DNA of 64,000 nucleotides, taken from assembly GCA_031256035.1 (NCBI GenBank), contig JAIRRJ010000086.1, forward strand, positions 1 through 64,000, in the 5' to 3' direction. Under the pieces are notes generated by a model. The model saw nothing but the letters and a program-made list of their open reading frames with translations. It had not been told where the DNA came from and made no database searches. Source of the stretch: Treponema sp. Lineage in GTDB: Bacteria; Spirochaetota; Spirochaetia; Treponematales; Breznakiellaceae. A program made the translations under genes and the position numbers. Within the stretch, counting starts at the first letter, position 1, and every line of letters starts with the position of its first letter. Positions 1-64,000 of the stretch are shown piece after piece.

Positions 1-102
1 TCAACAGTCAACAGTCAACAGTCAACAGTCAACAGTCAACAGTCAACAGTCAACAGTCAACAGTCAACAGTCAACAGTCAACAGTCAACAGTCAACAGTC
101 AA
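1..102. repeat. Heptanucleotide tandem repeat (tcaacag), about 14.6 copies
   Basis: The first 102 bases are an uninterrupted array of the 7-mer TCAACAG with no mismatches, and it may extend past the left window edge. Because 7 is not a multiple of 3, each copy gained or lost shifts the reading frame. The + strand stays open in every frame (repeating S-T-V-N-S-Q-Q) while the - strand carries TGA stops. One + frame runs through the array and ends in ...L-Y-T-L-S-K at the TAA at 121-123, so the array could be the tail of an upstream gene or an intergenic variable repeat. Confidence 0.95.
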
Positions 103-218
103 TTATACACACTCTCTAAATAACCGTGTCAATACTGTTCAAAAGTTAAGTATTCCCCAATTTTTGGAAAAACGCCGTCCTTGCAAGCTAGCGGCAAGGC
201 GGCTTTTTCATACAACAA

Positions 219-233
219 CCGCGCGTTGCGCGG
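219..233. repeat. Perfect palindrome, 6-bp arms, GTT loop
   Basis: CCGCGC-GTT-GCGCGG lies in the leader of the DUF4469 gene, about 53 bases before its start codon. On its own a 6-bp stem is expected by chance in a window this size. It is listed because two 7-bp palindromes and another 6-bp one in the window share the same GTT triloop. Confidence 0.5.
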
Positions 234-285
234 CGTAAAACAAACGTCCCAAAAAGGGATAAAACAACAAAGGAAAAATGAACTT

Positions 286-1038
286 ATGGCAATCACAACA
301 AATGAACTCGGGCTTATCTTCCACAGAATCCGCGCTAAGCTCTACCCGAACCACCTCCAAAACGTCAAAGGGGAATACATCGCCCGCACAAGCAACGAGG
401 ACACACTGTCCATTGACGAGGTATGCGCCATCATGAAAACACGCGCCGGCTTTACCGGCAAATACGAGGATTTACTGGTTCATGTACACCAGTACATCGA
501 TGAAGCAGCCTACCAGCTCTGCGACGGCTATGCCGTAACCAACGGCTACTACACAGTCTACCCCAACATAGGCGGCTCATTTAGCGGGTTAAACGAAACT
601 CACGACCACAAGAAGCACCCAATCAGCTTCCGGTTCAGGGTGCGCGCCAAACTCAAAAACCTGATAAAGAACATACAGGTAAACATTGACAGCATAGCGG
701 ATACAGGCGGCTTTATAGACACATTCACTGACCAGGAAGAAGATTCCGTAAACGGTGTTTATGTACCGGGTAATATGTTCGCCATTCACGGCAGCAAAAT
801 CAAAATAGCGGGAGATGACCCCTCTTTGGGTGTGTACTTTGTGCCTGTGAATGACCCGTCCAAGGCGGTGAAAGTAAGCCGCATCGGCAAAAACAATCCC
901 ACAGAAATAACCGGCATCGCGCCAAATACGGAACATCAGGATAACCGTATAGAGATACGCACCCGGTTTTCGGGCAACGACCGGCTGCTTAAGGAGGTAA
1001 GGACAATTAGAAGCGCCTTTGTAATTGAGGCGTGTTAA
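286..1038 (+). CDS. HU-like DNA-binding / DUF4469 domain protein
   Basis: The protein has 250 residues. The start is the ATG at 286 with AAAGGA about 10 bases upstream; an open frame extends back to a TTG at 181 but that part looks non-coding. The N-terminal ~120 residues have the shape of the HU/IHF-like domain found ahead of DUF4469 (helical, then a basic beta stretch), with EYIARTSNEDTLS and a long helix around VHQYIDEAAYQL. The C-terminal ~110 residues (IKIAGDDPSLGVYFV, then NRIEIRTRFSGNDRLLKEVR) match the Ig-like DUF4469 fold as I remember it. Proteins of this kind are common in Bacteroidetes and treponemes and are thought to bind DNA; their exact job is unknown. It appears monocistronic. 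The assignment is from recall of the family pattern. Confidence 0.75.
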   Translation: MAITTNELGLIFHRIRAKLYPNHLQNVKGEYIARTSNEDTLSIDEVCAIMKTRAGFTGKYEDLLVHVHQYIDEAAYQLCDGYAVTNGYYTVYPNIGGSFSGLNETHDHKKHPISFRFRVRAKLKNLIKNIQVNIDSIADTGGFIDTFTDQEEDSVNGVYVPGNMFAIHGSKIKIAGDDPSLGVYFVPVNDPSKAVKVSRIGKNNPTEITGIAPNTEHQDNRIEIRTRFSGNDRLLKEVRTIRSAFVIEAC

Positions 1039-1050
1039 GGCATGGGTCTG

Positions 1051-1157
1051 TGCCTGTTACAGGGGCGGATCGCTCCCTGTAACACGCACGGATCGCTCCC
1101 CGTAACGGGCACGGGTTGCTCCCTGTAACAGGGACGATCCGCTCCCCGTGGCGGGGG
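1051..1157. repeat. Tandem palindromic repeat cluster (CCCTGTAACAGGG type)
   Basis: Between the DUF4469 gene and the next gene lie at least four imperfect copies of a 25-33 nt unit of the form CGGATCGCTCCCnGTAACnGGG. Each unit is centred on a near-perfect palindrome: CCTGTTACAGG, CCCGTAACGGG, CCCTGTAACAGGG and CCCCGTGGCGGGG. Arms vary between copies but stay self-complementary, a compensatory pattern that suggests a structured RNA or a palindromic repeat family. No T-tract follows, so a simple terminator is unlikely. Confidence 0.8.
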
Positions 1158-1167
1158 GAAAACAGCG

Positions 1168-1213
1168 GCTGTCCGTTGGACAGCAGGCTGAGGTTTAATG
1201 CGCCGTTGGCGCA
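1168..1213. repeat. Two adjacent GTT-loop palindromes
   Basis: GCTGTCC-GTT-GGACAGC at 1168-1184 and TGCGCC-GTT-GGCGCA at 1199-1213 lie just upstream of the ribosome-binding site of the next gene. Stem sequences are unrelated but the triloop is the same. They may fold in the 5' leader of that gene. Confidence 0.65.
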
Positions 1214-1238
1214 AATGCAGACGAAGAGGAGAGATTGT

Positions 1239-1898
1239 ATGAAAAAAGCGGTTTTTGGGTTCATTTTTGTGGTTATAGTAAGTGCAAGTGTATTTAGCCA
1301 AAACGAAGAAGGTGAGAATATAGAGAAAAACTTTACTATACAATCCAGTCCGGTGCTTTTTGTGTATAGTCTAATTGGGGTGGGCATTGGTCATGAAAAT
1401 GGCGTCCCGGTTATTATGGATTTAGAGGGTCAATACAGAATAAATGATATATATAATTTATCTCTGACATTATCATTTAAGGTTGTAGAATACCCTGTAT
1501 ATGATTATACATATGGTTATGATACTTCGTATTATGTTAATGAATTCCAGATAAATATTAAACCAATGTTCATTTATCGTCCATTTAAAACAGGATTGAA
1601 AGGGGCTTTTGTTGGTATTTATCCAAATTTTGGTTTGCATACATATGACAACATTAAAGATAATGTTAATTTACGAGCAGAACTTGGTATTGGTATTAAT
1701 TCCGGCTATAAATGGGTTTTCAAAAATGGTTTTACACTACAGTTGGGTGGCGGAATTGGAAAGACATGGAGTATACCTGAAAAACCTGATTTTTATATGG
1801 TTTCTAGGGGTGCCATTGGTAATATAACTTCCGATGGAATGCTACCATTGAATTATTTTGACTTGCTTCTGGATTTTAAATTAGGTTATTCATTTTGA
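1239..1898 (+). CDS. Putative outer-membrane beta-barrel protein
   Basis: The protein has 219 residues. The start at 1239 is preceded by GAGGAGAGA; the longer open frame from 1116 only covers the palindromic spacer. Residues 1-20 form a signal peptide (MKKAVFGFIFVVIVSASVFS, cleavage probably before Q). The rest alternates polar and hydrophobic/aromatic residues with glycine-rich turns (YRINDIYNLSLTLSFKV, ELGIGINSGYKWVF, TLQLGGGIGKTWS) and ends in an aromatic residue (KLGYSF), as expected for an 8- to 10-strand outer-membrane barrel with a C-terminal insertion signal. No specific family is recognised. Base composition is more AT-rich than the neighbouring housekeeping genes, which fits accessory content. 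Confidence 0.7.
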   Translation: MKKAVFGFIFVVIVSASVFSQNEEGENIEKNFTIQSSPVLFVYSLIGVGIGHENGVPVIMDLEGQYRINDIYNLSLTLSFKVVEYPVYDYTYGYDTSYYVNEFQINIKPMFIYRPFKTGLKGAFVGIYPNFGLHTYDNIKDNVNLRAELGIGINSGYKWVFKNGFTLQLGGGIGKTWSIPEKPDFYMVSRGAIGNITSDGMLPLNYFDLLLDFKLGYSF

Positions 1899-2051
1899 AG
1901 GTGCGAAGAAGGTGATGTATATCACGCGGCAGTGTGGGTATTAGCTGCTTTTTTCGCTCCCTGCTCTGTTCGTGGTTATCAATGCAACATTTATTCGTGT
2001 TGTGGGGTTTAATACCCAAGAACCCGCTAATGCGGTGGAGCTTTAGGGCGC
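1899..2051. other. Intergenic spacer, no gene seen
   Basis: I see no convincing coding frame or RNA gene here. The stretch contains a short inverted segment around CCGCTAATGCGG near 2027 and a T-run near 1950, but neither forms a clear terminator. Confidence 0.5.
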
Positions 2052-2129
2052 TTAAAAAGTATTAACGGGGATGGCATTGATGATGAGTTCCTTGAGTTTA
2101 TCCAATTCCGCCTGAACTGTTTCGTCCAT
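2052..2129 (-). pseudogene. N-terminal remnant, nucleotidyltransferase-like
   Basis: A 25-residue frame begins with ATG and reads MDETVQAELDKLKELIINA followed by IPVNTF and a stop. This resembles the first helix and the approach to the active-site strand of minimal nucleotidyltransferases (MNT/MntA type), where a segment such as ...IYLFGS would normally follow the proline. Here the frame ends exactly before that motif, so I read it as a leftover after deletion. The match is short and rests on recall of the family; a small peptide gene or chance frame cannot be excluded. Confidence 0.35.
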
Positions 2130-2164
2130 ATTTTGAGTATTGCACAAATCAAATGTCAATGCAA

Positions 2165-4537
2165 TTAAGAAAAAAGCGCGTCAGCATAGCGGACGCCGCC
2201 CATTGCGTCTTTTGAATAAAAGTCAGCGCCGATTTTGTCCGCATATCCTTGAGTCAACACCGCGCCGCCTGCCATGATGCGGCACTCCGGCGCTTTCTCC
2301 TTTAGCAAGCGGATTGTCTCTTCCATGTAGGCGACCGTTGTGGTCATTAGCGCGCTCAGTCCAGCCAGCCGTGCGTTTTCATTTAACACAGTTTCCGCTA
2401 TAACGGCAGGTTCAACATTTTTCCCCAGATCAATCACCTGGAAATTATAGTTTTCTAGCAGTATCTTTACAATATTTTTCCCTATGTCATGCACATCGCC
2501 CTTGACTGTTGCCAGAACGATTTTTCCGCGGCTCTCCTGCGTCTTTCCCTGTTTTGACATTTGCGACTTTATCGCCTCAAATGCGGATTTGGCAGCCTCC
2601 GCGCTCATCAAAAGCTGAGGCAGAAAAATTACATTGCTCTCAAAGTCTTTTCCGGTTTTGTCCAGTGCGGGAATCAAGTGATTATTGATGATTTCAAGCG
2701 GCGGCGTATCAAGCATGGCGTTAGCTGCTTTTACAGCCTGATCCCGCAATCCGCCCACAATCGCATCGTAAAGATTAGCCGGCGGCGCATCCTGTGCGGG
2801 TAACTTCGCTGCCGGAGCAGCCTGTTTTGAAAACCGTCTGATGTAATCGCCATGATTTTCGTCCCCGCCGTTCAATGCCCTGTACGCGAAAAACGCGTCC
2901 ATGATGGCGGCGTTCATCGGATTGACGATGCCGGCGCTTAAACCTCGGTTCATGGCAAGCGTGAAAAAAGCAGCGTTGATATGTTCCCTTTCAGGAAGCC
3001 CGAAAGAAACATTTGATACGCCGAGTATTGTATGAACGCCCAGTTTGTGCCGGGCATGTTCCACCGTTTCCAGTGTGATTTTCGCATTGTCTGCGCCGGC
3101 GCTTACCGTCATGGTCAGCGCGTCAACGATAATGTCTTTTTTGGGGATGCTATAGCGCTCTGCGACGGCAATGATTGTCTCCGCAATGCGGATTCTGCCC
3201 TGCGCGGTTTTAGGTATCCCATTGTCATCAAGGGTGAGCGCAACCACGGCAGCTCCGTATTTTTTTACCAGAGGCAGAATCTTTTCGATAGATTCTTTCT
3301 TGCCGCTGACAGAATTGAGCAGGGGTTTGCCGTTGTAAAGCCGCAATGCGCGTTCGGCGGCGGCGGCGTTCACTGTGTCGATTTGCAGGACGGTATTGGT
3401 AACGCTTTGCAATTCTGTTACAACCTTCGCCAGCATTTCCGCTTCGTCAATGTCCGGCAGCCCAACGTTCACATCAAGAATGTCCGCGCCGTTTTCCGCC
3501 TGCGCCAGCCCTTCACGGCAGAAATAATCAAAGTCGCGATCATACAACGCTTTCTTCATGCGCGGTTTGCCTGTGGGATTGATCCTCTCTCCGACAATGA
3601 CGGTCTTTTCGCCGAACATTACGGTTTTTCCGTAAGACGACACTACGGTATAATTTTTGGCTGATGCCGGCGCGAGGGGAATATTCCGGCAGGCTGCGGT
3701 CATTGCCGCTATGTGATCGGGCGTTGTGCCGCAGCAGCCGCCTATTATCTGCACGTGAGCTGCAATGTCCGCCATATCGGCGGCGAATTCATCCGGTGTT
3801 ACACGATATGCGGTTTTTCCGTTTACCTGTTCCGGCATCCCCGCATTGGGATTTATGATGACTGGAATGCTGACGTATTTCAGCAGATCGGGAAGAAGCG
3901 ATTTCATCTGCTTTGGACCGAGGCCGCAGTTAAATCCCAGCGCATCAGCCCCCAGCCCTTCGATCAGGCTGACTGCGGTCAGAATATCAGCGCCTGTAAG
4001 CAGCCTGCCGGAACTATCGGGGGTAAAGGTAACCAGTACCGGAAGGCTGCAATTTTCTTTTGCCGCCAGCATTGCCGCCTTTATTTCGTATGTATCTGTC
4101 ATGGTTTCGATTAACACCAGATCAGCCCCCGCCTGCGCTCCGGCGGTAATCATCTCCGCAAAAATACTTACAGCTTCCTCAAAATCCAAATCCCCAAACG
4201 GCGCCAACAGTTTGCCTGTCGGCCCGATGTCAAGCACGGCATAAACGTTTTTTGCCTGCGCAGCTTTTCTTGCAATCGCAACGCCGGCGGATACCACCTG
4301 ATTTACTGAATATCCGGTGTCATGCAGCTTGAGGCGGTTGGCGCCGAAAGTATTTGCCTTCAATATTTGACAACCTGCCTGCACATAAGAGCGGTGTATG
4401 TCCAGCACCACGCCGCTGTGCGTTATGTTCCATAATTCCGGCAGTTCACCGGCTGAAAGGCCGTTGTTCTGCAGCATCGTCCCCATCGCGCCGTCAAATG
4501 TCAGCCGTTCTTTTCCCAGCCGTTGCAAAAAATCCAT
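2165..4537 (-). CDS. metH: Cobalamin-dependent methionine synthase, short form
   Basis: The protein has 790 residues and transfers a methyl group from methyltetrahydrofolate to homocysteine via cobalamin. Domains: homocysteine methyltransferase barrel (1-290) with zinc ligands Cys204 (GFNCG) and Cys268-Cys269 (GGCCGTTPDH); pterin-binding barrel (about 310-565, VIVGERINPTG and DILDVNVG); an Ala/Pro linker (571-588); cobalamin cap and binding domain (about 589-790) with DVHDIG at 681-686, where His683 is the lower cobalt ligand. The S-adenosylmethionine-dependent reactivation domain of E. coli MetH (about 1,227 residues) is missing and is encoded by the preceding gene. The start ATG overlaps that gene's TAA (TAATG) with GGGAGG upstream, so the two are translationally coupled. 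Last gene of the metF operon. Confidence 0.95.
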   Translation of the reverse strand: MDFLQRLGKERLTFDGAMGTMLQNNGLSAGELPELWNITHSGVVLDIHRSYVQAGCQILKANTFGANRLKLHDTGYSVNQVVSAGVAIARKAAQAKNVYAVLDIGPTGKLLAPFGDLDFEEAVSIFAEMITAGAQAGADLVLIETMTDTYEIKAAMLAAKENCSLPVLVTFTPDSSGRLLTGADILTAVSLIEGLGADALGFNCGLGPKQMKSLLPDLLKYVSIPVIINPNAGMPEQVNGKTAYRVTPDEFAADMADIAAHVQIIGGCCGTTPDHIAAMTAACRNIPLAPASAKNYTVVSSYGKTVMFGEKTVIVGERINPTGKPRMKKALYDRDFDYFCREGLAQAENGADILDVNVGLPDIDEAEMLAKVVTELQSVTNTVLQIDTVNAAAAERALRLYNGKPLLNSVSGKKESIEKILPLVKKYGAAVVALTLDDNGIPKTAQGRIRIAETIIAVAERYSIPKKDIIVDALTMTVSAGADNAKITLETVEHARHKLGVHTILGVSNVSFGLPEREHINAAFFTLAMNRGLSAGIVNPMNAAIMDAFFAYRALNGGDENHGDYIRRFSKQAAPAAKLPAQDAPPANLYDAIVGGLRDQAVKAANAMLDTPPLEIINNHLIPALDKTGKDFESNVIFLPQLLMSAEAAKSAFEAIKSQMSKQGKTQESRGKIVLATVKGDVHDIGKNIVKILLENYNFQVIDLGKNVEPAVIAETVLNENARLAGLSALMTTTVAYMEETIRLLKEKAPECRIMAGGAVLTQGYADKIGADFYSKDAMGGVRYADALFS

Positions 4538-5202
4538 TAGTTCGCCTCCCGAAACGCACATAGCTCATCGCCGCAGCGTTCACATTTTGTCCTGTTCTCT
4601 TTTTTTTCTTCGGTGTTTTGCAACGAAGTTTCCCGCGCAAAACCTATGACAGCGGTAACCGACTTGGAAGGTATCAGCATATACCCGTTAGTCAACGTCA
4701 GCCCTATGCGGCTGCTGCAATTTAACAGCCGTAAAATATCTTTCTGGTGAACAATGTCAAAATCGCCGTATCCGGGGCTGAACCGCGTTGTGTGATACAG
4801 TCCGCTTACTTCCGGTTTTTGTGCAATTTCATTTTCAATTGTATCGCAATATTCTTCTATCATCACGGCGCACACGGCATGTGCAATTACCGCTTTTTCC
4901 ATATCCTGCACACTGTATCGGCGGATCAGCGTATCCGCTCCTGTTCCCAGAGTTACAGCCATAAGCGCAATCCGGCGGCAGCCATGTAAATGTCCCGCCA
5001 GATTTTGACTGTTAACTGTCATGCTGTCCAACTGCATTGCATTTGAGTCAAGGCGGCAATCCCATATACCGTATACATTTTTAGGGCTTGTTTTATCCGT
5101 CAATTCTGAGGCAATCTGTTCTATCAGTGCGGAAGTCCTTTCGTCAATAGTTGTGCCGCTATGTTTCAGATAACGCAGCACTTCCTTCTCTGATATTTTC
5201 AT
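4537..5202 (-). CDS. Stand-alone methionine synthase reactivation (B12 activation) protein
   Basis: The protein has 221 residues and matches the MetH activation domain. RFSPGYGD at 140-147 corresponds to the RxSPGY S-adenosylmethionine-binding signature, and the C-terminus has CERCGDELCAFRE, which resembles the end of that domain. It should reductively methylate oxidised cob(II)alamin on the short MetH encoded next to it. Residues about 188-197 (GFARETSLQN) are encoded by a copy of the 20-nt element found in der and hisC, here read in the opposite orientation; it sits between the domain core and the Cys-rich tail, where an insertion should be tolerated. The gene starts 1 base after metF ends. 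Confidence 0.9.
   Translation of the reverse strand: MKISEKEVLRYLKHSGTTIDERTSALIEQIASELTDKTSPKNVYGIWDCRLDSNAMQLDSMTVNSQNLAGHLHGCRRIALMAVTLGTGADTLIRRYSVQDMEKAVIAHAVCAVMIEEYCDTIENEIAQKPEVSGLYHTTRFSPGYGDFDIVHQKDILRLLNCSSRIGLTLTNGYMLIPSKSVTAVIGFARETSLQNTEEKKENRTKCERCGDELCAFREAN
4619..4638 (+). repeat. 20-nt coding-inserted element, copy 1
   Basis: Exact copy of GCAACGAAGTTTCCCGCGCA inside the MetH-reactivation gene. The host gene is on the - strand, so it reads the element as ARETSLQ. Flanks extend the similarity on both sides with TTTT...AAAA. Confidence 0.9.
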
Positions 5203-5203
5203 G

Positions 5204-6070
5204 TTATTTAAATATCTCTGACAGATTTTTCATTATCCTTCCGGCAATATCCGGTTTGTTCATGGTGTATATGTGAATATGACGGACATCATTTGCGATC
5301 AGGTCGATGATCTGCTCGGTAGCGTAAGCCACGCCCGCCTGGTTCATGGCGGCAGGGTTAGCGGCAAATTTATCTACAATCGCCCGGAATCTGGCAGGGA
5401 GCGTTGTACCGGACAGTTTGCAGATACGCGCAATCTGCCGCGCATCGGTAACAGGCATAATCCCGGCGATGACGGGTACATTAACACCGTTATGCAAAAG
5501 ACGGAACAAAAAATTATACAGAATATTGTTTTCGAAGAACATCTGCGTTGTAAAAAACTGACACCCGCAGTCAGCCTTTATCTTCAGGCTCTCCATGTCT
5601 TTTTGTATGCTCTCCGATTCAGGATGCCCTTCGGGATAACAAGCGCCGCCGATACAAAAGCCGCCGTAATCCCGAATATCCTTCATCAAATCAGAGGCAT
5701 GTCTATATTGCGCGTCGGCGGGAAAAACATCGCCTTCACGTATATCTCCCCGCAATGCCAGAATATTTTCAATCTTGTGCGATGCAAGTTCCGTCAAAAT
5801 ATTTCTGACAGCCTCCCGTTCTGATGAAACGCAGGTAAGATGAGCCAGCGCGGTAATTCCGCATCCGTTTTGCGCTTCATCCGCCAAGCTGGCAGTGTTG
5901 GCGCTTGTTCCGCCCCCTGCGCCGTATGTAATGCTGATGAAGGAAGGAGCCAGCGCCGCAGTTTCGCGGACAATTGATTTCGCGCCTGCCAACCCCGAAC
6001 CGTGTTTTGGAGGAAACAGCTCGCAGGAAACTGTTACTTTACCGGCGTTCAGTATGTCAGTTATTTTCAT
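5204..6070 (-). CDS. metF: 5,10-Methylenetetrahydrofolate reductase
   Basis: The protein has 288 residues, the usual length for MetF. It reduces methylene-THF to methyl-THF, the methyl donor for the MetH encoded downstream. Family marks: CELFPPK near residue 18, ISITYGAGGGTS at about 46-57, LTCVSSEREAV, LRGDIREGD, a GACYPEGHPES segment and FFTTQMFF in the FAD-binding barrel. It is the first gene of metF-activation protein-metH (gaps of 1 base or less). A -10 hexamer ends 9 bases before its ATG and no Shine-Dalgarno is visible, so translation probably starts at or near the mRNA 5' end. In acetogenic relatives MetF could also serve the methyl branch of CO2 fixation; nothing here proves that. 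Confidence 0.95.
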   Translation of the reverse strand: MKITDILNAGKVTVSCELFPPKHGSGLAGAKSIVRETAALAPSFISITYGAGGGTSANTASLADEAQNGCGITALAHLTCVSSEREAVRNILTELASHKIENILALRGDIREGDVFPADAQYRHASDLMKDIRDYGGFCIGGACYPEGHPESESIQKDMESLKIKADCGCQFFTTQMFFENNILYNFLFRLLHNGVNVPVIAGIMPVTDARQIARICKLSGTTLPARFRAIVDKFAANPAAMNQAGVAYATEQIIDLIANDVRHIHIYTMNKPDIAGRIMKNLSEIFK

Positions 6071-6079
6071 TCTTATTTT

Positions 6080-6108
6080 ATTATAACGTATTTTTTCAAT
6101 TTTGTTGA
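6080..6108 (-). promoter_or_regulatory. metF promoter, near-leaderless
   Basis: On the - strand: TCAACA (-35, 6103-6108), 17-bp spacer, perfect TATAAT (6080-6085), then 9 bases to the metF ATG. Transcription would start about 2 bases before the start codon. Confidence 0.65.
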
Positions 6109-6132
6109 TGCATTATAATTCACTTCATAAGC

Positions 6133-6161
6133 CTGACAAATCAAAAACTAAGTTGTATACT
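6133..6161 (+). promoter_or_regulatory. der promoter, ultra-short leader
   Basis: CTGACA (-35, 6133-6138), 17-bp spacer, TATACT (6156-6161), then 11 bases to the der ATG. The expected leader is only about 4 bases and contains no Shine-Dalgarno. Divergent from the metF promoter. Confidence 0.7.
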
Positions 6162-6172
6162 CTGATAGTCTC

Positions 6173-7573
6173 ATGGAATTCATAACTGGTCAAAAATACC
6201 GCAATCTTCCCACAGTAGTTCTCGCCGGACGCCCCAATGTGGGAAAATCCACGCTCTTTAACCGCCTGCTCCGAAAACGCAGGGCAATTACTGACCCGAC
6301 ACCCGGCGTTACACGCGATCCGGTGGAGGCTGACTGCCTCATCGCCGGAAAACCTCTCAGGCTCATTGATACCGGCGGCTTCAAGCTGGCGGACTGCGAA
6401 GGCATCGACAAGCTGGTAGTGGCAAAAACACTGGATACGATAAAAAGGGCAGACCTAATCGTTCTGATTCTTGAAGCCGGAGAAATAACAAGCGAGGACG
6501 AAGAGTTTATTGAGCGGCTACGCCCTTACCGCGACAGGCTCATTGCCGCAGTGAACAAAACCGAAGGTGGCAGGAAGCAGGCTGATTCGTGGAATGTTCT
6601 CTCATTTGGATTTGATAAAGTTTTTATGATTTCCGCCGAGCATGGCGATAATATCGGCGAGCTGGAACAGGAAATCCTGAGGCGCCTTGATTTTTCCAAA
6701 GTCGAAGAAGGACATTTTGCAACGAAGTTTCCCGCGCATAATGCAACGAAGTTTCCCGCGCAAGAGAAGCAGAACATTCACATCGCTCTTTTGGGAAAAC
6801 CAAACACGGGCAAATCCACGCTTTCAAACAGACTCACTTCAACTAACGCTTCGATTGTCAGCGAAATCCCCGGCACGACAAGGGACACGGTCGAGGGCGT
6901 TTTCCGCTGGAAGGCGCGTGAATTTGTCATTCTTGACACTGCCGGTATCCGCCGTAAAACAAAGGTTACAGAAAACATCGAATACTATTCTGTTAACCGC
7001 GCCATCAAAACAATCAACGATGCGGACATTGTAGTCCTTTTGATCGATGCGGCGGAAGGGCTTACTGATCAGGACAAAAAAATCGCAGCACTTGCGCATG
7101 ATAAAGGCAGGGGCATCATAATGGCGCTTAACAAATGGGATACCATGCCTCAGCACAAAAATACATTCAAAGATGTGTCAGACAGAATTCATTTTCAGTT
7201 TGGTCAGATGGAATACGCGCCCATTGTCCCTGTCAGCGCGAAGGACGGAACCGGCGTTGACAAGCTCCTGAAAACGGCGGTACAGATGTACGATCAACTC
7301 AACCTGAATATTGAAACGTCCCGCCTCAATCAGGCGCTGGAACAGTGGCTGCAGGAAAATCCCCCGCCCACAGGTCCTCAGACCCGCTTCAAAGTAAAAT
7401 ACGCCGTGCAGAAATCCGCCAATCCGGTACATTTTATTTTTTTTGTCTCACGCCCAAAAGCGGTAAGCGAAGCGTACATTTCCTATTTGCGTAACAAGAT
7501 ACGAAAAGAGTTGGGCTTTTCGCTTATCCCTGTTTATGTTGAGATGAGGGATTCATCTAAGAAAGCAAACTAG
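6173..7573 (+). CDS. der: Ribosome-assembly GTPase Der (EngA)
   Basis: The protein has 466 residues with two tandem Era-like GTPase domains and a C-terminal KH-like domain, acting in 50S subunit maturation. Domain 1: P-loop GRPNVGKST (19-27), switch TPGVTRDP, DTGG (66-69), NKTE in place of NKxD. Domain 2: GKPNTGKST (from 209), TTRDTVEG, DTAGIRRK, NKWD. The KH-like part holds QNPPPTGPQ-type sequence (QENPPPTGPQTRFKV). The linker between the two G domains (182-198, HFATKFPAHNATKFPAQ) is made of two tandem copies of the 20-nt element, so its length is element-driven. The start is the only ATG close to the promoter; no Shine-Dalgarno precedes it. Confidence 0.97.
   Translation: MEFITGQKYRNLPTVVLAGRPNVGKSTLFNRLLRKRRAITDPTPGVTRDPVEADCLIAGKPLRLIDTGGFKLADCEGIDKLVVAKTLDTIKRADLIVLILEAGEITSEDEEFIERLRPYRDRLIAAVNKTEGGRKQADSWNVLSFGFDKVFMISAEHGDNIGELEQEILRRLDFSKVEEGHFATKFPAHNATKFPAQEKQNIHIALLGKPNTGKSTLSNRLTSTNASIVSEIPGTTRDTVEGVFRWKAREFVILDTAGIRRKTKVTENIEYYSVNRAIKTINDADIVVLLIDAAEGLTDQDKKIAALAHDKGRGIIMALNKWDTMPQHKNTFKDVSDRIHFQFGQMEYAPIVPVSAKDGTGVDKLLKTAVQMYDQLNLNIETSRLNQALEQWLQENPPPTGPQTRFKVKYAVQKSANPVHFIFFVSRPKAVSEAYISYLRNKIRKELGFSLIPVYVEMRDSSKKAN
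6719..6762 (+). repeat. 20-nt coding-inserted element, copies 2 and 3 in tandem
   Basis: GCAACGAAGTTTCCCGCGCA at 6719-6738 and again at 6743-6762, separated by TAAT. Together they form a 24-nt period that keeps the der frame and encodes ATKFPAHN-ATKFPAQ between the two GTPase domains. Confidence 0.95.
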
Positions 7574-7619
7574 TTTTTCGAGCTATAAGCCCTGAAAAAA
7601 TCTGTTTTGAAAGTACGTT

Positions 7620-8939
7620 TCATTTGTGCCGACTGACGGCACTTTGCGCGTGACCGGCAAGCCCTTCTGCGTTTGCCAGTACTTCCGCCGCCTGCGCGGC
7701 TCGATCAAAACCGGAACCGGGAGCGCAGCGCAGGGTTGTAACAGTTTTGAGAAAATGCCGCACCGAGAGGCCGCCTGTAAAGCGCGCACTGCCTGATGTT
7801 GGCAATGTATGGTTGATGCCCGCTGAATAATCGCCCAGAGTTTCCGCGGAGAGTGATCCGACAAAAAGCGAACCGTAATTTTTCAGATGGGGAATCCAAA
7901 CCTGCGCATCGGCAGTTTGCAGTTCAAGGTGTTCAGGCGCGATAATGTTTGCAATTCGAATCGCATCTTCTTTGCTTGCATACACAATAATGACGCCGCC
8001 CGCATTCAGTGAAGCGCGCGCGGTGGCGGCTGTAGGCAGAGAGGCAAGTCGCTTCTCAATAGCTGCGGCGATTTTTTCAGCCAGATCGCGATTGGAAATC
8101 AGCGCCCGTGCCCGCGCATCGGGATCATGTTCCGCCTGAGCAAGCATATCCGCCGCGACAAAATCGGCAGCCTGCTCCGTGTCGCCGTCCGCGATTATCA
8201 GCACATCGGTCGGGCCGGCGACAAAATCGATTCCAACCTTTCCGTAAAGAAGCCGTTTTGCCTCCTGCACATACTTGTTTCCCGGTCCTGCGATAACATC
8301 AACGCGGGGGACAGACTCTGTTCCAAGCGCAAGAGCGGCGATTGCCTGCGCCCCGCCGATTGCGAAAAGACGGACTTTACTCTCTGCTTTGTTCGCCGCT
8401 TCAATCGCTATTGCGGCAGCGGCAAGTATTTTCCGGTTGGGCAGGCCGTCCGCTTCAGGCGGAGAGGCGAGAATTACCTGCTCCACACCGGCGCAAAGAG
8501 CGGGTATCATCGCCATCAAAACCGAGGAAAAAAGCGGGAAACGCCCTGCGGGAACATAGATGCCCGCCCGCTCTACGGGAATTACCCGCTGACCGGTATC
8601 AAGCCCCTGTTCCATTTCATATTCAAAATCAGCGAATTGTTCTTTCTGTTTTATTGAAAAGCGCATGATGTGTTCCGCCGCCAGTTCCAGCGCCGCCGCC
8701 AATGTCGGATCAGTTTCACGTAACTCAGCGGCGGCATTTTTCGCGGCGGACAGAGGAACTTCAAGCTGCTGAGGTGAACTTTTATCAAATTTGGAAGCAA
8801 AGCGGCGCACAGCCTTATCTCCATTTTTTTGCACAGCGGCGATAATTTTTTTTACGGTGGATTCTGTTTTTTTGTCATATTTCTGTACCGATTGGCTTTT
8901 CCAGTAAACATCAAATTCCGCGCCTTGAATAATTTTCAT
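7620..8939 (-). CDS. hisD: Histidinol dehydrogenase
   Basis: The protein has 439 residues, typical for HisD, and performs the last two oxidations of histidine synthesis (histidinol to histidine with NAD+). Marks: VPGG-like segment GIYVPAGRFPLFSSVLM, GGAQAIAALALGTESVP, DVIAGPGNKYVQEAKR, FVAGPTDVLIIAD, AQAEHDPDARA, the catalytic APEHLEL and NHTLPT. It is the third gene of the hisA/I/E-hisC-hisD run; its ATG overlaps the hisC stop (TAATG), so translation is coupled. It converges with der, with only 46 bases between the two stops and no obvious terminator. Confidence 0.97.
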   Translation of the reverse strand: MKIIQGAEFDVYWKSQSVQKYDKKTESTVKKIIAAVQKNGDKAVRRFASKFDKSSPQQLEVPLSAAKNAAAELRETDPTLAAALELAAEHIMRFSIKQKEQFADFEYEMEQGLDTGQRVIPVERAGIYVPAGRFPLFSSVLMAMIPALCAGVEQVILASPPEADGLPNRKILAAAAIAIEAANKAESKVRLFAIGGAQAIAALALGTESVPRVDVIAGPGNKYVQEAKRLLYGKVGIDFVAGPTDVLIIADGDTEQAADFVAADMLAQAEHDPDARARALISNRDLAEKIAAAIEKRLASLPTAATARASLNAGGVIIVYASKEDAIRIANIIAPEHLELQTADAQVWIPHLKNYGSLFVGSLSAETLGDYSAGINHTLPTSGSARFTGGLSVRHFLKTVTTLRCAPGSGFDRAAQAAEVLANAEGLAGHAQSAVSRHK

Positions 8940-10045
8940 TATCCTTTACCTCTCAATATTTCTGTGCATGTTTTAAGAAACGCATCCATTTCTTCATCTG
9001 TTCCGATACTGACGCGCAGGAAATCGCTTATCCGTTCCCTGTTAAAATGCCGGACGAGAATCCCCCGTTCTCGCAGGGCGGCAAAGAACACCGCGCCGGT
9101 TGTACCGGGCGCCTTCACAAAAACAAAATTCGCCGCCGAGGGCAAGACCGTACAGCCAAGTCCGCGCAATGATTCGATGACACGCTCCCGTGTAGCAATC
9201 ACGCGGCGGTTGATTTCATCGTAGTATGCCGCATCGGAAACTGCCGCAGCCGCGCCTGCCAAAGCAAGCCGGTCAAGGGTGTACGAATTGAACGAGTCCC
9301 TGATGCGGCAAAGCCCTTCGATTAATTCTTCATAGCCGATGGCAAAACCAACGCGCAGTCCCGCAAGAGACGCTGATTTGGACAGAGTGTGTACAGTGAG
9401 CAGATTTGGATATTTTTCAATATGGGGGACTGCTGTTTGCGCGGGAAACTTCGTTGCATAATGTGCGCCGAAGGCGATATATGCCTCATCAAGAATAAAA
9501 ATTCTTTTCTGTTTTTCCAAGTATTCTGCAAGCAGTAAAATGTCGGCTAACGAAAGCGGTATGCCGGTCGGTGCGTTGGGATTGGGAAAGACAACTCCGC
9601 CGGAAGGTATTTTATACTCAGCGGGATTAATTGAAAAGTCAGCACCCAGGGGAATAACGCGATACGGAATGTCCCAAAGATCGGCATATATCGGGTAGAA
9701 ACTGTAAGTAATGTCAGGAAAAAGAATGGGCGCGGCTGCCCTGCCGCTTGCAAAAAATGCTGCAAAAGCAAAAGCCAAAACTTCATCAGAGCCGTTACCT
9801 GCAAAGACTTGCTCAGGTTTTACACCGTAGCGGGCAGCAACAGCTTCCCGCAATACCGTGCAGGCAGGATCGGGATAAAGTCTTAATGGGTCGCCAGCAG
9901 CCTTTTGAATAGCTTCAATAACCTTGGGCGAAGGGGGGTAGGGGTTTTCATTTGTGTTGAGTTTGATAAACTGCCTGTCCCTTGGCTGTTCGCCGGGAAT
10001 ATATGGAGAAAGACTTTTTGTGCGGTCATTCCAGTAAATACTCAC
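8939..10045 (-). CDS. hisC: Histidinol-phosphate aminotransferase
   Basis: The protein has 368 residues, a PLP-dependent aminotransferase of fold type I. Marks: NTNENPYPPSP near 30-40, GNGSDEVL, the substrate/cofactor segment FPNPNAPTG, LDEAYIAF and the PLP lysine in HTLSKSASLAGLRVG (Lys223). Between the cofactor Asp/Tyr segment and the PLP lysine, residues about 196-203 (YATKFPAQ) come from copy 4 of the 20-nt element, placed in a loop. The start is GTG with AGGAA about 10 bases upstream; hisA/I/E ends 5 bases before it. Confidence 0.96.
   Translation of the reverse strand: MSIYWNDRTKSLSPYIPGEQPRDRQFIKLNTNENPYPPSPKVIEAIQKAAGDPLRLYPDPACTVLREAVAARYGVKPEQVFAGNGSDEVLAFAFAAFFASGRAAAPILFPDITYSFYPIYADLWDIPYRVIPLGADFSINPAEYKIPSGGVVFPNPNAPTGIPLSLADILLLAEYLEKQKRIFILDEAYIAFGAHYATKFPAQTAVPHIEKYPNLLTVHTLSKSASLAGLRVGFAIGYEELIEGLCRIRDSFNSYTLDRLALAGAAAAVSDAAYYDEINRRVIATRERVIESLRGLGCTVLPSAANFVFVKAPGTTGAVFFAALRERGILVRHFNRERISDFLRVSIGTDEEMDAFLKTCTEILRGKG
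9438..9457 (-). repeat. 20-nt coding-inserted element, copy 4
   Basis: Exact copy of GCAACGAAGTTTCCCGCGCA on the - strand, in the sense orientation of hisC and in the same frame as in der (ATKFPAQ). Confidence 0.95.
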
Positions 10046-10050
10046 GTTTA

Positions 10051-11418
10051 TTATTTCCTGTGCCTTCGATCAAGCTCGTCAAGGATTTCCTGCACTGTAA
10101 CCCCGGCGCGGGTCATCAGTACGGTGGCAAAATAAAGCAAATCGGCAGCTTCCCACACAATTTCGTCATGGGTTTTTGCCGTGCAGAGTTCCTTTGCTTC
10201 TTCCAGCACTTTTTCCCGTACCAAATCATCGTCAAGGGTTGCGGTGTAAGAACCCGGCGCGGGGTTACGAAACCGGTTAGTGATAATATCCTGCAAAAAT
10301 TCCCATGTATAATTTCTGTTAGTTGCAAAACAAGACCACGCGCCTGTGTGGCATATTGGTCCGGCGGGCTGCGCAGTCGCAAGCAAGGCATCCCGGTCGC
10401 AGTCGGCGCGCATCCTGACAAGTTTCAAGATATTGCCTGAATTTTCTCCCTTCATCCAGAGTTTGTTCCGGCTGCGGCTGTGGAAACAGACATTGCCGCG
10501 CTTAAAAGTTTCAGCTAATGCTTCGGTATCGGTAAAGCCTGTCATAAGTACCTGACCGTCCGGCGACTGAACTATGATGGGGAGCAATGATGAAAATCCG
10601 CATCCCTGCGGATTTTCATCATTGGAGTTTGCTTCGCAAACTCCAGCTAAAGCATTGGAAACACCGCCGTCCATGGCGGGAATACTTACCTTTTTCCAAT
10701 TTAACGATGTGATAAAAGCATCCGCAAGATTTATTTTACATTTGTAGAGTGCCATGCCAAGCTGCACATCGCAGCCGAGAGCGGCAAGTTCTGTAATTTC
10801 GTCTAACGTTGAAACGCCGCCGGCAGCGGTGATTTGGCAGGATACAGCTTCTCGTAATTTTCGCACTGGCTCAATATTAACGCCGCTCATTGTACCTTCG
10901 CGCTCCACGCAGGTAAAGAGCAATTCCGAAGCATAAGGTTCAACCGCTTTTGCGCTTTTTATCAAATCAAGTCCGGTGGGGGTCTTCCAGCCATCCACGA
11001 CAATTTCACCATTTCGGGCATCCACAGCCACAATCAGACGTTCGCGCCCTATTTTTTTTGCCATTGCTTCAAGGAATGGGACATTTACCGCAAACTCTCC
11101 GGTCTTTTTCGCTGAGTCGCGGAATGCGCCGGACCCGATGATAATTTTTCGTGCGCCAAGGCTGACCAGTTCCTTAGCCTGCTCCGGCGTTCTGATTCCG
11201 CCGCCCACTCTGCATTCGGCTTTTCGCAGAATGGGTTTTATCATTTCGATGTTTGTTCCCTTGCCCATCGCGGCATTAAGGTCTATTACCGCTACCTCGC
11301 CGTAACGGTCGAATTCTGCCGCGAGTTCAAGAGCATTATCCCGCTGCAATACAAGTTCTTCACCTTGTTTGAGTTGGACAACCTTGCCGCCTTGTATGTC
11401 TATTGAAGCGATTACCAT
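10051..11418 (-). CDS. hisAIE: Trifunctional HisA-HisI-HisE fusion
   Basis: The protein has 455 residues and covers three steps of histidine synthesis. Residues 1-240 are HisA (ProFAR isomerase): catalytic Asp7 (ASIDIQGG) and the Asp in VDARNGEIVVDGW (Asp133), GGGIRT, AAGGVS. Residues 278-365 are HisI (phosphoribosyl-AMP cyclohydrolase): SRSRNKLWMKGENSG, metal ligands in DCDRDALL and Cys356/Cys363 (GPICHTGAWSCF). Residues about 370-455 are HisE (phosphoribosyl-ATP pyrophosphatase): EEAKEL, EIVWEAADLLYF. HisI-HisE fusions are common; adding HisA at the N-terminus is much rarer to my knowledge. The HisA-HisI linker is encoded by two perfect hairpins. HisA, I and E act near each other in the pathway (E, I, A), so the fusion could channel intermediates. 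Confidence 0.95.
   Translation of the reverse strand: MVIASIDIQGGKVVQLKQGEELVLQRDNALELAAEFDRYGEVAVIDLNAAMGKGTNIEMIKPILRKAECRVGGGIRTPEQAKELVSLGARKIIIGSGAFRDSAKKTGEFAVNVPFLEAMAKKIGRERLIVAVDARNGEIVVDGWKTPTGLDLIKSAKAVEPYASELLFTCVEREGTMSGVNIEPVRKLREAVSCQITAAGGVSTLDEITELAALGCDVQLGMALYKCKINLADAFITSLNWKKVSIPAMDGGVSNALAGVCEANSNDENPQGCGFSSLLPIIVQSPDGQVLMTGFTDTEALAETFKRGNVCFHSRSRNKLWMKGENSGNILKLVRMRADCDRDALLATAQPAGPICHTGAWSCFATNRNYTWEFLQDIITNRFRNPAPGSYTATLDDDLVREKVLEEAKELCTAKTHDEIVWEAADLLYFATVLMTRAGVTVQEILDELDRRHRK
10586..10645. repeat. Double hairpin encoding the HisA-HisI linker
   Basis: A 17-bp perfect stem (AATGATGAAAATCCGCA, loop TCCC, 10586-10623) abuts a 10-bp perfect stem (arms from 10623 and to 10645, loop TTC). 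A 17-bp perfect inverted repeat is not expected by chance in 64 kb. Together they encode roughly residues 257-277 of the fusion, the inter-domain linker. Confidence 0.95.
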
Positions 11419-11439
11419 ACTACTTCAACACATAATTAC

Positions 11440-13968
11440 CTAAGCTTCTTTTACTCTTGGCGCCTTTGGCGTTTCCCGCGTCATTAAAAGATTTAACGGG
11501 AAGAGGCAGCCTACTGTGACATAGACAATGATCCCTACCCGTAACAGTACCGGGAAGCCGCTGGACACCGAGAGTAGCCGCGCCAATGCCCCGCCCACCA
11601 GGGAAAGCCCGCCGTTCATTCCCCATGCCCAGGGGAGAAGTTGCGGCTTTGTTTCCTGAAGGCTGTCAAGGCCATTGGGGTAGGGGATACCCATGAAGAA
11701 AGCAGCCGGGGCTATAATGAGCGCCGATACAAGAATTCTGATCATGAGAGATGCCGAGCGGAAAGAGGCGAGGAAGCTATCAAGCCCCACGATGTAAAAC
11801 AGGAAACTCCCGGCAATAAGGGCGCATGCAATGGGTACTACGAAAACCCGCCAACGTTTGAAAAAACTTGAGACCATATTCCCCAGAGCGGAACATGTCA
11901 GCATGACCGTAATGACGATACCAGAAGAATAAGTAGGGTTGGAAAGGAATACAGCAAGCCGCTGTATCAGGTATATCTCAATAAGCATATACCCAAGGCC
12001 GAGTCCTGCGTAATAAAAAATTACACCTATTGTTCCTCTTCGTTTTTTGAACAGGGTTTTACGGCGGACAATTACGGGAATCATGATGACAATAAGGCCA
12101 AATATGCAGGCCTGTATGAGCATGGCAAAGAGGAGCAGATAACCCCATTCTTCTGAAATATCCTGAAGCTGATCGAGGTACATCCTCATGCTGTCCATCT
12201 TTAAGAAGCCTGTATAGTAAGGCCGGGAATCCCGAATGGGGCGAATATCAAAAATATAGCCTGCTTCCAGCTTTCCCGCCTCTCCGGCAAAAAAGCGGGG
12301 AATTACTGTCCGGTACATATCGGCATTGGTTATGCTTTCTGCAACTACACCTTCAGGATTCTCAAATTGATAAAGGTAGTTCGCCAGAAGAATATCGATG
12401 TCACGCAAAGGCAAATCCGCACCGGGTGCATAGAACAATTCAAACGAACAGTTTTTTATAAAGGTGTTAAGGTCGTTCAAATCGCGGGTATTGAAAGCTC
12501 CCTTCTTTACGAGTATTGTCGAGGTGGATCTCAGCAAGCCGAATGAATACAGGCTTTGCTCTGGTTCGGAAACACCCGATTCCTGCATGGCAAGAATGAT
12601 TGTATTTAACAGCCTCAGTACATTTCTGGGCGGGTTTAGCCTGTCCCAAACCGTTACCGAAAGCACTCCTCCCTCGCGCAGACCGCCGAAGTATTCCTTG
12701 AAAGCCTCCACGGTATATTTAAAATCTTCGTGTACCGCATAGCCGCCGGAATCTGTAAGACCAACGGAGTCTACAAGGCTTATCTCGATAAGATCGTAAC
12801 TGTTTTTGTTTTCAACGCAGAATGAACGGCCTTCTCCCTGAATGACGCGGATTTTTTCACTATCCAGAAGGTTGCCGGTAAACCATGAAACATTGGAATC
12901 ATCCCTGAGCAGCCGTATCATCTCCGCGGACGGCTCAACAATGTCAATGGATTTGGCGCCGTTATACAGTGCCATGTTGGAGTTAATGCCGCCGTTCAAA
13001 TTTACAAGAAGTACATCCGGCTGTGAAATCATGGTATAAGGTGCGGCCATGGGAAGATAATCCATGTAGACCTGCTCGTCTTCTTTGAGAGTCCCCATGA
13101 TCCCGATGGGACCGGAACCATCGATAAAAAGCCCCCAGTAAAGCTGGGAGAGGTTTGAAGGTATCTTGAGGGCGGCGTTATCTGAAAGACCGGGCGCAAA
13201 GTGGAAATACCTTGAATCGTAAACATGGAATTCCCCGCCCGGCCCGTAGGAATGATGTACAAGGCTTGTGCCATCGTACTTTCGCACATAGCTGATGTCC
13301 TTAAAATCGGAAACGCGGATATCTCCCCAGATGAAAATCAGAAGGACCGAACCAACTGCGCTCAAGCCAAGGCCAATCAGATGGCCCATGGGGAAATGTC
13401 CCTTTTCGTCCTGTAAAAAGACAGAACAGAGCAGAGCGGCGGTTACTGAAAGACCCAGTATAGGGAGGATGAGGTATTGAGGGGGAAGAAGGAACATAAA
13501 TGCTACTATGAACACACCTCCTGCGCCGGAGCCAATCATATTCCAGAAATATACTTTTTGAATTCTGTCCCTAAGGGTGATAAAAGCCATGCCTACGAAA
13601 GCGGCGATAACAAAAAAAGGTACGCCGTAGATAATATAATATGCTCCAATGAACCAGAACTGTCTGGAATCCGAAGCCAGAAAGATTGGGTTAAAAGGAA
13701 CCATTTGAGCGGCAATGAGCGCACCGGACATACTGACTGGAAGAAGAATCGCCAAAACAGACATAATCGTCCCTTTATGGCGGCGAACCCATGAATCCAG
13801 AAAAGTAAGAATAATTCCCGCAAGACCAATCCCCAAAAGGGCAGTAGTGATAACCAGGGAACCGAAATTCGACCAGCTCCCCACGGCAAAAACCCTCATT
13901 ACATAGAGTTCAAAGGCAATCCCCGCGGCGGAAACAAAAAACAAGGCTGATAGTTTTGTATCTTTCAT
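11440..13968 (-). CDS. Polytopic membrane protein with spermidine-synthase-like domain
   Basis: The protein has 842 residues. The N-terminal third (1-220) has about six to seven membrane segments (LVITTALLGIGLAGIILTF, PFFVIAAFVGMAFI, LILPILGLSVTAALL). A soluble Rossmann-type domain lies at about 310-480: VLLVNLNGGINSNMAL as the cofactor loop, SIDIVEPSAEM with the acidic ribose-binding residue, then GEGRSF and YDLIEISLVDS, as in SpeE-like aminopropyl/methyltransferases. The C-terminal third again has six or more membrane segments. The glycine-rich loop is altered from the GGGDG of true spermidine synthases (here NLNGGINS), so the reaction is unknown. It starts the - strand run that continues 21 bases later with hisA/I/E. 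A promoter lies 8 bases before its ATG. Confidence 0.75.
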   Translation of the reverse strand: MKDTKLSALFFVSAAGIAFELYVMRVFAVGSWSNFGSLVITTALLGIGLAGIILTFLDSWVRRHKGTIMSVLAILLPVSMSGALIAAQMVPFNPIFLASDSRQFWFIGAYYIIYGVPFFVIAAFVGMAFITLRDRIQKVYFWNMIGSGAGGVFIVAFMFLLPPQYLILPILGLSVTAALLCSVFLQDEKGHFPMGHLIGLGLSAVGSVLLIFIWGDIRVSDFKDISYVRKYDGTSLVHHSYGPGGEFHVYDSRYFHFAPGLSDNAALKIPSNLSQLYWGLFIDGSGPIGIMGTLKEDEQVYMDYLPMAAPYTMISQPDVLLVNLNGGINSNMALYNGAKSIDIVEPSAEMIRLLRDDSNVSWFTGNLLDSEKIRVIQGEGRSFCVENKNSYDLIEISLVDSVGLTDSGGYAVHEDFKYTVEAFKEYFGGLREGGVLSVTVWDRLNPPRNVLRLLNTIILAMQESGVSEPEQSLYSFGLLRSTSTILVKKGAFNTRDLNDLNTFIKNCSFELFYAPGADLPLRDIDILLANYLYQFENPEGVVAESITNADMYRTVIPRFFAGEAGKLEAGYIFDIRPIRDSRPYYTGFLKMDSMRMYLDQLQDISEEWGYLLLFAMLIQACIFGLIVIMIPVIVRRKTLFKKRRGTIGVIFYYAGLGLGYMLIEIYLIQRLAVFLSNPTYSSGIVITVMLTCSALGNMVSSFFKRWRVFVVPIACALIAGSFLFYIVGLDSFLASFRSASLMIRILVSALIIAPAAFFMGIPYPNGLDSLQETKPQLLPWAWGMNGGLSLVGGALARLLSVSSGFPVLLRVGIIVYVTVGCLFPLNLLMTRETPKAPRVKEA

Positions 13969-13976
13969 AATGTTCT

Positions 13977-14005
13977 ACCATATCAGAAAAAGAATTTTTA
14001 CTCAA
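13977..14005 (-). promoter_or_regulatory. Promoter of the membrane SpeE-like/his run, leaderless
   Basis: On the - strand: TTGAGT (14000-14005), 17-bp spacer, TATGGT (13977-13982), then 8 bases to the ATG at 13968. No Shine-Dalgarno. Expected start of transcription is at or next to the A of ATG. Confidence 0.55.
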
Positions 14006-14083
14006 GCCCGAGCGGACATCTCCCCTAAGCCATGCCTGAAGTAAATGATTAAAAATGTTCATTACTATTTTTTTTATTTTTGT

Positions 14084-14089
14084 TATAAT
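14084..14089 (+). promoter_or_regulatory. -10 hexamer of ABC exporter operon
   Basis: Perfect TATAAT ends 7 bases before the ATG at 14097. The -35 is poor (TTACTA with a 16-bp spacer). There is no Shine-Dalgarno, so this also looks leaderless. Confidence 0.5.
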
Positions 14090-14096
14090 CCACTCT

Positions 14097-15932
14097 ATGA
14101 AACTACCCTGGAAAGACAGCCGGTTTGGCCTCATTGCCGCGGCGGGAGAAGACCGCCGCTTTCGCCTTTTTCTCCTCGTGATTGCCACCATAGGGACTGT
14201 GGCTTTTTCGTTTGTGGCTCCGCAGATAGGCCGCCACACGATTGATTCGGTAATCGGAACCGCCCCTCTTAATGCCCCGGACTTTGTATACCGCCTTGTT
14301 GATGCTCTGGGCGGGCTGGAATTGCTCAAGCGGCATATCTGGATATGCGGGCTTCTGGTTGTGGCAACAGCCCTCTGTTCGGAACTTTGCAATCTGGTAC
14401 GCAACTATACGGGGTTTGAGATCGGGGAAACTGTCGCGTGGAGATTATGGAACACGCTTTATTCCCACATTCAAAAACTGCCGTGGAACTGGCACGTAAG
14501 CTGCCAGACCGGAGACATTATCCAGCGCTGCACCACCGATGTTGACAATATCCGCGGTTTTATCCAAAACCATTTGAGCGAACTATTGCGGACATTCTGC
14601 GTCTTTGTGATTGCCGTAACCATGATGTTCCTGATGGATGTGTTCATGTCCATTGTCGCTCTGGCGCTGATCCCGGTAATTGTAATTTTCTCTGTTTTCT
14701 ACTTCCGCCATGTTAGCGTAAATTTTGCCAAAGCCGATGCCGCCGAAGGGGTCATGCAGGCAGCCGCACAGGAAAATTACACAGGAGTGCGGGTGGTCCG
14801 CGCTTTTGGCCGCGAAGCATACGAAATGGAAAAGTTTGCAGACAAGACCCTGATTCACGCAAATATCTGGATCGATATTGGAAAGATGCTGGGGCTTTTC
14901 TGGGGAGCAGGAGACCTTTTGAGCGGGCTGCAGCTTGCCGTTGTCGTTGCCGCCGGCGTTTGGCGGAGCGTAAACGGAGACCTTTCGCCGGGGACTTTTC
15001 TTGCCTTCTATGCCTACTGCAATATGATGATCTGGCCGGTGCGCCAGTTGGGCAGGATTCTTTCAGAACTTTCCAAGACGATGGTCGCCGCAAACCGCGT
15101 CCGCGAGATACTCGCCGCGGAACCGGAGATCGAACCGCCTGATGCGCTGTACCCCGAAATAAAGGGAGAAGTTTGCTTTGACAAGGTAAATTTTTCCTAC
15201 GGTGAAAGTGAACCCATACTGCGGAATATTTCATTCACCCTGAAGCCCGGTCAAACTCTTGCGATTCTTGGCGCCACAGGTTCAGGGAAATCTTCTCTGG
15301 TACACCTGTTGAGCCGCCTGTACGATTTGAAAGACGGAGACGGGCTTATCACCATTGACGGTATCGACATACGCCGCATTGCCCGAGGCCATCTGCGCCG
15401 CAGTATCGGGCTTTGCCTTCAGGAGCCGTTCCTCTTTTCAAAAACCATCAAGGATAATATTTCCACCGTAAAGCCGGGGATGGAACTTGTAGAATTGCAG
15501 GCGGCGGCAGCGGTGGCGATGGTGCATGAAACAATCGAAGGTTTTGCGGACGGCTATAACACCATCATCGGCGAGCGCGGCGTTACCCTTTCCGGCGGGC
15601 AGAAACAGAGGGTTTCCATCGCGCGGATGCTTGCCGGTAATGCGCCGGTAATGATTTTTGACGACAGCCTTTCGGCAGTTGACACCGAAACCGATGCGCG
15701 TATCCGCGCCGCCCTGCGCAAGCGTGTAAGCGATGCGGCAGTGATCATCATCTCGCACAGAATCTCAAGCCTTATGCAGGCTGATCAGATTTTGGTATTG
15801 AAAGACGGAACTGTGGAAGAGCTTGGCTCCCACCGTGAATTATTGGAAAGGGGCGGCACTTACCGCCGCATATTTGACATGCAAGCAGCAGGCTGCATCG
15901 ATAACGATAGCACCGAGGAAAACAATGGCTGA
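14097..15932 (+). CDS. ABC exporter half-transporter, degenerate-site subunit
   Basis: The protein has 611 residues: six membrane helices (about 20-320) and a C-terminal nucleotide-binding domain. Walker A is GATGSGKSS, the signature is the canonical LSGGQ, but Walker B reads MIFDDS, with Asp in place of the catalytic Glu. The partner gene has the mirror-image defect, which is the hallmark of heterodimeric exporters of the BmrCD/TM287-288 type, where one ATP site binds but hardly hydrolyses. The start at 14097 (MKLPWKD) fits the promoter; an in-frame ATG at 14055 lies upstream of the -10. It overlaps the next gene by 8 bases. The substrate is unknown (drug or lipid are typical). Confidence 0.93.
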   Translation: MKLPWKDSRFGLIAAAGEDRRFRLFLLVIATIGTVAFSFVAPQIGRHTIDSVIGTAPLNAPDFVYRLVDALGGLELLKRHIWICGLLVVATALCSELCNLVRNYTGFEIGETVAWRLWNTLYSHIQKLPWNWHVSCQTGDIIQRCTTDVDNIRGFIQNHLSELLRTFCVFVIAVTMMFLMDVFMSIVALALIPVIVIFSVFYFRHVSVNFAKADAAEGVMQAAAQENYTGVRVVRAFGREAYEMEKFADKTLIHANIWIDIGKMLGLFWGAGDLLSGLQLAVVVAAGVWRSVNGDLSPGTFLAFYAYCNMMIWPVRQLGRILSELSKTMVAANRVREILAAEPEIEPPDALYPEIKGEVCFDKVNFSYGESEPILRNISFTLKPGQTLAILGATGSGKSSLVHLLSRLYDLKDGDGLITIDGIDIRRIARGHLRRSIGLCLQEPFLFSKTIKDNISTVKPGMELVELQAAAAVAMVHETIEGFADGYNTIIGERGVTLSGGQKQRVSIARMLAGNAPVMIFDDSLSAVDTETDARIRAALRKRVSDAAVIIISHRISSLMQADQILVLKDGTVEELGSHRELLERGGTYRRIFDMQAAGCIDNDSTEENNG

Positions 15933-17754
15933 TTACGAAGATTATGACTACGACAAACCCATGTCAATAGCGATATGGAAAAAAATGTTCCCTTTTATTT
16001 TACCCGAGAAGAAAAACCTTATCCGCTGCGCAATCCTCATGACATGCGCAGCCGCGGTAGATGTGGTGTTTCCGCTGCTTCTCGGTTATGCGATTAAGCA
16101 CAATATCCAGCCCCGCTCAAGCGAGGGAATATGGTATCTCCTTGCCGCCATCGTTTTCCTTGTTGTACTGCAGGCTTTCAATGTGCGTACCTTTGTCGCG
16201 TTGGGGGTCAAGGCGGATTGCGGGATGTGCCGCCATTTGAGAAACGCCGTCTTTAACCACCTTCAGAATTTAAGCCTCTCCTATTTCAATAAAACTCCGG
16301 TGGGCTACCTCATGGCGCGCACCAACTCGGATACAGGCCGCATCGGAGACCTTATCGCCTGGGGACTGATTGACTTTACATGGTCTGTTTTTTACTGCAT
16401 CGGGGCGATCATCGCCATGTTCGCGGTTCACTGGAAACTGGCGCTGATTGTTTTCGCTTCCATTCCTCCCCTGGCGTTGTTGACCTGGTTCTTCCAGAAG
16501 AGGATTCTCGTAGTGAACCGCATTATGCGCAAACTCAATTCTAAAATGACCGGGGCAATGAACGAGGGCATCACAGGGGCGAGAACCGTAAAAGTTCTTG
16601 TGGCTGAAGAACAGAGCCTTGCCGAATATTCAAACCTTACCGGAGAATACCGGGGTCATGCTGTACACATGGCGCGGCTTCGTTCGATTTTTATTCCCAT
16701 TGTGCTGTTTATCGGATCGATTGCAACCGCCGCCGTTTTAAGTTACGGAGGCTGGGAAATTGCCGTCCTTGGGGCGGAACTTTCTGTGCTGGCAATTTTC
16801 ACTCAGTATGCGGGCGGTTTCTTTTACCCCATTCAAAACATCGCAAGGATCATCACCGATTTTATTTCCACTCAGGCGAACGTTGAAAGGGTGAGCGGCC
16901 TTTTGGAACAAAGCCCCGGCATCACCGACAGCGCGGAAGTGATCGAAAAGTACGGCGACTTCACTCACCCCAAAAAAGAAAACTGGGAGCCGATCACCGG
17001 GGATGTGGAATTCCGCGATGTAACATTCCGCTACCCTGACGGCCACAGGTATGTGCTGGAACATTTTGATCTTCACGTAAAGCCGGGAACATATATTGCA
17101 ATCGTAGGCGAAACAGGCGCGGGCAAGTCTACGCTGGTGAATCTTGTCTGCCGCTTCTTTGAACCTACAACCGGCTCCATTCTGGTAGACGGCAAAGATT
17201 ACCGTGAGCGCAGCCAGATCTGGCTGCACAGCGCGCTGGGTTATGTGCTGCAAACGCCGCATTTGTTCTCCGGCACCATCCGCGAAAACATCCGCTACGG
17301 ACGCCTTTCCGCCACCGATGAAGAAGTCGAAGCCGCGGCAAAGATCGTCCACGCCGATAAGGTAATCGCCAAGCTGGAAAAAGGTTTTGACACCGAAGCG
17401 GGGGAGGGCGGCGACCGCCTCTCCACCGGAGAGAAACAGCTTATCTCCTTTGCTCGCGCCGTTCTCGCCGATCCGCGCATTTTCATCCTTGATGAAGCAA
17501 CCAGCTCTGTTGACACTGAAATGGAAATGATGCTGCAGGAGGCAATCCACACGCTTTTGGAAGGCCGCACCAGCTTTGTCATCGCCCACCGGTTAAGTAC
17601 GATAAGGAATGCCGATGTAATCCTGGTTGTCGATGACGGCAAAATTATCGAGCGCGGCACGCACAAGGAACTTATGGCTGCCGGAGGCCACTACCATAAA
17701 CTCTACACCCGCCAGTTCGAGGAAGAGGCCGAGGAAAAATTATTGCGGGAATAA
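15925..17754 (+). CDS. ABC exporter half-transporter, catalytic-site subunit
   Basis: The protein has 609 residues; the ATG at 15925 has GAGGA just upstream and overlaps the end of the first subunit gene. It starts with an acidic/tyrosine-rich tail (MADYEDYDYDKP), then six membrane helices and the nucleotide-binding domain. Walker A is GETGAGKST and Walker B is the canonical FILDEATSSVD with catalytic Glu, but the signature is LSTGE instead of LSGGQ. Combined with the first subunit, the Glu here pairs with the intact signature there to make the one competent ATP site. The H-loop is present (FVIAHRLST). Confidence 0.93.
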   Translation: MADYEDYDYDKPMSIAIWKKMFPFILPEKKNLIRCAILMTCAAAVDVVFPLLLGYAIKHNIQPRSSEGIWYLLAAIVFLVVLQAFNVRTFVALGVKADCGMCRHLRNAVFNHLQNLSLSYFNKTPVGYLMARTNSDTGRIGDLIAWGLIDFTWSVFYCIGAIIAMFAVHWKLALIVFASIPPLALLTWFFQKRILVVNRIMRKLNSKMTGAMNEGITGARTVKVLVAEEQSLAEYSNLTGEYRGHAVHMARLRSIFIPIVLFIGSIATAAVLSYGGWEIAVLGAELSVLAIFTQYAGGFFYPIQNIARIITDFISTQANVERVSGLLEQSPGITDSAEVIEKYGDFTHPKKENWEPITGDVEFRDVTFRYPDGHRYVLEHFDLHVKPGTYIAIVGETGAGKSTLVNLVCRFFEPTTGSILVDGKDYRERSQIWLHSALGYVLQTPHLFSGTIRENIRYGRLSATDEEVEAAAKIVHADKVIAKLEKGFDTEAGEGGDRLSTGEKQLISFARAVLADPRIFILDEATSSVDTEMEMMLQEAIHTLLEGRTSFVIAHRLSTIRNADVILVVDDGKIIERGTHKELMAAGGHYHKLYTRQFEEEAEEKLLRE

Positions 17755-17779
17755 TGGCAAAAATACCATACCGCGTAGA

Positions 17780-17807
17780 TTGACACCGGCGCCTGATTTG
17801 GTATTAT
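17780..17807 (+). promoter_or_regulatory. Promoter of cNMP-paaK-ACT-glgA run, leaderless at GTG
   Basis: TTGACA (17780-17785), 16-bp spacer, TATTAT (17802-17807), then 6 bases to a GTG at 17814 that opens the frame. The distance puts the transcription start on or beside the GTG. Confidence 0.75.
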
Positions 17808-17813
17808 TAGAGT

Positions 17814-18254
17814 GTGGTACACCCTAATACCCTTCAAAAGTACTCCCTTTTTGGCGGTCTTATGGAGGAACAAATTGAAAAGATCATGCCTCTCATGCAG
17901 CAGGAAAACTTCGGTACTGATATTGAAATAATCACTGAAGGAAAGCCCAACGACAAGATATATTTTCTTATTGAGGGCAATGTGGCGGTAATGAAAGGCA
18001 ATGCAGTTCTTGCCCGTTTTAGTGAGGGCGAAGCTTTCGGCGAAATGGAAGTGCTTGATGTGATGCCGGCTGTCGCTGCCATAAAATCCATTTCGCCAAT
18101 TACGGTAATGTCAATTTCCAATACAGCTCTGAGGGAAATATATAAGATAGATGTAAAAATATTCTCTCTTATCATCATGAATCTGGCCAGGGATCTTTCA
18201 CGCCGCTTGCGCAAAATGGATGAAATAATTGTCGAAAAGCAAATTCTTGTATAG
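17814..18254 (+). CDS. Cyclic nucleotide-binding domain protein
   Basis: The protein has 146 residues and is a single cNMP-binding (CAP-like) beta-barrel with no DNA-binding helix-turn-helix. Marks: LFGGLMEEQIEKIMPLM, EIITEGKPNDKIYFLIEGNVAVM, FSEGEAFGEMEVL; the last corresponds to the phosphate-binding cassette, but the usual Arg-(S/T)-A that follows is replaced by V-M-P-A-V-A-A, so nucleotide binding is uncertain. The GTG at 17814 fits the promoter as a leaderless start; a later ATG (MEEQIE) would cut off the first helix. It precedes paaK by 15 bases. A regulatory role in the operon is a guess. Confidence 0.8.
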   Translation: MVHPNTLQKYSLFGGLMEEQIEKIMPLMQQENFGTDIEIITEGKPNDKIYFLIEGNVAVMKGNAVLARFSEGEAFGEMEVLDVMPAVAAIKSISPITVMSISNTALREIYKIDVKIFSLIIMNLARDLSRRLRKMDEIIVEKQILV

Positions 18255-18269
18255 CGCTGCGGAGAAGCT

Positions 18270-19571
18270 ATGATTTTCAACCCGGAACATGAATGTATGG
18301 ACAGAAAGGCGCGGGAAAAACTCCAGCTTGCCGCTCTGAAAAACCTTGCACAGACTCTTTATTCGCGTGTGCCTTTTTACCGCGGCAAATTTGATGCGGC
18401 GGGTATTCACCCTGAAGATATTCACAGTCTTGCAGACATAGGAAAACTCCCTTTCACAACCAAGGACGATATGCGGGAGAATTACCCCCACGGTCTTCGT
18501 GCCTGCCCCCGGGACAGAATTGTAGAAGTCCACATGAGTTCGGGTACGACGGGAAAACCTGTTGTGGATGAATACACCATGAAGGATATCGACATCTGGC
18601 GGCAGGCGATGTCCAGAACTCTGGCAGGCGCGGGCTGTACGCGGGATGACATTGTTCAGAACTGCTACGGCTACGGGCTTTTCACAGGCGGCTCCGGGGT
18701 GCATTACGGCGCTCTTAACATCGGGGCTGAAGTTCTGCCCATGTCATCGGGTAACACTGACCGCCAGCTTATGATCATGCGGGATTTCGACACAACCATG
18801 CTTGCATGCACTCCCTCATACGCTCTCTACATGGCGGAAGAGGCGAAAGAAGCAGGTATCGATCTTCGCGCGCTCCCTCTCAACAAAGGATGCTTTGGGG
18901 CGGAACCCTGGAGCGAGAATATGCGCAGGGAAATCGAAGAGCGTTTCGGCATGAAAGCCTACGACATCTACGGTCTGGTGGAAATCATCGGGCCGGGCGT
19001 CGCTTTTGAGTGCGAGGCGCAGGACGGTCTGCATATAAACGAAGATATGTTTTACCCGGAGATTATCGATCCCGCTTCGGGGCAGGTTCTTCCCGCCGGC
19101 GTTAAGGGCGAGCTTGTCTTTACCACTTTGACGCGGGAAGGAACGCCGGTACTGCGCTACCGGACGCGCGACATAACATTCCTTATTGACGAACCCTGCT
19201 CCTGCGGGCGCACAACAATGCGGATGCACCGTCTTTTCGGGCGCACGGACGATATGCTGATAATCCGCGGGGTGAACATTTTCCCGAGCCAGATTGAACA
19301 GGCGCTTATCGAAATTGAAGGGACAGAGCCTCAGTATCTAATCGTTATTAACCGCGGCGCCAGCCATTTGGATGAGGTGGAACTGCAGGTTGAAGTAAAA
19401 AAAGACTTTTTCACCGATGAAACCCGCGGTCTTGAAAATCTGCGCAGCCGCATAGAAAACATAATGAGAAGCAAGCTGCAAATCAGCCTGAAAGTGAAGT
19501 TGGTAGAGCCAAAAACCATAGAACGTTCCATAGGAAAAGCGAAAAGAGTTGTCGACAACCGGAAAATATAG
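18270..19571 (+). CDS. paaK: Phenylacetate-CoA ligase family protein
   Basis: The protein has 433 residues, the size of PaaK-type acyl-CoA ligases (AMP-forming). Marks: FTTKDDMRENYPHGL, the ATP loop SSGTTGKPVV, GYGLFTGGSGVHYGA, YDIYGLVEIIGPGVAFEC, RYRTRDIT and GRTDDMLIIRGVNIFPSQ. The start ATG has GGAGA 5 bases upstream. Next to a double-ACT protein, a pairing often seen with aromatic amino-acid fermentation, where the ligase activates aryl acetates. No indolepyruvate oxidoreductase genes lie within the window, so the substrate remains inferred. Confidence 0.9.
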   Translation: MIFNPEHECMDRKAREKLQLAALKNLAQTLYSRVPFYRGKFDAAGIHPEDIHSLADIGKLPFTTKDDMRENYPHGLRACPRDRIVEVHMSSGTTGKPVVDEYTMKDIDIWRQAMSRTLAGAGCTRDDIVQNCYGYGLFTGGSGVHYGALNIGAEVLPMSSGNTDRQLMIMRDFDTTMLACTPSYALYMAEEAKEAGIDLRALPLNKGCFGAEPWSENMRREIEERFGMKAYDIYGLVEIIGPGVAFECEAQDGLHINEDMFYPEIIDPASGQVLPAGVKGELVFTTLTREGTPVLRYRTRDITFLIDEPCSCGRTTMRMHRLFGRTDDMLIIRGVNIFPSQIEQALIEIEGTEPQYLIVINRGASHLDEVELQVEVKKDFFTDETRGLENLRSRIENIMRSKLQISLKVKLVEPKTIERSIGKAKRVVDNRKI

Positions 19572-19596
19572 CTTATACTTAATATAGAGGGGTCAA

Positions 19597-20013
19597 ATGG
19601 AAATTAAGCAAATATCGGTTTTCCTGGAAAATACCACAGGCCGCTTGAGCGAAGTAACCAAAACGCTTGCCCGCGCTGGCATTAATCTGCGCGCTATAAG
19701 CATTGCTGATACTGCGGATTTTGGCATTTTGCGCCTGATTGTCGATAAAACAGCCGAGGCGGTCAACGCCCTTAATACGGCCGGTTTTACTACGCGGCAG
19801 ACCGATGTTGCGGCGGTGGAAATCGAGGACGTACCCGGAAGCCTTGCCAGATTGATGGAGCTGTTTCAGCAGTCGCAGGTTAACATTGAATACCTTTACG
19901 CTTCCCTTGAAGGTACCGCCGGAAAAGCGGTGGTAATTTTCAAGCTGGAAGATCATATCAAGGGCCTTAAAATACTAAGCGACAACGGTCTTACAATGGC
20001 GGATAAATTCTGA
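19597..20013 (+). CDS. Tandem ACT-domain amino-acid-binding protein
   Basis: The protein has 138 residues made of two ACT domains (QISVFLENTTGRLSEVTKTLA, then VEIEDVPGSLARLMELFQ), each with the DxxG-like turn for a small-molecule ligand. Such proteins commonly follow phenylacetate-CoA ligase genes and may sense an amino acid. GAGGGG precedes the ATG. The stop overlaps the glgA start (TGATG), so expression is coupled to glycogen synthesis. Confidence 0.88.
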   Translation: MEIKQISVFLENTTGRLSEVTKTLARAGINLRAISIADTADFGILRLIVDKTAEAVNALNTAGFTTRQTDVAAVEIEDVPGSLARLMELFQQSQVNIEYLYASLEGTAGKAVVIFKLEDHIKGLKILSDNGLTMADKF

Positions 20014-21515
20014 TGAAAATACTGATGGTATCCAGTGAAGCTGTCCCTTTCGCAAAAACAGGCGGCCTTGCCGACATGGTTTCAGCGCTTTCCATCAGTC
20101 TTGCCAAACTGGGTCATGAAGTAAAAATCGTCATTCCGCGGTATTATTCAATCGGGCGGGATGCGCTAAAACTGATCCCCGGCGCGATGGGAACGCCGAT
20201 GGGCGGCGGCATTGAAGAATGGAGCGCAGTCTTCACTGCGGATATGCCCGGAACCGGCAAAAAAAATCCGGTTAAAGTGTACTTTATCGATCATGAAATC
20301 TTTTTTGGCAGGGACGGCATTTATGGCAGTCCTATAGAAACCGACTTTATGGATAACCCCCGGCGGTTTTCCTTTTTTTGCCGTGCGGTTTTCCAGCTTT
20401 GCCGTAAGTTAAACTGGTATCCTGATGTTCTGCACGCTCATGACTGGCCTGCGGCAATTGCGCCGGTATACCTGAAATTTGCGGAGAGGGCAGCGGAAAG
20501 GGCAAAAGACAGCGACGGCGATTTCAAAAAGACAGTTTCTGTTCTTACCATTCACAACCTTGGCTATCAGGGGATTTACCACAAGGACAATTTTGATTAT
20601 CTGGGGCTTGGCTGGGATGTGTTTTACAACTCAGGTTTTGAAGACTGGGGCATGATGAATATGCTGAAAGCCGGTCTTTACAGCGCTGACAAGCTCAACA
20701 CAGTTTCACCTCACTATGCCGAAGAAACAAAAATACAGGTGCATGGCTTCAGGCTTGACGGAGTGCTTCGCTACCGCAGCGCCGATTATACGGGAATTCT
20801 CAACGGCATTGACTCAGGGCTGTGGAATCCTGCGGTTGATACCTACATACCGCAAACCTACACGGCGAAAGACCTTTCCGGCAAGGCAATTGCCAAACAG
20901 GCGCTGCAAAAGGAATTCGGTCTGCCGCAGGACGCCACAGTCCCGGTTATCGGCATGGTTACAAGGCTTACCGATCAAAAGGGCGTGGGCGAAATGTTCG
21001 GCCCCACTTACGGTTCCGCCTGGTCAATCTGCCGCGACATGAACCTGCAGTTGATTCTCCTCGGTTCAGGAGAACATTGGTGCGAACATGAAATCGGAAG
21101 CCTCGCTTCCCGCCTTTCCAATTTTAAGGCGAAAATCGGCTACAATGAAAATATCAGCCACCTTATTGAAGCGGGTTCGGATTTTTTCCTTATGCCCAGC
21201 CGTTATGAGCCATGCGGCTTAAATCAAATGTATTCCCTTGTTTACGGAACTCTCCCCATTGTCCGCAGAACGGGCGGTCTTGTTGATACAGTGGAGAATT
21301 ACAATGAAGCGACAGGCTCCGGCACCGGTTTTATGTTCGATGAACTTGACCCTTCTTCGATCTACAACACTGTAGGCTGGGCAGTGTGGGCATGGTACAA
21401 CAGGCGGGATCATATCGAGGCCATGCGTCTGCGCGGAATGACGCATGATTTCTCATGGGAAAAATCGGCAAAGAAATATGTTGATCTGTACGATGAAGCG
21501 CTTAACAGAAAATGA
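20013..21515 (+). CDS. glgA: Glycogen synthase (ADP-glucose)
   Basis: The protein has 500 residues, a GT5-family enzyme that extends alpha-1,4-glucan from ADP-glucose. Marks: KTGGLADMV (15-23), the ADP-glucose-binding loop; HAHDWPAAIAPVYL; TIHNLGYQGIY; NGIDSGLWNP; the C-terminal SRYEPCGLNQMYSLVYGTLPIVRRTGGLVDTV donor site, split here as SRYEPCGLNQ and RRTGGLVDTV. Last gene of the run; it converges with the deacetylase gene with 6 bases between them and no clear terminator. Confidence 0.96.
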   Translation: MKILMVSSEAVPFAKTGGLADMVSALSISLAKLGHEVKIVIPRYYSIGRDALKLIPGAMGTPMGGGIEEWSAVFTADMPGTGKKNPVKVYFIDHEIFFGRDGIYGSPIETDFMDNPRRFSFFCRAVFQLCRKLNWYPDVLHAHDWPAAIAPVYLKFAERAAERAKDSDGDFKKTVSVLTIHNLGYQGIYHKDNFDYLGLGWDVFYNSGFEDWGMMNMLKAGLYSADKLNTVSPHYAEETKIQVHGFRLDGVLRYRSADYTGILNGIDSGLWNPAVDTYIPQTYTAKDLSGKAIAKQALQKEFGLPQDATVPVIGMVTRLTDQKGVGEMFGPTYGSAWSICRDMNLQLILLGSGEHWCEHEIGSLASRLSNFKAKIGYNENISHLIEAGSDFFLMPSRYEPCGLNQMYSLVYGTLPIVRRTGGLVDTVENYNEATGSGTGFMFDELDPSSIYNTVGWAVWAWYNRRDHIEAMRLRGMTHDFSWEKSAKKYVDLYDEALNRK

Positions 21516-21521
21516 GCTAAA

Positions 21522-22688
21522 TTACCGGATGCTCCGCGCTTCCCTGTCAATAACTTTATCAATGTCAAACAGTCTGTCCGCGCGGTCTTTGTATACTCTG
21601 AAATGAAACCCGTCTATGTTTATACGGGTAAAATACAGGTATTCCGATTCCGGACCGATTTTATGACCCCAACCGCGGCCAACGTCAAAAAAAACAATAA
21701 AATTCCGGTCGCGCAATATTTTATGCCTCTCTTCATTATTTTCCAGCCCTGCGCCGAATGGATATATGAAAAGGTCGGTATCGCCTATGATTGGCCGTAC
21801 TTCCTTGTCCCAGCGGTTTGTGTCGCTCATAAACCGTGTCATCGGTACATTGGGCAGATTCGGATGCCCCCAACTGTGCGAAGCAAAACGCCATCCCAGC
21901 TCTTTCAGCCTGTTCACGACAGCGATAGCCTGTTCTGCTTTTTCCTTGTATCCCGGTTTATCCAATTCATGCGTATGATAACCCAGCACACCTTCATATC
22001 CTGTAAGGGCGATTATCCCCTTTGCTCCGTTAATTGAAAAATCCGGGTATTCCCTGATGAATTCCTCTGTAATTGTTATGATGTCCAAATCATAGGATAA
22101 TTCGCCGCTGCTCGCTGCGCCGCTGCTTGCTGCGCCGCTGTCTGCGGTTTCAGTCCATGCCGCAATTCTGCCGTTTTCATCAATCACAAGCTTGTGTACG
22201 CTTGCGGTTTCCCTCACAAAATCATAATAACTCAAATCGTCTATGGACAAAATCAGGGGTTTTTTCCCTTCCGGGACAAGTAATTTTTTGACAGCTATCT
22301 TCCTGATGCCGTCTGTATGTGTTACCTCGTAAAAATCATTAATATCGAGTAACGCATAGTCTTGAATGTAAAACTCATATAATAGTTTTTTATATTCACC
22401 CGCTGTAATGTACCATTCCAGGAAATGTGCTCTGTCTTTGCTCCTGAAAGCGGTTTCAGGTCTTGCAACCAGCGGGTGGAAAAATATATTGAGTACTTCT
22501 CCTTCGTAAGGAACCATCACAGGCGGCGGCGGTCCTGTTTCAACCGGCAGTTCATCTACCGCTTCGCTTGTGTCCGCTTCGGAAAAATAGTTTTTATTAC
22601 TGTCTCCGGCCTTGTTGCCGAAGCAGGCTAACACGAAAAAAACCAACAAACAGGGCAGTATGTGTTTTTTGTTTTTGCATTTAAACAT
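21522..22688 (-). CDS. Polysaccharide-deacetylase-like lipoprotein
   Basis: The protein has 388 residues. The ATG at 22688 has GGAGA 8 bases upstream and overlaps the stop of the HlyC gene by 8 bases; the upstream ATG at 22703 has no such site. A signal peptide ends in the lipobox VLAC (VFFVLAC), so the protein is probably membrane-anchored. The deacetylase barrel shows LSIDDLSYYDF (motif 1, metal Asp) and SHSWGHPNLPN (motif 2, His-x-x-x-His), with an insertion between them that contains the low-complexity SGAASSGAASSG. That insert comes from a 15-bp repeat around 22102-22142. Substrate unknown; peptidoglycan or an envelope glycan is plausible. Confidence 0.82.
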   Translation of the reverse strand: MFKCKNKKHILPCLLVFFVLACFGNKAGDSNKNYFSEADTSEAVDELPVETGPPPPVMVPYEGEVLNIFFHPLVARPETAFRSKDRAHFLEWYITAGEYKKLLYEFYIQDYALLDINDFYEVTHTDGIRKIAVKKLLVPEGKKPLILSIDDLSYYDFVRETASVHKLVIDENGRIAAWTETADSGAASSGAASSGELSYDLDIITITEEFIREYPDFSINGAKGIIALTGYEGVLGYHTHELDKPGYKEKAEQAIAVVNRLKELGWRFASHSWGHPNLPNVPMTRFMSDTNRWDKEVRPIIGDTDLFIYPFGAGLENNEERHKILRDRNFIVFFDVGRGWGHKIGPESEYLYFTRINIDGFHFRVYKDRADRLFDIDKVIDREARSIR

Positions 22689-23949
22689 TTGTTTTGTCTC
22701 CAATGATAATTTTTGTCTCTGTAACGCGGTGCCGCAGGACTTTTGATGCCGTGATAGTCAGATGACGCCAAGCAACTTTTTCTCCCGGACGCGGCACCCT
22801 TCCAAGATTTTCCATAATCCAGTTGGCAAGGGTTGTGTCGGGGATTTCTTTATCGTCATCTGCATATTCGCATCCTACAGCATCCAGCATATCCTGAAAA
22901 TTAATATTCCCCAGCACGGTATAGTTTCCGTCTTCGAGCTTCCGTACCGGTTCCACAACCTCGTCATGTTCGTCCCAGATTTCACCTACCAGTTCTTCGA
23001 CAATGTCCTCAATGGTAACAATGCCGAGCGTTCCGCCGTGTTCGTCAACGACAATGGCCATGTGAGACTGTTTTTCCTGCAATGTACGCAGAAGTTTTGC
23101 GATTTTGATGGTCTTGGTAATGAAGACTACCGGCTGAACAATCTCCTCCGGTGTTGTCAGGCCTTTTAATACCTTGTGATAAAAATCCTTGAAGAGGATT
23201 ATGCCCGTAATGTTGTCGATACTCTCTTTGAACACCGGCAGCCTGGAATAGCCGGTTTCCGTGAACTTCGCGTCAATTTCTTCGACAGAAGCCGAAAGCG
23301 GAACAGCCGCGACATCAATGCGCGGTGTAAAAATACCGGAAACCTTGATGTCGTCAAATTCAATCGCCTGACGGATCATCTCCTCTTCCTGTTTGTTTAT
23401 GCCGCCTTCCTGCCGCACCTCTTCCACAAATGTCAGAAGCTCATCCTCAGTTACTCCGCGTTCCTGTTTCGCCGGAAAAACCCTTGTGATAAATCTTTTC
23501 CAGTGAGCGGACAAATAGTTAAAGGGCGTGAAAATAAAGACAAAGAAACGCAGTAACGGCGAAACATTGATGGCGGTGCGCTCAGGCGATTCTTTCGCCA
23601 AAGCCTTGGGAGAAATATCCGTGAACAGTACAATCAGCACCGTCATGATGGCTGCCGCTACGCTTACCCCCTTTGGCCCGAAAAGCTGGACAGAGAGCAG
23701 GGTTGCAAGCGCGGAAGCCGCGATGTTGACAATATTATTCCCGATAAGCACGGTAGAAAGAAGTTCATCGTATATTTCAAGCAGCCTCAAAGCAAGAGCT
23801 GCGCGTTTGCTTTTGGTGGCAAGATTTTTCAGCCTTATGCGGTTTACGGAAGAAAAAGACATCTCACAGGCGGCAAAAAAAGCGGAAAGAGACAGGAGAA
23901 TTACCAGAACGGCAATTATACTGATATAATACGAACGGGAATGATGCAT
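22681..23949 (-). CDS. HlyC/CorC (CNNM) family membrane protein
   Basis: The protein has 422 residues: an N-terminal DUF21 membrane domain with about four helices (1-190), a pair of CBS domains (FTPRIDVAAVPLSASVEEID and EKQSHMAIVVDEHGGTLGIV) and a C-terminal CorC_HlyC domain (GNINFQDMLDAVG, ending KVLRHRVTETKII). Family members are linked to Mg2+/Co2+ efflux or resistance. The ATG lies 9 bases after the 3' end of tRNA-Cys on the same strand, with no Shine-Dalgarno, so tRNA 3' processing would leave a near-leaderless mRNA. Confidence 0.92.
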   Translation of the reverse strand: MHHSRSYYISIIAVLVILLSLSAFFAACEMSFSSVNRIRLKNLATKSKRAALALRLLEIYDELLSTVLIGNNIVNIAASALATLLSVQLFGPKGVSVAAAIMTVLIVLFTDISPKALAKESPERTAINVSPLLRFFVFIFTPFNYLSAHWKRFITRVFPAKQERGVTEDELLTFVEEVRQEGGINKQEEEMIRQAIEFDDIKVSGIFTPRIDVAAVPLSASVEEIDAKFTETGYSRLPVFKESIDNITGIILFKDFYHKVLKGLTTPEEIVQPVVFITKTIKIAKLLRTLQEKQSHMAIVVDEHGGTLGIVTIEDIVEELVGEIWDEHDEVVEPVRKLEDGNYTVLGNINFQDMLDAVGCEYADDDKEIPDTTLANWIMENLGRVPRPGEKVAWRHLTITASKVLRHRVTETKIIIGDKTNV

Positions 23950-23958
23950 ATTATTTTG

Positions 23959-24030
23959 AGGCGCCGATCAGAATCGAACTGATGAATAATGGTTTTGCAG
24001 ACCACTCCCTTACCACTTGGGTACGGCGCC
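23959..24030 (-). tRNA. tRNA-Cys (GCA)
   Basis: A 72-nt cloverleaf: acceptor GGCGCCG pairs with CGGCGCC, anticodon loop CTGCAAA gives anticodon GCA, T-loop TTCGATT is present, and the discriminator base is U as expected for tRNA-Cys. CCA is not encoded (CAA follows). It is followed after 9 bases by the HlyC/CorC start codon. Confidence 0.97.
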
Positions 24031-24039
24031 TTTCCATGC

Positions 24040-24074
24040 TGTTAACGATATATTGAAGAGAGTGTCAATGTCAA
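24040..24074 (-). promoter_or_regulatory. tRNA-Cys promoter with tandem TTGACA
   Basis: On the - strand two TTGACA hexamers follow each other directly (24069-24074 and 24063-24068). The first has TATATC after 16 bp (24047-24052); the second has TTAACA after 17 bp (24040-24045). Either would start transcription within about 10 bases of the tRNA 5' end. Confidence 0.7.
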
Positions 24075-24088
24075 GTAGCTTCGGCTAC
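24075..24088. repeat. Hairpin with TTCG tetraloop
   Basis: GTAGC-TTCG-GCTAC, a cUUCGg tetraloop, lies between ychF and the tRNA promoter. It may be part of the ychF 3' region on the - strand, but no T-tract follows. Confidence 0.5.
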
Positions 24089-24109
24089 AGTAGCCGCGGC
24101 AGCCGGGCA

Positions 24110-25213
24110 TCATACATTAAACTTGAAAAAAATCACATCTCCGTCCTGAACGACATAGTCTTTGCCCTCAATACGGTACTTGCCCGCTTCCTTGATTTTC
24201 GCCTCGGTTCCGTATTTGAAAATATCGTCGCAAGTATAAACATCGGCCTTGATAAACCCCTTCTCAAAATCCGTGTGAATAACACCGGCGGCTTTTGGCG
24301 CGGTATCTCCGGCGCGGATTGTCCATGCGCGGCATTCGTCTTCCCCGGAGGTAAAAAATGTCCGCAGGCCGAGCAGTTTGTATACGCTGCGGATAAGAAC
24401 GGAAAGCCCCGTTTCTTCAAGGCCAAGTTCTTCAAGGAAGGCTTTTTTTTCTTCGGGGTTATCTATGCCGCAAAGTTCCGCTTCAAATTTGCCGCAGATG
24501 CAGATCGCTTCCGTTCCTTCGCTTTGAGCGCGCTTTTTTACAGCTTCGACATAGGCATTGCCTGCGCGGATGCCCTTTTCATCGACATTGCACACATAAA
24601 GCTGCGGCTTTGCGGTAATGAAATGGCAGTCGTAAATCGCGGCTTTTTCCTCTGCGGTTAATTCAACCGAGCGCACAGGCTTTGAATTTTCCAGCGCGGG
24701 ATAAATCCTGTCCAGGACGGAAAGAACAAGTTCAGAGGTTTTCTTTTCAGCCTGATTTTTTAACTGTTTTTCCGCACGCTCCCGCCGTTTGGCAAGAGTC
24801 TGTAAATCAGCCAGCGCCAGTTCGATGTCGATTGTTTCCATGTCCGAAACAGGATCGATTTTATTGTTTACATGAACGACATCGCTGTCTTCAAAACAGC
24901 GGACGACATGCGCGTAAACGGCTGTGTCGCGAATATGGGTGAGAAACTGGTTGCCCAGACCTTCCCCCCTTGCCGCGCCCTTCACCAGCCCCGCAATATC
25001 GACAAATTCCACGGTCGCCGGAATGGTGCGCTCGGGAACAAAAATTGCCGACAGTTTATCCAGCCGCAGATCGGGAACATCAATAATCCCTACATTTGCC
25101 TTGACGGTGCTGAACGGATAATTTGCCGCTTCCGCCGGAGTAGAGCATAATGCCGAAAAGATAGTGGACTTTCCCACATTGGGAAGCCCCAATATGCCGC
25201 AATTAAGAGCCAT
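24110..25213 (-). CDS. ychF: Ribosome-associated ATPase YchF
   Basis: The protein has 367 residues. N-terminal Obg-like G domain with GLPNVGKST, FSTVKANVG, DIAGLVKGA, and a NxxE-type fourth motif (NVDE), which explains the ATP preference of the family; a central helical region; and a C-terminal TGS domain (DVYTCDDIFKYG to the end). The start MALNCGILG at 25213 lies 5 bases after a TACAAT -10, without Shine-Dalgarno; the upstream alternative at 25228 would overlap the promoter. Confidence 0.96.
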   Translation of the reverse strand: MALNCGILGLPNVGKSTIFSALCSTPAEAANYPFSTVKANVGIIDVPDLRLDKLSAIFVPERTIPATVEFVDIAGLVKGAARGEGLGNQFLTHIRDTAVYAHVVRCFEDSDVVHVNNKIDPVSDMETIDIELALADLQTLAKRRERAEKQLKNQAEKKTSELVLSVLDRIYPALENSKPVRSVELTAEEKAAIYDCHFITAKPQLYVCNVDEKGIRAGNAYVEAVKKRAQSEGTEAICICGKFEAELCGIDNPEEKKAFLEELGLEETGLSVLIRSVYKLLGLRTFFTSGEDECRAWTIRAGDTAPKAAGVIHTDFEKGFIKADVYTCDDIFKYGTEAKIKEAGKYRIEGKDYVVQDGDVIFFKFNV

Positions 25214-25218
25214 GACGC

Positions 25219-25248
25219 ATTGTACCAAAAACGGAGCTGCAAGAACAA
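25219..25248 (-). promoter_or_regulatory. ychF promoter, leaderless
   Basis: On the - strand: TTGTTC (25243-25248), 18-bp spacer, TACAAT (25219-25224), then 5 bases to the ATG at 25213. Confidence 0.55.
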
Positions 25249-25386
25249 TAGGGAACTGGGAGCAAAGGAATACTTGTGTTGAGAGCAGGCTTGAAATTAA
25301 TACAATTATATCGGCTGCTGGTTTTTTCTGGATTTTACTACATTGTTTTTCTGAAAATATTGTATAGTATCACAAAAGGAACTATT

Positions 25387-25707
25387 TTGGCGTATTATCT
25401 TGTTGAAGGTGCGGTGCTGCAATGCACAAACGGCACAAAGAACAGTAAATTGGTTGTAACATCACAAAATACGGTTTGGATGAGTGACAAGCTCTGTGCA
25501 ACCGTTCAGGATTGCGCATTCCTGCCTTTTGGTGAATGTACAAACAAAGATTCCAAAACGTGCACGCCGGAATGTTCCGGTTGGAGCGGCGGTAAAAAAG
25601 ATTTGCTTATTTCGGGAAACGCAGCTTTAATGGATAAAGATGAAGCACTTTGCACATCCGGCGGAGGCATGATTTCAGTTGTCAACAGCGGGCAAGATAC
25701 GCTTTAA
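25387..25707 (+). CDS. PAAR-like (DUF4280) protein
   Basis: The protein has 106 residues. The start is a TTG at 25387 with AAAGGA 6 bases upstream; the frame is open further upstream but has no family similarity. It matches the PAAR-like DUF4280 pattern: VEGAVLQCTNGTKNSKL at the start, several paired cysteines (CATVQDCAF, CTNKDSKTCTPEC), and CTSGGGMISVVNSGQ at the end. In other bacteria PAAR and PAAR-like proteins cap the spike of type VI or related injection machines, often with toxins. Here it is the first gene of the accessory island and is followed by a VgrG-tail-like gene. Confidence 0.8.
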   Translation: MAYYLVEGAVLQCTNGTKNSKLVVTSQNTVWMSDKLCATVQDCAFLPFGECTNKDSKTCTPECSGWSGGKKDLLISGNAALMDKDEALCTSGGGMISVVNSGQDTL

Positions 25708-25717
25708 GAGGAAAAAT

Positions 25718-26242
25718 ATGGATAAAGAATATGGCGATGAACGATATATTTATGCATTGAGTTTATTCGCAGAAGAAGATGCAAAGGATGATGCAGAAAG
25801 TACAGAACCCGATCAGAATGATGAGGCGGAATCAGCAAATCATTCTCAGGAGGCATCGTCTAGTAACAGCGATGGAGATGTAAAAAACAGTAATGAAGAA
25901 GGAAAACAAGTGGTGTTAGAAGCTTGGGGGAATGTAATTATGAGTGACGAAAAAGAAATGGTAATTAAGCTAAAGGATGGCCAATCGGTCATAAAAATCA
26001 CTGAAACAGGAATTGAAATCACTGCCCAAAAATCGGTAACTGTGCAAAGCAAAGGTAACATTGACATGAGCGCCGATGCGGACATTACCATAAAGGCCAA
26101 AAAGAATCTGCGTCTGGAATCTGGCAAAAAACTGATAGAGGAAGCAGGAGATGGGGTGGAAACAAGCGCTTGCGGCGCTTCTTTTATGATTGACAATGGC
26201 GGTGAAATGCACTTAAAGGCCCGGATGATAAGGTCTAATTAA
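25718..26242 (+). CDS. VgrG/gp5 C-terminal-like beta-helix protein
   Basis: The protein has 174 residues; the ATG at 25718 has AGAGGA upstream. Residues 15-65 are acidic and low in complexity (AEEDAKDDAESTEPDQND). Residues about 70-150 are short alternating strands with the VgrG-tail pattern: VIKITETGIEITAQKSV, GNIDMSADADITIKAKKN, LRLESGKK. In VgrG and phage gp5 these repeats build a triple-stranded beta-helix needle. The hub and OB-fold parts of VgrG are absent, so this is only the needle portion. With the neighbouring PAAR-like protein it could form a tip assembly; no tube, sheath or baseplate genes lie in the window. Confidence 0.6.
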   Translation: MDKEYGDERYIYALSLFAEEDAKDDAESTEPDQNDEAESANHSQEASSSNSDGDVKNSNEEGKQVVLEAWGNVIMSDEKEMVIKLKDGQSVIKITETGIEITAQKSVTVQSKGNIDMSADADITIKAKKNLRLESGKKLIEEAGDGVETSACGASFMIDNGGEMHLKARMIRSN

Positions 26243-26264
26243 TGTACGGGCTTGGGAATAAAAA

Positions 26265-28004
26265 ATGGCAATAATTGGAATAGATTTAGGTACAACTAAC
26301 AGTCTTTGTGCTGCATGGCAAAATGGAAAAAGTGTGTTGATACCAAATGCGCTTGGTAAAATTTTAACACCATCGGTGGTAAGCATCGATGATAACGGCA
26401 CGGTGATAACCGGAGAAATTGCCAAACAAAGACTCGTTTCTCATCCCGGTAAAACCGCCTCGGTGTTCAAGCAATGGATGGGAACATCCAAAACATTTTC
26501 ATTGGACGAAAAAGAATTTACTCCGGAAGATTTATCGTCATTTATTTTGCGCAGTTTAAAAAACGATGCAGAAGCATTTTTGAAAGAAACAATTACCGAA
26601 GCGATTATCAGTGTGCCTGCTTATTTTAACGACCGCCAACGTACCGCAACAAGAACAGCGGGAATGTTAGCTGGGTTAAAAGTTGATCGCATCCTCAACG
26701 AGCCGTCGGCAGCAGCTCTTGCGTACCGGCAGCACGGCATACACGATGGAACAAGTGTGGTGTTCGATTTTGGCGGCGGCACTTTGGATGTATCAGTTTT
26801 AGATTCTTTTGGCAATATTGTCGATATACTTGCGGTTGCCGGTGATAATCATCTTGGCGGCAGCGACATTGATAAAGCGATAGTAAGCGCATTTTTTGAA
26901 GAACATACCGAATTGGGAAAGTTATGGGAAGATGAAAAACTGCCTAAAGAACAGTTCAATATGCTCATTAAAACAGCAGAAAACTGCAAAATGGCGCTGA
27001 CGGATAATCCTCAAGTTTTTATGATTTTTTCGCATAACGGTAAAGAATATAAAATGATGCTAAACAATGAAAAACTAACTGATATTTGTTCACCGACACT
27101 GTTGAAATTCAATAATGCGGTTAAACGGGCTTTGCAAAATGCTGAAAAAACACTGCCTCGTATTGATAATTTTATTCTGGTGGGCGGTTCGTGCCGAATG
27201 CCGATTGTTAAAGAGTATTTGCAAACCATCACCCAAAAACCGCCGCTTTTTGAAGTTGACCCGGATTTAGCGGTAGTAAGCGGTTTAGGAGTCGCAGCAG
27301 GTATTAAGGAACGCGATGAAAATATACGCGACATGGTTTTAATGGATATTTGTCCGTTTTCATTGGGGGTATCGGTTCGGAAAGGGGAACTGAACAATAG
27401 ATTTTCGCCGATAATACCGCGTAACAGCGCACTCCCGACAAGCCGTGTTGAACATTACAGCACCATTGCGGACTTTCAAACTGAAATATATTTTCGTATT
27501 TATCAGGGAGAATCGCTTGAAGCCTCCCAGAATTTGTTGCTGGGAGAATGTGAAATACCGGTGCCTCCGCTGCCTGCCGGCGAAGCAGCGGTTAAGGTAC
27601 GCTTTACGTACGACATTAACGGAATACTTGATATCGAATTTCATGTCTGGCAAAGCGGAGAAAAATTTCAAAAACTGATTATCAGCGATAATCAACTAAC
27701 GGAAGAGGAATTACAAAAACGGCTTGACGCATTGAGCAAATTGAAATTAAATCCGCGTGAGCTGGAAGAAAATAAATTGTTGATTGCACGCGGTCAGCGC
27801 TTATATGAAGAATATACCGGGCCTTTTCAACAGCGCATAGAAAATTCCCTGTTAGAGTTTGAACATGCACTTCTGCATGGGCACAGCTTACAAATTGCAA
27901 AGCTCTATGAAAAAACAAGTATATATTTTGATCATTTGGATTTACTGTTAAACAATTTGTTATTTACGGGTGAAATAGATTATCAAGATGAATATGAGGA
28001 ATAA
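26265..28004 (+). CDS. hscC: HscC-type Hsp70 chaperone
   Basis: The protein has 579 residues, shorter than DnaK (about 640) and close to E. coli HscC. N-terminal ATPase: GIDLGTTNSLCAAWQNG, ISVPAYFNDRQR, INEPSAAALAY-type sequence (LNEPSAAALAYRQHG), DFGGGTLDVSVLD, VGGSCRMPIV. Substrate domain: DICPFSLGVSVRKGE, FSPIIPRNSALPTSRVEHY, IYQGES, all features that I recall for HscC rather than DnaK. The C-terminal lid is short and ends acidic. A J-domain gene follows after 3 bases, as hscC pairs with djlB/djlC in E. coli. Placed after two spike-like genes, it may serve as a folding or loading chaperone for an exported protein; that is inference. Confidence 0.88.
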   Translation: MAIIGIDLGTTNSLCAAWQNGKSVLIPNALGKILTPSVVSIDDNGTVITGEIAKQRLVSHPGKTASVFKQWMGTSKTFSLDEKEFTPEDLSSFILRSLKNDAEAFLKETITEAIISVPAYFNDRQRTATRTAGMLAGLKVDRILNEPSAAALAYRQHGIHDGTSVVFDFGGGTLDVSVLDSFGNIVDILAVAGDNHLGGSDIDKAIVSAFFEEHTELGKLWEDEKLPKEQFNMLIKTAENCKMALTDNPQVFMIFSHNGKEYKMMLNNEKLTDICSPTLLKFNNAVKRALQNAEKTLPRIDNFILVGGSCRMPIVKEYLQTITQKPPLFEVDPDLAVVSGLGVAAGIKERDENIRDMVLMDICPFSLGVSVRKGELNNRFSPIIPRNSALPTSRVEHYSTIADFQTEIYFRIYQGESLEASQNLLLGECEIPVPPLPAGEAAVKVRFTYDINGILDIEFHVWQSGEKFQKLIISDNQLTEEELQKRLDALSKLKLNPRELEENKLLIARGQRLYEEYTGPFQQRIENSLLEFEHALLHGHSLQIAKLYEKTSIYFDHLDLLLNNLLFTGEIDYQDEYEE

Positions 28005-28007
28005 AAA

Positions 28008-29597
28008 ATGAATATTTGGGCAATTCTTGGAATAAAAAAAACCAATGACATTACGGTAATACGCAATGCGTATTCGGAAAAGGTAAAAATTGTTCACCCG
28101 GAAGACGATCCTCAGGGATTTGCGCAGTTAAAAGATGCGTACAAAGCTGCAATAAAAGCTGCATCAGCGCCGGAAAAACAGGCAGAAATGCAGAATGATG
28201 AAATCAAGGAACAGTCTCACTCGTCTCCGCCGGAGCCCGAAGAGACAAAAAAAGAAACTCCATCAGCGTATAATTTTTCCAGTTTAAGTAATTTTTGGCG
28301 CCAGATTATGGAACGCGATAAAAGGTCAGGCCGAAAAACCAGTATGAAAGAAATTTTATCGCAGGTAGAAAATCTAAAAAACGAGTACCTCCTTAAAACC
28401 GAAGCATTATTTGTAGCTAATGCACATACATGGTTTGCCGATTTTCAAAAACATTTTTTGGAAATTTGCGAGAAAATCAAAGGTAAGAATATGGGTTATT
28501 CCATTTCTTATTTAGAGTATATATGTCTGAATACCCATTTTATTAACCGGCGTTATGTAGCTGAAATTTGCGCTTATAATAAAAACCGGTTTTTCGATAA
28601 GAAGCAGCAGCATATCGGCGGGTATGATATTTCGTATTTTCTTATCTATTATGATCAATTATGGAATGATTTAATTGCATGGAACAATTTCGTTGAAGAA
28701 AAAGTATCTAGCCAGGAAATAACTCAATTTATTTTAGAAGCGATACCGGATTTTTATTCCTACCTTACCAACATTATCAGGTTTGGACTTCGTGAATGTG
28801 TTGACACACCGCAGTTCAAGGATATTGAAAAAGTTAAGGGCGACACTTTTCGATTTTGCGTCGGCGATTATATGGCACAAACAACGTTTGTATATTGCGA
28901 AACGGAGGGTAAGGATGCCGCGCTCATTTTTGAAGATTTTCACCAAAGGAAAAAATCAGCACATAACTGCAGGGATTATTCAACTTTAGATTTTTCAAAC
29001 AAAGATTTGTGCAATATAAAAGCAACATACTCAAATTTTCGGAAGTCAATTTTAAATAATGTAAATTTAAAAGAATCAACGCTTACCGGAGCGGATTTTA
29101 CTAATGCCCAAATGACCGATTGTGATCTTGATTATAGCGAGGTTCACGAAGCTAGTTTTGCAAATGCGATACTCAAAAACGCAAGCTTTATCTGTGTTCG
29201 GGCAGCAGCAAGATTACCGCATCCCCGCAATAAATGGCGGCATGTAGGTTTTTTCCCGGTTAATTTTGAAAATGCCGTTTTGACCAAAGCAAACTTTAAT
29301 AATGCTGATTTTCACCGGGCAAATTTTAAGAATGCCCAAATGAAAAATAGCTATTTACGATACGGTGATTTTTCGGATTCCGATTTTTCCGGCGCCGATT
29401 TGTCGGGAGCAGATTTATCGAATGCGGATTTTTCAGGGGCAAATTTTACCGGCGCGAAATTATCTGCGGTCAATTTTTCCAGTGCTAATTTGGAAGACGC
29501 TGTTTTTCTCGATGCAGATTTATCAGGAACCCTATTAAGGAACGCAAACTTACACAATGCGGTATTTCATAAGAACAAAGGAGACATAGAAAAATGA
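28008..29597 (+). CDS. DjlB/DjlC-like J-domain protein with pentapeptide repeats
   Basis: The protein has 529 residues. Residues 1-55 form a short J-domain: IWAILGIKKTNDITVIRNAY, then VHPEDDPQGFAQLKDAY. The canonical HPD is HPE, followed by D-D-P-x-G-F, as I recall for HscC partners such as DjlB. A polar linker (60-90) and a mixed helical region (100-310) follow. Residues about 325-520 are pentapeptide repeats of the A(D/N)FxxAxF type (SDFSGADLSGADLSNADFS), interrupted once by a basic insert (ARLPHPRNKWRH). Such repeats form a right-handed quadrilateral beta-helix. The combination of J-domain and pentapeptide helix is unusual. It overlaps the next gene by 4 bases (ATGA). Confidence 0.82.
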   Translation: MNIWAILGIKKTNDITVIRNAYSEKVKIVHPEDDPQGFAQLKDAYKAAIKAASAPEKQAEMQNDEIKEQSHSSPPEPEETKKETPSAYNFSSLSNFWRQIMERDKRSGRKTSMKEILSQVENLKNEYLLKTEALFVANAHTWFADFQKHFLEICEKIKGKNMGYSISYLEYICLNTHFINRRYVAEICAYNKNRFFDKKQQHIGGYDISYFLIYYDQLWNDLIAWNNFVEEKVSSQEITQFILEAIPDFYSYLTNIIRFGLRECVDTPQFKDIEKVKGDTFRFCVGDYMAQTTFVYCETEGKDAALIFEDFHQRKKSAHNCRDYSTLDFSNKDLCNIKATYSNFRKSILNNVNLKESTLTGADFTNAQMTDCDLDYSEVHEASFANAILKNASFICVRAAARLPHPRNKWRHVGFFPVNFENAVLTKANFNNADFHRANFKNAQMKNSYLRYGDFSDSDFSGADLSGADLSNADFSGANFTGAKLSAVNFSSANLEDAVFLDADLSGTLLRNANLHNAVFHKNKGDIEK

Positions 29598-30589
29598 ATT
29601 ACTATTTTGTAATGGAGCAGCTGCCAGATGAAGAAAACATGGGCGCCATAGATTTTTATGCTGATGAATACTTGGTAAGCGATAGGCTGAAAAATCTATT
29701 TGAGCAGTATTTGCCAAAACTTGAATACAAGCAAGTGGTAAAAAATAATATTGTTTTTTGGAAGCTGCATTTGCCGACTTGTGAAAGCTGCACGGTTAAT
29801 TTCGAAAACGAAGCCATAACAAATATCTCGTTTTCAGATAATAAATTGCATTTAGCATTTACGGTAAATTTCCCGGGAAAAAATTACCTCATCATCAATC
29901 TGGCGGTGGCAGAAAGCATACTTCGAAGGGGCATACTCGGTTTAAAGCTGACAAGAATTGGCAGAGATTCGGAAAACATACAAAAAGAATATCAAATGCA
30001 AACTGGAAATGCAGCAAGTGATATTGAAATCCCCGGACAGGAAAGCAAACAAGACATAATCCCCATTGTATTACACGATGAAGTATTAGGCGGATTTGCA
30101 TTGTTTGAAAATAAACTTAGGAATTTCAGTACGTTCTACAAGAGGCATCAATTTTCGGGTTCGCTTGTTCGCTTGTCTTTTGATAATGAAACAGAAGAGG
30201 CAAACAAAAAAAGCCTGTTAATTCTGAGGGAATTATGCGCTAATGCAGAACATTGGAAAAAAATTATGCTTGAATTTCTTATTGATCGCTACAAAAATGA
30301 TGAATACTATACAAGTAACGGCAAAAAATTTTCAATGAATTTGTTTTCATTGATTGCAATAGATATAGAAGAAAAAAAGTTTAGAGAAATGTACGGCGAA
30401 GATTTTCATTTTATCTTCAATGACGATAATTCTCCGGGAGATCATTTTGTGTCGGGAACATTATCAAAAGGTCCAACAGATGTTGATGGCGACATTGATT
30501 CAAACCATGATTTTGAAACATGGAAATGCGACGAAAATGAAAGATGGGTAACACCCGAAGAATACCGGGAGAAGTATTCAGGGAGATAA
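29594..30589 (+). CDS. DUF2262-like protein with immunity-like N-terminus
   Basis: The protein has 331 residues. The first ~130 residues (MNYYFVMEQLPDEENMG, then ADEYLVSDRLKNLFEQYLP) look like small immunity-type domains of the Imm11/Imm43 kind, in which a short strand leads into a helix naming a residue position. The C-terminal ~190 residues resemble DUF2262: HDEVLGGFALFENKLRNF, a central helical segment, then DFHFIFNDDNSPGDHFVSG followed by a glycine-rich end. No catalytic site or signal peptide is visible. It is coupled to the J-domain gene by a 4-base overlap. Family assignments are from recall and uncertain. Confidence 0.5.
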   Translation: MNYYFVMEQLPDEENMGAIDFYADEYLVSDRLKNLFEQYLPKLEYKQVVKNNIVFWKLHLPTCESCTVNFENEAITNISFSDNKLHLAFTVNFPGKNYLIINLAVAESILRRGILGLKLTRIGRDSENIQKEYQMQTGNAASDIEIPGQESKQDIIPIVLHDEVLGGFALFENKLRNFSTFYKRHQFSGSLVRLSFDNETEEANKKSLLILRELCANAEHWKKIMLEFLIDRYKNDEYYTSNGKKFSMNLFSLIAIDIEEKKFREMYGEDFHFIFNDDNSPGDHFVSGTLSKGPTDVDGDIDSNHDFETWKCDENERWVTPEEYREKYSGR

Positions 30590-30593
30590 ATAA

Positions 30594-30866
30594 TTGAGTT
30601 TCATGATAATTGAAGAAGTTTTTACCATTCAAAACCGTGGGGTTGTGGTAACAGGAAAAATTCAAAATGGTTCACTAAAATTAAATGAAATCATAAAAAT
30701 AACAGGAGATAGTTTTGAAAAGAAAGCAACCATTATTGGATTTAATGTGAGTGATAAAATAATGGGAATAATGGAAGAAGGAGTAAATGCGGGAATATTA
30801 CTTAAAGGAATTGATAAAAGTGAAATAGAAAAAGGCTATTATTTGACAAATAATCCTCAAAACTGA
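30594..30866 (+). CDS. Small EF-Tu domain-2-like beta-barrel protein
   Basis: The protein has 90 residues: EEVFTIQNRGVVVTGKIQNG, then a K-L-N-E-I-I-K-I strand, and EKGYYLTN at the end. These match the second (OB-like) domain of EF-Tu (FxIxGRGxVxTGRIxxGxxK...), without any GTPase domain. Isolated copies occur among polymorphic-toxin and immunity genes in other bacteria, where their role is unclear. The likely start is TTG at 30594 with GGGAGA 7 bases upstream; an ATG at 30603 is the alternative. Its last codons contain the -35 of the next gene. Confidence 0.7.
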   Translation: MSFMIIEEVFTIQNRGVVVTGKIQNGSLKLNEIIKITGDSFEKKATIIGFNVSDKIMGIMEEGVNAGILLKGIDKSEIEKGYYLTNNPQN

Positions 30867-30872
30867 TATTAT
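30843..30872 (+). promoter_or_regulatory. Promoter inside the EF-Tu-like gene end, leaderless
   Basis: Perfect TTGACA (30843-30848), 18-bp spacer, TATTAT (30867-30872), then 6 bases to the ATG at 30879. The -35 lies within the last codons of the previous gene. Confidence 0.75.
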
Positions 30873-30878
30873 AGTATT

Positions 30879-31643
30879 ATGAAACAAAAAACGGGTAAAA
30901 AATTAGCAGTATTGGTGCTTTGCCTGATATTGTGTATATCAACCTTCGCTCAAAAAGGAAATGATGTTATGATGAACAAAGAAGAACTTATTAAAATCGC
31001 TTCAAATATTTTAAAAATATCAATTGATGTAGCTTTGGAAAACTATGAAGTATTACAAGAATTGGATGCGATTCGTGTAGGGAATCCAATAAGAGGAGGA
31101 GGAAGAGTAATTATTAGTAGTGATAAAACATTTTTGTTTGCATCTTCTTCAATAAGCCCGGAAGAACATTTGCGGGAATTTATTTCCGGAAGAAGATCGA
31201 AAAATTACTATCTTGTTGAAAATCCAAATGAAATATCAGATTATAATAAAAGACGAATTGAAAATGGAAAACTAAAACCATTATGTTCATTAGAAACAGA
31301 CGATAAAGAAAAATATGATACTATCGTAAAAATTATTCAAATAAGAAATTTGAATGTAAATATTAATGAATATTACTATTGCATTTATTCTTGTGAAAAG
31401 ACAGTATTTGAAATACTACATGAAATACAAATAAGTAGTTATCAATATTTAATACCTGAGAGATATGAAGATATTAATAATTTACCTAAAGATAATAAAA
31501 TAAATATTATTGAATATGCAATATATGATTATGAGGCATTAACTAATAAACATAATGGTACACTTGGAAGCATTACAGATAATTGTTTTTCAGCAGTATT
31601 TAATAGTAAATATGGATTTATTGGTACACTTGGTTGGGAATGA
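30879..31643 (+). CDS. Exported hypothetical protein
   Basis: The protein has 254 residues, AT-rich. Residues 1-24 are a signal peptide (KKLAVLVLCLILCISTFAQ), probably cleaved after the alanine. The body has no motif I recognise; it contains VGNPIRGGGRVIISSDKTFLF and SSISPEEHLREFISGRRS and ends SKYGFIGTLGW. It has its own leaderless promoter and no Shine-Dalgarno. It stands in a row of immunity-like genes, so it may be an exported effector or a periplasmic immunity protein; neither can be shown from sequence alone. Confidence 0.6.
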   Translation: MKQKTGKKLAVLVLCLILCISTFAQKGNDVMMNKEELIKIASNILKISIDVALENYEVLQELDAIRVGNPIRGGGRVIISSDKTFLFASSSISPEEHLREFISGRRSKNYYLVENPNEISDYNKRRIENGKLKPLCSLETDDKEKYDTIVKIIQIRNLNVNINEYYYCIYSCEKTVFEILHEIQISSYQYLIPERYEDINNLPKDNKINIIEYAIYDYEALTNKHNGTLGSITDNCFSAVFNSKYGFIGTLGWE

Positions 31644-31647
31644 TAGT

Positions 31648-32043
31648 ATGGATAATAAACAGATGAAAATGGATAATGCCAAAAAAAATTGGGATGCACA
31701 TAAAACTCCCTCATTAGATATTTGCCCGGAAGAATTTTGTTTTATGTGGGAAGAAAAAGATTCATATTTTGCATCTGGTCTTTATGATAACTTAAACGAA
31801 GCATTTGCGGCAAAATCCCCTGTTTTTAAGTCTTTTTGCGGAAATTCTTTTGGAAAATGCATAAGGGATAGGAATAATCAAGGATACAATGATGCTAAAG
31901 ATTGGTATGAACCATGCGAACCATTTTTAGAAACTGCAGGTTTACCTTGGTTTTATTTTATGAATCCTGAAACAATGAAAAAAAGAGATAAGATAATGTA
32001 TGATAAGCATTTTGAATTGGAAAAACCAGAAATTGGAGGATAA
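31648..32043 (+). CDS. Hypothetical protein (immunity-island member)
   Basis: The protein has 131 residues; the ATG at 31648 has GGGA 8 bases upstream. It is rich in aromatic residues and cysteine (ICPEEFCFMWEEKDSYF, FKSFCGNSFGKC, DWYEPCEPFLETAGLPWFYF). I do not recognise a family. No signal peptide or membrane segment. The AT content and spacing match its neighbours, suggesting common acquisition. Confidence 0.55.
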   Translation: MDNKQMKMDNAKKNWDAHKTPSLDICPEEFCFMWEEKDSYFASGLYDNLNEAFAAKSPVFKSFCGNSFGKCIRDRNNQGYNDAKDWYEPCEPFLETAGLPWFYFMNPETMKKRDKIMYDKHFELEKPEIGG

Positions 32044-32050
32044 TGAAAAA

Positions 32051-32530
32051 ATGAAATTTGATTGTATAAATAATCAATTTGTAGAACTAAAAATCATTGG
32101 CTACCAATTCCCGGAAATATTAGATGATGAATGGGACAGTAATTGGTTAAATGTGTATATTAACGTAAAATCAATAAAAAAATATTGGAATGTAACCGAT
32201 CCTGCAATAACAACATTTGAATTAAGAAGCCTCATTTATTGGCTTAAAAATATTTCGGAGAATAAAATAATCAAAAATAGAAACATGAACTTTACAGAAC
32301 CAAATATATCATTTCAATTAATGAATGAGTTTGGTTCAGACATAAAAAGGATAAAAATCAATTTTAGAATGGAATTTAGTCCATTAAAAAAGGGAACTGA
32401 GTGTGATATTGAATTAACCGCAAATAATACTCAGTTAAAGAATTATGCAGAAAAATTAGAATATGAATTAAGTGAATATCCTGAGCGGTGTACAGAAAAA
32501 ATAAATACGATAGGATGGATATATGAATGA
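32051..32530 (+). CDS. WapI-type immunity protein
   Basis: The protein has 159 residues; the ATG at 32051 follows GGAGG by 12 bases. The sequence LKIIGYQFPEI, DDEWDSNWLNVYINVKS, DPAITTFELRSLIYWLKNI matches, in my recollection, the WapI immunity family that neutralises contact-dependent toxins, including the conserved W-L-N and the helix after the T-F-E-L strand. No partner toxin is recognisable within the window. It overlaps the next gene by 8 bases. Confidence 0.65.
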   Translation: MKFDCINNQFVELKIIGYQFPEILDDEWDSNWLNVYINVKSIKKYWNVTDPAITTFELRSLIYWLKNISENKIIKNRNMNFTEPNISFQLMNEFGSDIKRIKINFRMEFSPLKKGTECDIELTANNTQLKNYAEKLEYELSEYPERCTEKINTIGWIYE

Positions 32531-32973
32531 GATAAGTGCAGTAATGGATAAAAGTGATTATCCAATCTATAACGATTTTTTGAATATCCAAATAGATAAT
32601 AAATTTCTCGATGAAATACTTGATGAAAAATATCCTGAAAATAATTACCGGGGGCTTATTCCCACATTATTATCAATGGAAAACGATGAAGAAAATAGAA
32701 TTGTATGGGAAAGAATTCTGCCCAATACTAATGTGCCCCGATGACGCTGATTTTTCCTGCACCATAATAATTGTAGAAATAGAAAATAAAAATGATGAAA
32801 TAATCTCATGGAATAAAATTGGATTAAACAAAACAGATGTATGGAATAAAGATTTGCGTAAATATGAATACGAACTTATAGGCCAAAATGTAGAATGGTT
32901 TGATAAAATTGATCCTTTAAAATTTTGTATAAATGAGTATAAAAAGATGATAGACTTGTTTAAAACGGATTGA
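32523..32973 (+). pseudogene. Frameshifted hypothetical gene
   Basis: Two overlapping frames together look like one protein of about 145 residues. The first (from the ATG at 32523) runs MNEISAVMDKSDYPIYN to VWERILPNTNVPR and stops at 32744. The second continues in another frame with CPILMCPDDADFSCTIIIVE to KKMIDLFKTD, ending at 32973. The join falls around 32710-32740. The PILMCPDD-FSCT segment looks conserved, so the real product probably spans the join. A one- or two-base indel, a sequencing error, or programmed frameshifting are possible; no classical slippery heptamer is evident. Confidence 0.6.
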
Positions 32974-32997
32974 CAAAAATATAGCATTGGGTAAAAT
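32970..32997 (+). promoter_or_regulatory. Promoter of DUF6985-like gene
   Basis: Perfect TTGACA (32970-32975), 16-bp spacer, TAAAAT (32992-32997). Expected leader is about 40 bases and includes GAGGGGG 6 bases before the GTG at 33044. Confidence 0.7.
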
Positions 32998-33043
32998 TGG
33001 AGAAAATAATGCTTCATTTTTGAATAATTTGAGGGGGATTTTT

Positions 33044-33547
33044 GTGTCTGATTCATTTTTTGCACTTATAGAATTAAAAGAATGGGAAAGTTTTTTTAAC
33101 ACCAGCTTGGACAAATTTTGTTTCCGTTTAGGCGGAGAAACAATTGTTGAAAAAATGAATGAAAATCATAAGTCTGGCGTAGATTATATAAAAACAAATC
33201 AAACAAAAATTTTGACAACGATACTATTAGAAGTGTTAAAGCATTATCCTAAATGGCAGGAAAAATATGGTTATGACGAGGATGATGAAAAAGATATTAT
33301 GCCTAATATTTCTACTATAAACGATTTTGCAAATTTGATAATGCCAAAACGCATTCATATTTTATCCGTTTATAGTGATGACTTCCCCTATATTGGATAT
33401 GATTTTGATTGCACGTGGGATGATGAACATGGACTGGGAATTATGATGCTTAAGGACAAAATTGTTAAAATAGGCGGAGGGGATATTTCTTTCTTAAATT
33501 GGGTTGCAGAAGAAGATAGAGACAAAACTAATAATTCACCAGAATGA
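33044..33547 (+). CDS. DUF6985-like small protein
   Basis: The protein has 167 residues. The GTG at 33044 follows the strong site GAGGGGG; the open frame extends upstream into the promoter, which argues against a longer product. The C-terminal half, SVYSDDFPYIGYDFDCTWDD followed by EHGLGIMMLKDKIVKIGG, resembles the DUF6985 pattern (a G-x-x-F-x-C-x-W-D-x-E-H-G-L-G core), often seen among immunity-like genes. Its N-terminus, SFFALIELKEWESFFN, resembles plant or bacterial helical caps of unknown role. No enzyme signature. Confidence 0.6.
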   Translation: MSDSFFALIELKEWESFFNTSLDKFCFRLGGETIVEKMNENHKSGVDYIKTNQTKILTTILLEVLKHYPKWQEKYGYDEDDEKDIMPNISTINDFANLIMPKRIHILSVYSDDFPYIGYDFDCTWDDEHGLGIMMLKDKIVKIGGGDISFLNWVAEEDRDKTNNSPE

Positions 33548-33581
33548 AAATATTATTTTGCATTTTTCAGGGGAATGTACT

Positions 33582-33917
33582 ATGAATTATTCAATATATG
33601 TAATTTTACACTTTGAGACAAAAAAAGAACACACCAAAATAAAACTTATGAATAAAGTAAAAAAAATAATTGAAGAAGAATATAAGATAAATCAAATTGA
33701 AGGCAATATAATAATAGTAGAATTGGAGAATATATCAACATGGGAATATTGTGTTTATAAAATAATTGATTTTGCACAAGATTTTGGATACCAATGGATA
33801 ATAACGGGGAGTATTAATTTTGAGATAAGTTTATGGTCAAATGATTCTAAAATAAGTGGTATAAAAGCAATGGAAATAAATTGCAGTAATAATTATGAAT
33901 GCGCCAATTTTACATAA
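33582..33917 (+). CDS. Hypothetical protein (immunity-island member)
   Basis: The protein has 111 residues; the ATG at 33582 follows GGGGA by 7-8 bases. Mixed alpha/beta with IEGNIIIVELENISTWEYCV and GYQWIITGSINFEISLW. I do not recognise it. AT-rich, no signal peptide; position suggests an immunity-type gene. Confidence 0.55.
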   Translation: MNYSIYVILHFETKKEHTKIKLMNKVKKIIEEEYKINQIEGNIIIVELENISTWEYCVYKIIDFAQDFGYQWIITGSINFEISLWSNDSKISGIKAMEINCSNNYECANFT

Positions 33918-33934
33918 CATGGGGGGGAATAATT

Positions 33935-34294
33935 ATGAAAGAAGAAGCCATTTTTATAAAAACAGAAAAAGAATTATATGATATTGCAAAAGAATTATTT
34001 ACATTAGTGGGAGTAAAAAAGTTTTATGAACACGATAATTCTGCCTATATAAATGATCAGTATTATCGTGGAAAAATAAACCGGAAGATTACGATGAGCA
34101 TTGCATTAAATAATTATGATTATGAAGATGATTTTAATATGTTTATAATGCTGGATATTGAAGGAAAATATGAAAAGAGCAATTTTTGTGATGATTTTTG
34201 TAACAAATTATCAAACTATTTAAATCAAATAGTGGCAAAGGAAAATGATGAAATGAATGCATTGATTTATTTTTATCCAAAAACCGCATATTGA
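33935..34294 (+). CDS. Hypothetical protein (immunity-island member)
   Basis: The protein has 119 residues; the ATG at 33935 follows a run of seven G by 7 bases. Acidic, with EELYDIAKELFTLVG-like helices (KELYDIAKELFTLVGVKKFY) and a strand MFIMLDIEGKY. No known family recognised. A TTGACA at 34291-34296 overlaps its stop codon and probably drives the next gene. Confidence 0.55.
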   Translation: MKEEAIFIKTEKELYDIAKELFTLVGVKKFYEHDNSAYINDQYYRGKINRKITMSIALNNYDYEDDFNMFIMLDIEGKYEKSNFCDDFCNKLSNYLNQIVAKENDEMNALIYFYPKTAY

Positions 34295-34319
34295 CAAAAA
34301 CCAAAAAAAATTATATCGT
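34291..34319 (+). promoter_or_regulatory. Probable promoter of SPFH-ankyrin pair
   Basis: Perfect TTGACA (34291-34296) followed by TATCGT after 17 bp (34314-34319) or TATATC after 15 bp (34312-34317). The leader of about 30 bases contains AAAGGAG ahead of the ATG at 34354. Confidence 0.5.
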
Positions 34320-34353
34320 ATTCAATAATAGCAAATAATACAAAGGAGAAAAA

Positions 34354-35385
34354 ATGCTGTTTTTTAAGAAGAAAATGATCACCTTTGGCGGTGACAGTGA
34401 CGATTTAGTGTGGCTCTACGATGCCAGTAATGACCGAAATTTAATTTTGGTTGCATCTGTGCCCAATGAAGTTGTCCATGTAAAAGACGGCGCAATAGCC
34501 GCTTCGTACACAAGCCAAAAAATTGCGCATAAATATTCAATGAACAGCAGCGACAAATACTACTTTGTCAATGTGAAAAAACCCTGCCAAACAAACTGGG
34601 GCACCAGCCGAAGACTTGAATACAAAGATGCGGATTCAGGCAGAATTGTTTCAATCGGCGCAAACGGCGTTATCAGCTTTCAAATTCTTAACAGCGTCCT
34701 GTTTTTGGAAAAAGTTTTGGGAAACCGCGGTAAATATACCTCGCAAAATTTAACCGAAGAAATGCTTCCAAAAGTTTTTATTGAATTTTATGATCATCTG
34801 CTTTCGGTTATTCAGGATGGCAATTTAACCTACAGCCAGCTTGACAGTAAACTGAAAGAAATCAGCTCGCAATTGGTGCCCAAAATCGATTCCGGTTTGA
34901 AAAAATACGGTGTTTGCATCGAAGAATTTATCATCATGCAGTTTGTAAAACCGGAAGAACTCAAAGACAGAGCCAATGAACTTGCGGCTGAAGCTGAAAA
35001 ACACAACAACGCCATGCGTGATGCCGACCGCAAAATTGATGTAATGAAAAAGCAGGAAGAAGTGGAAGCGCAGGGAATGAAAATGGACATCAACAAGGCT
35101 GAACATCAGGTTACCCTTGCAAAAATGGAAGCTGGGCTGAAGTCGGACATTGAAAAAATGGAATACGACGCAAAGGGCGTAAGTTACAAAGAGCTTCGTG
35201 AAATGGACAGGGAAGATATAATGACAAAGGCGGAAGCTGAAGCAACCGTGGAACGAGCGAAGAAAATCCCTGAAGATACGGTTGTCATTATCAAAAGAGA
35301 AAACAAGGGGAAATGCGCACACTGCGATGGTGAAATCACCGAGCGGGACATCTTCTGCCCCACCTGCAAAAAGAAAGTAATTTAA
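34354..35385 (+). CDS. SPFH-domain protein with C-terminal zinc ribbon
   Basis: The protein has 343 residues, cytosolic (no signal or membrane segment). Residues 1-200 resemble the SPFH/virion-core-like domain (HVKDGAIAASYTSQKIAHKY, SIGANGVISFQILNSVLF). Residues about 205-310 form a charged helix suited to a coiled coil (EAEKHNNAMRDADRKIDVM). The end carries a zinc ribbon CAHCDGEITERDIFCPTC. This YdjI-like type of soluble SPFH protein is found in several phyla; it may organise membrane-proximal complexes. The next gene, 4 bases later, begins with another zinc ribbon. Confidence 0.78.
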   Translation: MLFFKKKMITFGGDSDDLVWLYDASNDRNLILVASVPNEVVHVKDGAIAASYTSQKIAHKYSMNSSDKYYFVNVKKPCQTNWGTSRRLEYKDADSGRIVSIGANGVISFQILNSVLFLEKVLGNRGKYTSQNLTEEMLPKVFIEFYDHLLSVIQDGNLTYSQLDSKLKEISSQLVPKIDSGLKKYGVCIEEFIIMQFVKPEELKDRANELAAEAEKHNNAMRDADRKIDVMKKQEEVEAQGMKMDINKAEHQVTLAKMEAGLKSDIEKMEYDAKGVSYKELREMDREDIMTKAEAEATVERAKKIPEDTVVIIKRENKGKCAHCDGEITERDIFCPTCKKKVI

Positions 35386-35389
35386 GTTC

Positions 35390-36244
35390 ATGGTGTTGGA
35401 GAAAACCGTCTGCGAAACCTGCGGCGGGCAGCTTGAAATATTAGATAGTAAGACCGCAAAGTGTACAATCTGCGGTAACACATATTTGGTAAAAGATGCG
35501 CCGGTAAAAAAAACAAAACCCGCTGATAACAGACCGCAAAGTGATCCGCAAACCATCTGTAATCAACAGTTTTTTTATTTTTGTGCTGATAACAAACTCG
35601 CGGAAGCAAAAAAAACATGGAACGAAAACAAAGACATCATCGACCTTGGATTTGTTATGCTTGCGAATACCGCCCTTACCCAGTCGGCGTACAAGCAACA
35701 CATAGATGTAGTGAAATGGTTGATTGAAATCGGCGCGCCGTTAGACGCAACAAACGAAGCAAGACAAACCGCCCTTATTCGAGCAACGATAAAAGGAGAT
35801 AAGGAGATCGCAAAGGTTCTGCTGGATGCGGGAGCGAACACTGATGTGGTGGATAAAGAAGGTTGCAATGCATTATCGTATGCGCTTAATTCTATTTACG
35901 AAAAACACTGGGAGATAGCTCCTCTGTTGATCGAATACAACGCAAATCTTGATATTATCGACAGATACGGCAAAACCGCCCTGATACATGCCATCAAACG
36001 AAAAAATAAGGAGATTGTAAAAGCCCTGCTTGATGCAGGAGCAAATATTAACGCCAAAGACAGGGGTGGCCGCCCGGCAATAATTCATGCCATCACCGAA
36101 AGCAAAGAAATGGCTTTTTTGCTGATTGATAACGGTGTCGATATTAACGTTTCAGACAAAGACGGTGAAACTGCATTGGAATTCGCTGCCCGGTATAGAA
36201 TTTTTGATGAAATCAAACAACGCATTGCACAATGCAAAAATTAA
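35390..36244 (+). CDS. Zinc-ribbon ankyrin-repeat protein
   Basis: The protein has 284 residues. An N-terminal zinc ribbon (CETCGG ... CTICGN, residues 8-28) is followed by a basic linker and, from about residue 75, five to six ankyrin repeats (e.g. ARQTALIRATIKGDKEIAKV, LLDAGANTDVVDKEGCNA, GKTALIHAIKRKNKEIVKA). Ankyrin repeats mediate protein binding. Four bases after the SPFH gene, so the two are probably co-expressed and may interact. The frame stays open beyond the TAA stop for 43 more codons (see next entry). Confidence 0.85.
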   Translation: MVLEKTVCETCGGQLEILDSKTAKCTICGNTYLVKDAPVKKTKPADNRPQSDPQTICNQQFFYFCADNKLAEAKKTWNENKDIIDLGFVMLANTALTQSAYKQHIDVVKWLIEIGAPLDATNEARQTALIRATIKGDKEIAKVLLDAGANTDVVDKEGCNALSYALNSIYEKHWEIAPLLIEYNANLDIIDRYGKTALIHAIKRKNKEIVKALLDAGANINAKDRGGRPAIIHAITESKEMAFLLIDNGVDINVSDKDGETALEFAARYRIFDEIKQRIAQCKN

Positions 36245-36376
36245 CCGGATAATCAAAAAATAGAAGAATGGCCTGCCGCAGAAAATGGAAGCAAATTAGA
36301 ATTTATATTCCAAATATTTTTTGAAGACGGTTTACAATTATCCAAAAATATAAAAACTACTACAATTTTATTTTGA
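36245..36376 (+). pseudogene. In-frame coding remnant after ankyrin gene
   Basis: Directly after the ankyrin stop codon the same frame continues for 43 codons before TGA, with IEEWPAAENGSKLEFIFQIF inside. The W-P-x-x-x-N-G-x-x-L-x-F-I-x-Q-I pattern recalls DUF1963/YwqG-like proteins. It is too short to be functional and has no start of its own, so I read it as the debris of a lost gene. Confidence 0.4.
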
Positions 36377-36402
36377 TAAGGTAATATCCATGCGGCGATA
36401 CC

Positions 36403-36431
36403 TTGACATATAGACTAACGTCAGGTATTGT
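36403..36431 (+). promoter_or_regulatory. FIST-kinase promoter
   Basis: Perfect TTGACA (36403-36408), 17-bp spacer, TATTGT (36426-36431). The leader of about 75 bases ends with AGGGGGA before the ATG at 36512, an ordinary leadered arrangement. Confidence 0.75.
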
Positions 36432-36511
36432 AGAGTGTAATTGAGTGATTTTTAACATAAAAAATGCGCCTAATCTGCAAAATTCAGGATAGTTCCAGGG
36501 GGATAACTATT

Positions 36512-37726
36512 ATGATTAAAATGTTTTCTGCATTTACAGAAGAAATTGACAATGTCGATGCAGCAATCTCCGGGATTTTGGAACAATTAGACTTTGAAAA
36601 CAAACCTTTGATGAAAAACACATTGGGTATTTTACACTGTTTTCACGAATTCATAGACAGCGGGGTCATTAAAGCTCTGTCCGAAAAAATGCCTTTTGAT
36701 ATCATCGGCATCACTACGCCTTATGTCTGTTTACCGAATAAATCAAGTTCAATGGGGCTCATGCTTAATATACTTACCAGCAATGATGCAAATTTTATCA
36801 CAGGTCTTTCCGAACCCATTGATAACGGCGGCGGTAATCTTGCGCAGGTAATGGAAAAGTTATGCGACGGAATTTCAGCAAAACTGAAAGAAGATGCCAC
36901 CTCCGCCGAACCTTCGGTTCACGAACCAAAGGTTCGAATGTTCATGGCATACGGCCCTTTTATGCATATTTTAAACATAAACGGCGATGAATTTGTAGAA
37001 AGGATAAGCAGCCGGTTTGCAAATATTCCTGTATTCGGTGCGTTTGCTTTTTCCGAAGAAATAGACTTCAGCGAAACTTACACTCTTTATAACGGAGAAA
37101 GCTATGCAAATGCAGGAGTGATTGCCGCAATTACCGGCAATGTTCAACCGTCGTTTTTGACGATAGCGATTCCTGAAAAAAATATACTTCATGAATTAGC
37201 AACGGTTACAAAATCAACAGGCAATATTTTAAATACCATAAACGGAATGTCGGTGGAAGATTATGCAATATCAAAAGGACTCATTGAAAAAAAAGGTGAT
37301 TTGGATAAATTGTATACAACACCGATGATAGCAAAACTAGATGACGGCTCAAAGGTCATACGCGTTTGTATCGGCGGAGACGGGCAAGGCGGAGCTGTTA
37401 TGGGCGGGCACGTACCGGAAGGAGCCAAAATCGGATTTTCAATAATGGAATTATCGGACATTATATCCACAAGCAGTGAAATAGCAGGGGAAGCGGTGAA
37501 GATATTGGACGGCAAAAATCTGATTTTATATTCCTGTATGGCACGCCTTGAATTCCTGGGTCCCAGAAACAGAGAACTTGAAGCCGAAACAATATGCAAG
37601 ATTATGGGAAATTCACAGTCCTTTTATTATGCCAGCGCCGGAGGGGAAATATACCCGCAGCGGCTTCCCGGCGGTAAAGTCGCAAATCATTTGCAAAATT
37701 ATTCTTTGGTTGTGTGCATACTGTAG
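36512..37726 (+). CDS. FIST-domain sensor protein
   Basis: The protein has 404 residues: FIST N-domain (about 20-230) and FIST C-domain (about 240-400, with GGDGQGGAVMGGHVPEGA, NLILYSCMAR and the C-terminal FYYASAGGEIYPQ). FIST domains are thought to bind small ligands such as amino acids. No membrane segment, so it is cytosolic. The ATG at 36512 follows AGGGGGA; an upstream in-frame ATG at 36464 lacks a site. The segment EPSVHEPKVR (about residue 134) is encoded by two back-to-back palindromes. A hybrid histidine kinase follows after 21 bases and is the likely partner. Confidence 0.88.
   Translation: MIKMFSAFTEEIDNVDAAISGILEQLDFENKPLMKNTLGILHCFHEFIDSGVIKALSEKMPFDIIGITTPYVCLPNKSSSMGLMLNILTSNDANFITGLSEPIDNGGGNLAQVMEKLCDGISAKLKEDATSAEPSVHEPKVRMFMAYGPFMHILNINGDEFVERISSRFANIPVFGAFAFSEEIDFSETYTLYNGESYANAGVIAAITGNVQPSFLTIAIPEKNILHELATVTKSTGNILNTINGMSVEDYAISKGLIEKKGDLDKLYTTPMIAKLDDGSKVIRVCIGGDGQGGAVMGGHVPEGAKIGFSIMELSDIISTSSEIAGEAVKILDGKNLILYSCMARLEFLGPRNRELEAETICKIMGNSQSFYYASAGGEIYPQRLPGGKVANHLQNYSLVVCIL
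36908..36936. repeat. Paired palindromes inside FIST gene
   Basis: GAACC-TTC-GGTTC (36908-36920) is followed by CGAACC-AAA-GGTTCG (36922-36936). Arms are near-identical between the two units. They are in frame and encode E-P-S-V-H-E-P-K-V-R in a linker of the FIST N-domain. Confidence 0.75.
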
Positions 37727-37747
37727 CAGGAGATGGAACAGTAACTC

Positions 37748-39085
37748 ATGAACGATGATAATAGCGGAATTGCAGAAACAGAAACCGAGAAAAGTTTACG
37801 GCTGGAAATCAAAAAGCTGAACCGCGTTATTGCCATTCTGGAAAAGCGAATATTCCGTTCCGAACTGGTAGCATCTACACGTAACAGAGTTACAGATATG
37901 CTTAGAATGGAAACTAAAAACGCAATGGAAGAAGCTGAACGAGCCAGCAAAGCGAAGAGTAATTTTCTGGCCAACATGAGCCACGAAATGCGCACCCCCA
38001 TGAACGCGATCATCGGCATGACGGCAATCGGCAAAAACGCCAAAGACATAGAACAGAAAAACCATGCCCTGAATAAGATCGGGGACGCTTCATCGCATCT
38101 GCTCGGCGTCATAAACGATGTGCTTGATATGGCGAAGATCGAAGCGGACAAACTGGAACTGTCGTCTGTTGAGTATAATTTTGAGAAAATGCTGCAAAAG
38201 GTGGTGACGGTCATTGGTTTCCGCGTGGACGAAAAGCGTCAGCGTCTTTCCGTAAACATAGACAATAATATACCGCGCTTTGTCATAGGGGATGACCAGC
38301 GTCTGGCGCAGGTTATTACCAACTTGTTGGCTAACGCGGTGAAATTCACGCCTGAAGAAGGCGATATTCGCCTTGAAGCATTTCTATCCGGGGAGATCAA
38401 CGGAATCTGCGAACTGCGTGTCGAAGTGACCGACACTGGAATCGGTATATCCCCCGAACAGCACGATAAAGTATTTCAGGCGTTTGAGCAGGCAGAAAGC
38501 GGAACGAGCCGTAATTACGGAGGGACAGGACTGGGACTTGTTATAACGAAACGCATTATAGAGCTTATGGACGGCAATATCCGCCTTGAATCTGAACTTG
38601 GTAAAGGAACGAAATTTATCTTTACTGTAAAAGCCGGGCACGGAAATGAGTGTGGCATGGGACAAAGTAAAGATGAAGATGTGGCGGATAGGGAAGGAGA
38701 ATTCAAGGGAAAAAGATTGCTTGTTGCCGAAGATATTGAAATCAACCGCGAAATACTTATTTCGCTTTTGGAAAACACCGGGTTGGTTATCGACTGCGCC
38801 GAAAACGGCAAAGAAGCCTTAGGCCTTATAGAGGCGAACCAAAGCAAGTATGACATAGTGTTCATGGACATGCAAATGCCTCAAATGGACGGATTGGAAG
38901 CCACACGATGCATTCGTGCCCTCCCCGGACATCAGCGTGAGAAGCTGCCGATTATAGCGATGACCGCCAATGTTTTTCAGTCTGACATTGACGCCTGCCT
39001 TGCTGCAGGCATGGACGGGCATCTTGGCAAGCCGCTTGATATAGACGATGTGCTTGAAAAACTGCGCAAGTATTTAAGAGCGTAA
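37748..39085 (+). CDS. Hybrid histidine kinase (cytosolic)
   Basis: The protein has 445 residues. A short coiled coil (17-75) leads into the phosphoacceptor helix (NFLANMSHEMRTPMN, His79), an HATPase domain (N-box NLLANAVKF at 193-201, G1 DTGIGI, G2 GGTGLGL) and a receiver domain (about 323-443; acidic pair ED, phosphoacceptor Asp374 in VFMDMQMPQMDG, LGKPLD). No membrane or sensor domain of its own, so sensing is probably supplied by the FIST protein encoded just upstream. No separate response regulator is nearby; output is unknown. Confidence 0.93.
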   Translation: MNDDNSGIAETETEKSLRLEIKKLNRVIAILEKRIFRSELVASTRNRVTDMLRMETKNAMEEAERASKAKSNFLANMSHEMRTPMNAIIGMTAIGKNAKDIEQKNHALNKIGDASSHLLGVINDVLDMAKIEADKLELSSVEYNFEKMLQKVVTVIGFRVDEKRQRLSVNIDNNIPRFVIGDDQRLAQVITNLLANAVKFTPEEGDIRLEAFLSGEINGICELRVEVTDTGIGISPEQHDKVFQAFEQAESGTSRNYGGTGLGLVITKRIIELMDGNIRLESELGKGTKFIFTVKAGHGNECGMGQSKDEDVADREGEFKGKRLLVAEDIEINREILISLLENTGLVIDCAENGKEALGLIEANQSKYDIVFMDMQMPQMDGLEATRCIRALPGHQREKLPIIAMTANVFQSDIDACLAAGMDGHLGKPLDIDDVLEKLRKYLRA

Positions 39086-39114
39086 AATGCAAAATATGAA
39101 TCCGGATGTTTCGT

Positions 39115-40101
39115 CTAGCGGATAATCTGCGCTGGTTTCCCGCATTTGGCGCATTTATAATATTTCTCTTCCGCCGCAAGTCCTGAAATGTTCACTTGAT
39201 ACCCGCGCCGCCGTACAAGGAATTCGCCGCAATCACAGCGGGTGTCATTATTCATGGCGATGTTGCCTGTGTAGACATAGCGCAGTTTTTTCTGCGCTTC
39301 TTTGGCGGCACGCAGAACAAAATCAGCATCCGTGGGCGGCGCGTTCCAGCGGTAATCGGGATGATAGGCTGACAAATGCCAGGGTATGCCGCTGTTAAGA
39401 GCGGCGATAAAATCCGAAGCGGCGTCCAGCTCATCTTCGGAATCATTAAGCCCCGGCACGATCAACGTTGTGATTTCAACATGAACTCCCATGTTATGTG
39501 CAAGTTTGATAAATTCAAGAACCGCATTGTGATCGCCTCCAAGAATTTTCGAATATGTTTCACCGGAAAATGATTTCAGGTCGATGTTGGCGGCATCGGT
39601 GAATTTCAGGATTTCGGCGGCCGCTTCGGCGTTAACGCATCCGTTTGTTACAAGAACATTGGCGATGCCGTGCCTGCGAGCGAGGGTCATGCAGTCAAGG
39701 AGATACTCCGCATGAACCAGCGGCTCTGAATAGGTGTACGCGATGGATGGCGCTTCATTCCTTAATGCGGCGGATACAATTTCCCCGCACTTCATAAATT
39801 TTCCCGGGGCGTCGGTATTTTGAGAGATATGCCAATTCTGGCAGAATGGACAGCGGAGGTTGCAGCCTGTAAAACCAAGGGAGAGTATCTGCGAGCCGGG
39901 CTTGTAATGATAGAGCGGCTTTTTCTCAACCGGGTCAAGGGCGAGGCTGGTAATAAATCCGTTAAAGGGAATAATTGCTTTGCCGCCCTTATTGCCCCTG
40001 ACGCCGCAAGCGCCGAATCTGCCGCTTTCTATTTTGCAGTTGTTGGGACAAAGATAGCACCGGACATCGTCCGTTTCTGTAATAAAAAGAGGAGAGGGCA
40101 T
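39115..40101 (-). CDS. amrS: AmrS-type radical SAM enzyme
   Basis: The protein has 328 residues from the ATG at 40101. Marks: N-terminal cysteines VRCYLCPNNC and GACGVRGN; the radical SAM cluster GCNLRCPFCQNW; YTYSEP; DLKSFSGETY; WHLSAYHPDY; and C-terminal cysteines in DCGEFLV and CAKCGKPAQ. These match the AmrS member of the AmmeMemoRadiSam system, related to pyruvate-formate-lyase activases. AmrA and AmrB partners are not in the window. The start was chosen because a TATACT -10 ends 8 bases before this ATG; two upstream in-frame ATGs lie in or at the promoter. Confidence 0.88.
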   Translation of the reverse strand: MPSPLFITETDDVRCYLCPNNCKIESGRFGACGVRGNKGGKAIIPFNGFITSLALDPVEKKPLYHYKPGSQILSLGFTGCNLRCPFCQNWHISQNTDAPGKFMKCGEIVSAALRNEAPSIAYTYSEPLVHAEYLLDCMTLARRHGIANVLVTNGCVNAEAAAEILKFTDAANIDLKSFSGETYSKILGGDHNAVLEFIKLAHNMGVHVEITTLIVPGLNDSEDELDAASDFIAALNSGIPWHLSAYHPDYRWNAPPTDADFVLRAAKEAQKKLRYVYTGNIAMNNDTRCDCGEFLVRRRGYQVNISGLAAEEKYYKCAKCGKPAQIIR

Positions 40102-40109
40102 ATTCATAA

Positions 40110-40138
40110 AGTATATATGAGTCATTGTTGCTAAACAA
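40110..40138 (-). promoter_or_regulatory. amrS promoter, leaderless
   Basis: On the - strand: TTGTTT (40133-40138), 17-bp spacer, TATACT (40110-40115), then 8 bases to the ATG at 40101. Divergent from nudC. Confidence 0.6.
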
Positions 40139-40175
40139 CAAATTTGCAGTTACGATAAATGATACGGAGTATTTA

Positions 40176-41000
40176 ATGGATAATCGGGCATTTTTCTTTC
40201 AGGATGACAAACTGCTCTTGCCGGAAGATTTTCCCGATTCTCAAATGGACATGGGAATTTCCCGTGAACTGGCAAATGACTTTAATGATGATGAACCCGA
40301 CACATTTGAAATACAGGCGATAGAGATTCCATCTTGTGCAATTACCGGTGTGTCTGTTTCCTCCGGGGTTGCGCTTCCCGCCGGGTGGAAAGCGATTCCG
40401 GTCAGGCAGGTTCTAGCCATGCTGAGCAGCGGAATGGCGGAGGGCAGGGGAGGTCTTGGAAGGCTTCTTCGCGCTTTTCACATTGCCCAGTGGCGGCGTA
40501 ATTCCCGCTTCTGCGGAAGCTGCGGCGCAAAAAATAAAGATGTCTGCGGAGAGCCGCAGCGGCTCTGCCCTGTATGCGGCAGGCATGAGTTTCCCAGGAT
40601 TTCACCGGCTGTTATCATCGTTATTATCGATGATGACGACAGAATCCTTCTTGCGCATAACAAAAAATTCAAAGCCGGAGTGTACAGCCACATTTCCGGG
40701 TTTAACGAAGCGGGAGAAACATTGGAAACAACGGCAATACGGGAAATCCGCGAAGAAGTTAATATCGAAGTTCAGGATTTAAGGTACTTAAGATCGCAGC
40801 CCTGGCCTTTTCCCAATTCATTGATGCTTGGCTTCAGCGCACGTTATCTGTCAGGAGACATTCGCGTTGACGGAGTTGAAATAGAAGACGCCCGGTGGTT
40901 TACAAAGGACAATCTGCCTGAGCTGCCGGGAGAAGGATCGCTTTCCCGCTTTCTCATAGGCCAATGGCTTAACGGTACTCTAGTTTCTCAATGCGGTTGA
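40176..41000 (+). CDS. nudC: NAD-capped RNA hydrolase / NADH pyrophosphatase NudC
   Basis: The protein has 274 residues. An N-terminal domain is followed by a zinc ribbon (Cys113, Cys116, Cys131, Cys134), the Nudix box GFNEAGETLETTAIREIREEVNI split around 175-197 with catalytic REIREEV, and the NudC-specific SQPWPFPNSLM (207-217). NudC cleaves NADH and removes NAD caps from RNA 5' ends. The ATG at 40176 has CGGAG 6 bases upstream; an open frame from the TTG at 40125 overlaps the divergent promoter. The 3' end overlaps the convergent neighbour by 32 bases. Confidence 0.93.
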   Translation: MDNRAFFFQDDKLLLPEDFPDSQMDMGISRELANDFNDDEPDTFEIQAIEIPSCAITGVSVSSGVALPAGWKAIPVRQVLAMLSSGMAEGRGGLGRLLRAFHIAQWRRNSRFCGSCGAKNKDVCGEPQRLCPVCGRHEFPRISPAVIIVIIDDDDRILLAHNKKFKAGVYSHISGFNEAGETLETTAIREIREEVNIEVQDLRYLRSQPWPFPNSLMLGFSARYLSGDIRVDGVEIEDARWFTKDNLPELPGEGSLSRFLIGQWLNGTLVSQCG

Positions 41001-42360
41001 TATTTGTTATCTGCCAATTTCCGCGTCTGCGGGTTAATGTCAGATTATCAGTACGGCTGCTGAAAGCCTGATCGTTGGGAAACCACAGCATATACTGCGC
41101 GCGGTATTGCACCTGATTATCCTGTTCATTGCCTGAAACCTGCACAAGATTCATATCCGTTATTCCAAAAACATTGGGAGCAGGGAGTTCTCCTCCTCTT
41201 TCCTTCCAAACTTGAGCCTGAATAATTGAAGGTGAGATTCTCATTTCATGCGCCTGTCTTGCCTTGTCTATAATGTAGTAATTCAGCACAATCTCAACGT
41301 CGCTTTTGTCAGCTCCCTTGATACATGCTTCCATGTAAATATGATTCAATGCGCTGAAAGCATCGTAATAACTGTAAACCACCGAGTATGCGTCAAGACC
41401 TTTTGTTGTGGGAAGCCCCATCCTGTTTGCCATCACGTTCCAGAAAACAAATAACATAAAAATCACAGCAGCCCCGATTGCGTACAGTACCTTTCTGTTT
41501 CGCATGGCAAAACGTTTTGTTTTTACCTTAAAATTATTTCTTTTTTGAAAACGTTCTTTTTCCGCGGCAAGTGTCTTTGCTTCTTCCGGGGACAGAGGCC
41601 GGAAAAAAGACGAAACAGCCGGTGTCTTGCCGCCTTTTTCCAGCAGGTATTTCAAAAGGCTGTCAAGAATAACTGTTCCGCTTTCAATTGGTCTTTTCCT
41701 TTCGACAGGAAGCAAGAGCGCGGCGTTAACCAGCTCGCTGATTTTTTCATCAATGCCGGTCGCGGCAAAATTGAGTGGTGTAAAAACGCCTTCCCTCATA
41801 TCCTGGAAAAAATCAATCGGGTCAAAATACGGAGCGGTTGCCGCCAGGATTCTGTAGAGCATGGCGCCGGCGCAAAAAGCCGCAGCTTCCATATCGTCTA
41901 AGTCGGGGCATAAATAGGGGCTGTGTTCTTTTTCTTCGGCAATAAGGCAGCGGTGCGACAAATGTTCAGGAAAGAAAAGAACGCTTCCCTTTGTTTCGGT
42001 GTTATCTCCACACACGACAAATGCAGCGCCGGGATCAATCGAGGTTTGAGTTTCACCCAAAAGCAGTTTACCGTGAATCCAATGAATGACCGCCTGCAGA
42101 GCCTTATCCTGTTCTTCCTCAATGAGCAGATCAAGCCTTTCGCCGTTGAACAACGGCCCCCAGACCCTCATGAAGCCGTCCAGTTCCGTTACGCCGGACG
42201 CTATCCAAGTTTTCTTTGAGCCGTCAGGGCAAATGATAGTTCCCGGATCATTGAAACACTGGGAAAGTTTTGTCCGGGCAAATGCGCGCGGCACAAGCCC
42301 GGTGTCAAAACAAACAGCTGTTTGACCTTCCGCTTCGGAAATGAGGATTTTTGGCGTCAT
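40969..42360 (-). CDS. Pseudokinase-like single-pass membrane protein, hflKC partner
   Basis: The protein has 463 residues. Residues 1-270 have features of a degenerate protein-kinase fold: a hinge-like region, a helix EAAAFCAGAMLYRILAATAPY as in the kinase C-lobe, but no VAIK lysine, HRD or DFG. A single membrane helix follows at about 300-322 (VLYAIGAAVIFMLFVFW), then a ~140-residue extracytoplasmic domain (IQAQVWKERGGELPAPNVFG). Its ATG overlaps the hflC stop by 4 bases (ATGA), so it is translated with hflK-hflC. The kinase resemblance is from pattern only. Confidence 0.6.
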   Translation of the reverse strand: MTPKILISEAEGQTAVCFDTGLVPRAFARTKLSQCFNDPGTIICPDGSKKTWIASGVTELDGFMRVWGPLFNGERLDLLIEEEQDKALQAVIHWIHGKLLLGETQTSIDPGAAFVVCGDNTETKGSVLFFPEHLSHRCLIAEEKEHSPYLCPDLDDMEAAAFCAGAMLYRILAATAPYFDPIDFFQDMREGVFTPLNFAATGIDEKISELVNAALLLPVERKRPIESGTVILDSLLKYLLEKGGKTPAVSSFFRPLSPEEAKTLAAEKERFQKRNNFKVKTKRFAMRNRKVLYAIGAAVIFMLFVFWNVMANRMGLPTTKGLDAYSVVYSYYDAFSALNHIYMEACIKGADKSDVEIVLNYYIIDKARQAHEMRISPSIIQAQVWKERGGELPAPNVFGITDMNLVQVSGNEQDNQVQYRAQYMLWFPNDQAFSSRTDNLTLTRRRGNWQITNINRIEKLEYR

Positions 42361-43334
42361 CTTGGCGTATAAAGGTATCGGAAGTAATCCATGTCCGTAG
42401 TCAGGGTTTTGTCAAATTTCGGCATGGTCTGTTTGTATGATTCAATCGCGCGCCAGAAATCAAAGAAATTCCTGTCCCGGTTGTAGGCTTCGGCGTAAAT
42501 CCGCGCAGCCTCCGCATCGCCTTCTCCGCGGATGCCTTCGGAAAGGTTGTACGCCGCTGAACGGATGGACATTCTCTCGTTATCCATCTTTCCGAGCAGA
42601 GCCGCCTTCCTACCTTCGCCTTCACTGCGGATAGCCTGCGCAATCTGATTGCGTTCTTTTATCATACGCGCATATACGCTGGGTGTAAGATCATCGGAGT
42701 AACGTATCTGGCGTGTTACAACATCAATAAGTTCAATGCCGTATTCGGGAACCATGCGCCGGGAGCGGTCAAGAATCTCTTCCGCAATTCTGCGCCGTCC
42801 CTTATCAATTGGTTCATAGCTGGTATCAGGCCTGATTGAAGACTGAATGATGCTGGGATCAACATCGTCCCCGATTCCAAGGTCTTCCACTACTCCGATA
42901 CGCTCCATGATAAGGTTTGAATTCCGCACCGATTCACGGAAGTAATTTTCCGCTGTAACGGTTTTTACTTCCGAGTCGATTACTTCGGCAAGTTTGGAGT
43001 ATGCGCTTTCAATGCTGAAAATGGATTCGTAGAATTTCTGCGGGTCGGCAATACGCCAGCGGGCTGTTACGTCTACCCAAATGTACTGCTTTTCCTTGGT
43101 GGGGATGCTTTTCTGTTCTCCGTCCCAAGCCATGATCCGTTTCGGATAACGGACGACTTCATCAATAAACGGCGTCTTTACATACAGCCCCGCGTTTTTA
43201 ACAACCCGCACAATCCGCCCGAACTGTACAATTACAGCCTGCTGGCCTTCTTCAATAACGTAAAGAGGTCCGGCAACCAATATGCCGATAAAAACTACGA
43301 TGATGACTACAACAAAAGTTACTGGTCTTTTCAT
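42357..43334 (-). CDS. hflC: HflC, SPFH modulator of FtsH
   Basis: The protein has 325 residues. N-terminal membrane anchor (VTFVVVIIVVFIGILVAGPLY), then the SPFH domain (EEGQQAVIVQFGRIVR, TPFIDEVVRYPKR) and a long helical region (ERNQIAQAIRSEGEGRKAAL, GDAEAARIYAEAYNRD) typical of HflC. With HflK it forms the membrane cage around the FtsH protease. Its start overlaps the hflK stop (TAATG). Confidence 0.93.
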   Translation of the reverse strand: MKRPVTFVVVIIVVFIGILVAGPLYVIEEGQQAVIVQFGRIVRVVKNAGLYVKTPFIDEVVRYPKRIMAWDGEQKSIPTKEKQYIWVDVTARWRIADPQKFYESIFSIESAYSKLAEVIDSEVKTVTAENYFRESVRNSNLIMERIGVVEDLGIGDDVDPSIIQSSIRPDTSYEPIDKGRRRIAEEILDRSRRMVPEYGIELIDVVTRQIRYSDDLTPSVYARMIKERNQIAQAIRSEGEGRKAALLGKMDNERMSIRSAAYNLSEGIRGEGDAEAARIYAEAYNRDRNFFDFWRAIESYKQTMPKFDKTLTTDMDYFRYLYTPR

Positions 43335-44311
43335 TATCTGGACCCTCCCTGCTGTGTCCGCACTGCGCCGCCAAGATTCATCATGGGCAGGAAATTTGTC
43401 AGTCTGCGGTCGATGATAGTTACGCCCTGGGCGTCTTTAAATACTTCTTCAATCATTTCGTAGTACAGCCGCTGCCTTGTTACATCGGGAGAGCGGCGGT
43501 ATTCATCGTATACAGAAATAAACCTGGCTACGTCGCCGTTTGCCCGGTTTACCCTTTCCGATTTATACCCCTGGGCAACCTGTACCATCCTCTCCGCCTC
43601 TCCTCTTGCCTTGGGTATCTCTTCATTGTAAACCTGCTGACCTTCGTTGATCAGGCGGTTCATGTCCTGAATAGCCTTGTTCACATCGTCAAAAGCTTCC
43701 TGTACTCCGGCCGGCGGATCGATATTTTGAAGTTTTACCGCAATCACGTTGATCCCAAGACCGTAACTTCTGAAAGTTTCGTTCATTATGTCTGCGCCGG
43801 CAATTTCAATGGCGCTCCGTTCAGGACTCATAATGTCCATAATCGCACGGTCGCCCACCAGCATATTTATAGCCGAGCGCGATACGTCGCTGATGGTTTT
43901 TTCCTTTTCCATGACATTAAAAACCCAAGCCTTTGAATCCACAATCCTGTATTGGATGATCCATTCAACATCAACAATGTTGAGGTCGCCCGTCAGCATG
44001 GTAGATTCCCTTGTTTTGCTTGCGTAAGTTGATGAAATGCCGCTTTTTAAGGTGCTGAAACCGAACTGCGCGGTTTGTACCGCTTTAACATTCACCGTGT
44101 AGTTCCGGTCAATGCCGAAAGGCAGTTTGAATTGAAGCCCCGGTTCCCTGATGGCATGGAACTTCCCGAACCGCGTAATCACCGCCTGTTCGGCCTGATC
44201 CACGATAAAAACGGTAGTCCCCAAAAAAATAATCGCCAATATTATCAAAATGACAACCCCGAACTTTGCCGGGGTAAATCTGCCCATTTTAGGCGGAGTA
44301 AAGTTCACCAT
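43334..44311 (-). CDS. hflK: HflK, SPFH modulator of FtsH
   Basis: The protein has 325 residues: a short N-terminal tail, a membrane helix (VVILIILAIIFLGTTVFIV), the SPFH domain (DQAEQAVITRFGKFH, PGLQFKLPFGID) and helices with VQEAFDDVNKAIQDMNRL and EAERMVQVAQGYKSERV, the HflK signature region. First gene of hflK-hflC-pseudokinase. GGAGG lies 5 bases before the ATG. Confidence 0.93.
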   Translation of the reverse strand: MVNFTPPKMGRFTPAKFGVVILIILAIIFLGTTVFIVDQAEQAVITRFGKFHAIREPGLQFKLPFGIDRNYTVNVKAVQTAQFGFSTLKSGISSTYASKTRESTMLTGDLNIVDVEWIIQYRIVDSKAWVFNVMEKEKTISDVSRSAINMLVGDRAIMDIMSPERSAIEIAGADIMNETFRSYGLGINVIAVKLQNIDPPAGVQEAFDDVNKAIQDMNRLINEGQQVYNEEIPKARGEAERMVQVAQGYKSERVNRANGDVARFISVYDEYRRSPDVTRQRLYYEMIEEVFKDAQGVTIIDRRLTNFLPMMNLGGAVRTQQGGSR

Positions 44312-44448
44312 CTAGCCCTCCGTAACACAGATTATACAGCCCTATCGAGAATAAGGGAAGGGGCAGCCGTGTGTGCTGTGTTTTTCTTTTACTAACTTGT
44401 AAAATGGGAAATCCGGCTATATAATACAGTAATAAGGGGGATTTTATA

Positions 44449-45783
44449 ATGATAGATGATAATATGGATTTTACCATAGAGGAACTTGGCAAGCCTTCGC
44501 TCAAATCGCCGATAGCAATGTCAAAGACGCTGGGGGACGGAATTGCCAATTATGTTACCGATGATCAGTACATGCGGCTGAGTACGAAGGTTGTACCCGG
44601 ACCGCAGCATCCTGTCAAAAAGACTCAAGCACTGGAATGTGCGGGGCCGCGCGAGAATATTTACTTTACTCCCGCCCATGTGCATGCGGGGATTGTAAGC
44701 TGCGGCGGTCTGTGTCCCGGGATCAACGATGTTATCCGGGCCGTTGTACGCTGCCTGTGGTACCGCTACGGAGTTACCCGGATTTCGGGTGTCCAGTACG
44801 GCTACCAGGGTTTTTTACCGGAAAACCAGTTTCCGCTGAAGCCGCTTGATCCCGACATTGTAGATGACATTCATAAATTGGGCGGCACCTTTTTGGGAAG
44901 CGCCCGCGGCGGCGGCAGGGAAGTGATCAAAATCGTAGATACTCTGGAAAAGCTCAACCTCAATATGCTTTTTACAATCGGCGGAGACGGCACTCAGCGC
45001 GGCACACTGGATATTGCCGAAGAAGTTGACAAGAGACGCTTAAAAATCGCTCTTGTCGGAATTCCCAAAACTGTTGACAACGATTATGTCTTGATAGACC
45101 GTTCCTTTGGATTTAACACCGCCGTGGACAAGGCGGTGGAAGTTGTTACGGCGGCCCACATGGAAGCTGTATCGGCAATCAACGGCATCGGCCTTGTGAA
45201 GGTTATGGGCAGGGACTCTGGCTACATCGCCGCATGTACGGCTCTTGCAAGCCATGAGGTAAATTTTGTGTTGATCCCGGAAGTGCCATTTAACCTGGAA
45301 GGTTATAACGGTTTCCTGTACCATCTTGAAGAACGCTTAAAAAAACGCAAACACGCGGTGGTTGTTGTCGCCGAAGGGGCCATGCAGGACATGCTTGATA
45401 AGGAGAAAAAGAAAGACGCGGGCGGCAATATCAAAATGGTCGATGTGGGGACATACCTCCGCAACAGGATCATCAGCTACTTTGAAGAAAAGAAAATAGA
45501 GATCAACCTTAAGTACATCGATCCCAGTTATGCGATCCGTTCCGCTCCGGCAAATCCCAACGACTCGATTTACTGTGAGCGTCTTGGGAACGCGGCGGCT
45601 CACGCGGCAATGGCTGGAAAAACAAAACTGATCATCGGCCTTGTGAACAATGAATTTGTCCATCTGCCCATCAGGTCGGTTATCACCCACCGCAACAAGG
45701 TAGACCCTGAGAGTAGCCTGTGGAGGGACACGTTGGACGCTACCCATCAGCCGACTCAAATGGTGAATAAATTTAACACTTAG
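44449..45783 (+). CDS. pfk: 6-Phosphofructokinase, group II TP0108-like
   Basis: The protein has 444 residues, longer than E. coli PfkA (320) because of an N-terminal extension of about 80 residues ([17 protein letters not shown]). Catalytic parts: [31 protein letters not shown] and MGRDSGYIA. The GGDG glycine (position equivalent to E. coli Gly104) favours ATP as phosphoryl donor, while the Lys in PKTVDND (equivalent to position 124) is the form found in pyrophosphate enzymes; this mix is known from ATP-dependent trypanosomal-type enzymes. Donor use is therefore probably ATP but not settled. A very strong site (AGGGGGA) precedes the ATG. Confidence 0.93.
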
Positions 45784-45789
45784 TGTAGT

Positions 45790-45825
45790 TGGCAGTTAGT
45801 GTTCCAAAAACATCACTGACTGCCA
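45790..45825. terminator. Bidirectional hairpin between pfk and SBP gene
   Basis: A 12-bp stem with one G-T pair (GGCAGTTAGTG with CACTGACTGCC plus a flanking T-A) and a 12-base loop lies between two convergent genes, 6 bases after the pfk stop and 8 bases before the other stop. The following stretch is T-rich but interrupted (CTTCTTCTACTTGTT). Position and symmetry suggest a shared terminator. Confidence 0.7.
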
Positions 45826-45832
45826 GCTTCTT

Positions 45833-47059
45833 CTACTTGTTCATCCGCAGCCAGTCAACTATGCGTTTTTCAAGGGTATTGGTTTCATTCCGTTTGCGCG
45901 CGCGGTCGTGAAGGTAAGGGAGAACGACCCGCTCTTTAAGGGTAATCCAATTGGCTGGGAGGATGCTGGGATAAGTAAGGAACTCGGAAGTGGGCATTCT
46001 GCCAAGAAGATCGGGATAGAATTTCGGGAAAATTTGTTCGGTTACGGAGTTAATGGCAGAAAAACCGCCGCAGATGCCAAAAACAGATTCATTCATCCTG
46101 TTGGTTTTGCACTCTTCCATAATTCTGCGCTGGGTATCAACCTTGAAAAACCACAAGACAAAGGCTTCTGCAGCTTTCGTTGATTTTGCGTTTTTCGGAA
46201 CGCCCAGAAAGACCGCGTCTTCTGTAATGGGTATTCTATTCTGTTCGGCAATCCACCGGAAATCCAGATTGTTTTTACTTTCCTCAGGCAAGGTAAAAAT
46301 GACATTGCTTTCCATGTACGAAAAAAGAATGCGCCCTGACTGAATTAACTTTGCCGGAGGTTCAAAAAAATACTTGAAAGTAAAGTCTTCTTCCGCCTGA
46401 TTGTTGGTGTTTATCTCATGTGTCCAGTCATATACAAAATTCATTGAACGATCCAGGGCAGCATTGTCCCAGGCAAGCGGAGCTGCTTCTGTAAAAGATG
46501 CGCCGAATAGTTTGGCAGCGGTAAAGAGAAAATCATCATTCCACAGAGGGGAAAAGCCCATGCGCGTATAGTCGCCGCTTCTTTCAATATTGAAATTTTT
46601 GCTTAAACTTTTTATTTCGTCAAAATCAATGGTAAAAGGATTGGAAAAATTTTCTTCCTTGTTCCTGCTGAAAATTAACGCAGGTACATTAAACGAAACC
46701 GGCAATATGTATTGGTTGCGTTCTATCCTGCCTACAGCCAGAAGGCGCTGATAAAAAACATTTCTGGAAAGTTTTTTGGCTCCAAAAAAGTTATCAAGGG
46801 ATTTGAAATTCGCGCCGGTGGAGGCGTTTTTCAACCAGCTTCCCACGATTATGTCAGGACAATTCTTGGTTTTTTCCAGTTCCGCGGCGGGATAATCATA
46901 GTATTTTACAGTGACTTTATATTGATTTTGGGCGGTGTTAAAAAACTCTCCGTACATGGCAAATTCGGGGCGATCTGTCCAAATTTGCGCGGTTTTATTT
47001 CCGCAGCTTGAAAACGAAAATGCTGTCAGCAAAACAACAAAACCTTTTATGAAGCGCAT
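45833..47059 (-). CDS. Extracellular solute-binding lipoprotein
   Basis: The protein has 408 residues. Signal peptide with lipobox-like FSFSSC (Cys at about 19), then a family-1-type solute-binding fold: WTDRPEFAMYGEFFNTAQN at the start, NCPDIIVGSW, AFVLWFFKVDTQRRIMEE near the C-terminal lobe. Such proteins usually deliver sugars to an ABC importer; no permease or ATPase genes are adjacent. The ATG at 47059 lies 5 bases after a -10 hexamer with a consensus TTGACA upstream; a TTG two codons earlier sits at the edge of the -10. Confidence 0.85.
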   Translation of the reverse strand: MRFIKGFVVLLTAFSFSSCGNKTAQIWTDRPEFAMYGEFFNTAQNQYKVTVKYYDYPAAELEKTKNCPDIIVGSWLKNASTGANFKSLDNFFGAKKLSRNVFYQRLLAVGRIERNQYILPVSFNVPALIFSRNKEENFSNPFTIDFDEIKSLSKNFNIERSGDYTRMGFSPLWNDDFLFTAAKLFGASFTEAAPLAWDNAALDRSMNFVYDWTHEINTNNQAEEDFTFKYFFEPPAKLIQSGRILFSYMESNVIFTLPEESKNNLDFRWIAEQNRIPITEDAVFLGVPKNAKSTKAAEAFVLWFFKVDTQRRIMEECKTNRMNESVFGICGGFSAINSVTEQIFPKFYPDLLGRMPTSEFLTYPSILPANWITLKERVVLPYLHDRARKRNETNTLEKRIVDWLRMNK

Positions 47060-47064
47060 GAACA

Positions 47065-47115
47065 ATCCTATTTTGCCCTTATGTGCTTGTCAATCAGCCC
47101 GTTGGATGATAACAT
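47065..47115. promoter_or_regulatory. Divergent promoters sharing one -35 site
   Basis: On the - strand TTGACA (47088-47093), 17-bp spacer, TAGGAT (47065-47070), 5 bases to the lipoprotein ATG. On the + strand TTGTCA (47087-47092), 17-bp spacer, TAACAT (47110-47115). The two -35 elements occupy the same seven bases (TTGTCAA), so polymerase can serve only one gene at a time. Confidence 0.7.
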
Positions 47116-47118
47116 TAC

Positions 47119-47613
47119 TTGGGGTATATTTTGGAAAGGATTAAGGACGCTCAGGTTATAAGGCTGATAGAGCGTATCGGCGAACACTACAGGACAAATA
47201 TCTCGAATCGTTTTTTGCGTCCTGCCATACTGCAGCTCCAGCTTGACAAAAACACATGGGATCAGATAGAGGTTCTTACAGAAAAAATTGAACTGTTCCG
47301 TTATCAGGGCTTTCATTTTGATGATTTATATCATCAAATAGCCGCCGGCGCCCATTTTGTGAGTGTCGCCCGTCACGGAATAATACCCGTCCTGAAAAGC
47401 AAAATGAACGCCCCTGCCGTCGGTCAGGAAAAGGTTCTTAGAGATATGGCGGCGAATAATTTTGTCCACAATCTGCAGGTTTTTGCGGAACTTATAAATG
47501 AATTATATGCAACACTGGTAGATTTGGATAAAGGCGGCTCAAGGGGCGAACCTCCGGTTTATACCCAAATGCCCGAACTTGTTGACATCACCCGGCAGCT
47601 TGTCGGTATTTGA
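47119..47613 (+). CDS. Conserved hypothetical protein
   Basis: The protein has 164 residues from the TTG at 47119, or 160 from the TTG at 47131 (GGGG lies 6 bases before the second). Largely helical: ERIKDAQVIRLIERIGEHYR, IEVLTEKIELFRYQGF, ARHGIIPVLKSK, and a C-terminal helix ending DITRQLVGI. No membrane segment, no motif I recognise. It lies just ahead of the rplU operon but has its own promoter, divergent from and overlapping that of the solute-binding lipoprotein. The start codon is uncertain. Confidence 0.7.
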   Translation: MGYILERIKDAQVIRLIERIGEHYRTNISNRFLRPAILQLQLDKNTWDQIEVLTEKIELFRYQGFHFDDLYHQIAAGAHFVSVARHGIIPVLKSKMNAPAVGQEKVLRDMAANNFVHNLQVFAELINELYATLVDLDKGGSRGEPPVYTQMPELVDITRQLVGI

Positions 47614-47615
47614 CC

Positions 47616-47644
47616 TTGACTATTTTCCCTTTTCGGGATATAAG
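47616..47644 (+). promoter_or_regulatory. rplU operon promoter
   Basis: TTGACT (47616-47621), 17-bp spacer, TATAAG (47639-47644). Leader of about 25 bases with CGGAG before the rplU ATG. Confidence 0.75.
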
Positions 47645-47676
47645 ATATTACTATTTCAAAGGTTACGGAGAAAAAG

Positions 47677-47985
47677 ATGTACGCGCTGGTAGAATTTAAA
47701 GGCAAACAGTACAAGGCCGAGAAAGGCGCTTCGCTCAAGGTTGATAAAATCGACGCAGAGCCGGGAGCAGCCATCAGTATTGATACGGTACTTTTAGTAT
47801 CAGGAGAAACGGTTAAAGTAGGCAGCCCCTATGTACAGGGCGCAAAAGTGTCCGCCACGGTGGAATCCCACGGAAAAGACGATAAAATCGTCGTTTTTAA
47901 GTACAAGCCGAAAAAAGACTACCGCCGCAAACAGGGGCATCGGCAGCAGTATTCGATCATCAAAATCGGGGATATTTCCGCCTGA
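47677..47985 (+). CDS. rplU: Ribosomal protein L21
   Basis: The protein has 102 residues, full length for L21. Marks: MYALVEFKGKQYKAEKG, VLLVSGETVKVGSPYV, and the basic C-terminus KYKPKKDYRRKQGHRQ. First gene of the conserved rplU-prp-rpmA cluster, followed here by CDF transporter, obg, nadD/yqeK, lcp and rsfS on the same strand. It overlaps prp by 4 bases. Confidence 0.98.
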   Translation: MYALVEFKGKQYKAEKGASLKVDKIDAEPGAAISIDTVLLVSGETVKVGSPYVQGAKVSATVESHGKDDKIVVFKYKPKKDYRRKQGHRQQYSIIKIGDISA

Positions 47986-48338
47986 TTGAGATAGAAGCGG
48001 TTCTGGACGATGACGGGGTTTTAAGAGCCTGCAAAGCCTCCGGCCATGCCGGGGCAGGTAAAAAAGGTACTGACATTGTCTGCGCCGCGGTTTCGGTTTT
48101 AATGCGGACGGCTCTGGGGGTTCTTTCCGGCAGGGAAGGGGTTGTTGTCAGGGGCGGAGCACCGGAACCCGGCTCTCTTTGGATGGAGGCCGATTATACT
48201 GCGGAAGGTTCGAATGCGTTGCATTCGCGGGAGTTCCTTTCCGCCACCGGTGTTTTTCTGCTTGAAGGACTGAAGTCTGTAGCGCAGGAATACCCCGAAA
48301 ATTGCAGGGTAATTATTCGAACTTTACGGAGGATTTAG
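47982..48338 (+). CDS. prp: Ribosomal-processing cysteine protease-like protein Prp
   Basis: The protein has 118 residues if it begins at the CTG at 47982 (overlapping the rplU stop as CTGA), giving (M)[11 protein letters not shown]; no ATG, GTG or TTG is available until 48102, which would remove the active site. The catalytic pair is present: His in SGHAG and Cys in DIVCAAVS. Prp trims the N-terminal extension of L27 in Firmicutes. The L27 encoded next has no such extension. A 7-bp palindrome with GTT loop (48211-48227) lies in frame and encodes S-N-A-L-H-S in the C-terminal half. The unusual start codon is inferred from conserved sequence. Confidence 0.85.
48211..48227. repeat. GTT-loop palindrome inside prp
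   Basis: CGAATGC-GTT-GCATTCG, 7-bp perfect arms, in frame in prp. Same triloop as the palindromes at 219, 1168 and 1199. Confidence 0.8.
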
Positions 48339-48339
48339 T

Positions 48340-48600
48340 ATGGCACGGAAACGCGGCGGAAGCGGCGCAAAAAACGGACGGGATTCAAATCCCAAATACC
48401 TTGGAATAAAGGCTTCGGCGGGCGCGGTTGTAAAAGCTGGCACGGTTATTGCCCGTCAGCGGGGGACAAAAATTCATCCCGGAGCCACTGTTGGCTGCGG
48501 AGGGGATTATACCCTTTTCGCCCTTGCGGATGGAAAGGTAAATTTCCATCAACGCCGGGGCCGCAAGCTGGCTTCGGTGATCGAGGAAGGCGGTAAATAA
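48340..48600 (+). CDS. rpmA: Ribosomal protein L27
   Basis: The protein has 86 residues. It begins [19 protein letters not shown], i.e. the mature form that reaches the peptidyl-transferase centre, with no cleavable leader such as the L-N-L-Q-F-F-A-S of Firmicutes. [12 protein letters not shown]-type core is present ([14 protein letters not shown]). GGAGG precedes the ATG by 7 bases. Confidence 0.98.
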
Positions 48601-48606
48601 TACCTC

Positions 48607-51724
<3,118 letters not shown>

Positions 51725-51794
51725 GATTGTCAGGGAATTCCGATTGGAATAGTCTGACCACAATGGGGTCTGACTAAATCAAAGGAGTACATCA

Positions 51795-53006
51795 TTGAAA
51801 GAAGTAAAATTTGACGCTTCCCGCCTGCTGCTTGCCGCGATATTCCTTCTGACGATTATGGGGGTTGCGCTTGCGGTATATACCCTGCGCAGTAATCCTG
51901 TTGAAGAGGCGCTTTCTGGAAACAGAGTGATTAATGTCCTTTTTGTCATCGAAGAAAATAAAAAGCCGCTCAGTACCTATGTGCTTATGTATTATCCGGC
52001 TACCAAACGTGCGGCAATTTTTGATATTCCCGGCAATTTGGGGCTGCTGCTTACAAGGTTAAACCGTGTCAGCCGAATCGATTCTTTATATGACCCGGGG
52101 AAAACAGGCAGTTATGAAACAGAAATCGGAAAATTGCTGGGAATTGCTCCTGATTTTTCCGTTGTAATAACTATTGATAATTTAAGGTATCTTGTTGATC
52201 TTCTGGAAGGCGTTGAGGTTTTTATTCCCACTCCGGTATCATTCAGAGATGATTCGCAGCTTGTTCTCTTTCCTTCGGGCATGACCGTTCTGGACGGTGA
52301 CAAAGCCTGCGTTTACGCGACATACTCAATCCCCGATGAAGACCGTGAAACAGAAGAGTTTCGAAGACAGCGGTTCTTTCTGGGATTCCTCAACCGGCAG
52401 ATAAAAATGAACGATGAACTAAAAAAACCTGTTATAGGCAAATTGTATCATTCCTTTTTTAAAACAGACATGAGCCAGCGCACTTTAATGCGGCTTTATG
52501 ATGAATTGTCTTACATTGACACGGATCGCACCAATGTTCAGTCCGTGGGAGGCAATCTTAGGGAAGTGTCCGGCGAGATGCTGATTATCCCGCACTGGGA
52601 CGGGAATTTGGTGAAAGAAGTAGTCAAGCAGACTCTTGGATCTCTTACCCGCCAAAGTGAAGATTCTTTAAGCGAGAGAACCCATACAGTAGAAGTGTTG
52701 AACGGAACTGCTGTCAGCGGTCTTGCGGGAAGAACCGCTGAAATGCTGCGGAGTTTCGGTTACGATGTAATTTCAACGGGAAACGCCGACAGGAACGATT
52801 ATGAACGTACCGTAATAATCCACCGTTCAGGAGAGGAAAACATGGTACAAGCATTTGCGGATATTATCCGCTGTAATAATGTACGCCGTGAATATTTACC
52901 GGAAGAATTGCATGAAGAACACAGTATTCAAAATGTTGAATATAAATCCGATATCACCCTGATTATCGGAAGGAATTTTAATGGCAGATATGTTGTTGGA
53001 AATTAA
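51795..53006 (+). CDS. LytR-CpsA-Psr family protein with LytR C-terminal domain
   Basis: The protein has 403 residues. TTG start with GGAG 7 bases upstream. N-terminal signal anchor (LLLAAIFLLTIMGVALAVYTL), LCP core with the basic/acidic pattern (IPGNLGL, FEELVDLLEGVEVFIPTP-type sequence DNLRYLVDLLEGVEVFIP, ETEEFRRQRFFLGFL) and a C-terminal LytR_C domain (HTVEVLNGTAVSGLAGRTAE). LCP enzymes attach glycopolymers to the wall in Gram-positives; in spirochetes the acceptor is unknown. Positioned between yqeK and rsfS, as the lcp gene is in other treponemes to my recollection. Overlaps rsfS by 26 bases. Confidence 0.9.
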   Translation: MKEVKFDASRLLLAAIFLLTIMGVALAVYTLRSNPVEEALSGNRVINVLFVIEENKKPLSTYVLMYYPATKRAAIFDIPGNLGLLLTRLNRVSRIDSLYDPGKTGSYETEIGKLLGIAPDFSVVITIDNLRYLVDLLEGVEVFIPTPVSFRDDSQLVLFPSGMTVLDGDKACVYATYSIPDEDRETEEFRRQRFFLGFLNRQIKMNDELKKPVIGKLYHSFFKTDMSQRTLMRLYDELSYIDTDRTNVQSVGGNLREVSGEMLIIPHWDGNLVKEVVKQTLGSLTRQSEDSLSERTHTVEVLNGTAVSGLAGRTAEMLRSFGYDVISTGNADRNDYERTVIIHRSGEENMVQAFADIIRCNNVRREYLPEELHEEHSIQNVEYKSDITLIIGRNFNGRYVVGN

Positions 53007-53406
53007 CGGACAGGCCACCGCTGTAAGCGCTGCCATCGGCGCCGCCGTAGGCGAACTTTTGCACGAACATAATGGGCGTGATGTTTCCGTGTTGGATCTT
53101 CGCGGGATAAGCGACTGGACGGACTTCTTCGTTATTGCCACCGTAACAAGCGGCGCACACATGGACGGTCTTGAACGGCACATAAAGGAATTCTGCCATA
53201 AAAAAGGAATAACAATTGGCGGCGTATCCAGAAAGAATGACACCGGTTACGACGAATGGCGGCTGATTGATCTTGGTTTTGTCATCATCCATTTGATGAG
53301 CGGCACAGCGCGGGATTTTTATGAATTGGAGAAACTTTGGGCGCCTATTCCGGCGTCTCGCAGCGAGATGCCGGAACAAACATTTCACTCGTCCAAGTCG
53401 TCGTAG
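52981..53406 (+). CDS. rsfS: Ribosomal silencing factor RsfS
   Basis: The protein has 141 residues, with the DUF143 core: DVSVLDLRGISDWTDFFVIA, a GLERHIKEF helix, and YDEWRLIDLGFVIIHLMSG with the ARDFYELEKLW signature. RsfS binds L14 and keeps 50S and 30S subunits apart in starvation. The 24-residue C-terminal tail (PIPASRSEMPEQTFHSSKSS) is extra and overlaps, on the opposite strand, the gene for an acidic protein. GGAAGGA precedes the ATG. Confidence 0.96.
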   Translation: MADMLLEINGQATAVSAAIGAAVGELLHEHNGRDVSVLDLRGISDWTDFFVIATVTSGAHMDGLERHIKEFCHKKGITIGGVSRKNDTGYDEWRLIDLGFVIIHLMSGTARDFYELEKLWAPIPASRSEMPEQTFHSSKSS

Positions 53407-53687
53407 TCTCCATCATCGTCGAAGTCATCTTCCTCATCATCAAAGTCGTCATCTTCCTCATCATCATCATCGTCTTCATCCAACTCGTCTTCGTCCTCAT
53501 AGTCGTCTTCGTCCTCATAGTCGTCGTCTTCGTCCTCGAAGCCGTCATCTTCGTCCTCGAAGTCGTCGTCATCATCGCTAAAGATGAAAAACGGTGGTAG
53601 GTTGCCGCCCGGCCCGGAAACAGTTTCCAAACTGCCTACAGGCATCAGCGCCAGCTCTTCTTGATCCATAGTATCGTTCAGAACCAT
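53385..53687 (-). CDS. Extremely acidic Asp/Glu-rich protein
   Basis: The protein has 100 residues; the ATG has GGGAGAG 4 bases upstream. Residues 1-37 are an ordinary head (MVLNDTMDQEELALMPVGSL, then GGNLPPFFIFS). Residues 38-100 are almost only Asp and Glu with aromatic residues spaced every 6-8 positions (F-E-D-E-D-D-x repeats). Net charge is strongly negative. The tail overlaps the end of rsfS on the other strand. The matching head sequence suggests a conserved protein rather than a chance frame, and the repeat of GATGAA-type codons could grow by slippage. Function unknown; nucleic-acid mimicry or cation binding are possibilities. Confidence 0.7.
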   Translation of the reverse strand: MVLNDTMDQEELALMPVGSLETVSGPGGNLPPFFIFSDDDDDFEDEDDGFEDEDDDYEDEDDYEDEDELDEDDDDDEEDDDFDDEEDDFDDDGDYDDLDE

Positions 53688-53872
53688 AATGCTCTCCCTT
53701 GAAATTGGTTTTCCCTGAACCTAATTTTTCGGCGAAGCCATAAAAAGCCTCTCCCTAGAAACATAAGGGAGGTATAAGATAATTGTCAACAGGTTTTTGA
53801 ACTTTTTTCCTGAGGTTTACCCTGGTTTTCAAAGCTCTTTTTTTGGCTTTATATGTTAGTCTTAGAATTATA
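53688..53872. other. Intergenic spacer with ispE -10 region
   Basis: No gene seen. A TAGAAT (53863-53868) ends 4 bases before the ispE ATG with a weak TTTTGG 16 bp upstream, and no Shine-Dalgarno lies before the ATG. This is a tentative leaderless promoter. Confidence 0.35.
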
Positions 53873-54745
53873 ATGCCGAAATCCAGTGAATTTTTGACCA
53901 TTGCCGCACCCGCAAAAATAAACCTTCATCTGGCGGTAAAGGACAAGCGGCCTGATGGTTTTCACAATCTGGAAAGTGTCTTTCTCGCCCTTGATTTTGC
54001 GGATACCCTTCATTTTGAGCCGTTGCCTGCGGAAAATGCCGTGGAAATAGATATGAAGGGATTTTTGCCTATGGAAAAAAACATTGTTTTTGCAGCTCTG
54101 TCCCTGTTCAGGGGCAAGACCGGCTACTCTCAGGGCTTGAAAATAACAGTAGAAAAACGCATTCCTTTGGGCGGAGGACTGGGAGGCGGTTCTTCGGACG
54201 CAGCTTCAACGCTTTTGGCCTTAAATACATTGTCGGGAAGCCTTCTTGATGAGGATTCTCTACTGGAAACAGCGGCATCCATGGGCAGCGATGTGCCTTT
54301 TTTTGTCCGCAGGGCAGGCGCGGCGTGGGTAACCGGCAGGGGCGAAAATATCAAGCCTGTTGCCGCCCCCCGTTGTTTTTTTGTGTTAGTAAATCCGGGT
54401 TTCCCCAGCGAGACCGCCGCCGCTTTCCGGCTTTTGGATGAATACCGCGCCGGTTTGACAATGGATGATAACGGCTGTTTCGAACAGACGCTTCTGGCGG
54501 CATTAAAAAGCGATCCCGCGGGATGGCCTTTCAGGAACGATTTTTTGCCTGTTTTTGAAAACAGGGAACATTCCGTCTACCGCGAAATGATTTCCCAACT
54601 GCGCGATCTGGGGGCGGCATTCGCCGGCCTGTCAGGTGCCGGTTCCACCTGTTTCGGGGTTTTTACGGAAAAGACGCAGGCGGAAAAAGCGGCTCTGTCC
54701 CTGCGCAAGACGTGGGGTTTTGCAGAGGCTGCCTGCCCGGTTTAG
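53873..54745 (+). CDS. ispE: 4-Diphosphocytidyl-2-C-methyl-D-erythritol kinase
   Basis: The protein has 290 residues, a GHMP kinase of the MEP isoprenoid pathway. Marks: APAKINLHLAVKDKRPDGFH (14-33), PLGGGLGGGSSDAAS (ATP loop, around 98-112), GSDVPFF and the C-terminal LSGAGSTCFGVF. The ATG at 53873 gives the family-typical start; the frame extends to 53843 without a site. Ends with a 4-base overlap of the convergent neighbour. Confidence 0.96.
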   Translation: MPKSSEFLTIAAPAKINLHLAVKDKRPDGFHNLESVFLALDFADTLHFEPLPAENAVEIDMKGFLPMEKNIVFAALSLFRGKTGYSQGLKITVEKRIPLGGGLGGGSSDAASTLLALNTLSGSLLDEDSLLETAASMGSDVPFFVRRAGAAWVTGRGENIKPVAAPRCFFVLVNPGFPSETAAAFRLLDEYRAGLTMDDNGCFEQTLLAALKSDPAGWPFRNDFLPVFENREHSVYREMISQLRDLGAAFAGLSGAGSTCFGVFTEKTQAEKAALSLRKTWGFAEAACPV

Positions 54746-55374
54746 GCAATCCATTTTCTATACAACAGTGAAATTCCGTAACCGCCGAAAATCGCGATAA
54801 ACCGGTCAACAATGTCGATTGGAATGCGGGAAAAAATTGCCGTAGCCAGAAGCGGCACATTGTTCCGCAAGAGGCCGAGCTTGAAAGTGTCTTCCGGGCA
54901 ATACGGACGCTCAACCCGAAACAGATTGAATGAAAAATCAATGAGCCCGCCTGAAACGCTGACAACGATGCAGGCAAGGACAAACAGTACCAAAAGCTGG
55001 GCAGCCACGCCGGTGAATGAATACAGTGAAGGTTTTTTTAAGAAAACGGTTTCAGACGGTTTTATTTTTTTGTAAAAAAAGCAGACCAACAGCACCTCTA
55101 AAATGACGCAGATGGCAAACATATTCACCGTCCAGACTGTCTCTACCGGAAAGCCCCGCAGCCATATATACACCAAAGAAAAAAGCGCGGAAGAAAGCAG
55201 GCCGGTCAGAATGCCGAATGTAAGACCCGCGCAGAAACACATTGCAATGGTAAAAATTGTATCCGCGTACAGGGGAACTCCTGCCAAACCATTGACCACA
55301 TAACTGAGAGCCGCATTGCCAAACGCGGACAGTATGCACAGGGCAAGTACCATTACATATTGTTTGCCTTTCAT
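54742..55374 (-). CDS. ECF-transporter S-component-like membrane protein
   Basis: The protein has 210 residues with about six membrane helices (VMVLALCILSAFGNAALSY, FTIAMCFCAGLTFGILTGLL, VTWNMFAICVILEVLLVCFF-type, LLVLFVLACIVVSVSGG) and a C-terminal GGYGISLLYRKW. Topology and glycine placement fit S-components of energy-coupling-factor vitamin importers; the substrate is unknown and no EcfT/A genes are adjacent. The ATG at 55374 has a TACAAT -10 ending 9 bases upstream and no Shine-Dalgarno. Confidence 0.65.
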   Translation of the reverse strand: MKGKQYVMVLALCILSAFGNAALSYVVNGLAGVPLYADTIFTIAMCFCAGLTFGILTGLLSSALFSLVYIWLRGFPVETVWTVNMFAICVILEVLLVCFFYKKIKPSETVFLKKPSLYSFTGVAAQLLVLFVLACIVVSVSGGLIDFSFNLFRVERPYCPEDTFKLGLLRNNVPLLATAIFSRIPIDIVDRFIAIFGGYGISLLYRKWIA

Positions 55375-55393
55375 ATACAGCGTATTGTACAAT
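55364..55393. promoter_or_regulatory. Divergent promoters with shared palindromic -10 (ATTGTACAAT)
   Basis: ATTGTACAAT (55384-55393) reads TACAAT on both strands. On + it is preceded by TTGCCT (55364-55369) at 18 bp and followed after 8 bases by the GTG at 55402. On - it is preceded by TTAAAT at 17 bp and followed after 9 bases by the ATG at 55374. Both genes would be leaderless or nearly so, and their use is mutually exclusive. Confidence 0.65.
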
Positions 55394-55401
55394 TTATTCG
55401 G

Positions 55402-56697
55402 GTGATATTTAAGAGCGCACAGCAATTCTTTTTGAGAATACTACTCATATTCGCCGCAATGCTGTCCATGGCAGGCTGCGGCAAAGACAGCTATCCGTCT
55501 GTTTCTTCCGTTTCCGAAGAATGGCTTACGGTTAAAACAAACTTAATGGATTCAAGCGCGCCTGAAAACCTTCAAATTCAAATCGAAGAATTTCAACTTA
55601 CCCTGAACCGTTTTTTCGACTCCCCGGTCGGCTCCCTGTACCGCATCCGCCGTCCCGGTGAAATGAAATCCATTACCGGTGTTGTTACAGAGATTGACCT
55701 GCTAAAAATCGCTGTGCTCGAACAGCCGGACTTTAGTCCGCAGTTCGCGGATGCGTCCATTGGATGCGAGGTCTTTCCCATTATCCTCGAAATAGATTCA
55801 CGGCTTGAAACATTGCGGCGCATTGACGCAAGCCTCTCGAATACCAGCCAGCTGCACTACTTTCAGCTTTTCTTTTTCTTTTCGCTGTTAGTGATTGTCA
55901 TCATTCTTACCTTGAGGGTACTGTACACAAGGCTTGAAAAAGCGGAAAACAGGGAACAGCAAAGCCGTATCTTTTCGCGGGAAACTATGATGGCGCAGGA
56001 ACAGGAACGTTCGCGGATTGCCCGTGAACTGCACGATACGGTTGCGCAGGACCTATGGCGGCTTTCTTTTCAGACAGACATAATTGACAAAACGGCGGAT
56101 GCCGCAGAACGAAGCCGCTTGTGCGCCGCAGTTGTCATAGAACAGAAGGAACTCATGCGGCGGATAAGAAACATCTGCGACAACCTTGTCCCTCCTGATT
56201 TTCAGCACCGGCTTCTTGGAGACGCGCTGCGGAACCTGTGTTATCAATTTGAACAGCGCACCAGCATTGAATTACAGCTCACGATTCAGGGCGATGGAAC
56301 CGGAGGTTCCGGAATCGAATCCCTCGGCAGCGATGTCCAGCTCCAATGCTTTCGCATTGTGCAGGAGTGCCTTGCGAATATCGAAAAACATTCAGAGGCA
56401 ACGGAAGTGTCGGTAATTGTCCGCCGGAAAGATGCGAACTTAAGTCCGGCGAACTTCAGTTCGAGCGAGCTGCTGATGTGCGTTTCAGATAACGGCAAAG
56501 GATTTCCCGCGCCTGACTCGTCCGCCATGGATGCAGATTACTTCATGCGGCTGCGGGATGAAGGGCATTTTGGTCTGTGGAATATATACGAGCGCGCCTC
56601 TTTGCTGGGCGGAACGCTGACACTGGACAGCGAAACCGGTGAAGGAACAACAATTACTCTGCGCATTCCGTTGCTAACTACGAGGGGTGGACAATGA
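55402..56697 (+). CDS. Lipobox-bearing sensor histidine kinase (HisKA_3)
   Basis: The protein has 431 residues from the GTG at 55402. Residues 1-26 look like a lipoprotein signal (FLRILLIFAAMLSMAGC, Cys26), then a periplasmic domain (30-150), a second membrane helix (FQLFFFFSLLVIVIILTLRV) and a cytosolic kinase: HisKA_3 helix EQERSRIARELHDTVAQDL with the phosphoacceptor His, HATPase with QLQCFRIVQECLANIEKHS and DNGKGF. A kinase carrying both a lipobox and a membrane helix is unusual; the first may be used as a signal anchor. Short palindromes occur in the periplasmic domain and in the HATPase loop. ATGA-coupled to the response regulator. Confidence 0.9.
   Translation: MIFKSAQQFFLRILLIFAAMLSMAGCGKDSYPSVSSVSEEWLTVKTNLMDSSAPENLQIQIEEFQLTLNRFFDSPVGSLYRIRRPGEMKSITGVVTEIDLLKIAVLEQPDFSPQFADASIGCEVFPIILEIDSRLETLRRIDASLSNTSQLHYFQLFFFFSLLVIVIILTLRVLYTRLEKAENREQQSRIFSRETMMAQEQERSRIARELHDTVAQDLWRLSFQTDIIDKTADAAERSRLCAAVVIEQKELMRRIRNICDNLVPPDFQHRLLGDALRNLCYQFEQRTSIELQLTIQGDGTGGSGIESLGSDVQLQCFRIVQECLANIEKHSEATEVSVIVRRKDANLSPANFSSSELLMCVSDNGKGFPAPDSSAMDADYFMRLRDEGHFGLWNIYERASLLGGTLTLDSETGEGTTITLRIPLLTTRGGQ
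55727..55767. repeat. Palindromes in kinase periplasmic domain
   Basis: CGGACT-TT-AGTCCG (55727-55740) and GCGTCC-ATT-GGATGC (55753-55767, one G-T pair) lie in frame, encoding P-D-F-S-P-Q and D-A-S-I-G-C. A further CGAAC-TTCA-GTTCG lies at about 56452-56465. Individually weak. Confidence 0.45.
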
Positions 56698-57299
56698 TCT
56701 CAATCGTACTCATTGACGATCACCCTCTGGCGATCAACGGAATAGGCGCGTGGCTCTGCGGCACCGGACGGTTTTCAATTGCCGGTACTGCGGGAACATT
56801 GGCGGAAGCCCAAAGCCTTTTGGAGCGGCTCGAAAGCCTGCCGGAAATCGTCATCCTTGACGTTTCGCTCGGAACAGAGGACGGGCTTGAATTTGTCCCG
56901 GTGTTGAAGGAAATTTGCGCAAAGAGAACCGTTGTGATGCCAAGCATACTGGTATGCTCAATGTACGAAGACCCTTTCCTGATACAGCGGGCAATGGATT
57001 CGGGCGCGGCAGCTTACGTCTCCAAATCAGCAGAAGCCGGGGAAATTATCGCCGCCATTGACGTAATCCTCGCGGGGAATACATACGTCAACCCCAAATA
57101 TGAATTACAGTCAAAAAAACACGCCTCGTCCATTCTGACCCGCCGTGAGAATGAAATCGTATCGCTCGTAAAGCAATCGCTCAGTAACCGGCAAATCGCC
57201 AAACGCTTAGGGATCAGTGCCCGCACAGTTGAAAATCATCTTGCGCACATTTACATTAAAACAGACGCCGGCTCACGGGAAGAGTTGTTTGAACTGTAG
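56694..57299 (+). CDS. NarL/LuxR-type response regulator
   Basis: The protein has 201 residues: receiver domain (1-120) with acidic pair IDDH, phosphoacceptor Asp in VILDVSLG (Asp56), the Ser/Lys switch residues (VCSMYED, YVSKSAE), and a LuxR-type helix-turn-helix (LTRRENEIVSLVKQSLSNRQ, IAKRLGISARTVENHLAHIY). It follows its kinase by a 4-base overlap. The target genes are unknown; the adjacent lipoprotein gene is a candidate. Confidence 0.95.
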   Translation: MISIVLIDDHPLAINGIGAWLCGTGRFSIAGTAGTLAEAQSLLERLESLPEIVILDVSLGTEDGLEFVPVLKEICAKRTVVMPSILVCSMYEDPFLIQRAMDSGAAAYVSKSAEAGEIIAAIDVILAGNTYVNPKYELQSKKHASSILTRRENEIVSLVKQSLSNRQIAKRLGISARTVENHLAHIYIKTDAGSREELFEL

Positions 57300-57358
57300 C
57301 AGCGGCGAAAACTTGTGCGTAAATTACTCATGACAGCCTGAATTATAAACCCTAGAAT

Positions 57359-57399
57359 TTCGGATAAACCGCCCTTGAGGGTGGTTAATTCATTAAGGA
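57359..57399 (+). promoter_or_regulatory. Leader hairpin before lipoprotein gene
   Basis: ACCGCCCT-TG-AGGGTGGT (8-bp stem, one G-T pair, about 57369-57386) lies immediately upstream of TAAGGAGG, the ribosome-binding site of the lipoprotein gene. It could influence ribosome access. Confidence 0.45.
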
Positions 57400-57409
57400 G
57401 GTTTTTCTT

Positions 57410-57811
57410 ATGAAAAACACAATTAAGTTTTTAGGGATTATTGTTCTGGCAACAGTAATCGGGTTTTCAATGGCAGCTTGCGATGAAGGTGACGGCGATG
57501 GCAATGGTGATGATAGCGGTCCTTATACAATTGGTCTGACGATAAAGAATGAAAACACTGACGAAATCGCCGAAATAAAAGTTGATACAGGGAGCGGCAG
57601 TGAGCCATTGTTTGAGAGAACTGATCTGAGCATCGGAACAGGCCAAACTTCGGAAAAATTTACTTTTTCCATTCCAGAAGAAGGTACTTACTTTTTCAGA
57701 TATAGATTGCCTGGTGTGGGAACCTACTCCACGTCTGAGTACATCAGTTCATCAGGAAATTACTTGTTAACACATAAAGCTAACAATAATACAACTATTG
57801 TGAAACAATAA
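57410..57811 (+). CDS. Small lipoprotein
   Basis: The protein has 133 residues. The signal peptide IIVLATVIGFSMAAC ends in a lipobox with Cys24; MKN-type starts with GFSM-x-A-C are frequent in termite-gut treponemes as I remember. The mature part is acidic at first (DEGDGDGNGDDSG) and then a beta-rich domain of about 95 residues (TIGLTIKNENTDEIAEIKV, YFFRYRLPGVGTYSTSEY). TAAGGAGG precedes the ATG at 12 bases. Function unknown. Confidence 0.85.
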   Translation: MKNTIKFLGIIVLATVIGFSMAACDEGDGDGNGDDSGPYTIGLTIKNENTDEIAEIKVDTGSGSEPLFERTDLSIGTGQTSEKFTFSIPEEGTYFFRYRLPGVGTYSTSEYISSSGNYLLTHKANNNTTIVKQ

Positions 57812-57869
57812 GGCGGCAGTGCAACTGTGGCATGGGCTGATTTTACTAACGCCGAATAGGAATAAAGTA

Positions 57870-59201
57870 TTACAGCCAAAATGCCGGAATACTGTACCGA
57901 TCCTTACCGATGATTCCAAGAGAGTCGGTTGTGCAGATAAGACCGCCGCTTCCGATATTAAGGCCTTTCACTGCTTTTAACACTTTGAACGCGGCGGCAT
58001 CACTTTCTTTCGGGGTGGCTGTCATTTTTATTTCCAGAGGGTACAATGTGCCGTTTTCCATTATCAAAAGGTCGATTTCTTTTTTATCTTTGTCCCGGTA
58101 ATAATACAGTGAAGGCTCCATACCGGCGTTGTAATAACTTTTTAGGATTTCGGCGACAACAAATGTTTCAAAGAACGCCCCTGCTGCAGCGCCCTGCCGC
58201 AGCACATCGGGATTTGTCCATTTGGTAAGATATGCCGCAAGACCTGTATCCAGAAAATAAAGTTTCGGCGTTTTGACAACACGCTTTTCCACATTCATGG
58301 AAAAAGGCGGCAGGAGGTATACAAGGCCGGATGTTACCAAAATCGAAAGCCATTTTTTTGCCGTAGGTTCGCTGATTTGCACATCACGCGCCATATCGCA
58401 GAAATTCACCATCTGCCCCGTGCGGTTTGCGGCAACGGTTATAAATTGCATAAACTGCAGTTCATTACCGACATTGGAAAGGGCGCGGACATCCCGCTCA
58501 ATATAAGTCCTGATATACGAATCATAAAACGCTTTCTGCCGTGAAAAGCCGGAAACCACCGCCGGAAAAGAGCCGGTGTGGATCATCTTCCATATATCAA
58601 AAGCGCTGTAATTTTTTACATCTTTTTTTCTGGCTGTAAAATATTTCATCGTGGGAATGAATGGTTTATTGAATGTATCGCCGCCGGTTTCACGCACGGA
58701 TAATCCCATCAGCTGCAATATGCCAATTCTTCCTGCAAGGCTTTCGCTTATGTTTTTCATTAAATGGCGGGTCTCGAAACCGAGACCATGCTGGCTGCCT
58801 GTGAGAAAATACATAGCTTTTTTTTTGTTTTTATCAACTTTTAATTTTATAAGGGGGAACAATTCCGGCACATATTGAATTTCGTCAAAAACAACCGGAG
58901 GGCTGTGCAGGGAAAGGAATGTTTTTGCGTCATTTTTTACAGCGGCAATTTCGCTTGTATCATCAAAAGTGATATACGGTATTTTTCCTGTTCTGGGGGT
59001 ATTTTGCAGCAGAGTTGATTTTCCGATCTGCCGGGGACCTGTTACCAGAATAACGGGAAAGGAGAGGACAAGTTCGGCAAGCGCTTTTTCCGCGTGCCGT
59101 TTAATAAAGGGTATACCCTTCGTTTCCTCACTCGCTCGGCCATGCAAGGCACGGGCACGGCGCTCACTCCGTTCGTCAATAAAATCCGTATTTTTTGCCA
59201 T
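57870..59201 (-). CDS. AAA ATPase with DUF4143 domain
   Basis: The protein has 443 residues. The AAA_14 ATPase starts properly at about residue 31 (PFIKRHAEKALAELVLSFP), with Walker A TGPRQIGKST, Walker B PVVFDEIQYV and TGSQHGL. The C-terminal DUF4143 domain holds FLDTGLAAYL, GAFFETFVVAEILK and the nuclease-like DKDKKEIDLLIMENG ... LEIKM, a PD-(D/E)xK-like arrangement. The first 30 residues (DERSERRARALHGRASEETK) are an extra, Arg-rich segment encoded by a GC-rich block with repeated GAGTGAG motifs. Function of this large family is unclear; horizontal mobility is common. Confidence 0.9.
   Translation of the reverse strand: MAKNTDFIDERSERRARALHGRASEETKGIPFIKRHAEKALAELVLSFPVILVTGPRQIGKSTLLQNTPRTGKIPYITFDDTSEIAAVKNDAKTFLSLHSPPVVFDEIQYVPELFPLIKLKVDKNKKKAMYFLTGSQHGLGFETRHLMKNISESLAGRIGILQLMGLSVRETGGDTFNKPFIPTMKYFTARKKDVKNYSAFDIWKMIHTGSFPAVVSGFSRQKAFYDSYIRTYIERDVRALSNVGNELQFMQFITVAANRTGQMVNFCDMARDVQISEPTAKKWLSILVTSGLVYLLPPFSMNVEKRVVKTPKLYFLDTGLAAYLTKWTNPDVLRQGAAAGAFFETFVVAEILKSYYNAGMEPSLYYYRDKDKKEIDLLIMENGTLYPLEIKMTATPKESDAAAFKVLKAVKGLNIGSGGLICTTDSLGIIGKDRYSIPAFWL
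59122..59180 (-). repeat. Inserted block encoding the Arg-rich N-terminus of the AAA ATPase
   Basis: On the - strand this stretch contains GGAGTGAGCGCCGTGCCC and CCGAGCGAGTGAGGAAACG, with the direct repeat GAGTGAG, and ends close to a perfect 14-bp palindrome AAGGGTATACCCTT (59107-59120). It precedes the conserved family start and differs in composition from the rest of the gene. I suspect a repeat insertion; no second copy is in the window. Confidence 0.5.
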
Positions 59202-59298
59202 TTGGGATAATCTAAACTCCTATTACAGATTATCCTGTATTTAAATAATAATGTCAATATGGTATTTGTTTTTTTTACATAATTGGGATAATCTAAAC
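59202..59298. repeat. Three copies of GGATAATCT around the AAA ATPase promoter
   Basis: TTGGGATAATCTAAAC occurs identically at 59202-59217 (adjoining the ATPase start codon) and 59283-59298. An inverted GGATAATCT lies at 59227-59235 and overlaps the -10. Spacing between the outer copies is 81 bp. Confidence 0.85.
59229..59257 (-). promoter_or_regulatory. AAA ATPase promoter
   Basis: On the - strand: perfect TTGACA (59252-59257), 17-bp spacer, GATAAT (59229-59234), leader of about 20 bases to the ATG. AGGAG is 15 bases from the ATG, too far for a typical site. The -10 is inside the inverted GGATAATCT copy, so a repressor binding these repeats would block polymerase. Confidence 0.7.
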
Positions 59299-59310
59299 AG
59301 GAGTTAAGAA

Positions 59311-59790
59311 TCATCCCAAAACCGATGCGATAGCATCCTGGGTCATGCTGTCGCACCGTTCGTTGTATTCATTCCCCGAATGGCCGCGTACCCACTCCCA
59401 CTTAAGCTCATGCTTTAGCATGAGTTCACCGGCAATGGAATCGAGTTCTACCCACAGGTCTTTGTTTTTCACCGGCTTCTTGTCGCTGGTTCTCCATGAA
59501 TTGCGTTTCCATGTTACTATCCACTCGGTAATGCCTTTTTGCACATACTGGGAATCGGTACATACTGCCGCCTGCTGGGGAACGTTGTCCATTATTTTGA
59601 GCGCTCGCAGCGATTCTATGACCGCGGTAAGTTCCATTCTGTTGTTAGTCGTTTCTTTTTCCCCGCCCAGATTGCTGGCGATTATTTTCTCGCCCTGGAA
59701 TGTTTCCTGTACCATTATGTAAGCCCATCCGCCCGGCCCGGGGTTGCCGGAGCAGCCGCCGTCTGTGTAAATCTTAAGTGATGCTTCCAT
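59311..59790 (-). CDS. rnhA: Ribonuclease HI
   Basis: The protein has 159 residues. Active-site acids: Asp in IYTDGGCSGNPGPGGWA, Glu in NNRMELTAVIESL, Asp in CTDSQYV and the last Asp in NERCDSMT, with the handle region WKRNSWRTSDKKPVKNKDLW. Removes RNA from RNA-DNA hybrids. The ATG overlaps the stop of the J-domain gene (TAATG) and has AAAGGAG upstream; three further in-frame codons upstream are not used in my view. Confidence 0.97.
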   Translation of the reverse strand: MEASLKIYTDGGCSGNPGPGGWAYIMVQETFQGEKIIASNLGGEKETTNNRMELTAVIESLRALKIMDNVPQQAAVCTDSQYVQKGITEWIVTWKRNSWRTSDKKPVKNKDLWVELDSIAGELMLKHELKWEWVRGHSGNEYNERCDSMTQDAIASVLG

Positions 59791-60197
59791 TAGCTTGCTC
59801 CTTTCCTCCATTTTTCAATTCGTTCCCATGCGGCGTTTATTTTCGCCGATTTTTCAGTTGCCTTTTTCATGTTGCCTTCATGTCCGGCATGGCGGTCGGG
59901 ATGATGAATCTTAAGAAGCCTTTTGTATGCAGCTTTACATTCTTCTGCGTCCGCGCCGAAGGGAAGCCCCAAATATTCAAAATCGGGACGCAGTTCTTCC
60001 GGCGGCAGTTTTACATTCGCATGCCGGGTGTTTTTGTTTTGCTCTTTGCCGTTAAGGTAATCGTCCAATTCTTCATAGGCAGCGTCCAGATCAGGGTCTC
60101 CACTGTAGGAGTTAGAATTTTTCCATTCCCTTTTTCTCCCGCCTATATCGTTAATGTAACTGTTAACTACATTAGTAAACCGATCCCAAATCCCCAT
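59790..60197 (-). CDS. Small protein with C-terminal J-domain
   Basis: The protein has 135 residues. The N-terminal 65 residues are polar and unstructured (SNSYSGDPDLDAAYEELDDY). The C-terminal ~65 residues are a J-domain: FEYLGLPFGADAEECKAAYK, then IHHPDRHAGHEG with the intact HPD motif, and a final helix INAAWERIEKWRKG. It should stimulate an Hsp70. Between argF (10 bases upstream) and rnhA (overlapping). Confidence 0.88.
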   Translation of the reverse strand: MGIWDRFTNVVNSYINDIGGRKREWKNSNSYSGDPDLDAAYEELDDYLNGKEQNKNTRHANVKLPPEELRPDFEYLGLPFGADAEECKAAYKRLLKIHHPDRHAGHEGNMKKATEKSAKINAAWERIEKWRKGAS

Positions 60198-60207
60198 CTC
60201 TGATCCT

Positions 60208-61149
60208 TCATTTGCACAAGGTTGCCAGCATTATCGCCTTGATGGTGTGCTTGCGGTTTTCCGCCTGATCCCAGGCGCGGCTTTGCTGACCGTCTATCAC
60301 ATCTTCGGTTACTTCTTCGCCCTTTACCGCCGGCAGACAGTGCAGGAAAATTGTGCCCGGCTTGCCTGTTTTGTTCATCAGCGCCCGGTTTACCTGATAG
60401 GGCGACAGCAGCTTTTTGCGCTCATCTTTTTTGTCTTCTTCGCCCATGGATGTCCATACATCGGTATAGACTGCGTCTGCCCCTTCAACATCATCAATGT
60501 TTGGGCTAACGCGGATTTTCGCGCCGGATTCTGCAGCAAGCGGTGCGCATCTGTCCATGAAAATTTGGTCGGGCTTGAGTGTTTCCGGTGCGATGATCGA
60601 CAAATTTATTCCCAATTTGGAACAGATAACAATCAGAGAACGAACCACATTGTTCCTGCCGTCTCCGACATAGCAGAGTTTTTTACCCGCGGATGATCCG
60701 AAACTTTCTTCCAGTGTCAAAATATCCGCAAGAGCCTGAGTTGGATGAAAATCATCGGTAAGGCCATTGTATACGGGAACGCCGGAATATTTCGCCAGGG
60801 TTTCCGCCGTGGATTGCTTGAAACCTCTGAATTGAATGGCGCTGAACATTCTCCCCAGCACGCGGGCGGTATCCTCAATGGATTCCTTCACGCCCAAATG
60901 AATGTCCGCGGTTGAAAGAAATACCGGATGGCCGCCCTCTTCGCCAAAAGCTGTTTCAAAAGCGCATCTGGTGCGGGTGGAACGTTTCTCAAATAACAGG
61001 GCAAGGGTCTTTCCTTCAAAACGCCGTAAAACAGCGCCGCTTTTGCTTTCAGCCTTGACTTTTTTGGATAAATCCAGCAAATAGCGGATTTCTTCTGCCG
61101 AATAATCCAGCCATGTAAGCAGGTAACGCCCGAATAATGATACAGACAC
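60208..61149 (-). CDS. argF: Ornithine carbamoyltransferase
   Basis: The protein has 313 residues. Carbamoyl-phosphate loop STRTR (57-61), FHPTQALAD (in DDFHPTQALAD), ornithine site DVWTSMG and FLHCLPA. It makes citrulline in arginine synthesis, or works in reverse in arginine breakdown. The start is GTG with GGAGG 6 bases upstream. No other arginine genes are close; followed by the J-domain gene and rnhA in one apparent transcript. Confidence 0.96.
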   Translation of the reverse strand: MSVSLFGRYLLTWLDYSAEEIRYLLDLSKKVKAESKSGAVLRRFEGKTLALLFEKRSTRTRCAFETAFGEEGGHPVFLSTADIHLGVKESIEDTARVLGRMFSAIQFRGFKQSTAETLAKYSGVPVYNGLTDDFHPTQALADILTLEESFGSSAGKKLCYVGDGRNNVVRSLIVICSKLGINLSIIAPETLKPDQIFMDRCAPLAAESGAKIRVSPNIDDVEGADAVYTDVWTSMGEEDKKDERKKLLSPYQVNRALMNKTGKPGTIFLHCLPAVKGEEVTEDVIDGQQSRAWDQAENRKHTIKAIMLATLCK

Positions 61150-61241
61150 AGTAAACCTCCATATTGTTTATGTACAGAATTTGTCAAATATATTATACTA
61201 TAGCATCAACTGTTTATACATCATGCAGAAGGAGGAAAACA

Positions 61242-62972
61242 ATGGAAAAAAACGCTATTGCGGAACGGGCGAAGGATTACATCGCAAAGGAAAAGGATTC
61301 CGGCTTTCGCGCTGAAGTGGAAAAACTTCTGGCTGCCGAGGATTGGAAGGAACTTGAAGATCGTTTCTATCGGGACCTGGAATTCGGGACAGGCGGTTTA
61401 AGGGGTGTAATCGGCGGCGGCTACAACCGCATGAATACCCTTGTGGTAAAAAGCGCCACTCAGGGGCTTGCCACTTACATAATCAAGGCTTTCCCCGAAA
61501 AAGCCGGCAAACTCTCCGCTGTAATTGCCTTCGACAGCCGTCGCTATTCGGCGGATTTTGCCGAAGCCGCTGCGCTGATATTTGCAGGTAACGGCATCAA
61601 GGCCTTTCTGTTTTCATCGCTGCGGCCTACGCCGGAGCTGTCCTTTGCCATCAGGCGGCTTGGCTGCGACACGGGTATTGTCGTTACAGCAAGCCACAAC
61701 CCGCCGCAGTACAACGGCTACAAGGCGTACTGGAATGACGGCTCGCAGGTAATATCTCCGCATGATACCGGCATCATTGACGAAGTGAACGCCGTCAAAG
61801 TCATCAAGGAAATTTCACGGCAGGAGGCGCTGGACAAGGGTCTCCTCAAAATCATTGACAAGGAAATCGATGAGCCGTATCAGGCGATGGTAAAGTCTAA
61901 ACTTTATAGGCCCGAACTGATCAAGGAAAAAGCCGGAGAAGTAAAGATCGTCTACACTCCGCTTCATGGAACAGGCGCAATGCACGTTGAAAAAGTGCTG
62001 GGCGATCTGGGGCTTAAAGTGATTACCGTTCCCGAACAGCGCGAAGGAGACGGAAACTTCCCAACTGTGTCATTCCCCAATCCCGAAGAAGCCGCCGCTC
62101 TGGACATGGCGATCAAGCTGGGGACCAAAGAAAAAGCCGATGTCGTCATGGCGACCGATCCCGATGCCGACCGTTTCGGCGTTGCGGTTCCGAATTCATC
62201 CGGCAGCTTCACACTGGTTACCGGAAACCAAATGGGAGTTTTGCTTGCGGACTACATTTTCCTTTCACTTAAGGAATTCGGTAAACTGCCGAAAAACGCC
62301 GCCATGGTTAATTCAATTGTTACAACCGGAATGCAGAAAAAAGTAGCCGAATATTACGGCGGCGAATGTGTCGAGTGCCTTACCGGCTTCAAATGGATTG
62401 CTGATGTTATGCGCAAATGGGAACTCGGACAGGCGGGAGACAAAAGCTTTGTCTACGGCACCGAAGAAAGTTACGGCTATCTTGTGGAAACCGAAGTTCG
62501 CGACAAGGACGGTGTTTCTGCGGCGGCTCTTACCGCTGAAATGACTCTCTACTGGCGAAGCAAGGGCAAGAGCCTTCTTGACCGGCTGGACGATCTTTAT
62601 TCGATCTGCGGTTACTGGCAGGAGCTGGGAATCTCAAAATACTTCCAGGGGCCGCAGGGACCTTCGATCATGAAGGGCATAATGGAAGAGTACCGCAAGA
62701 ACCCTCCAAAGACCCTCGGCGGCATTGAGATTTCCAAAGTCCGCGATATTGAAAACGGCGCAGACGGCCTTCCGCCCAGCGATGTGCTTCAGTTTTTCCT
62801 GTCGGACGGCACGGTGGTAAGCGCGCGTCCAAGCGGCACCGAACCGAAAATTAAATTCTACGCAAGCTGCTGCGCCCAAGCCGGCTCAGGAGGGCTGGAT
62901 GCCGCCAAAGTCGAAGCTGTCCGCAAGCTGGACGCAATCAAGAAGGATATTCGCGCGGTAATTGGGGACTAG
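61242..62972 (+). CDS. pgcA: Phosphoglucomutase/phosphomannomutase family protein
   Basis: The protein has 576 residues, the long (PgcA/Pgm2-like) form. N-terminal GTGGLRGVIGGGYNRMN, catalytic phosphoserine Ser151 in TASHNPPQYNGY, metal-binding DPDADRFG (306-313), sugar-binding GTEESYGYLV and phosphate-binding RPSGTEPKIKFY. Interconverts hexose 1- and 6-phosphates and could feed glgA. The ATG at 61242 follows AAGGAGG; the open frame back to 61164 has no site. Confidence 0.95.
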   Translation: MEKNAIAERAKDYIAKEKDSGFRAEVEKLLAAEDWKELEDRFYRDLEFGTGGLRGVIGGGYNRMNTLVVKSATQGLATYIIKAFPEKAGKLSAVIAFDSRRYSADFAEAAALIFAGNGIKAFLFSSLRPTPELSFAIRRLGCDTGIVVTASHNPPQYNGYKAYWNDGSQVISPHDTGIIDEVNAVKVIKEISRQEALDKGLLKIIDKEIDEPYQAMVKSKLYRPELIKEKAGEVKIVYTPLHGTGAMHVEKVLGDLGLKVITVPEQREGDGNFPTVSFPNPEEAAALDMAIKLGTKEKADVVMATDPDADRFGVAVPNSSGSFTLVTGNQMGVLLADYIFLSLKEFGKLPKNAAMVNSIVTTGMQKKVAEYYGGECVECLTGFKWIADVMRKWELGQAGDKSFVYGTEESYGYLVETEVRDKDGVSAAALTAEMTLYWRSKGKSLLDRLDDLYSICGYWQELGISKYFQGPQGPSIMKGIMEEYRKNPPKTLGGIEISKVRDIENGADGLPPSDVLQFFLSDGTVVSARPSGTEPKIKFYASCCAQAGSGGLDAAKVEAVRKLDAIKKDIRAVIGD

Positions 62973-62978
62973 TAAACG

Positions 62979-62991
62979 CAACCGAAGGTTG
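62979..62991. repeat. Small palindrome after phosphohexomutase gene
   Basis: CAACC-GAA-GGTTG, 5-bp arms, 7 bases past the stop codon, between two convergent genes. Too short to call a terminator; noted as another NNN-loop palindrome. Confidence 0.3.
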
Positions 62992-63026
62992 TAGATGAAT
63001 GCTCAAATATTTACAGAAGGCTATAA

Positions 63027-63896
63027 CTACTCTTTATAACTCCAACTGCCGTCGGCGTAAGTATATTTTCCCGCTTTTTTATCATTGTTTTGATAAATGG
63101 TGTCAAAATCCGCGTTGTTATGGAAAGCGCCTTCGTCATTGTTGACGCCGAACATCACATATTTCCCGATTGTAATGTTCACCAGAGAATTCTCATTCTC
63201 CGGCCTGAACGCGTTATAGCCGATGAAGGCAACATTCTTTGGTATGACAACGGATGTCGCATAATGGAACCGGAAAGCATTGGGACCAATATACTTAATC
63301 CCCGCGCCAAGGGTTATTTCCGTTATCTTATTTTCTTCGTATGAATCTCCGCAAAAAGAATTTGAGCCGATAAAAACAACTCCGTTCCCGACAACTGCTC
63401 GTGTAATGTTGTTGTTGGCAAAAGCGTGATTCCCGATATATGTTACGCTGTCGGGAATGACTGCCGATGTTAAATTGTTGTTGCGGAAAGCGCCGTACCC
63501 TATTGTCAGCACGTTTTTAGGGATTGTTATTTCTGAAAGTTTATTTGAATTGAAAGCGTCATTGCCGATGTATTCGACCGGTTCAGGAATGACAACGGAG
63601 GCAAGCTGATTTTCGGAAAAAGCCCTGTCTCCGATGTATGATACAGTTTTCGGAATTGTAACGCTTGTTAAACCTTTTTTTGAAAAAGCGCCTCCCCTTA
63701 TGCGGGTTACCGGCATGTTAAAAATTCTGTCGGGTATGACAATGTCCTTTGCCATACCCTTGTAATTTATTATGGTCATTGACCCGTCGTCATTGCCGAT
63801 GATCTCGAAATCGCTGACATTCTGCGCATACGCATGTTGCGCAAGCAACACAGCTGCCAAAAGAAACAGACCTGCCGCCAAACAATTTTTTTTCAT
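63027..63896 (-). CDS. BspA-type leucine-rich-repeat secreted protein
   Basis: The protein has 289 residues. Signal peptide (LAAGLFLLAAVLLAQHAYAQ), then about eight LRR_5 repeats of 22-24 residues with the BspA pattern (LTSVTIPKTVSYIGDRAFSE, LSEITIPKNVLTIGYGAFRN). In oral treponemes and Bacteroidetes such proteins bind host matrix or other bacteria. A short tail with GKYTYADGSWSYK ends the protein. The ATG at 63896 follows AGGAG by 6 bases; the frame upstream of it lies over the preceding gene. Confidence 0.9.
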   Translation of the reverse strand: MKKNCLAAGLFLLAAVLLAQHAYAQNVSDFEIIGNDDGSMTIINYKGMAKDIVIPDRIFNMPVTRIRGGAFSKKGLTSVTIPKTVSYIGDRAFSENQLASVVIPEPVEYIGNDAFNSNKLSEITIPKNVLTIGYGAFRNNNLTSAVIPDSVTYIGNHAFANNNITRAVVGNGVVFIGSNSFCGDSYEENKITEITLGAGIKYIGPNAFRFHYATSVVIPKNVAFIGYNAFRPENENSLVNITIGKYVMFGVNNDEGAFHNNADFDTIYQNNDKKAGKYTYADGSWSYKE

Positions 63897-63930
63897 TAAT
63901 AACTCCTTTTGCATAGTTTGGCGGCCTGCT

Positions 63931-64000
63931 CTATTTCGTGGGCGTAAGCTTAAAACCTTCGCCGTCCGCTTCAACCGTTCCAATTCCCGGATACACAATG
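63931..64000 (-). CDS. C-terminal fragment of a gene cut by the window edge
   Basis: The last 22 codons of a - strand gene read IVYPGIGTVEADGEGFKLTP then T-K and TAG. The rest lies outside the window. It is 34 bases upstream of the LRR gene and may be in the same transcript. No family can be named from this tail. Confidence 0.6.
   Translation of the reverse strand, partial: IVYPGIGTVEADGEGFKLTPTK

Follow-up and report, generated by a model that had tools for sequence, protein, structure and literature searches.

The described systems closest to the repeat analysed here are REP elements with their RAYT enzymes, REPINs, the IS200/IS605 insertion sequences and the Rickettsia palindromic elements (RPEs). 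TnpA-REP enzymes are reported to cleave at CT or CA, and the REP described from Marinomonas has a TTTA loop (PMC8266576). RPEs are reported to lie in frame within protein genes and to be translated (PMC3733652). REPINs are presented as miniature, non-autonomous repeats that form tandem clusters and whose replicating unit is an inverted pair of REPs (PMC3116915). IS200/IS605 elements are described as inserting without target duplication beside a short fixed sequence, with a hairpin and a guide at its foot (PMC6006769).

The window, the whole 64-kb stretch of Treponema DNA analysed (genome G000), carries a 24-nt unit that resembles each of these in part. Like REPs it is short and has many copies, its C^A junction recalls the CT/CA cleavage of TnpA-REP, a longer form bears a TTTA-loop hairpin as in Marinomonas, and a RAYT gene is present in G000. 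It differs from REPs by the 3-bp stem of its short form, by its head-to-tail arrays of period 24 and by a location mostly within ORFs, the REPs described being mainly intergenic; in addition, no 24-nt copy adjoins the Y1 loci seen. Insertion without target duplication, and a hairpin whose foot might act as a guide, recall IS200/IS605, but the unit has no internal transposase, one small hairpin instead of two ends and no guide-target covariation. With REPINs it has in common small size, non-autonomy and tandem clustering, whereas 129 of its 238 occurrences are single units and its arrays run head to tail. Like RPEs it is inserted in frame in protein genes and predicted to be translated; RPEs are palindromic, and the 24-nt unit with its weak hairpin is set apart from them by description, not by sequence. 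Some RPEs are much longer than 24 nt. The sequence-only reading, which had proposed a dispersed in-frame element read in both orientations and behaving like the Rickettsia elements, is supported; its statement that no known feature explains the repeat was too strong, given that intragenic REP insertions preserving the frame have been published (PMC6006769; PMC3733652). Titles and abstract openings in the literature covered, with bioRxiv preprints and most subscription papers outside its scope, hold no description of this element.

A 24-nt unit in the window and in related genomes

A 20-mer had been noticed as four exact copies in the window, and it is indeed present at 4620-4639, 6719-6738 and 6743-6762 on the + strand and at 9438-9457 on the - strand; three of these positions had been given correctly, while the first copy had been placed one base off (4619-4638). 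In 100 shuffles, matches with no more than 3 mismatches average 0.03. The repeat is thus real, but the inserted unit is 24 nt rather than 20 nt, starts 5 nt upstream of the 20-mer and reads N-WHWT-GCAACGNAGTTHCCCGCGC. The 20-mer is stop-free in all six frames and 24 is a multiple of 3, and the reading frame is therefore kept.

The first unit (4615..4638, + strand; spacer GTTTT and 19-nt core, 20-mer exact) lies in the gene of a MetH activation-domain protein of 221 aa (4537..5202, - strand; PF02965, E 1.4e-10), is read from the - strand as ARETSLQN and has a left flank off consensus, with T at -6 and G at -5. Two units stand head to tail in the gene of GTPase Der (466 aa; 6173..7573, + strand), at 6714..6737 (+ strand, spacer ATTTT, 20-mer exact) and 6738..6761 (+ strand, spacer ATAAT). 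The fourth (9439..9462, - strand; spacer ATTAT, 20-mer exact) is read as HYATKFPA in hisC, encoding a histidinol-phosphate aminotransferase of 368 aa (8939..10045, - strand). The sequence-only reading had named all three hosts correctly, as well as the peptides (ATKFPA twice in Der and once in HisC, ARETSLQ from the other strand in the MetH-activation gene), and the linker or loop placement that it proposed fits both Der, where the insert falls between the two GTPase domains, and HisC, where it matches an 8-residue gap relative to PDB 3hdo. A doubtful, degenerate match in metH (2794..2817, - strand; 3 mismatches over the 20-mer at 2793-2812, left flank not fitting) may be an eroded copy or chance. 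An Rfam scan of 4400-9700 gave no match at gathering level.

The pattern occurs at 147 places in G000 when up to 3 mismatches are allowed, and its reversed version at none; G141 has 144 places. These are the two richest genomes, and a sample of 126 units from G000 and 71 from G141 was taken for unit analysis. Positions 7 and 12 vary, and the remaining core is close to invariant, which is partly built in since copies were found by matching that core. Units are often arranged head to tail with a period of 24. Copies are found in both orientations across the genome, and ORFs of at least 90 aa contain 208 of the 241 that were fetched, in every frame and both orientations; the hosts in the window are conserved genes, as had been said, but the element is not restricted to essential ones. 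The element has inserted many times into genes of termite-gut spirochetes, and independent assemblies from several hosts have copies. Most relatives have none or few; G152 has 12, and G174 has eroded copies.

A number of matches lie apart from this pattern. In rumen Treponema, three species have the unit at one shared place (L277, L299, L318), where it may be native or old. A copy on a viral contig (L031, same site as L309) adjoins tRNA-like sequence, in which ARAGORN finds no tRNA. For matches in Janthinobacterium, Ramlibacter and Ignavibacteriae, which are probably due to chance, the flanks do not fit; they do fit for a contig of Oscillospiraceae obtained from a termite sample, which may be misbinned.

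Filled and empty sites differ by steps of 24 nt

Comparison with relatives defines the insertion at both protein and DNA level. In the MetH-activation protein exactly 8 residues are missing at the insert in 3 of 4 fetched relatives. The Der pair corresponds to a gap of 12-16 residues in all 17 aligned relatives (exactly 16 in four), and at DNA level the gap is 0 once 48 nt are left out in 3 of 19 rows. For HisC, 8 of 12 relatives lack exactly 8 residues, the other four having 4-5 residues of their own, and the DNA gap is 0 in 8 of 11 rows. The genus relatives do not carry the residues, and there are copies outside the window as well; on neither of these points, which the sequence-only reading had named as possible refutations, is the observation refuted. 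Within the genome, two paralogs each lack the other's 24-nt insert, with flanks 84-91% identical; a G156 copy is missing in G152 at gap 0 (flanks 92/88%), and one common site has one unit in G152 and five in G153. Each unit thus accounts for exactly 24 inserted nucleotides.

The junction typically lies between C and A of targets like (GC)GC^A(R). Among 162 first copies, the left flank carries C at -6 in 142 cases, G at -7 in 118, C at -8 in 101 and G at -9 in 71. To the right of 165 last copies the next base is A in 158, an A that belonged to the search pattern with mismatches allowed, and this is followed by C in just 6. At its 3' end the unit itself reads GCGC, in most cases with A as the next base, just as the target does. 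At HisC and Der the left flank and the right end have only one base (C) in common, which excludes a fixed target duplication of more than 1 nt at these sites; no duplication beyond 1 nt is seen where testable. Insertions cluster in G000 (20 gaps below 3 kb, 8.6 expected) and weakly in G141 (8 such gaps, 4.9 expected), and in G141 the strands divide as 31+/11- in one putative replichore and 21+/20- in the other.

Hairpin, long form and candidate enzymes

Judged by its letters, the unit can close a small hairpin via AAC-GNA-GTT. With the other positions fixed (n=255), positions 4 and 10 read A4/T10 in 242 copies, G4/C10 in 8, G4/T10 in 3 and A4/C10 in 0, and G533 has the loops GAGA and GAAA. Folding of the short unit is no more favourable than that of shuffled versions. 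Many copies in G141 have the loop replaced by a REP-like TTTA hairpin, giving a 39-nt unit with the same ends; of the 46 contexts seen, 28 by a strict and 36 by a wide criterion have a TTTA-loop palindrome in place of the loop, and this long form folds with a z of -2.3. The hairpin foot reads WTGC in the position tables, and neither a GTAG/GTGG nor a CGTC tag is present there, a further difference from REPs. Pairing of TGC at the foot with GC^A is conceivable, but the two sequences hardly vary, and no covariation is seen at the next pair (-2 with +21). No autonomous element with the same ends was recognised among the listed right ends lacking a short unit; a large element may nevertheless exist, as the left-half test was too narrow in accepting only left halves with AGTT.

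One Y1 gene was found in G000, above the NCBIfam cut-off of NF047646 (REP-associated tyrosine transposase). No unit at up to 3 mismatches lies within up to 1.5 kb on each side of 30 Y1 loci, and no long-form ends were recognised beside Y1 loci with a noisy regular expression. Of 5 genomes with at least 10 copies, 4 have Y1 genes (G152 having no Y1 match), as do 16 of 40 others, and at a threshold of at least 5 copies the figures are 5 of 9 versus 15 of 36; RAYT presence does not track copy number. In trees that took in 6 of 30 and 8 of 28 loci through narrow motif filters (one of the 8 being a wrong ORF), the RAYT of G000 groups with that of a copy-free genome, and by eye the Y1 proteins of G153 and G156 resemble those of G141, G154 and G170, not that of G000. 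Neighbourhood, phyletic pattern and tree all give no support to RAYT as the proven mobiliser. Nor was a common mobile gene near arrays recognised by eye in the ORF lists of 12 neighbourhoods of 3.7-18 kb.

Proposed mechanism and competing explanations

We favour, with a probability of about 0.5, a miniature REP or IS200/IS605-like element moved as single-stranded DNA by a putative HUH enzyme. The element would move in folded form, and a putative HUH (Y1) enzyme of the IS200/IS605-REP kind would cut and join at C^A, with WTGC at the hairpin foot as the likely guide for GC^A. Units would pile up in arrays, helped by local duplication, because the unit's own end would be a good target. The survival of copies within genes would be explained by unit lengths divisible by 3 (24 and 39) and by a 20-mer free of stops in every frame: each insertion would then lengthen a loop or linker by a tolerable 8 (or 13) residues. 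More tentatively, and with the odds somewhat against it, this may be a 24-nt single-stranded DNA element in which both ends are provided by a single tiny hairpin and the own 3' end is the preferred target, so that it targets itself into arrays and writes 8-residue peptides genome-wide, with a free interior that admits larger hairpins (39 nt and more) on the same ends. In length such an element would lie within the 21-65 nt of REPs, and only its structure would place it below that range; to our knowledge it would be the first unit of this kind to live mainly inside genes.

Movement without a dedicated enzyme is also conceivable: a nascent strand ending in ...GCGC would slip onto another copy, copy one 24-nt period and return, and template switching would both insert and amplify. 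The graded homology of targets to the element's 3' end agrees with this, as do the adjacent units, of which 53 pairs out of 72 are identical at the two free positions (expected share 0.25), the site with one and five units, and the clustering of insertions. Nevertheless, we regard template switching as rather unlikely, since 19 of 72 adjacent units differ, HisC and Der offer it only one base of homology, the paired 4/10 changes are not predicted, and it leaves unexplained why there is one sequence family and a near-constant right-hand A. Integration of a small circle at a GC^A core by a putative tyrosine, serine or DEDD recombinase would suit the exact junctions and the GCGC^A common to element end and target, and is in keeping with the 12 neighbourhoods in which no mobiliser was spotted by eye near the arrays. 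We consider it a little more doubtful still: the ends have no inverted repeats, and such enzymes can hardly be expected to act on a double-stranded circle of just 24 bp. The report that T. primitia has no integrons (PMC3607928) was also counted against it.

Selection on an immobile functional motif (a binding, uptake or repair site) might explain the nearly invariant core, though copies were found by that core; it is improbable, given that copies occupy every frame and both strands of ORFs, that most relatives have none or few, and that G174 has eroded copies. Telomerase-like, RNA-templated addition by a reverse transcriptase would account for arrays with a period of 24 and for the 3' homology with the end of the unit. 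It is disfavoured, and we give it very little credence, because RVT_1 is missing from the two richest genomes (G000 and the single-contig G141) and from G152, with one each in G153 and G156. Least credible is an ancestral sequence, chance or an assembly or adapter artefact. The three rumen Treponema species with the unit at the same place would fit ancestry, but the shuffle and reversed-pattern controls and the empty orthologous sites in relatives speak against this explanation, as do copies that vary internally, form arrays and are present in independent assemblies of different host origin. For the window copies this explanation is refuted, as relatives are without them.

How REP- and RPE-like repeats move, and how an insertion becomes a protein segment, have long been hard to test. 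The unit described here is a clean example of conserved proteins being lengthened by peptides from short mobile DNA: filled and empty sites can be compared base by base, array lengths change in steps, the target is defined and structural variants exist. Its minimal ends and target are testable with oligonucleotides. The 24-nt element looks like a relative, of unusually small size, of the hairpin-type mobile repeats already known.

Copies in the window and across genomes

The 20-mer GCAACGAAGTTTCCCGCGCA occurs in four exact copies in the window, at 4620-4639, 6719-6738 and 6743-6762 on the forward strand and at 9438-9457 on the reverse strand; the sequence-only reading had reported these copies but had placed the first one base off, at 4619-4638. 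The host genes that it named, encoding the MetH activation-domain protein (PF02965), Der and HisC, were confirmed. Its view that chance repetition is essentially excluded also held, as 100 shuffles of the window gave an average of 0.03 matches when up to 3 mismatches were allowed. In metH, positions 2793-2812 match as well, with 3 mismatches; this fifth match is doubtful as a copy because its left flank does not fit.

Further copies lie beyond the window. In its genome (G000; 3.12 Mb, 120 contigs), the 20-mer found 147 places within 3 mismatches, against none for the reversed pattern used as control. A family survey found at least one place at up to 2 mismatches in 26 of 195 genomes, with at least 10 places in G000 (133), G141 (111), G153 (26), G152 (12) and G156 (10). 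In a phylum-wide draw, 9 of 392 genomes matched at up to 1 mismatch. In a named collection, a degenerate 20-mer matched 50 stretches, of which 46 are titled as spirochetes, chiefly Treponema and in many cases from termite samples, with ruminants among the other sources; 4 have other titles, and in 3 of these the flanks do not fit. One locus of G174 (L337) holds eroded, degenerate units in period-24 succession, which suggests that insertions in that genome are old. The sole copy found in a viral collection (L031) shares its flanks with a Treponema contig (L309) and lies beside tRNA-like sequence, in which ARAGORN detected no tRNA.

Other features of the window were also recorded. Positions 1-102, at the window and contig start, hold 14.6 tandem copies of the heptamer TCAACAG, which was seen in none of the other loci examined. 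A degenerate, GCACGGATCGCTCCCCGTAAC-like 23-nt tandem repeat follows an ORF end at 1053-1146; the other loci examined do not contain its core. At positions 28001-36000 the GC content is about 34%, against about 48% in the genome, and both GC skew and AT skew are strong; the stretch is possibly acquired.

Filled sites, empty sites and target

The repeat is a genuine miniature element, present in many copies and inserted with precision. Comparison with orthologs showed the inserts to be missing in relatives: for HisC, 8 of 12 relatives lack exactly 8 residues and the remaining 4 have 4-5 residues of their own there; for the MetH-activation protein, 3 of 4 lack 8 residues; and all 17 Der relatives are gapped by 12-16 residues over the unit pair, exactly 16 in four, in a linker of variable length where 3 of the 19 rows of the DNA comparison gave gap 0. 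Two paralogs within G000 each lack the 24-nt insert of the other, and a G156 copy is missing from G152 at gap 0 between flanks 92 and 88% identical. The junction is typically C^A, the MetH-activation copy deviating on its left side; in HisC and Der, only a single base is common to the left flank and the right end, which excludes duplications longer than 1 nt at these sites.

To the left of 162 first copies, position -6 is C in 142, -7 is G in 118, -8 is C in 101 and -9 is G in 71, with no preference at -10. Downstream of 165 last copies stands A in 158, a base that was part of the search pattern with mismatches permitted, and the next base is C in just 6. This target resembles the 3' end of the element itself, which would give arrays of one orientation. 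At three pairs of homologous places (L073/L288, L114/L357 and L124/L129), the units of the two sequences stand in opposite orientation some bases apart, which may point to hot spots of insertion or to inversion in place. In L284 and L285, copies were seen by eye to lie within REP-like palindromes (GTCATGCTGAAC...TTGTTTCAGCATC and another like it), one short repeat having inserted into another.

Counting tandem units separately, 208 of 241 copies fall inside ORFs of at least 90 aa, a definition that itself rules out in-frame stops, and 33 fall outside. Within ORFs, both strands and all frames are used (116, 56 and 36 by offset). The element had been said to lack stops in two frames, and the 20-mer proved stop-free in all six. 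The loop or linker location given earlier is consistent with Der, where the insert sits between both GTPase domains, and with HisC, where it falls in a gap relative to PDB 3hdo.

Unit, arrays and possible hairpins

The copies are dispersed as described, and the size of 20 nt has to be revised. We compared 225 units at no more than 2 mismatches, the majority from G000 and G141 (221 with full flanks). Core positions 1-6, 8-11 and 13-19 are near-constant, a constancy partly built in by the search pattern; not so the freedom at positions 7 (A150/C47/G15/T9 in 221 units) and 12 (T138/C63/A20, G absent). A 5-nt spacer, N-WHWT, lies upstream of the core and differs by lineage, with TTTT before 46 of the 98 first copies in G000 and ACTT before 35 of the 51 in G141; it is therefore part of the element, making the unit 24 nt. 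Arrays run head to tail with period 24 and up to 6 units. Of 72 pairs of adjacent units, 53 have the same bases at positions 7 and 12 (expected fraction 0.25) and 19 differ, so local duplication contributes. One site common to G152 and G153 holds 1 unit in the former and 5 in the latter. Insertions are clustered in G000 (20 gaps below 3 kb against 8.6 expected, among 97 events listed) and weakly so in G141 (8 against 4.9, among 83 events listed).

The core could form a hairpin in which AAC-GNA-GTT closes a triloop, free position 7 being its middle base; C-GNA-G is a very stable DNA loop. Among 255 units with the other positions fixed, positions 4/10 read A/T in 242, G/C in 8 (from five genomes), G/T in 3, A/A in 1, G/A in 1 and A/C in none, a sample for which G4 units were deliberately sought and A4 units taken only from the matches listed. 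Changes at the two positions are paired (Fisher p ~1e-12, kinship among units ignored). What speaks against a hairpin is that the predicted fold of the short unit does not surpass that of shuffled sequences (z 0.2 to 0.5), while the long form reaches z -2.3. This 39-nt unit arises where the palindrome CCGRCTTYAGYCGG, present 66 times in G141 and absent from G000, stands within a GCAAC...AGTT frame, as in 28 (strict rule) or 36 (wider rule) of 46 palindrome contexts in the loci examined, counts biased upward by loci chosen for their right end. Four units with GAGA or GAAA loops occur in one genome of 390 (G533). At the G141 loci L158, L145, L392 and L402, the palindrome CCGACTTTAGTCGG is also present in runs of period 15 and in inverted pairs; a single loop holds up to 3, and in L158 it also lies outside the unit frame.

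Candidate mobiliser and likeness to known repeats

Reverse transcriptases (RVT_1) were absent from G000 and the single-contig G141, the richest genomes, and from G152; G153 and G156 have one each. Of 45 genomes, 20 have Y1 (HUH) transposases, namely 4 of the 5 with at least 10 copies and 16 of the 40 others. The one Y1 gene of G000 scores above the NCBIfam cut-off for REP-associated tyrosine transposase and adjoins what reads as groEL. No unit at up to 3 mismatches lies near Y1 genes in 30 loci, and guide-target pairing showed no covariation. An HUH mechanism would be the most likely one to move the element, given insertion without duplication, the C^A junction, the hairpin-like ends and the TTTA-loop long form. 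According to PMC8266576, TnpA-REP enzymes cleave CT or CA, resembling the C^A junction, and a Marinomonas REP shares the TTTA loop of the long form.

The earlier statement that no known feature explains the element goes too far, as two papers already describe intragenic REPs that preserve the frame and coding RPEs (PMC6006769, PMC3733652). Unlike these, the element has a very small stem, forms head-to-tail arrays and lies mostly inside ORFs. Three features of RAYT-associated REPs are missing, namely the GTAG/CGTC tag, the neighbourhood and the intergenic location, and we therefore do not file the element as a REP, although it likely works like one.
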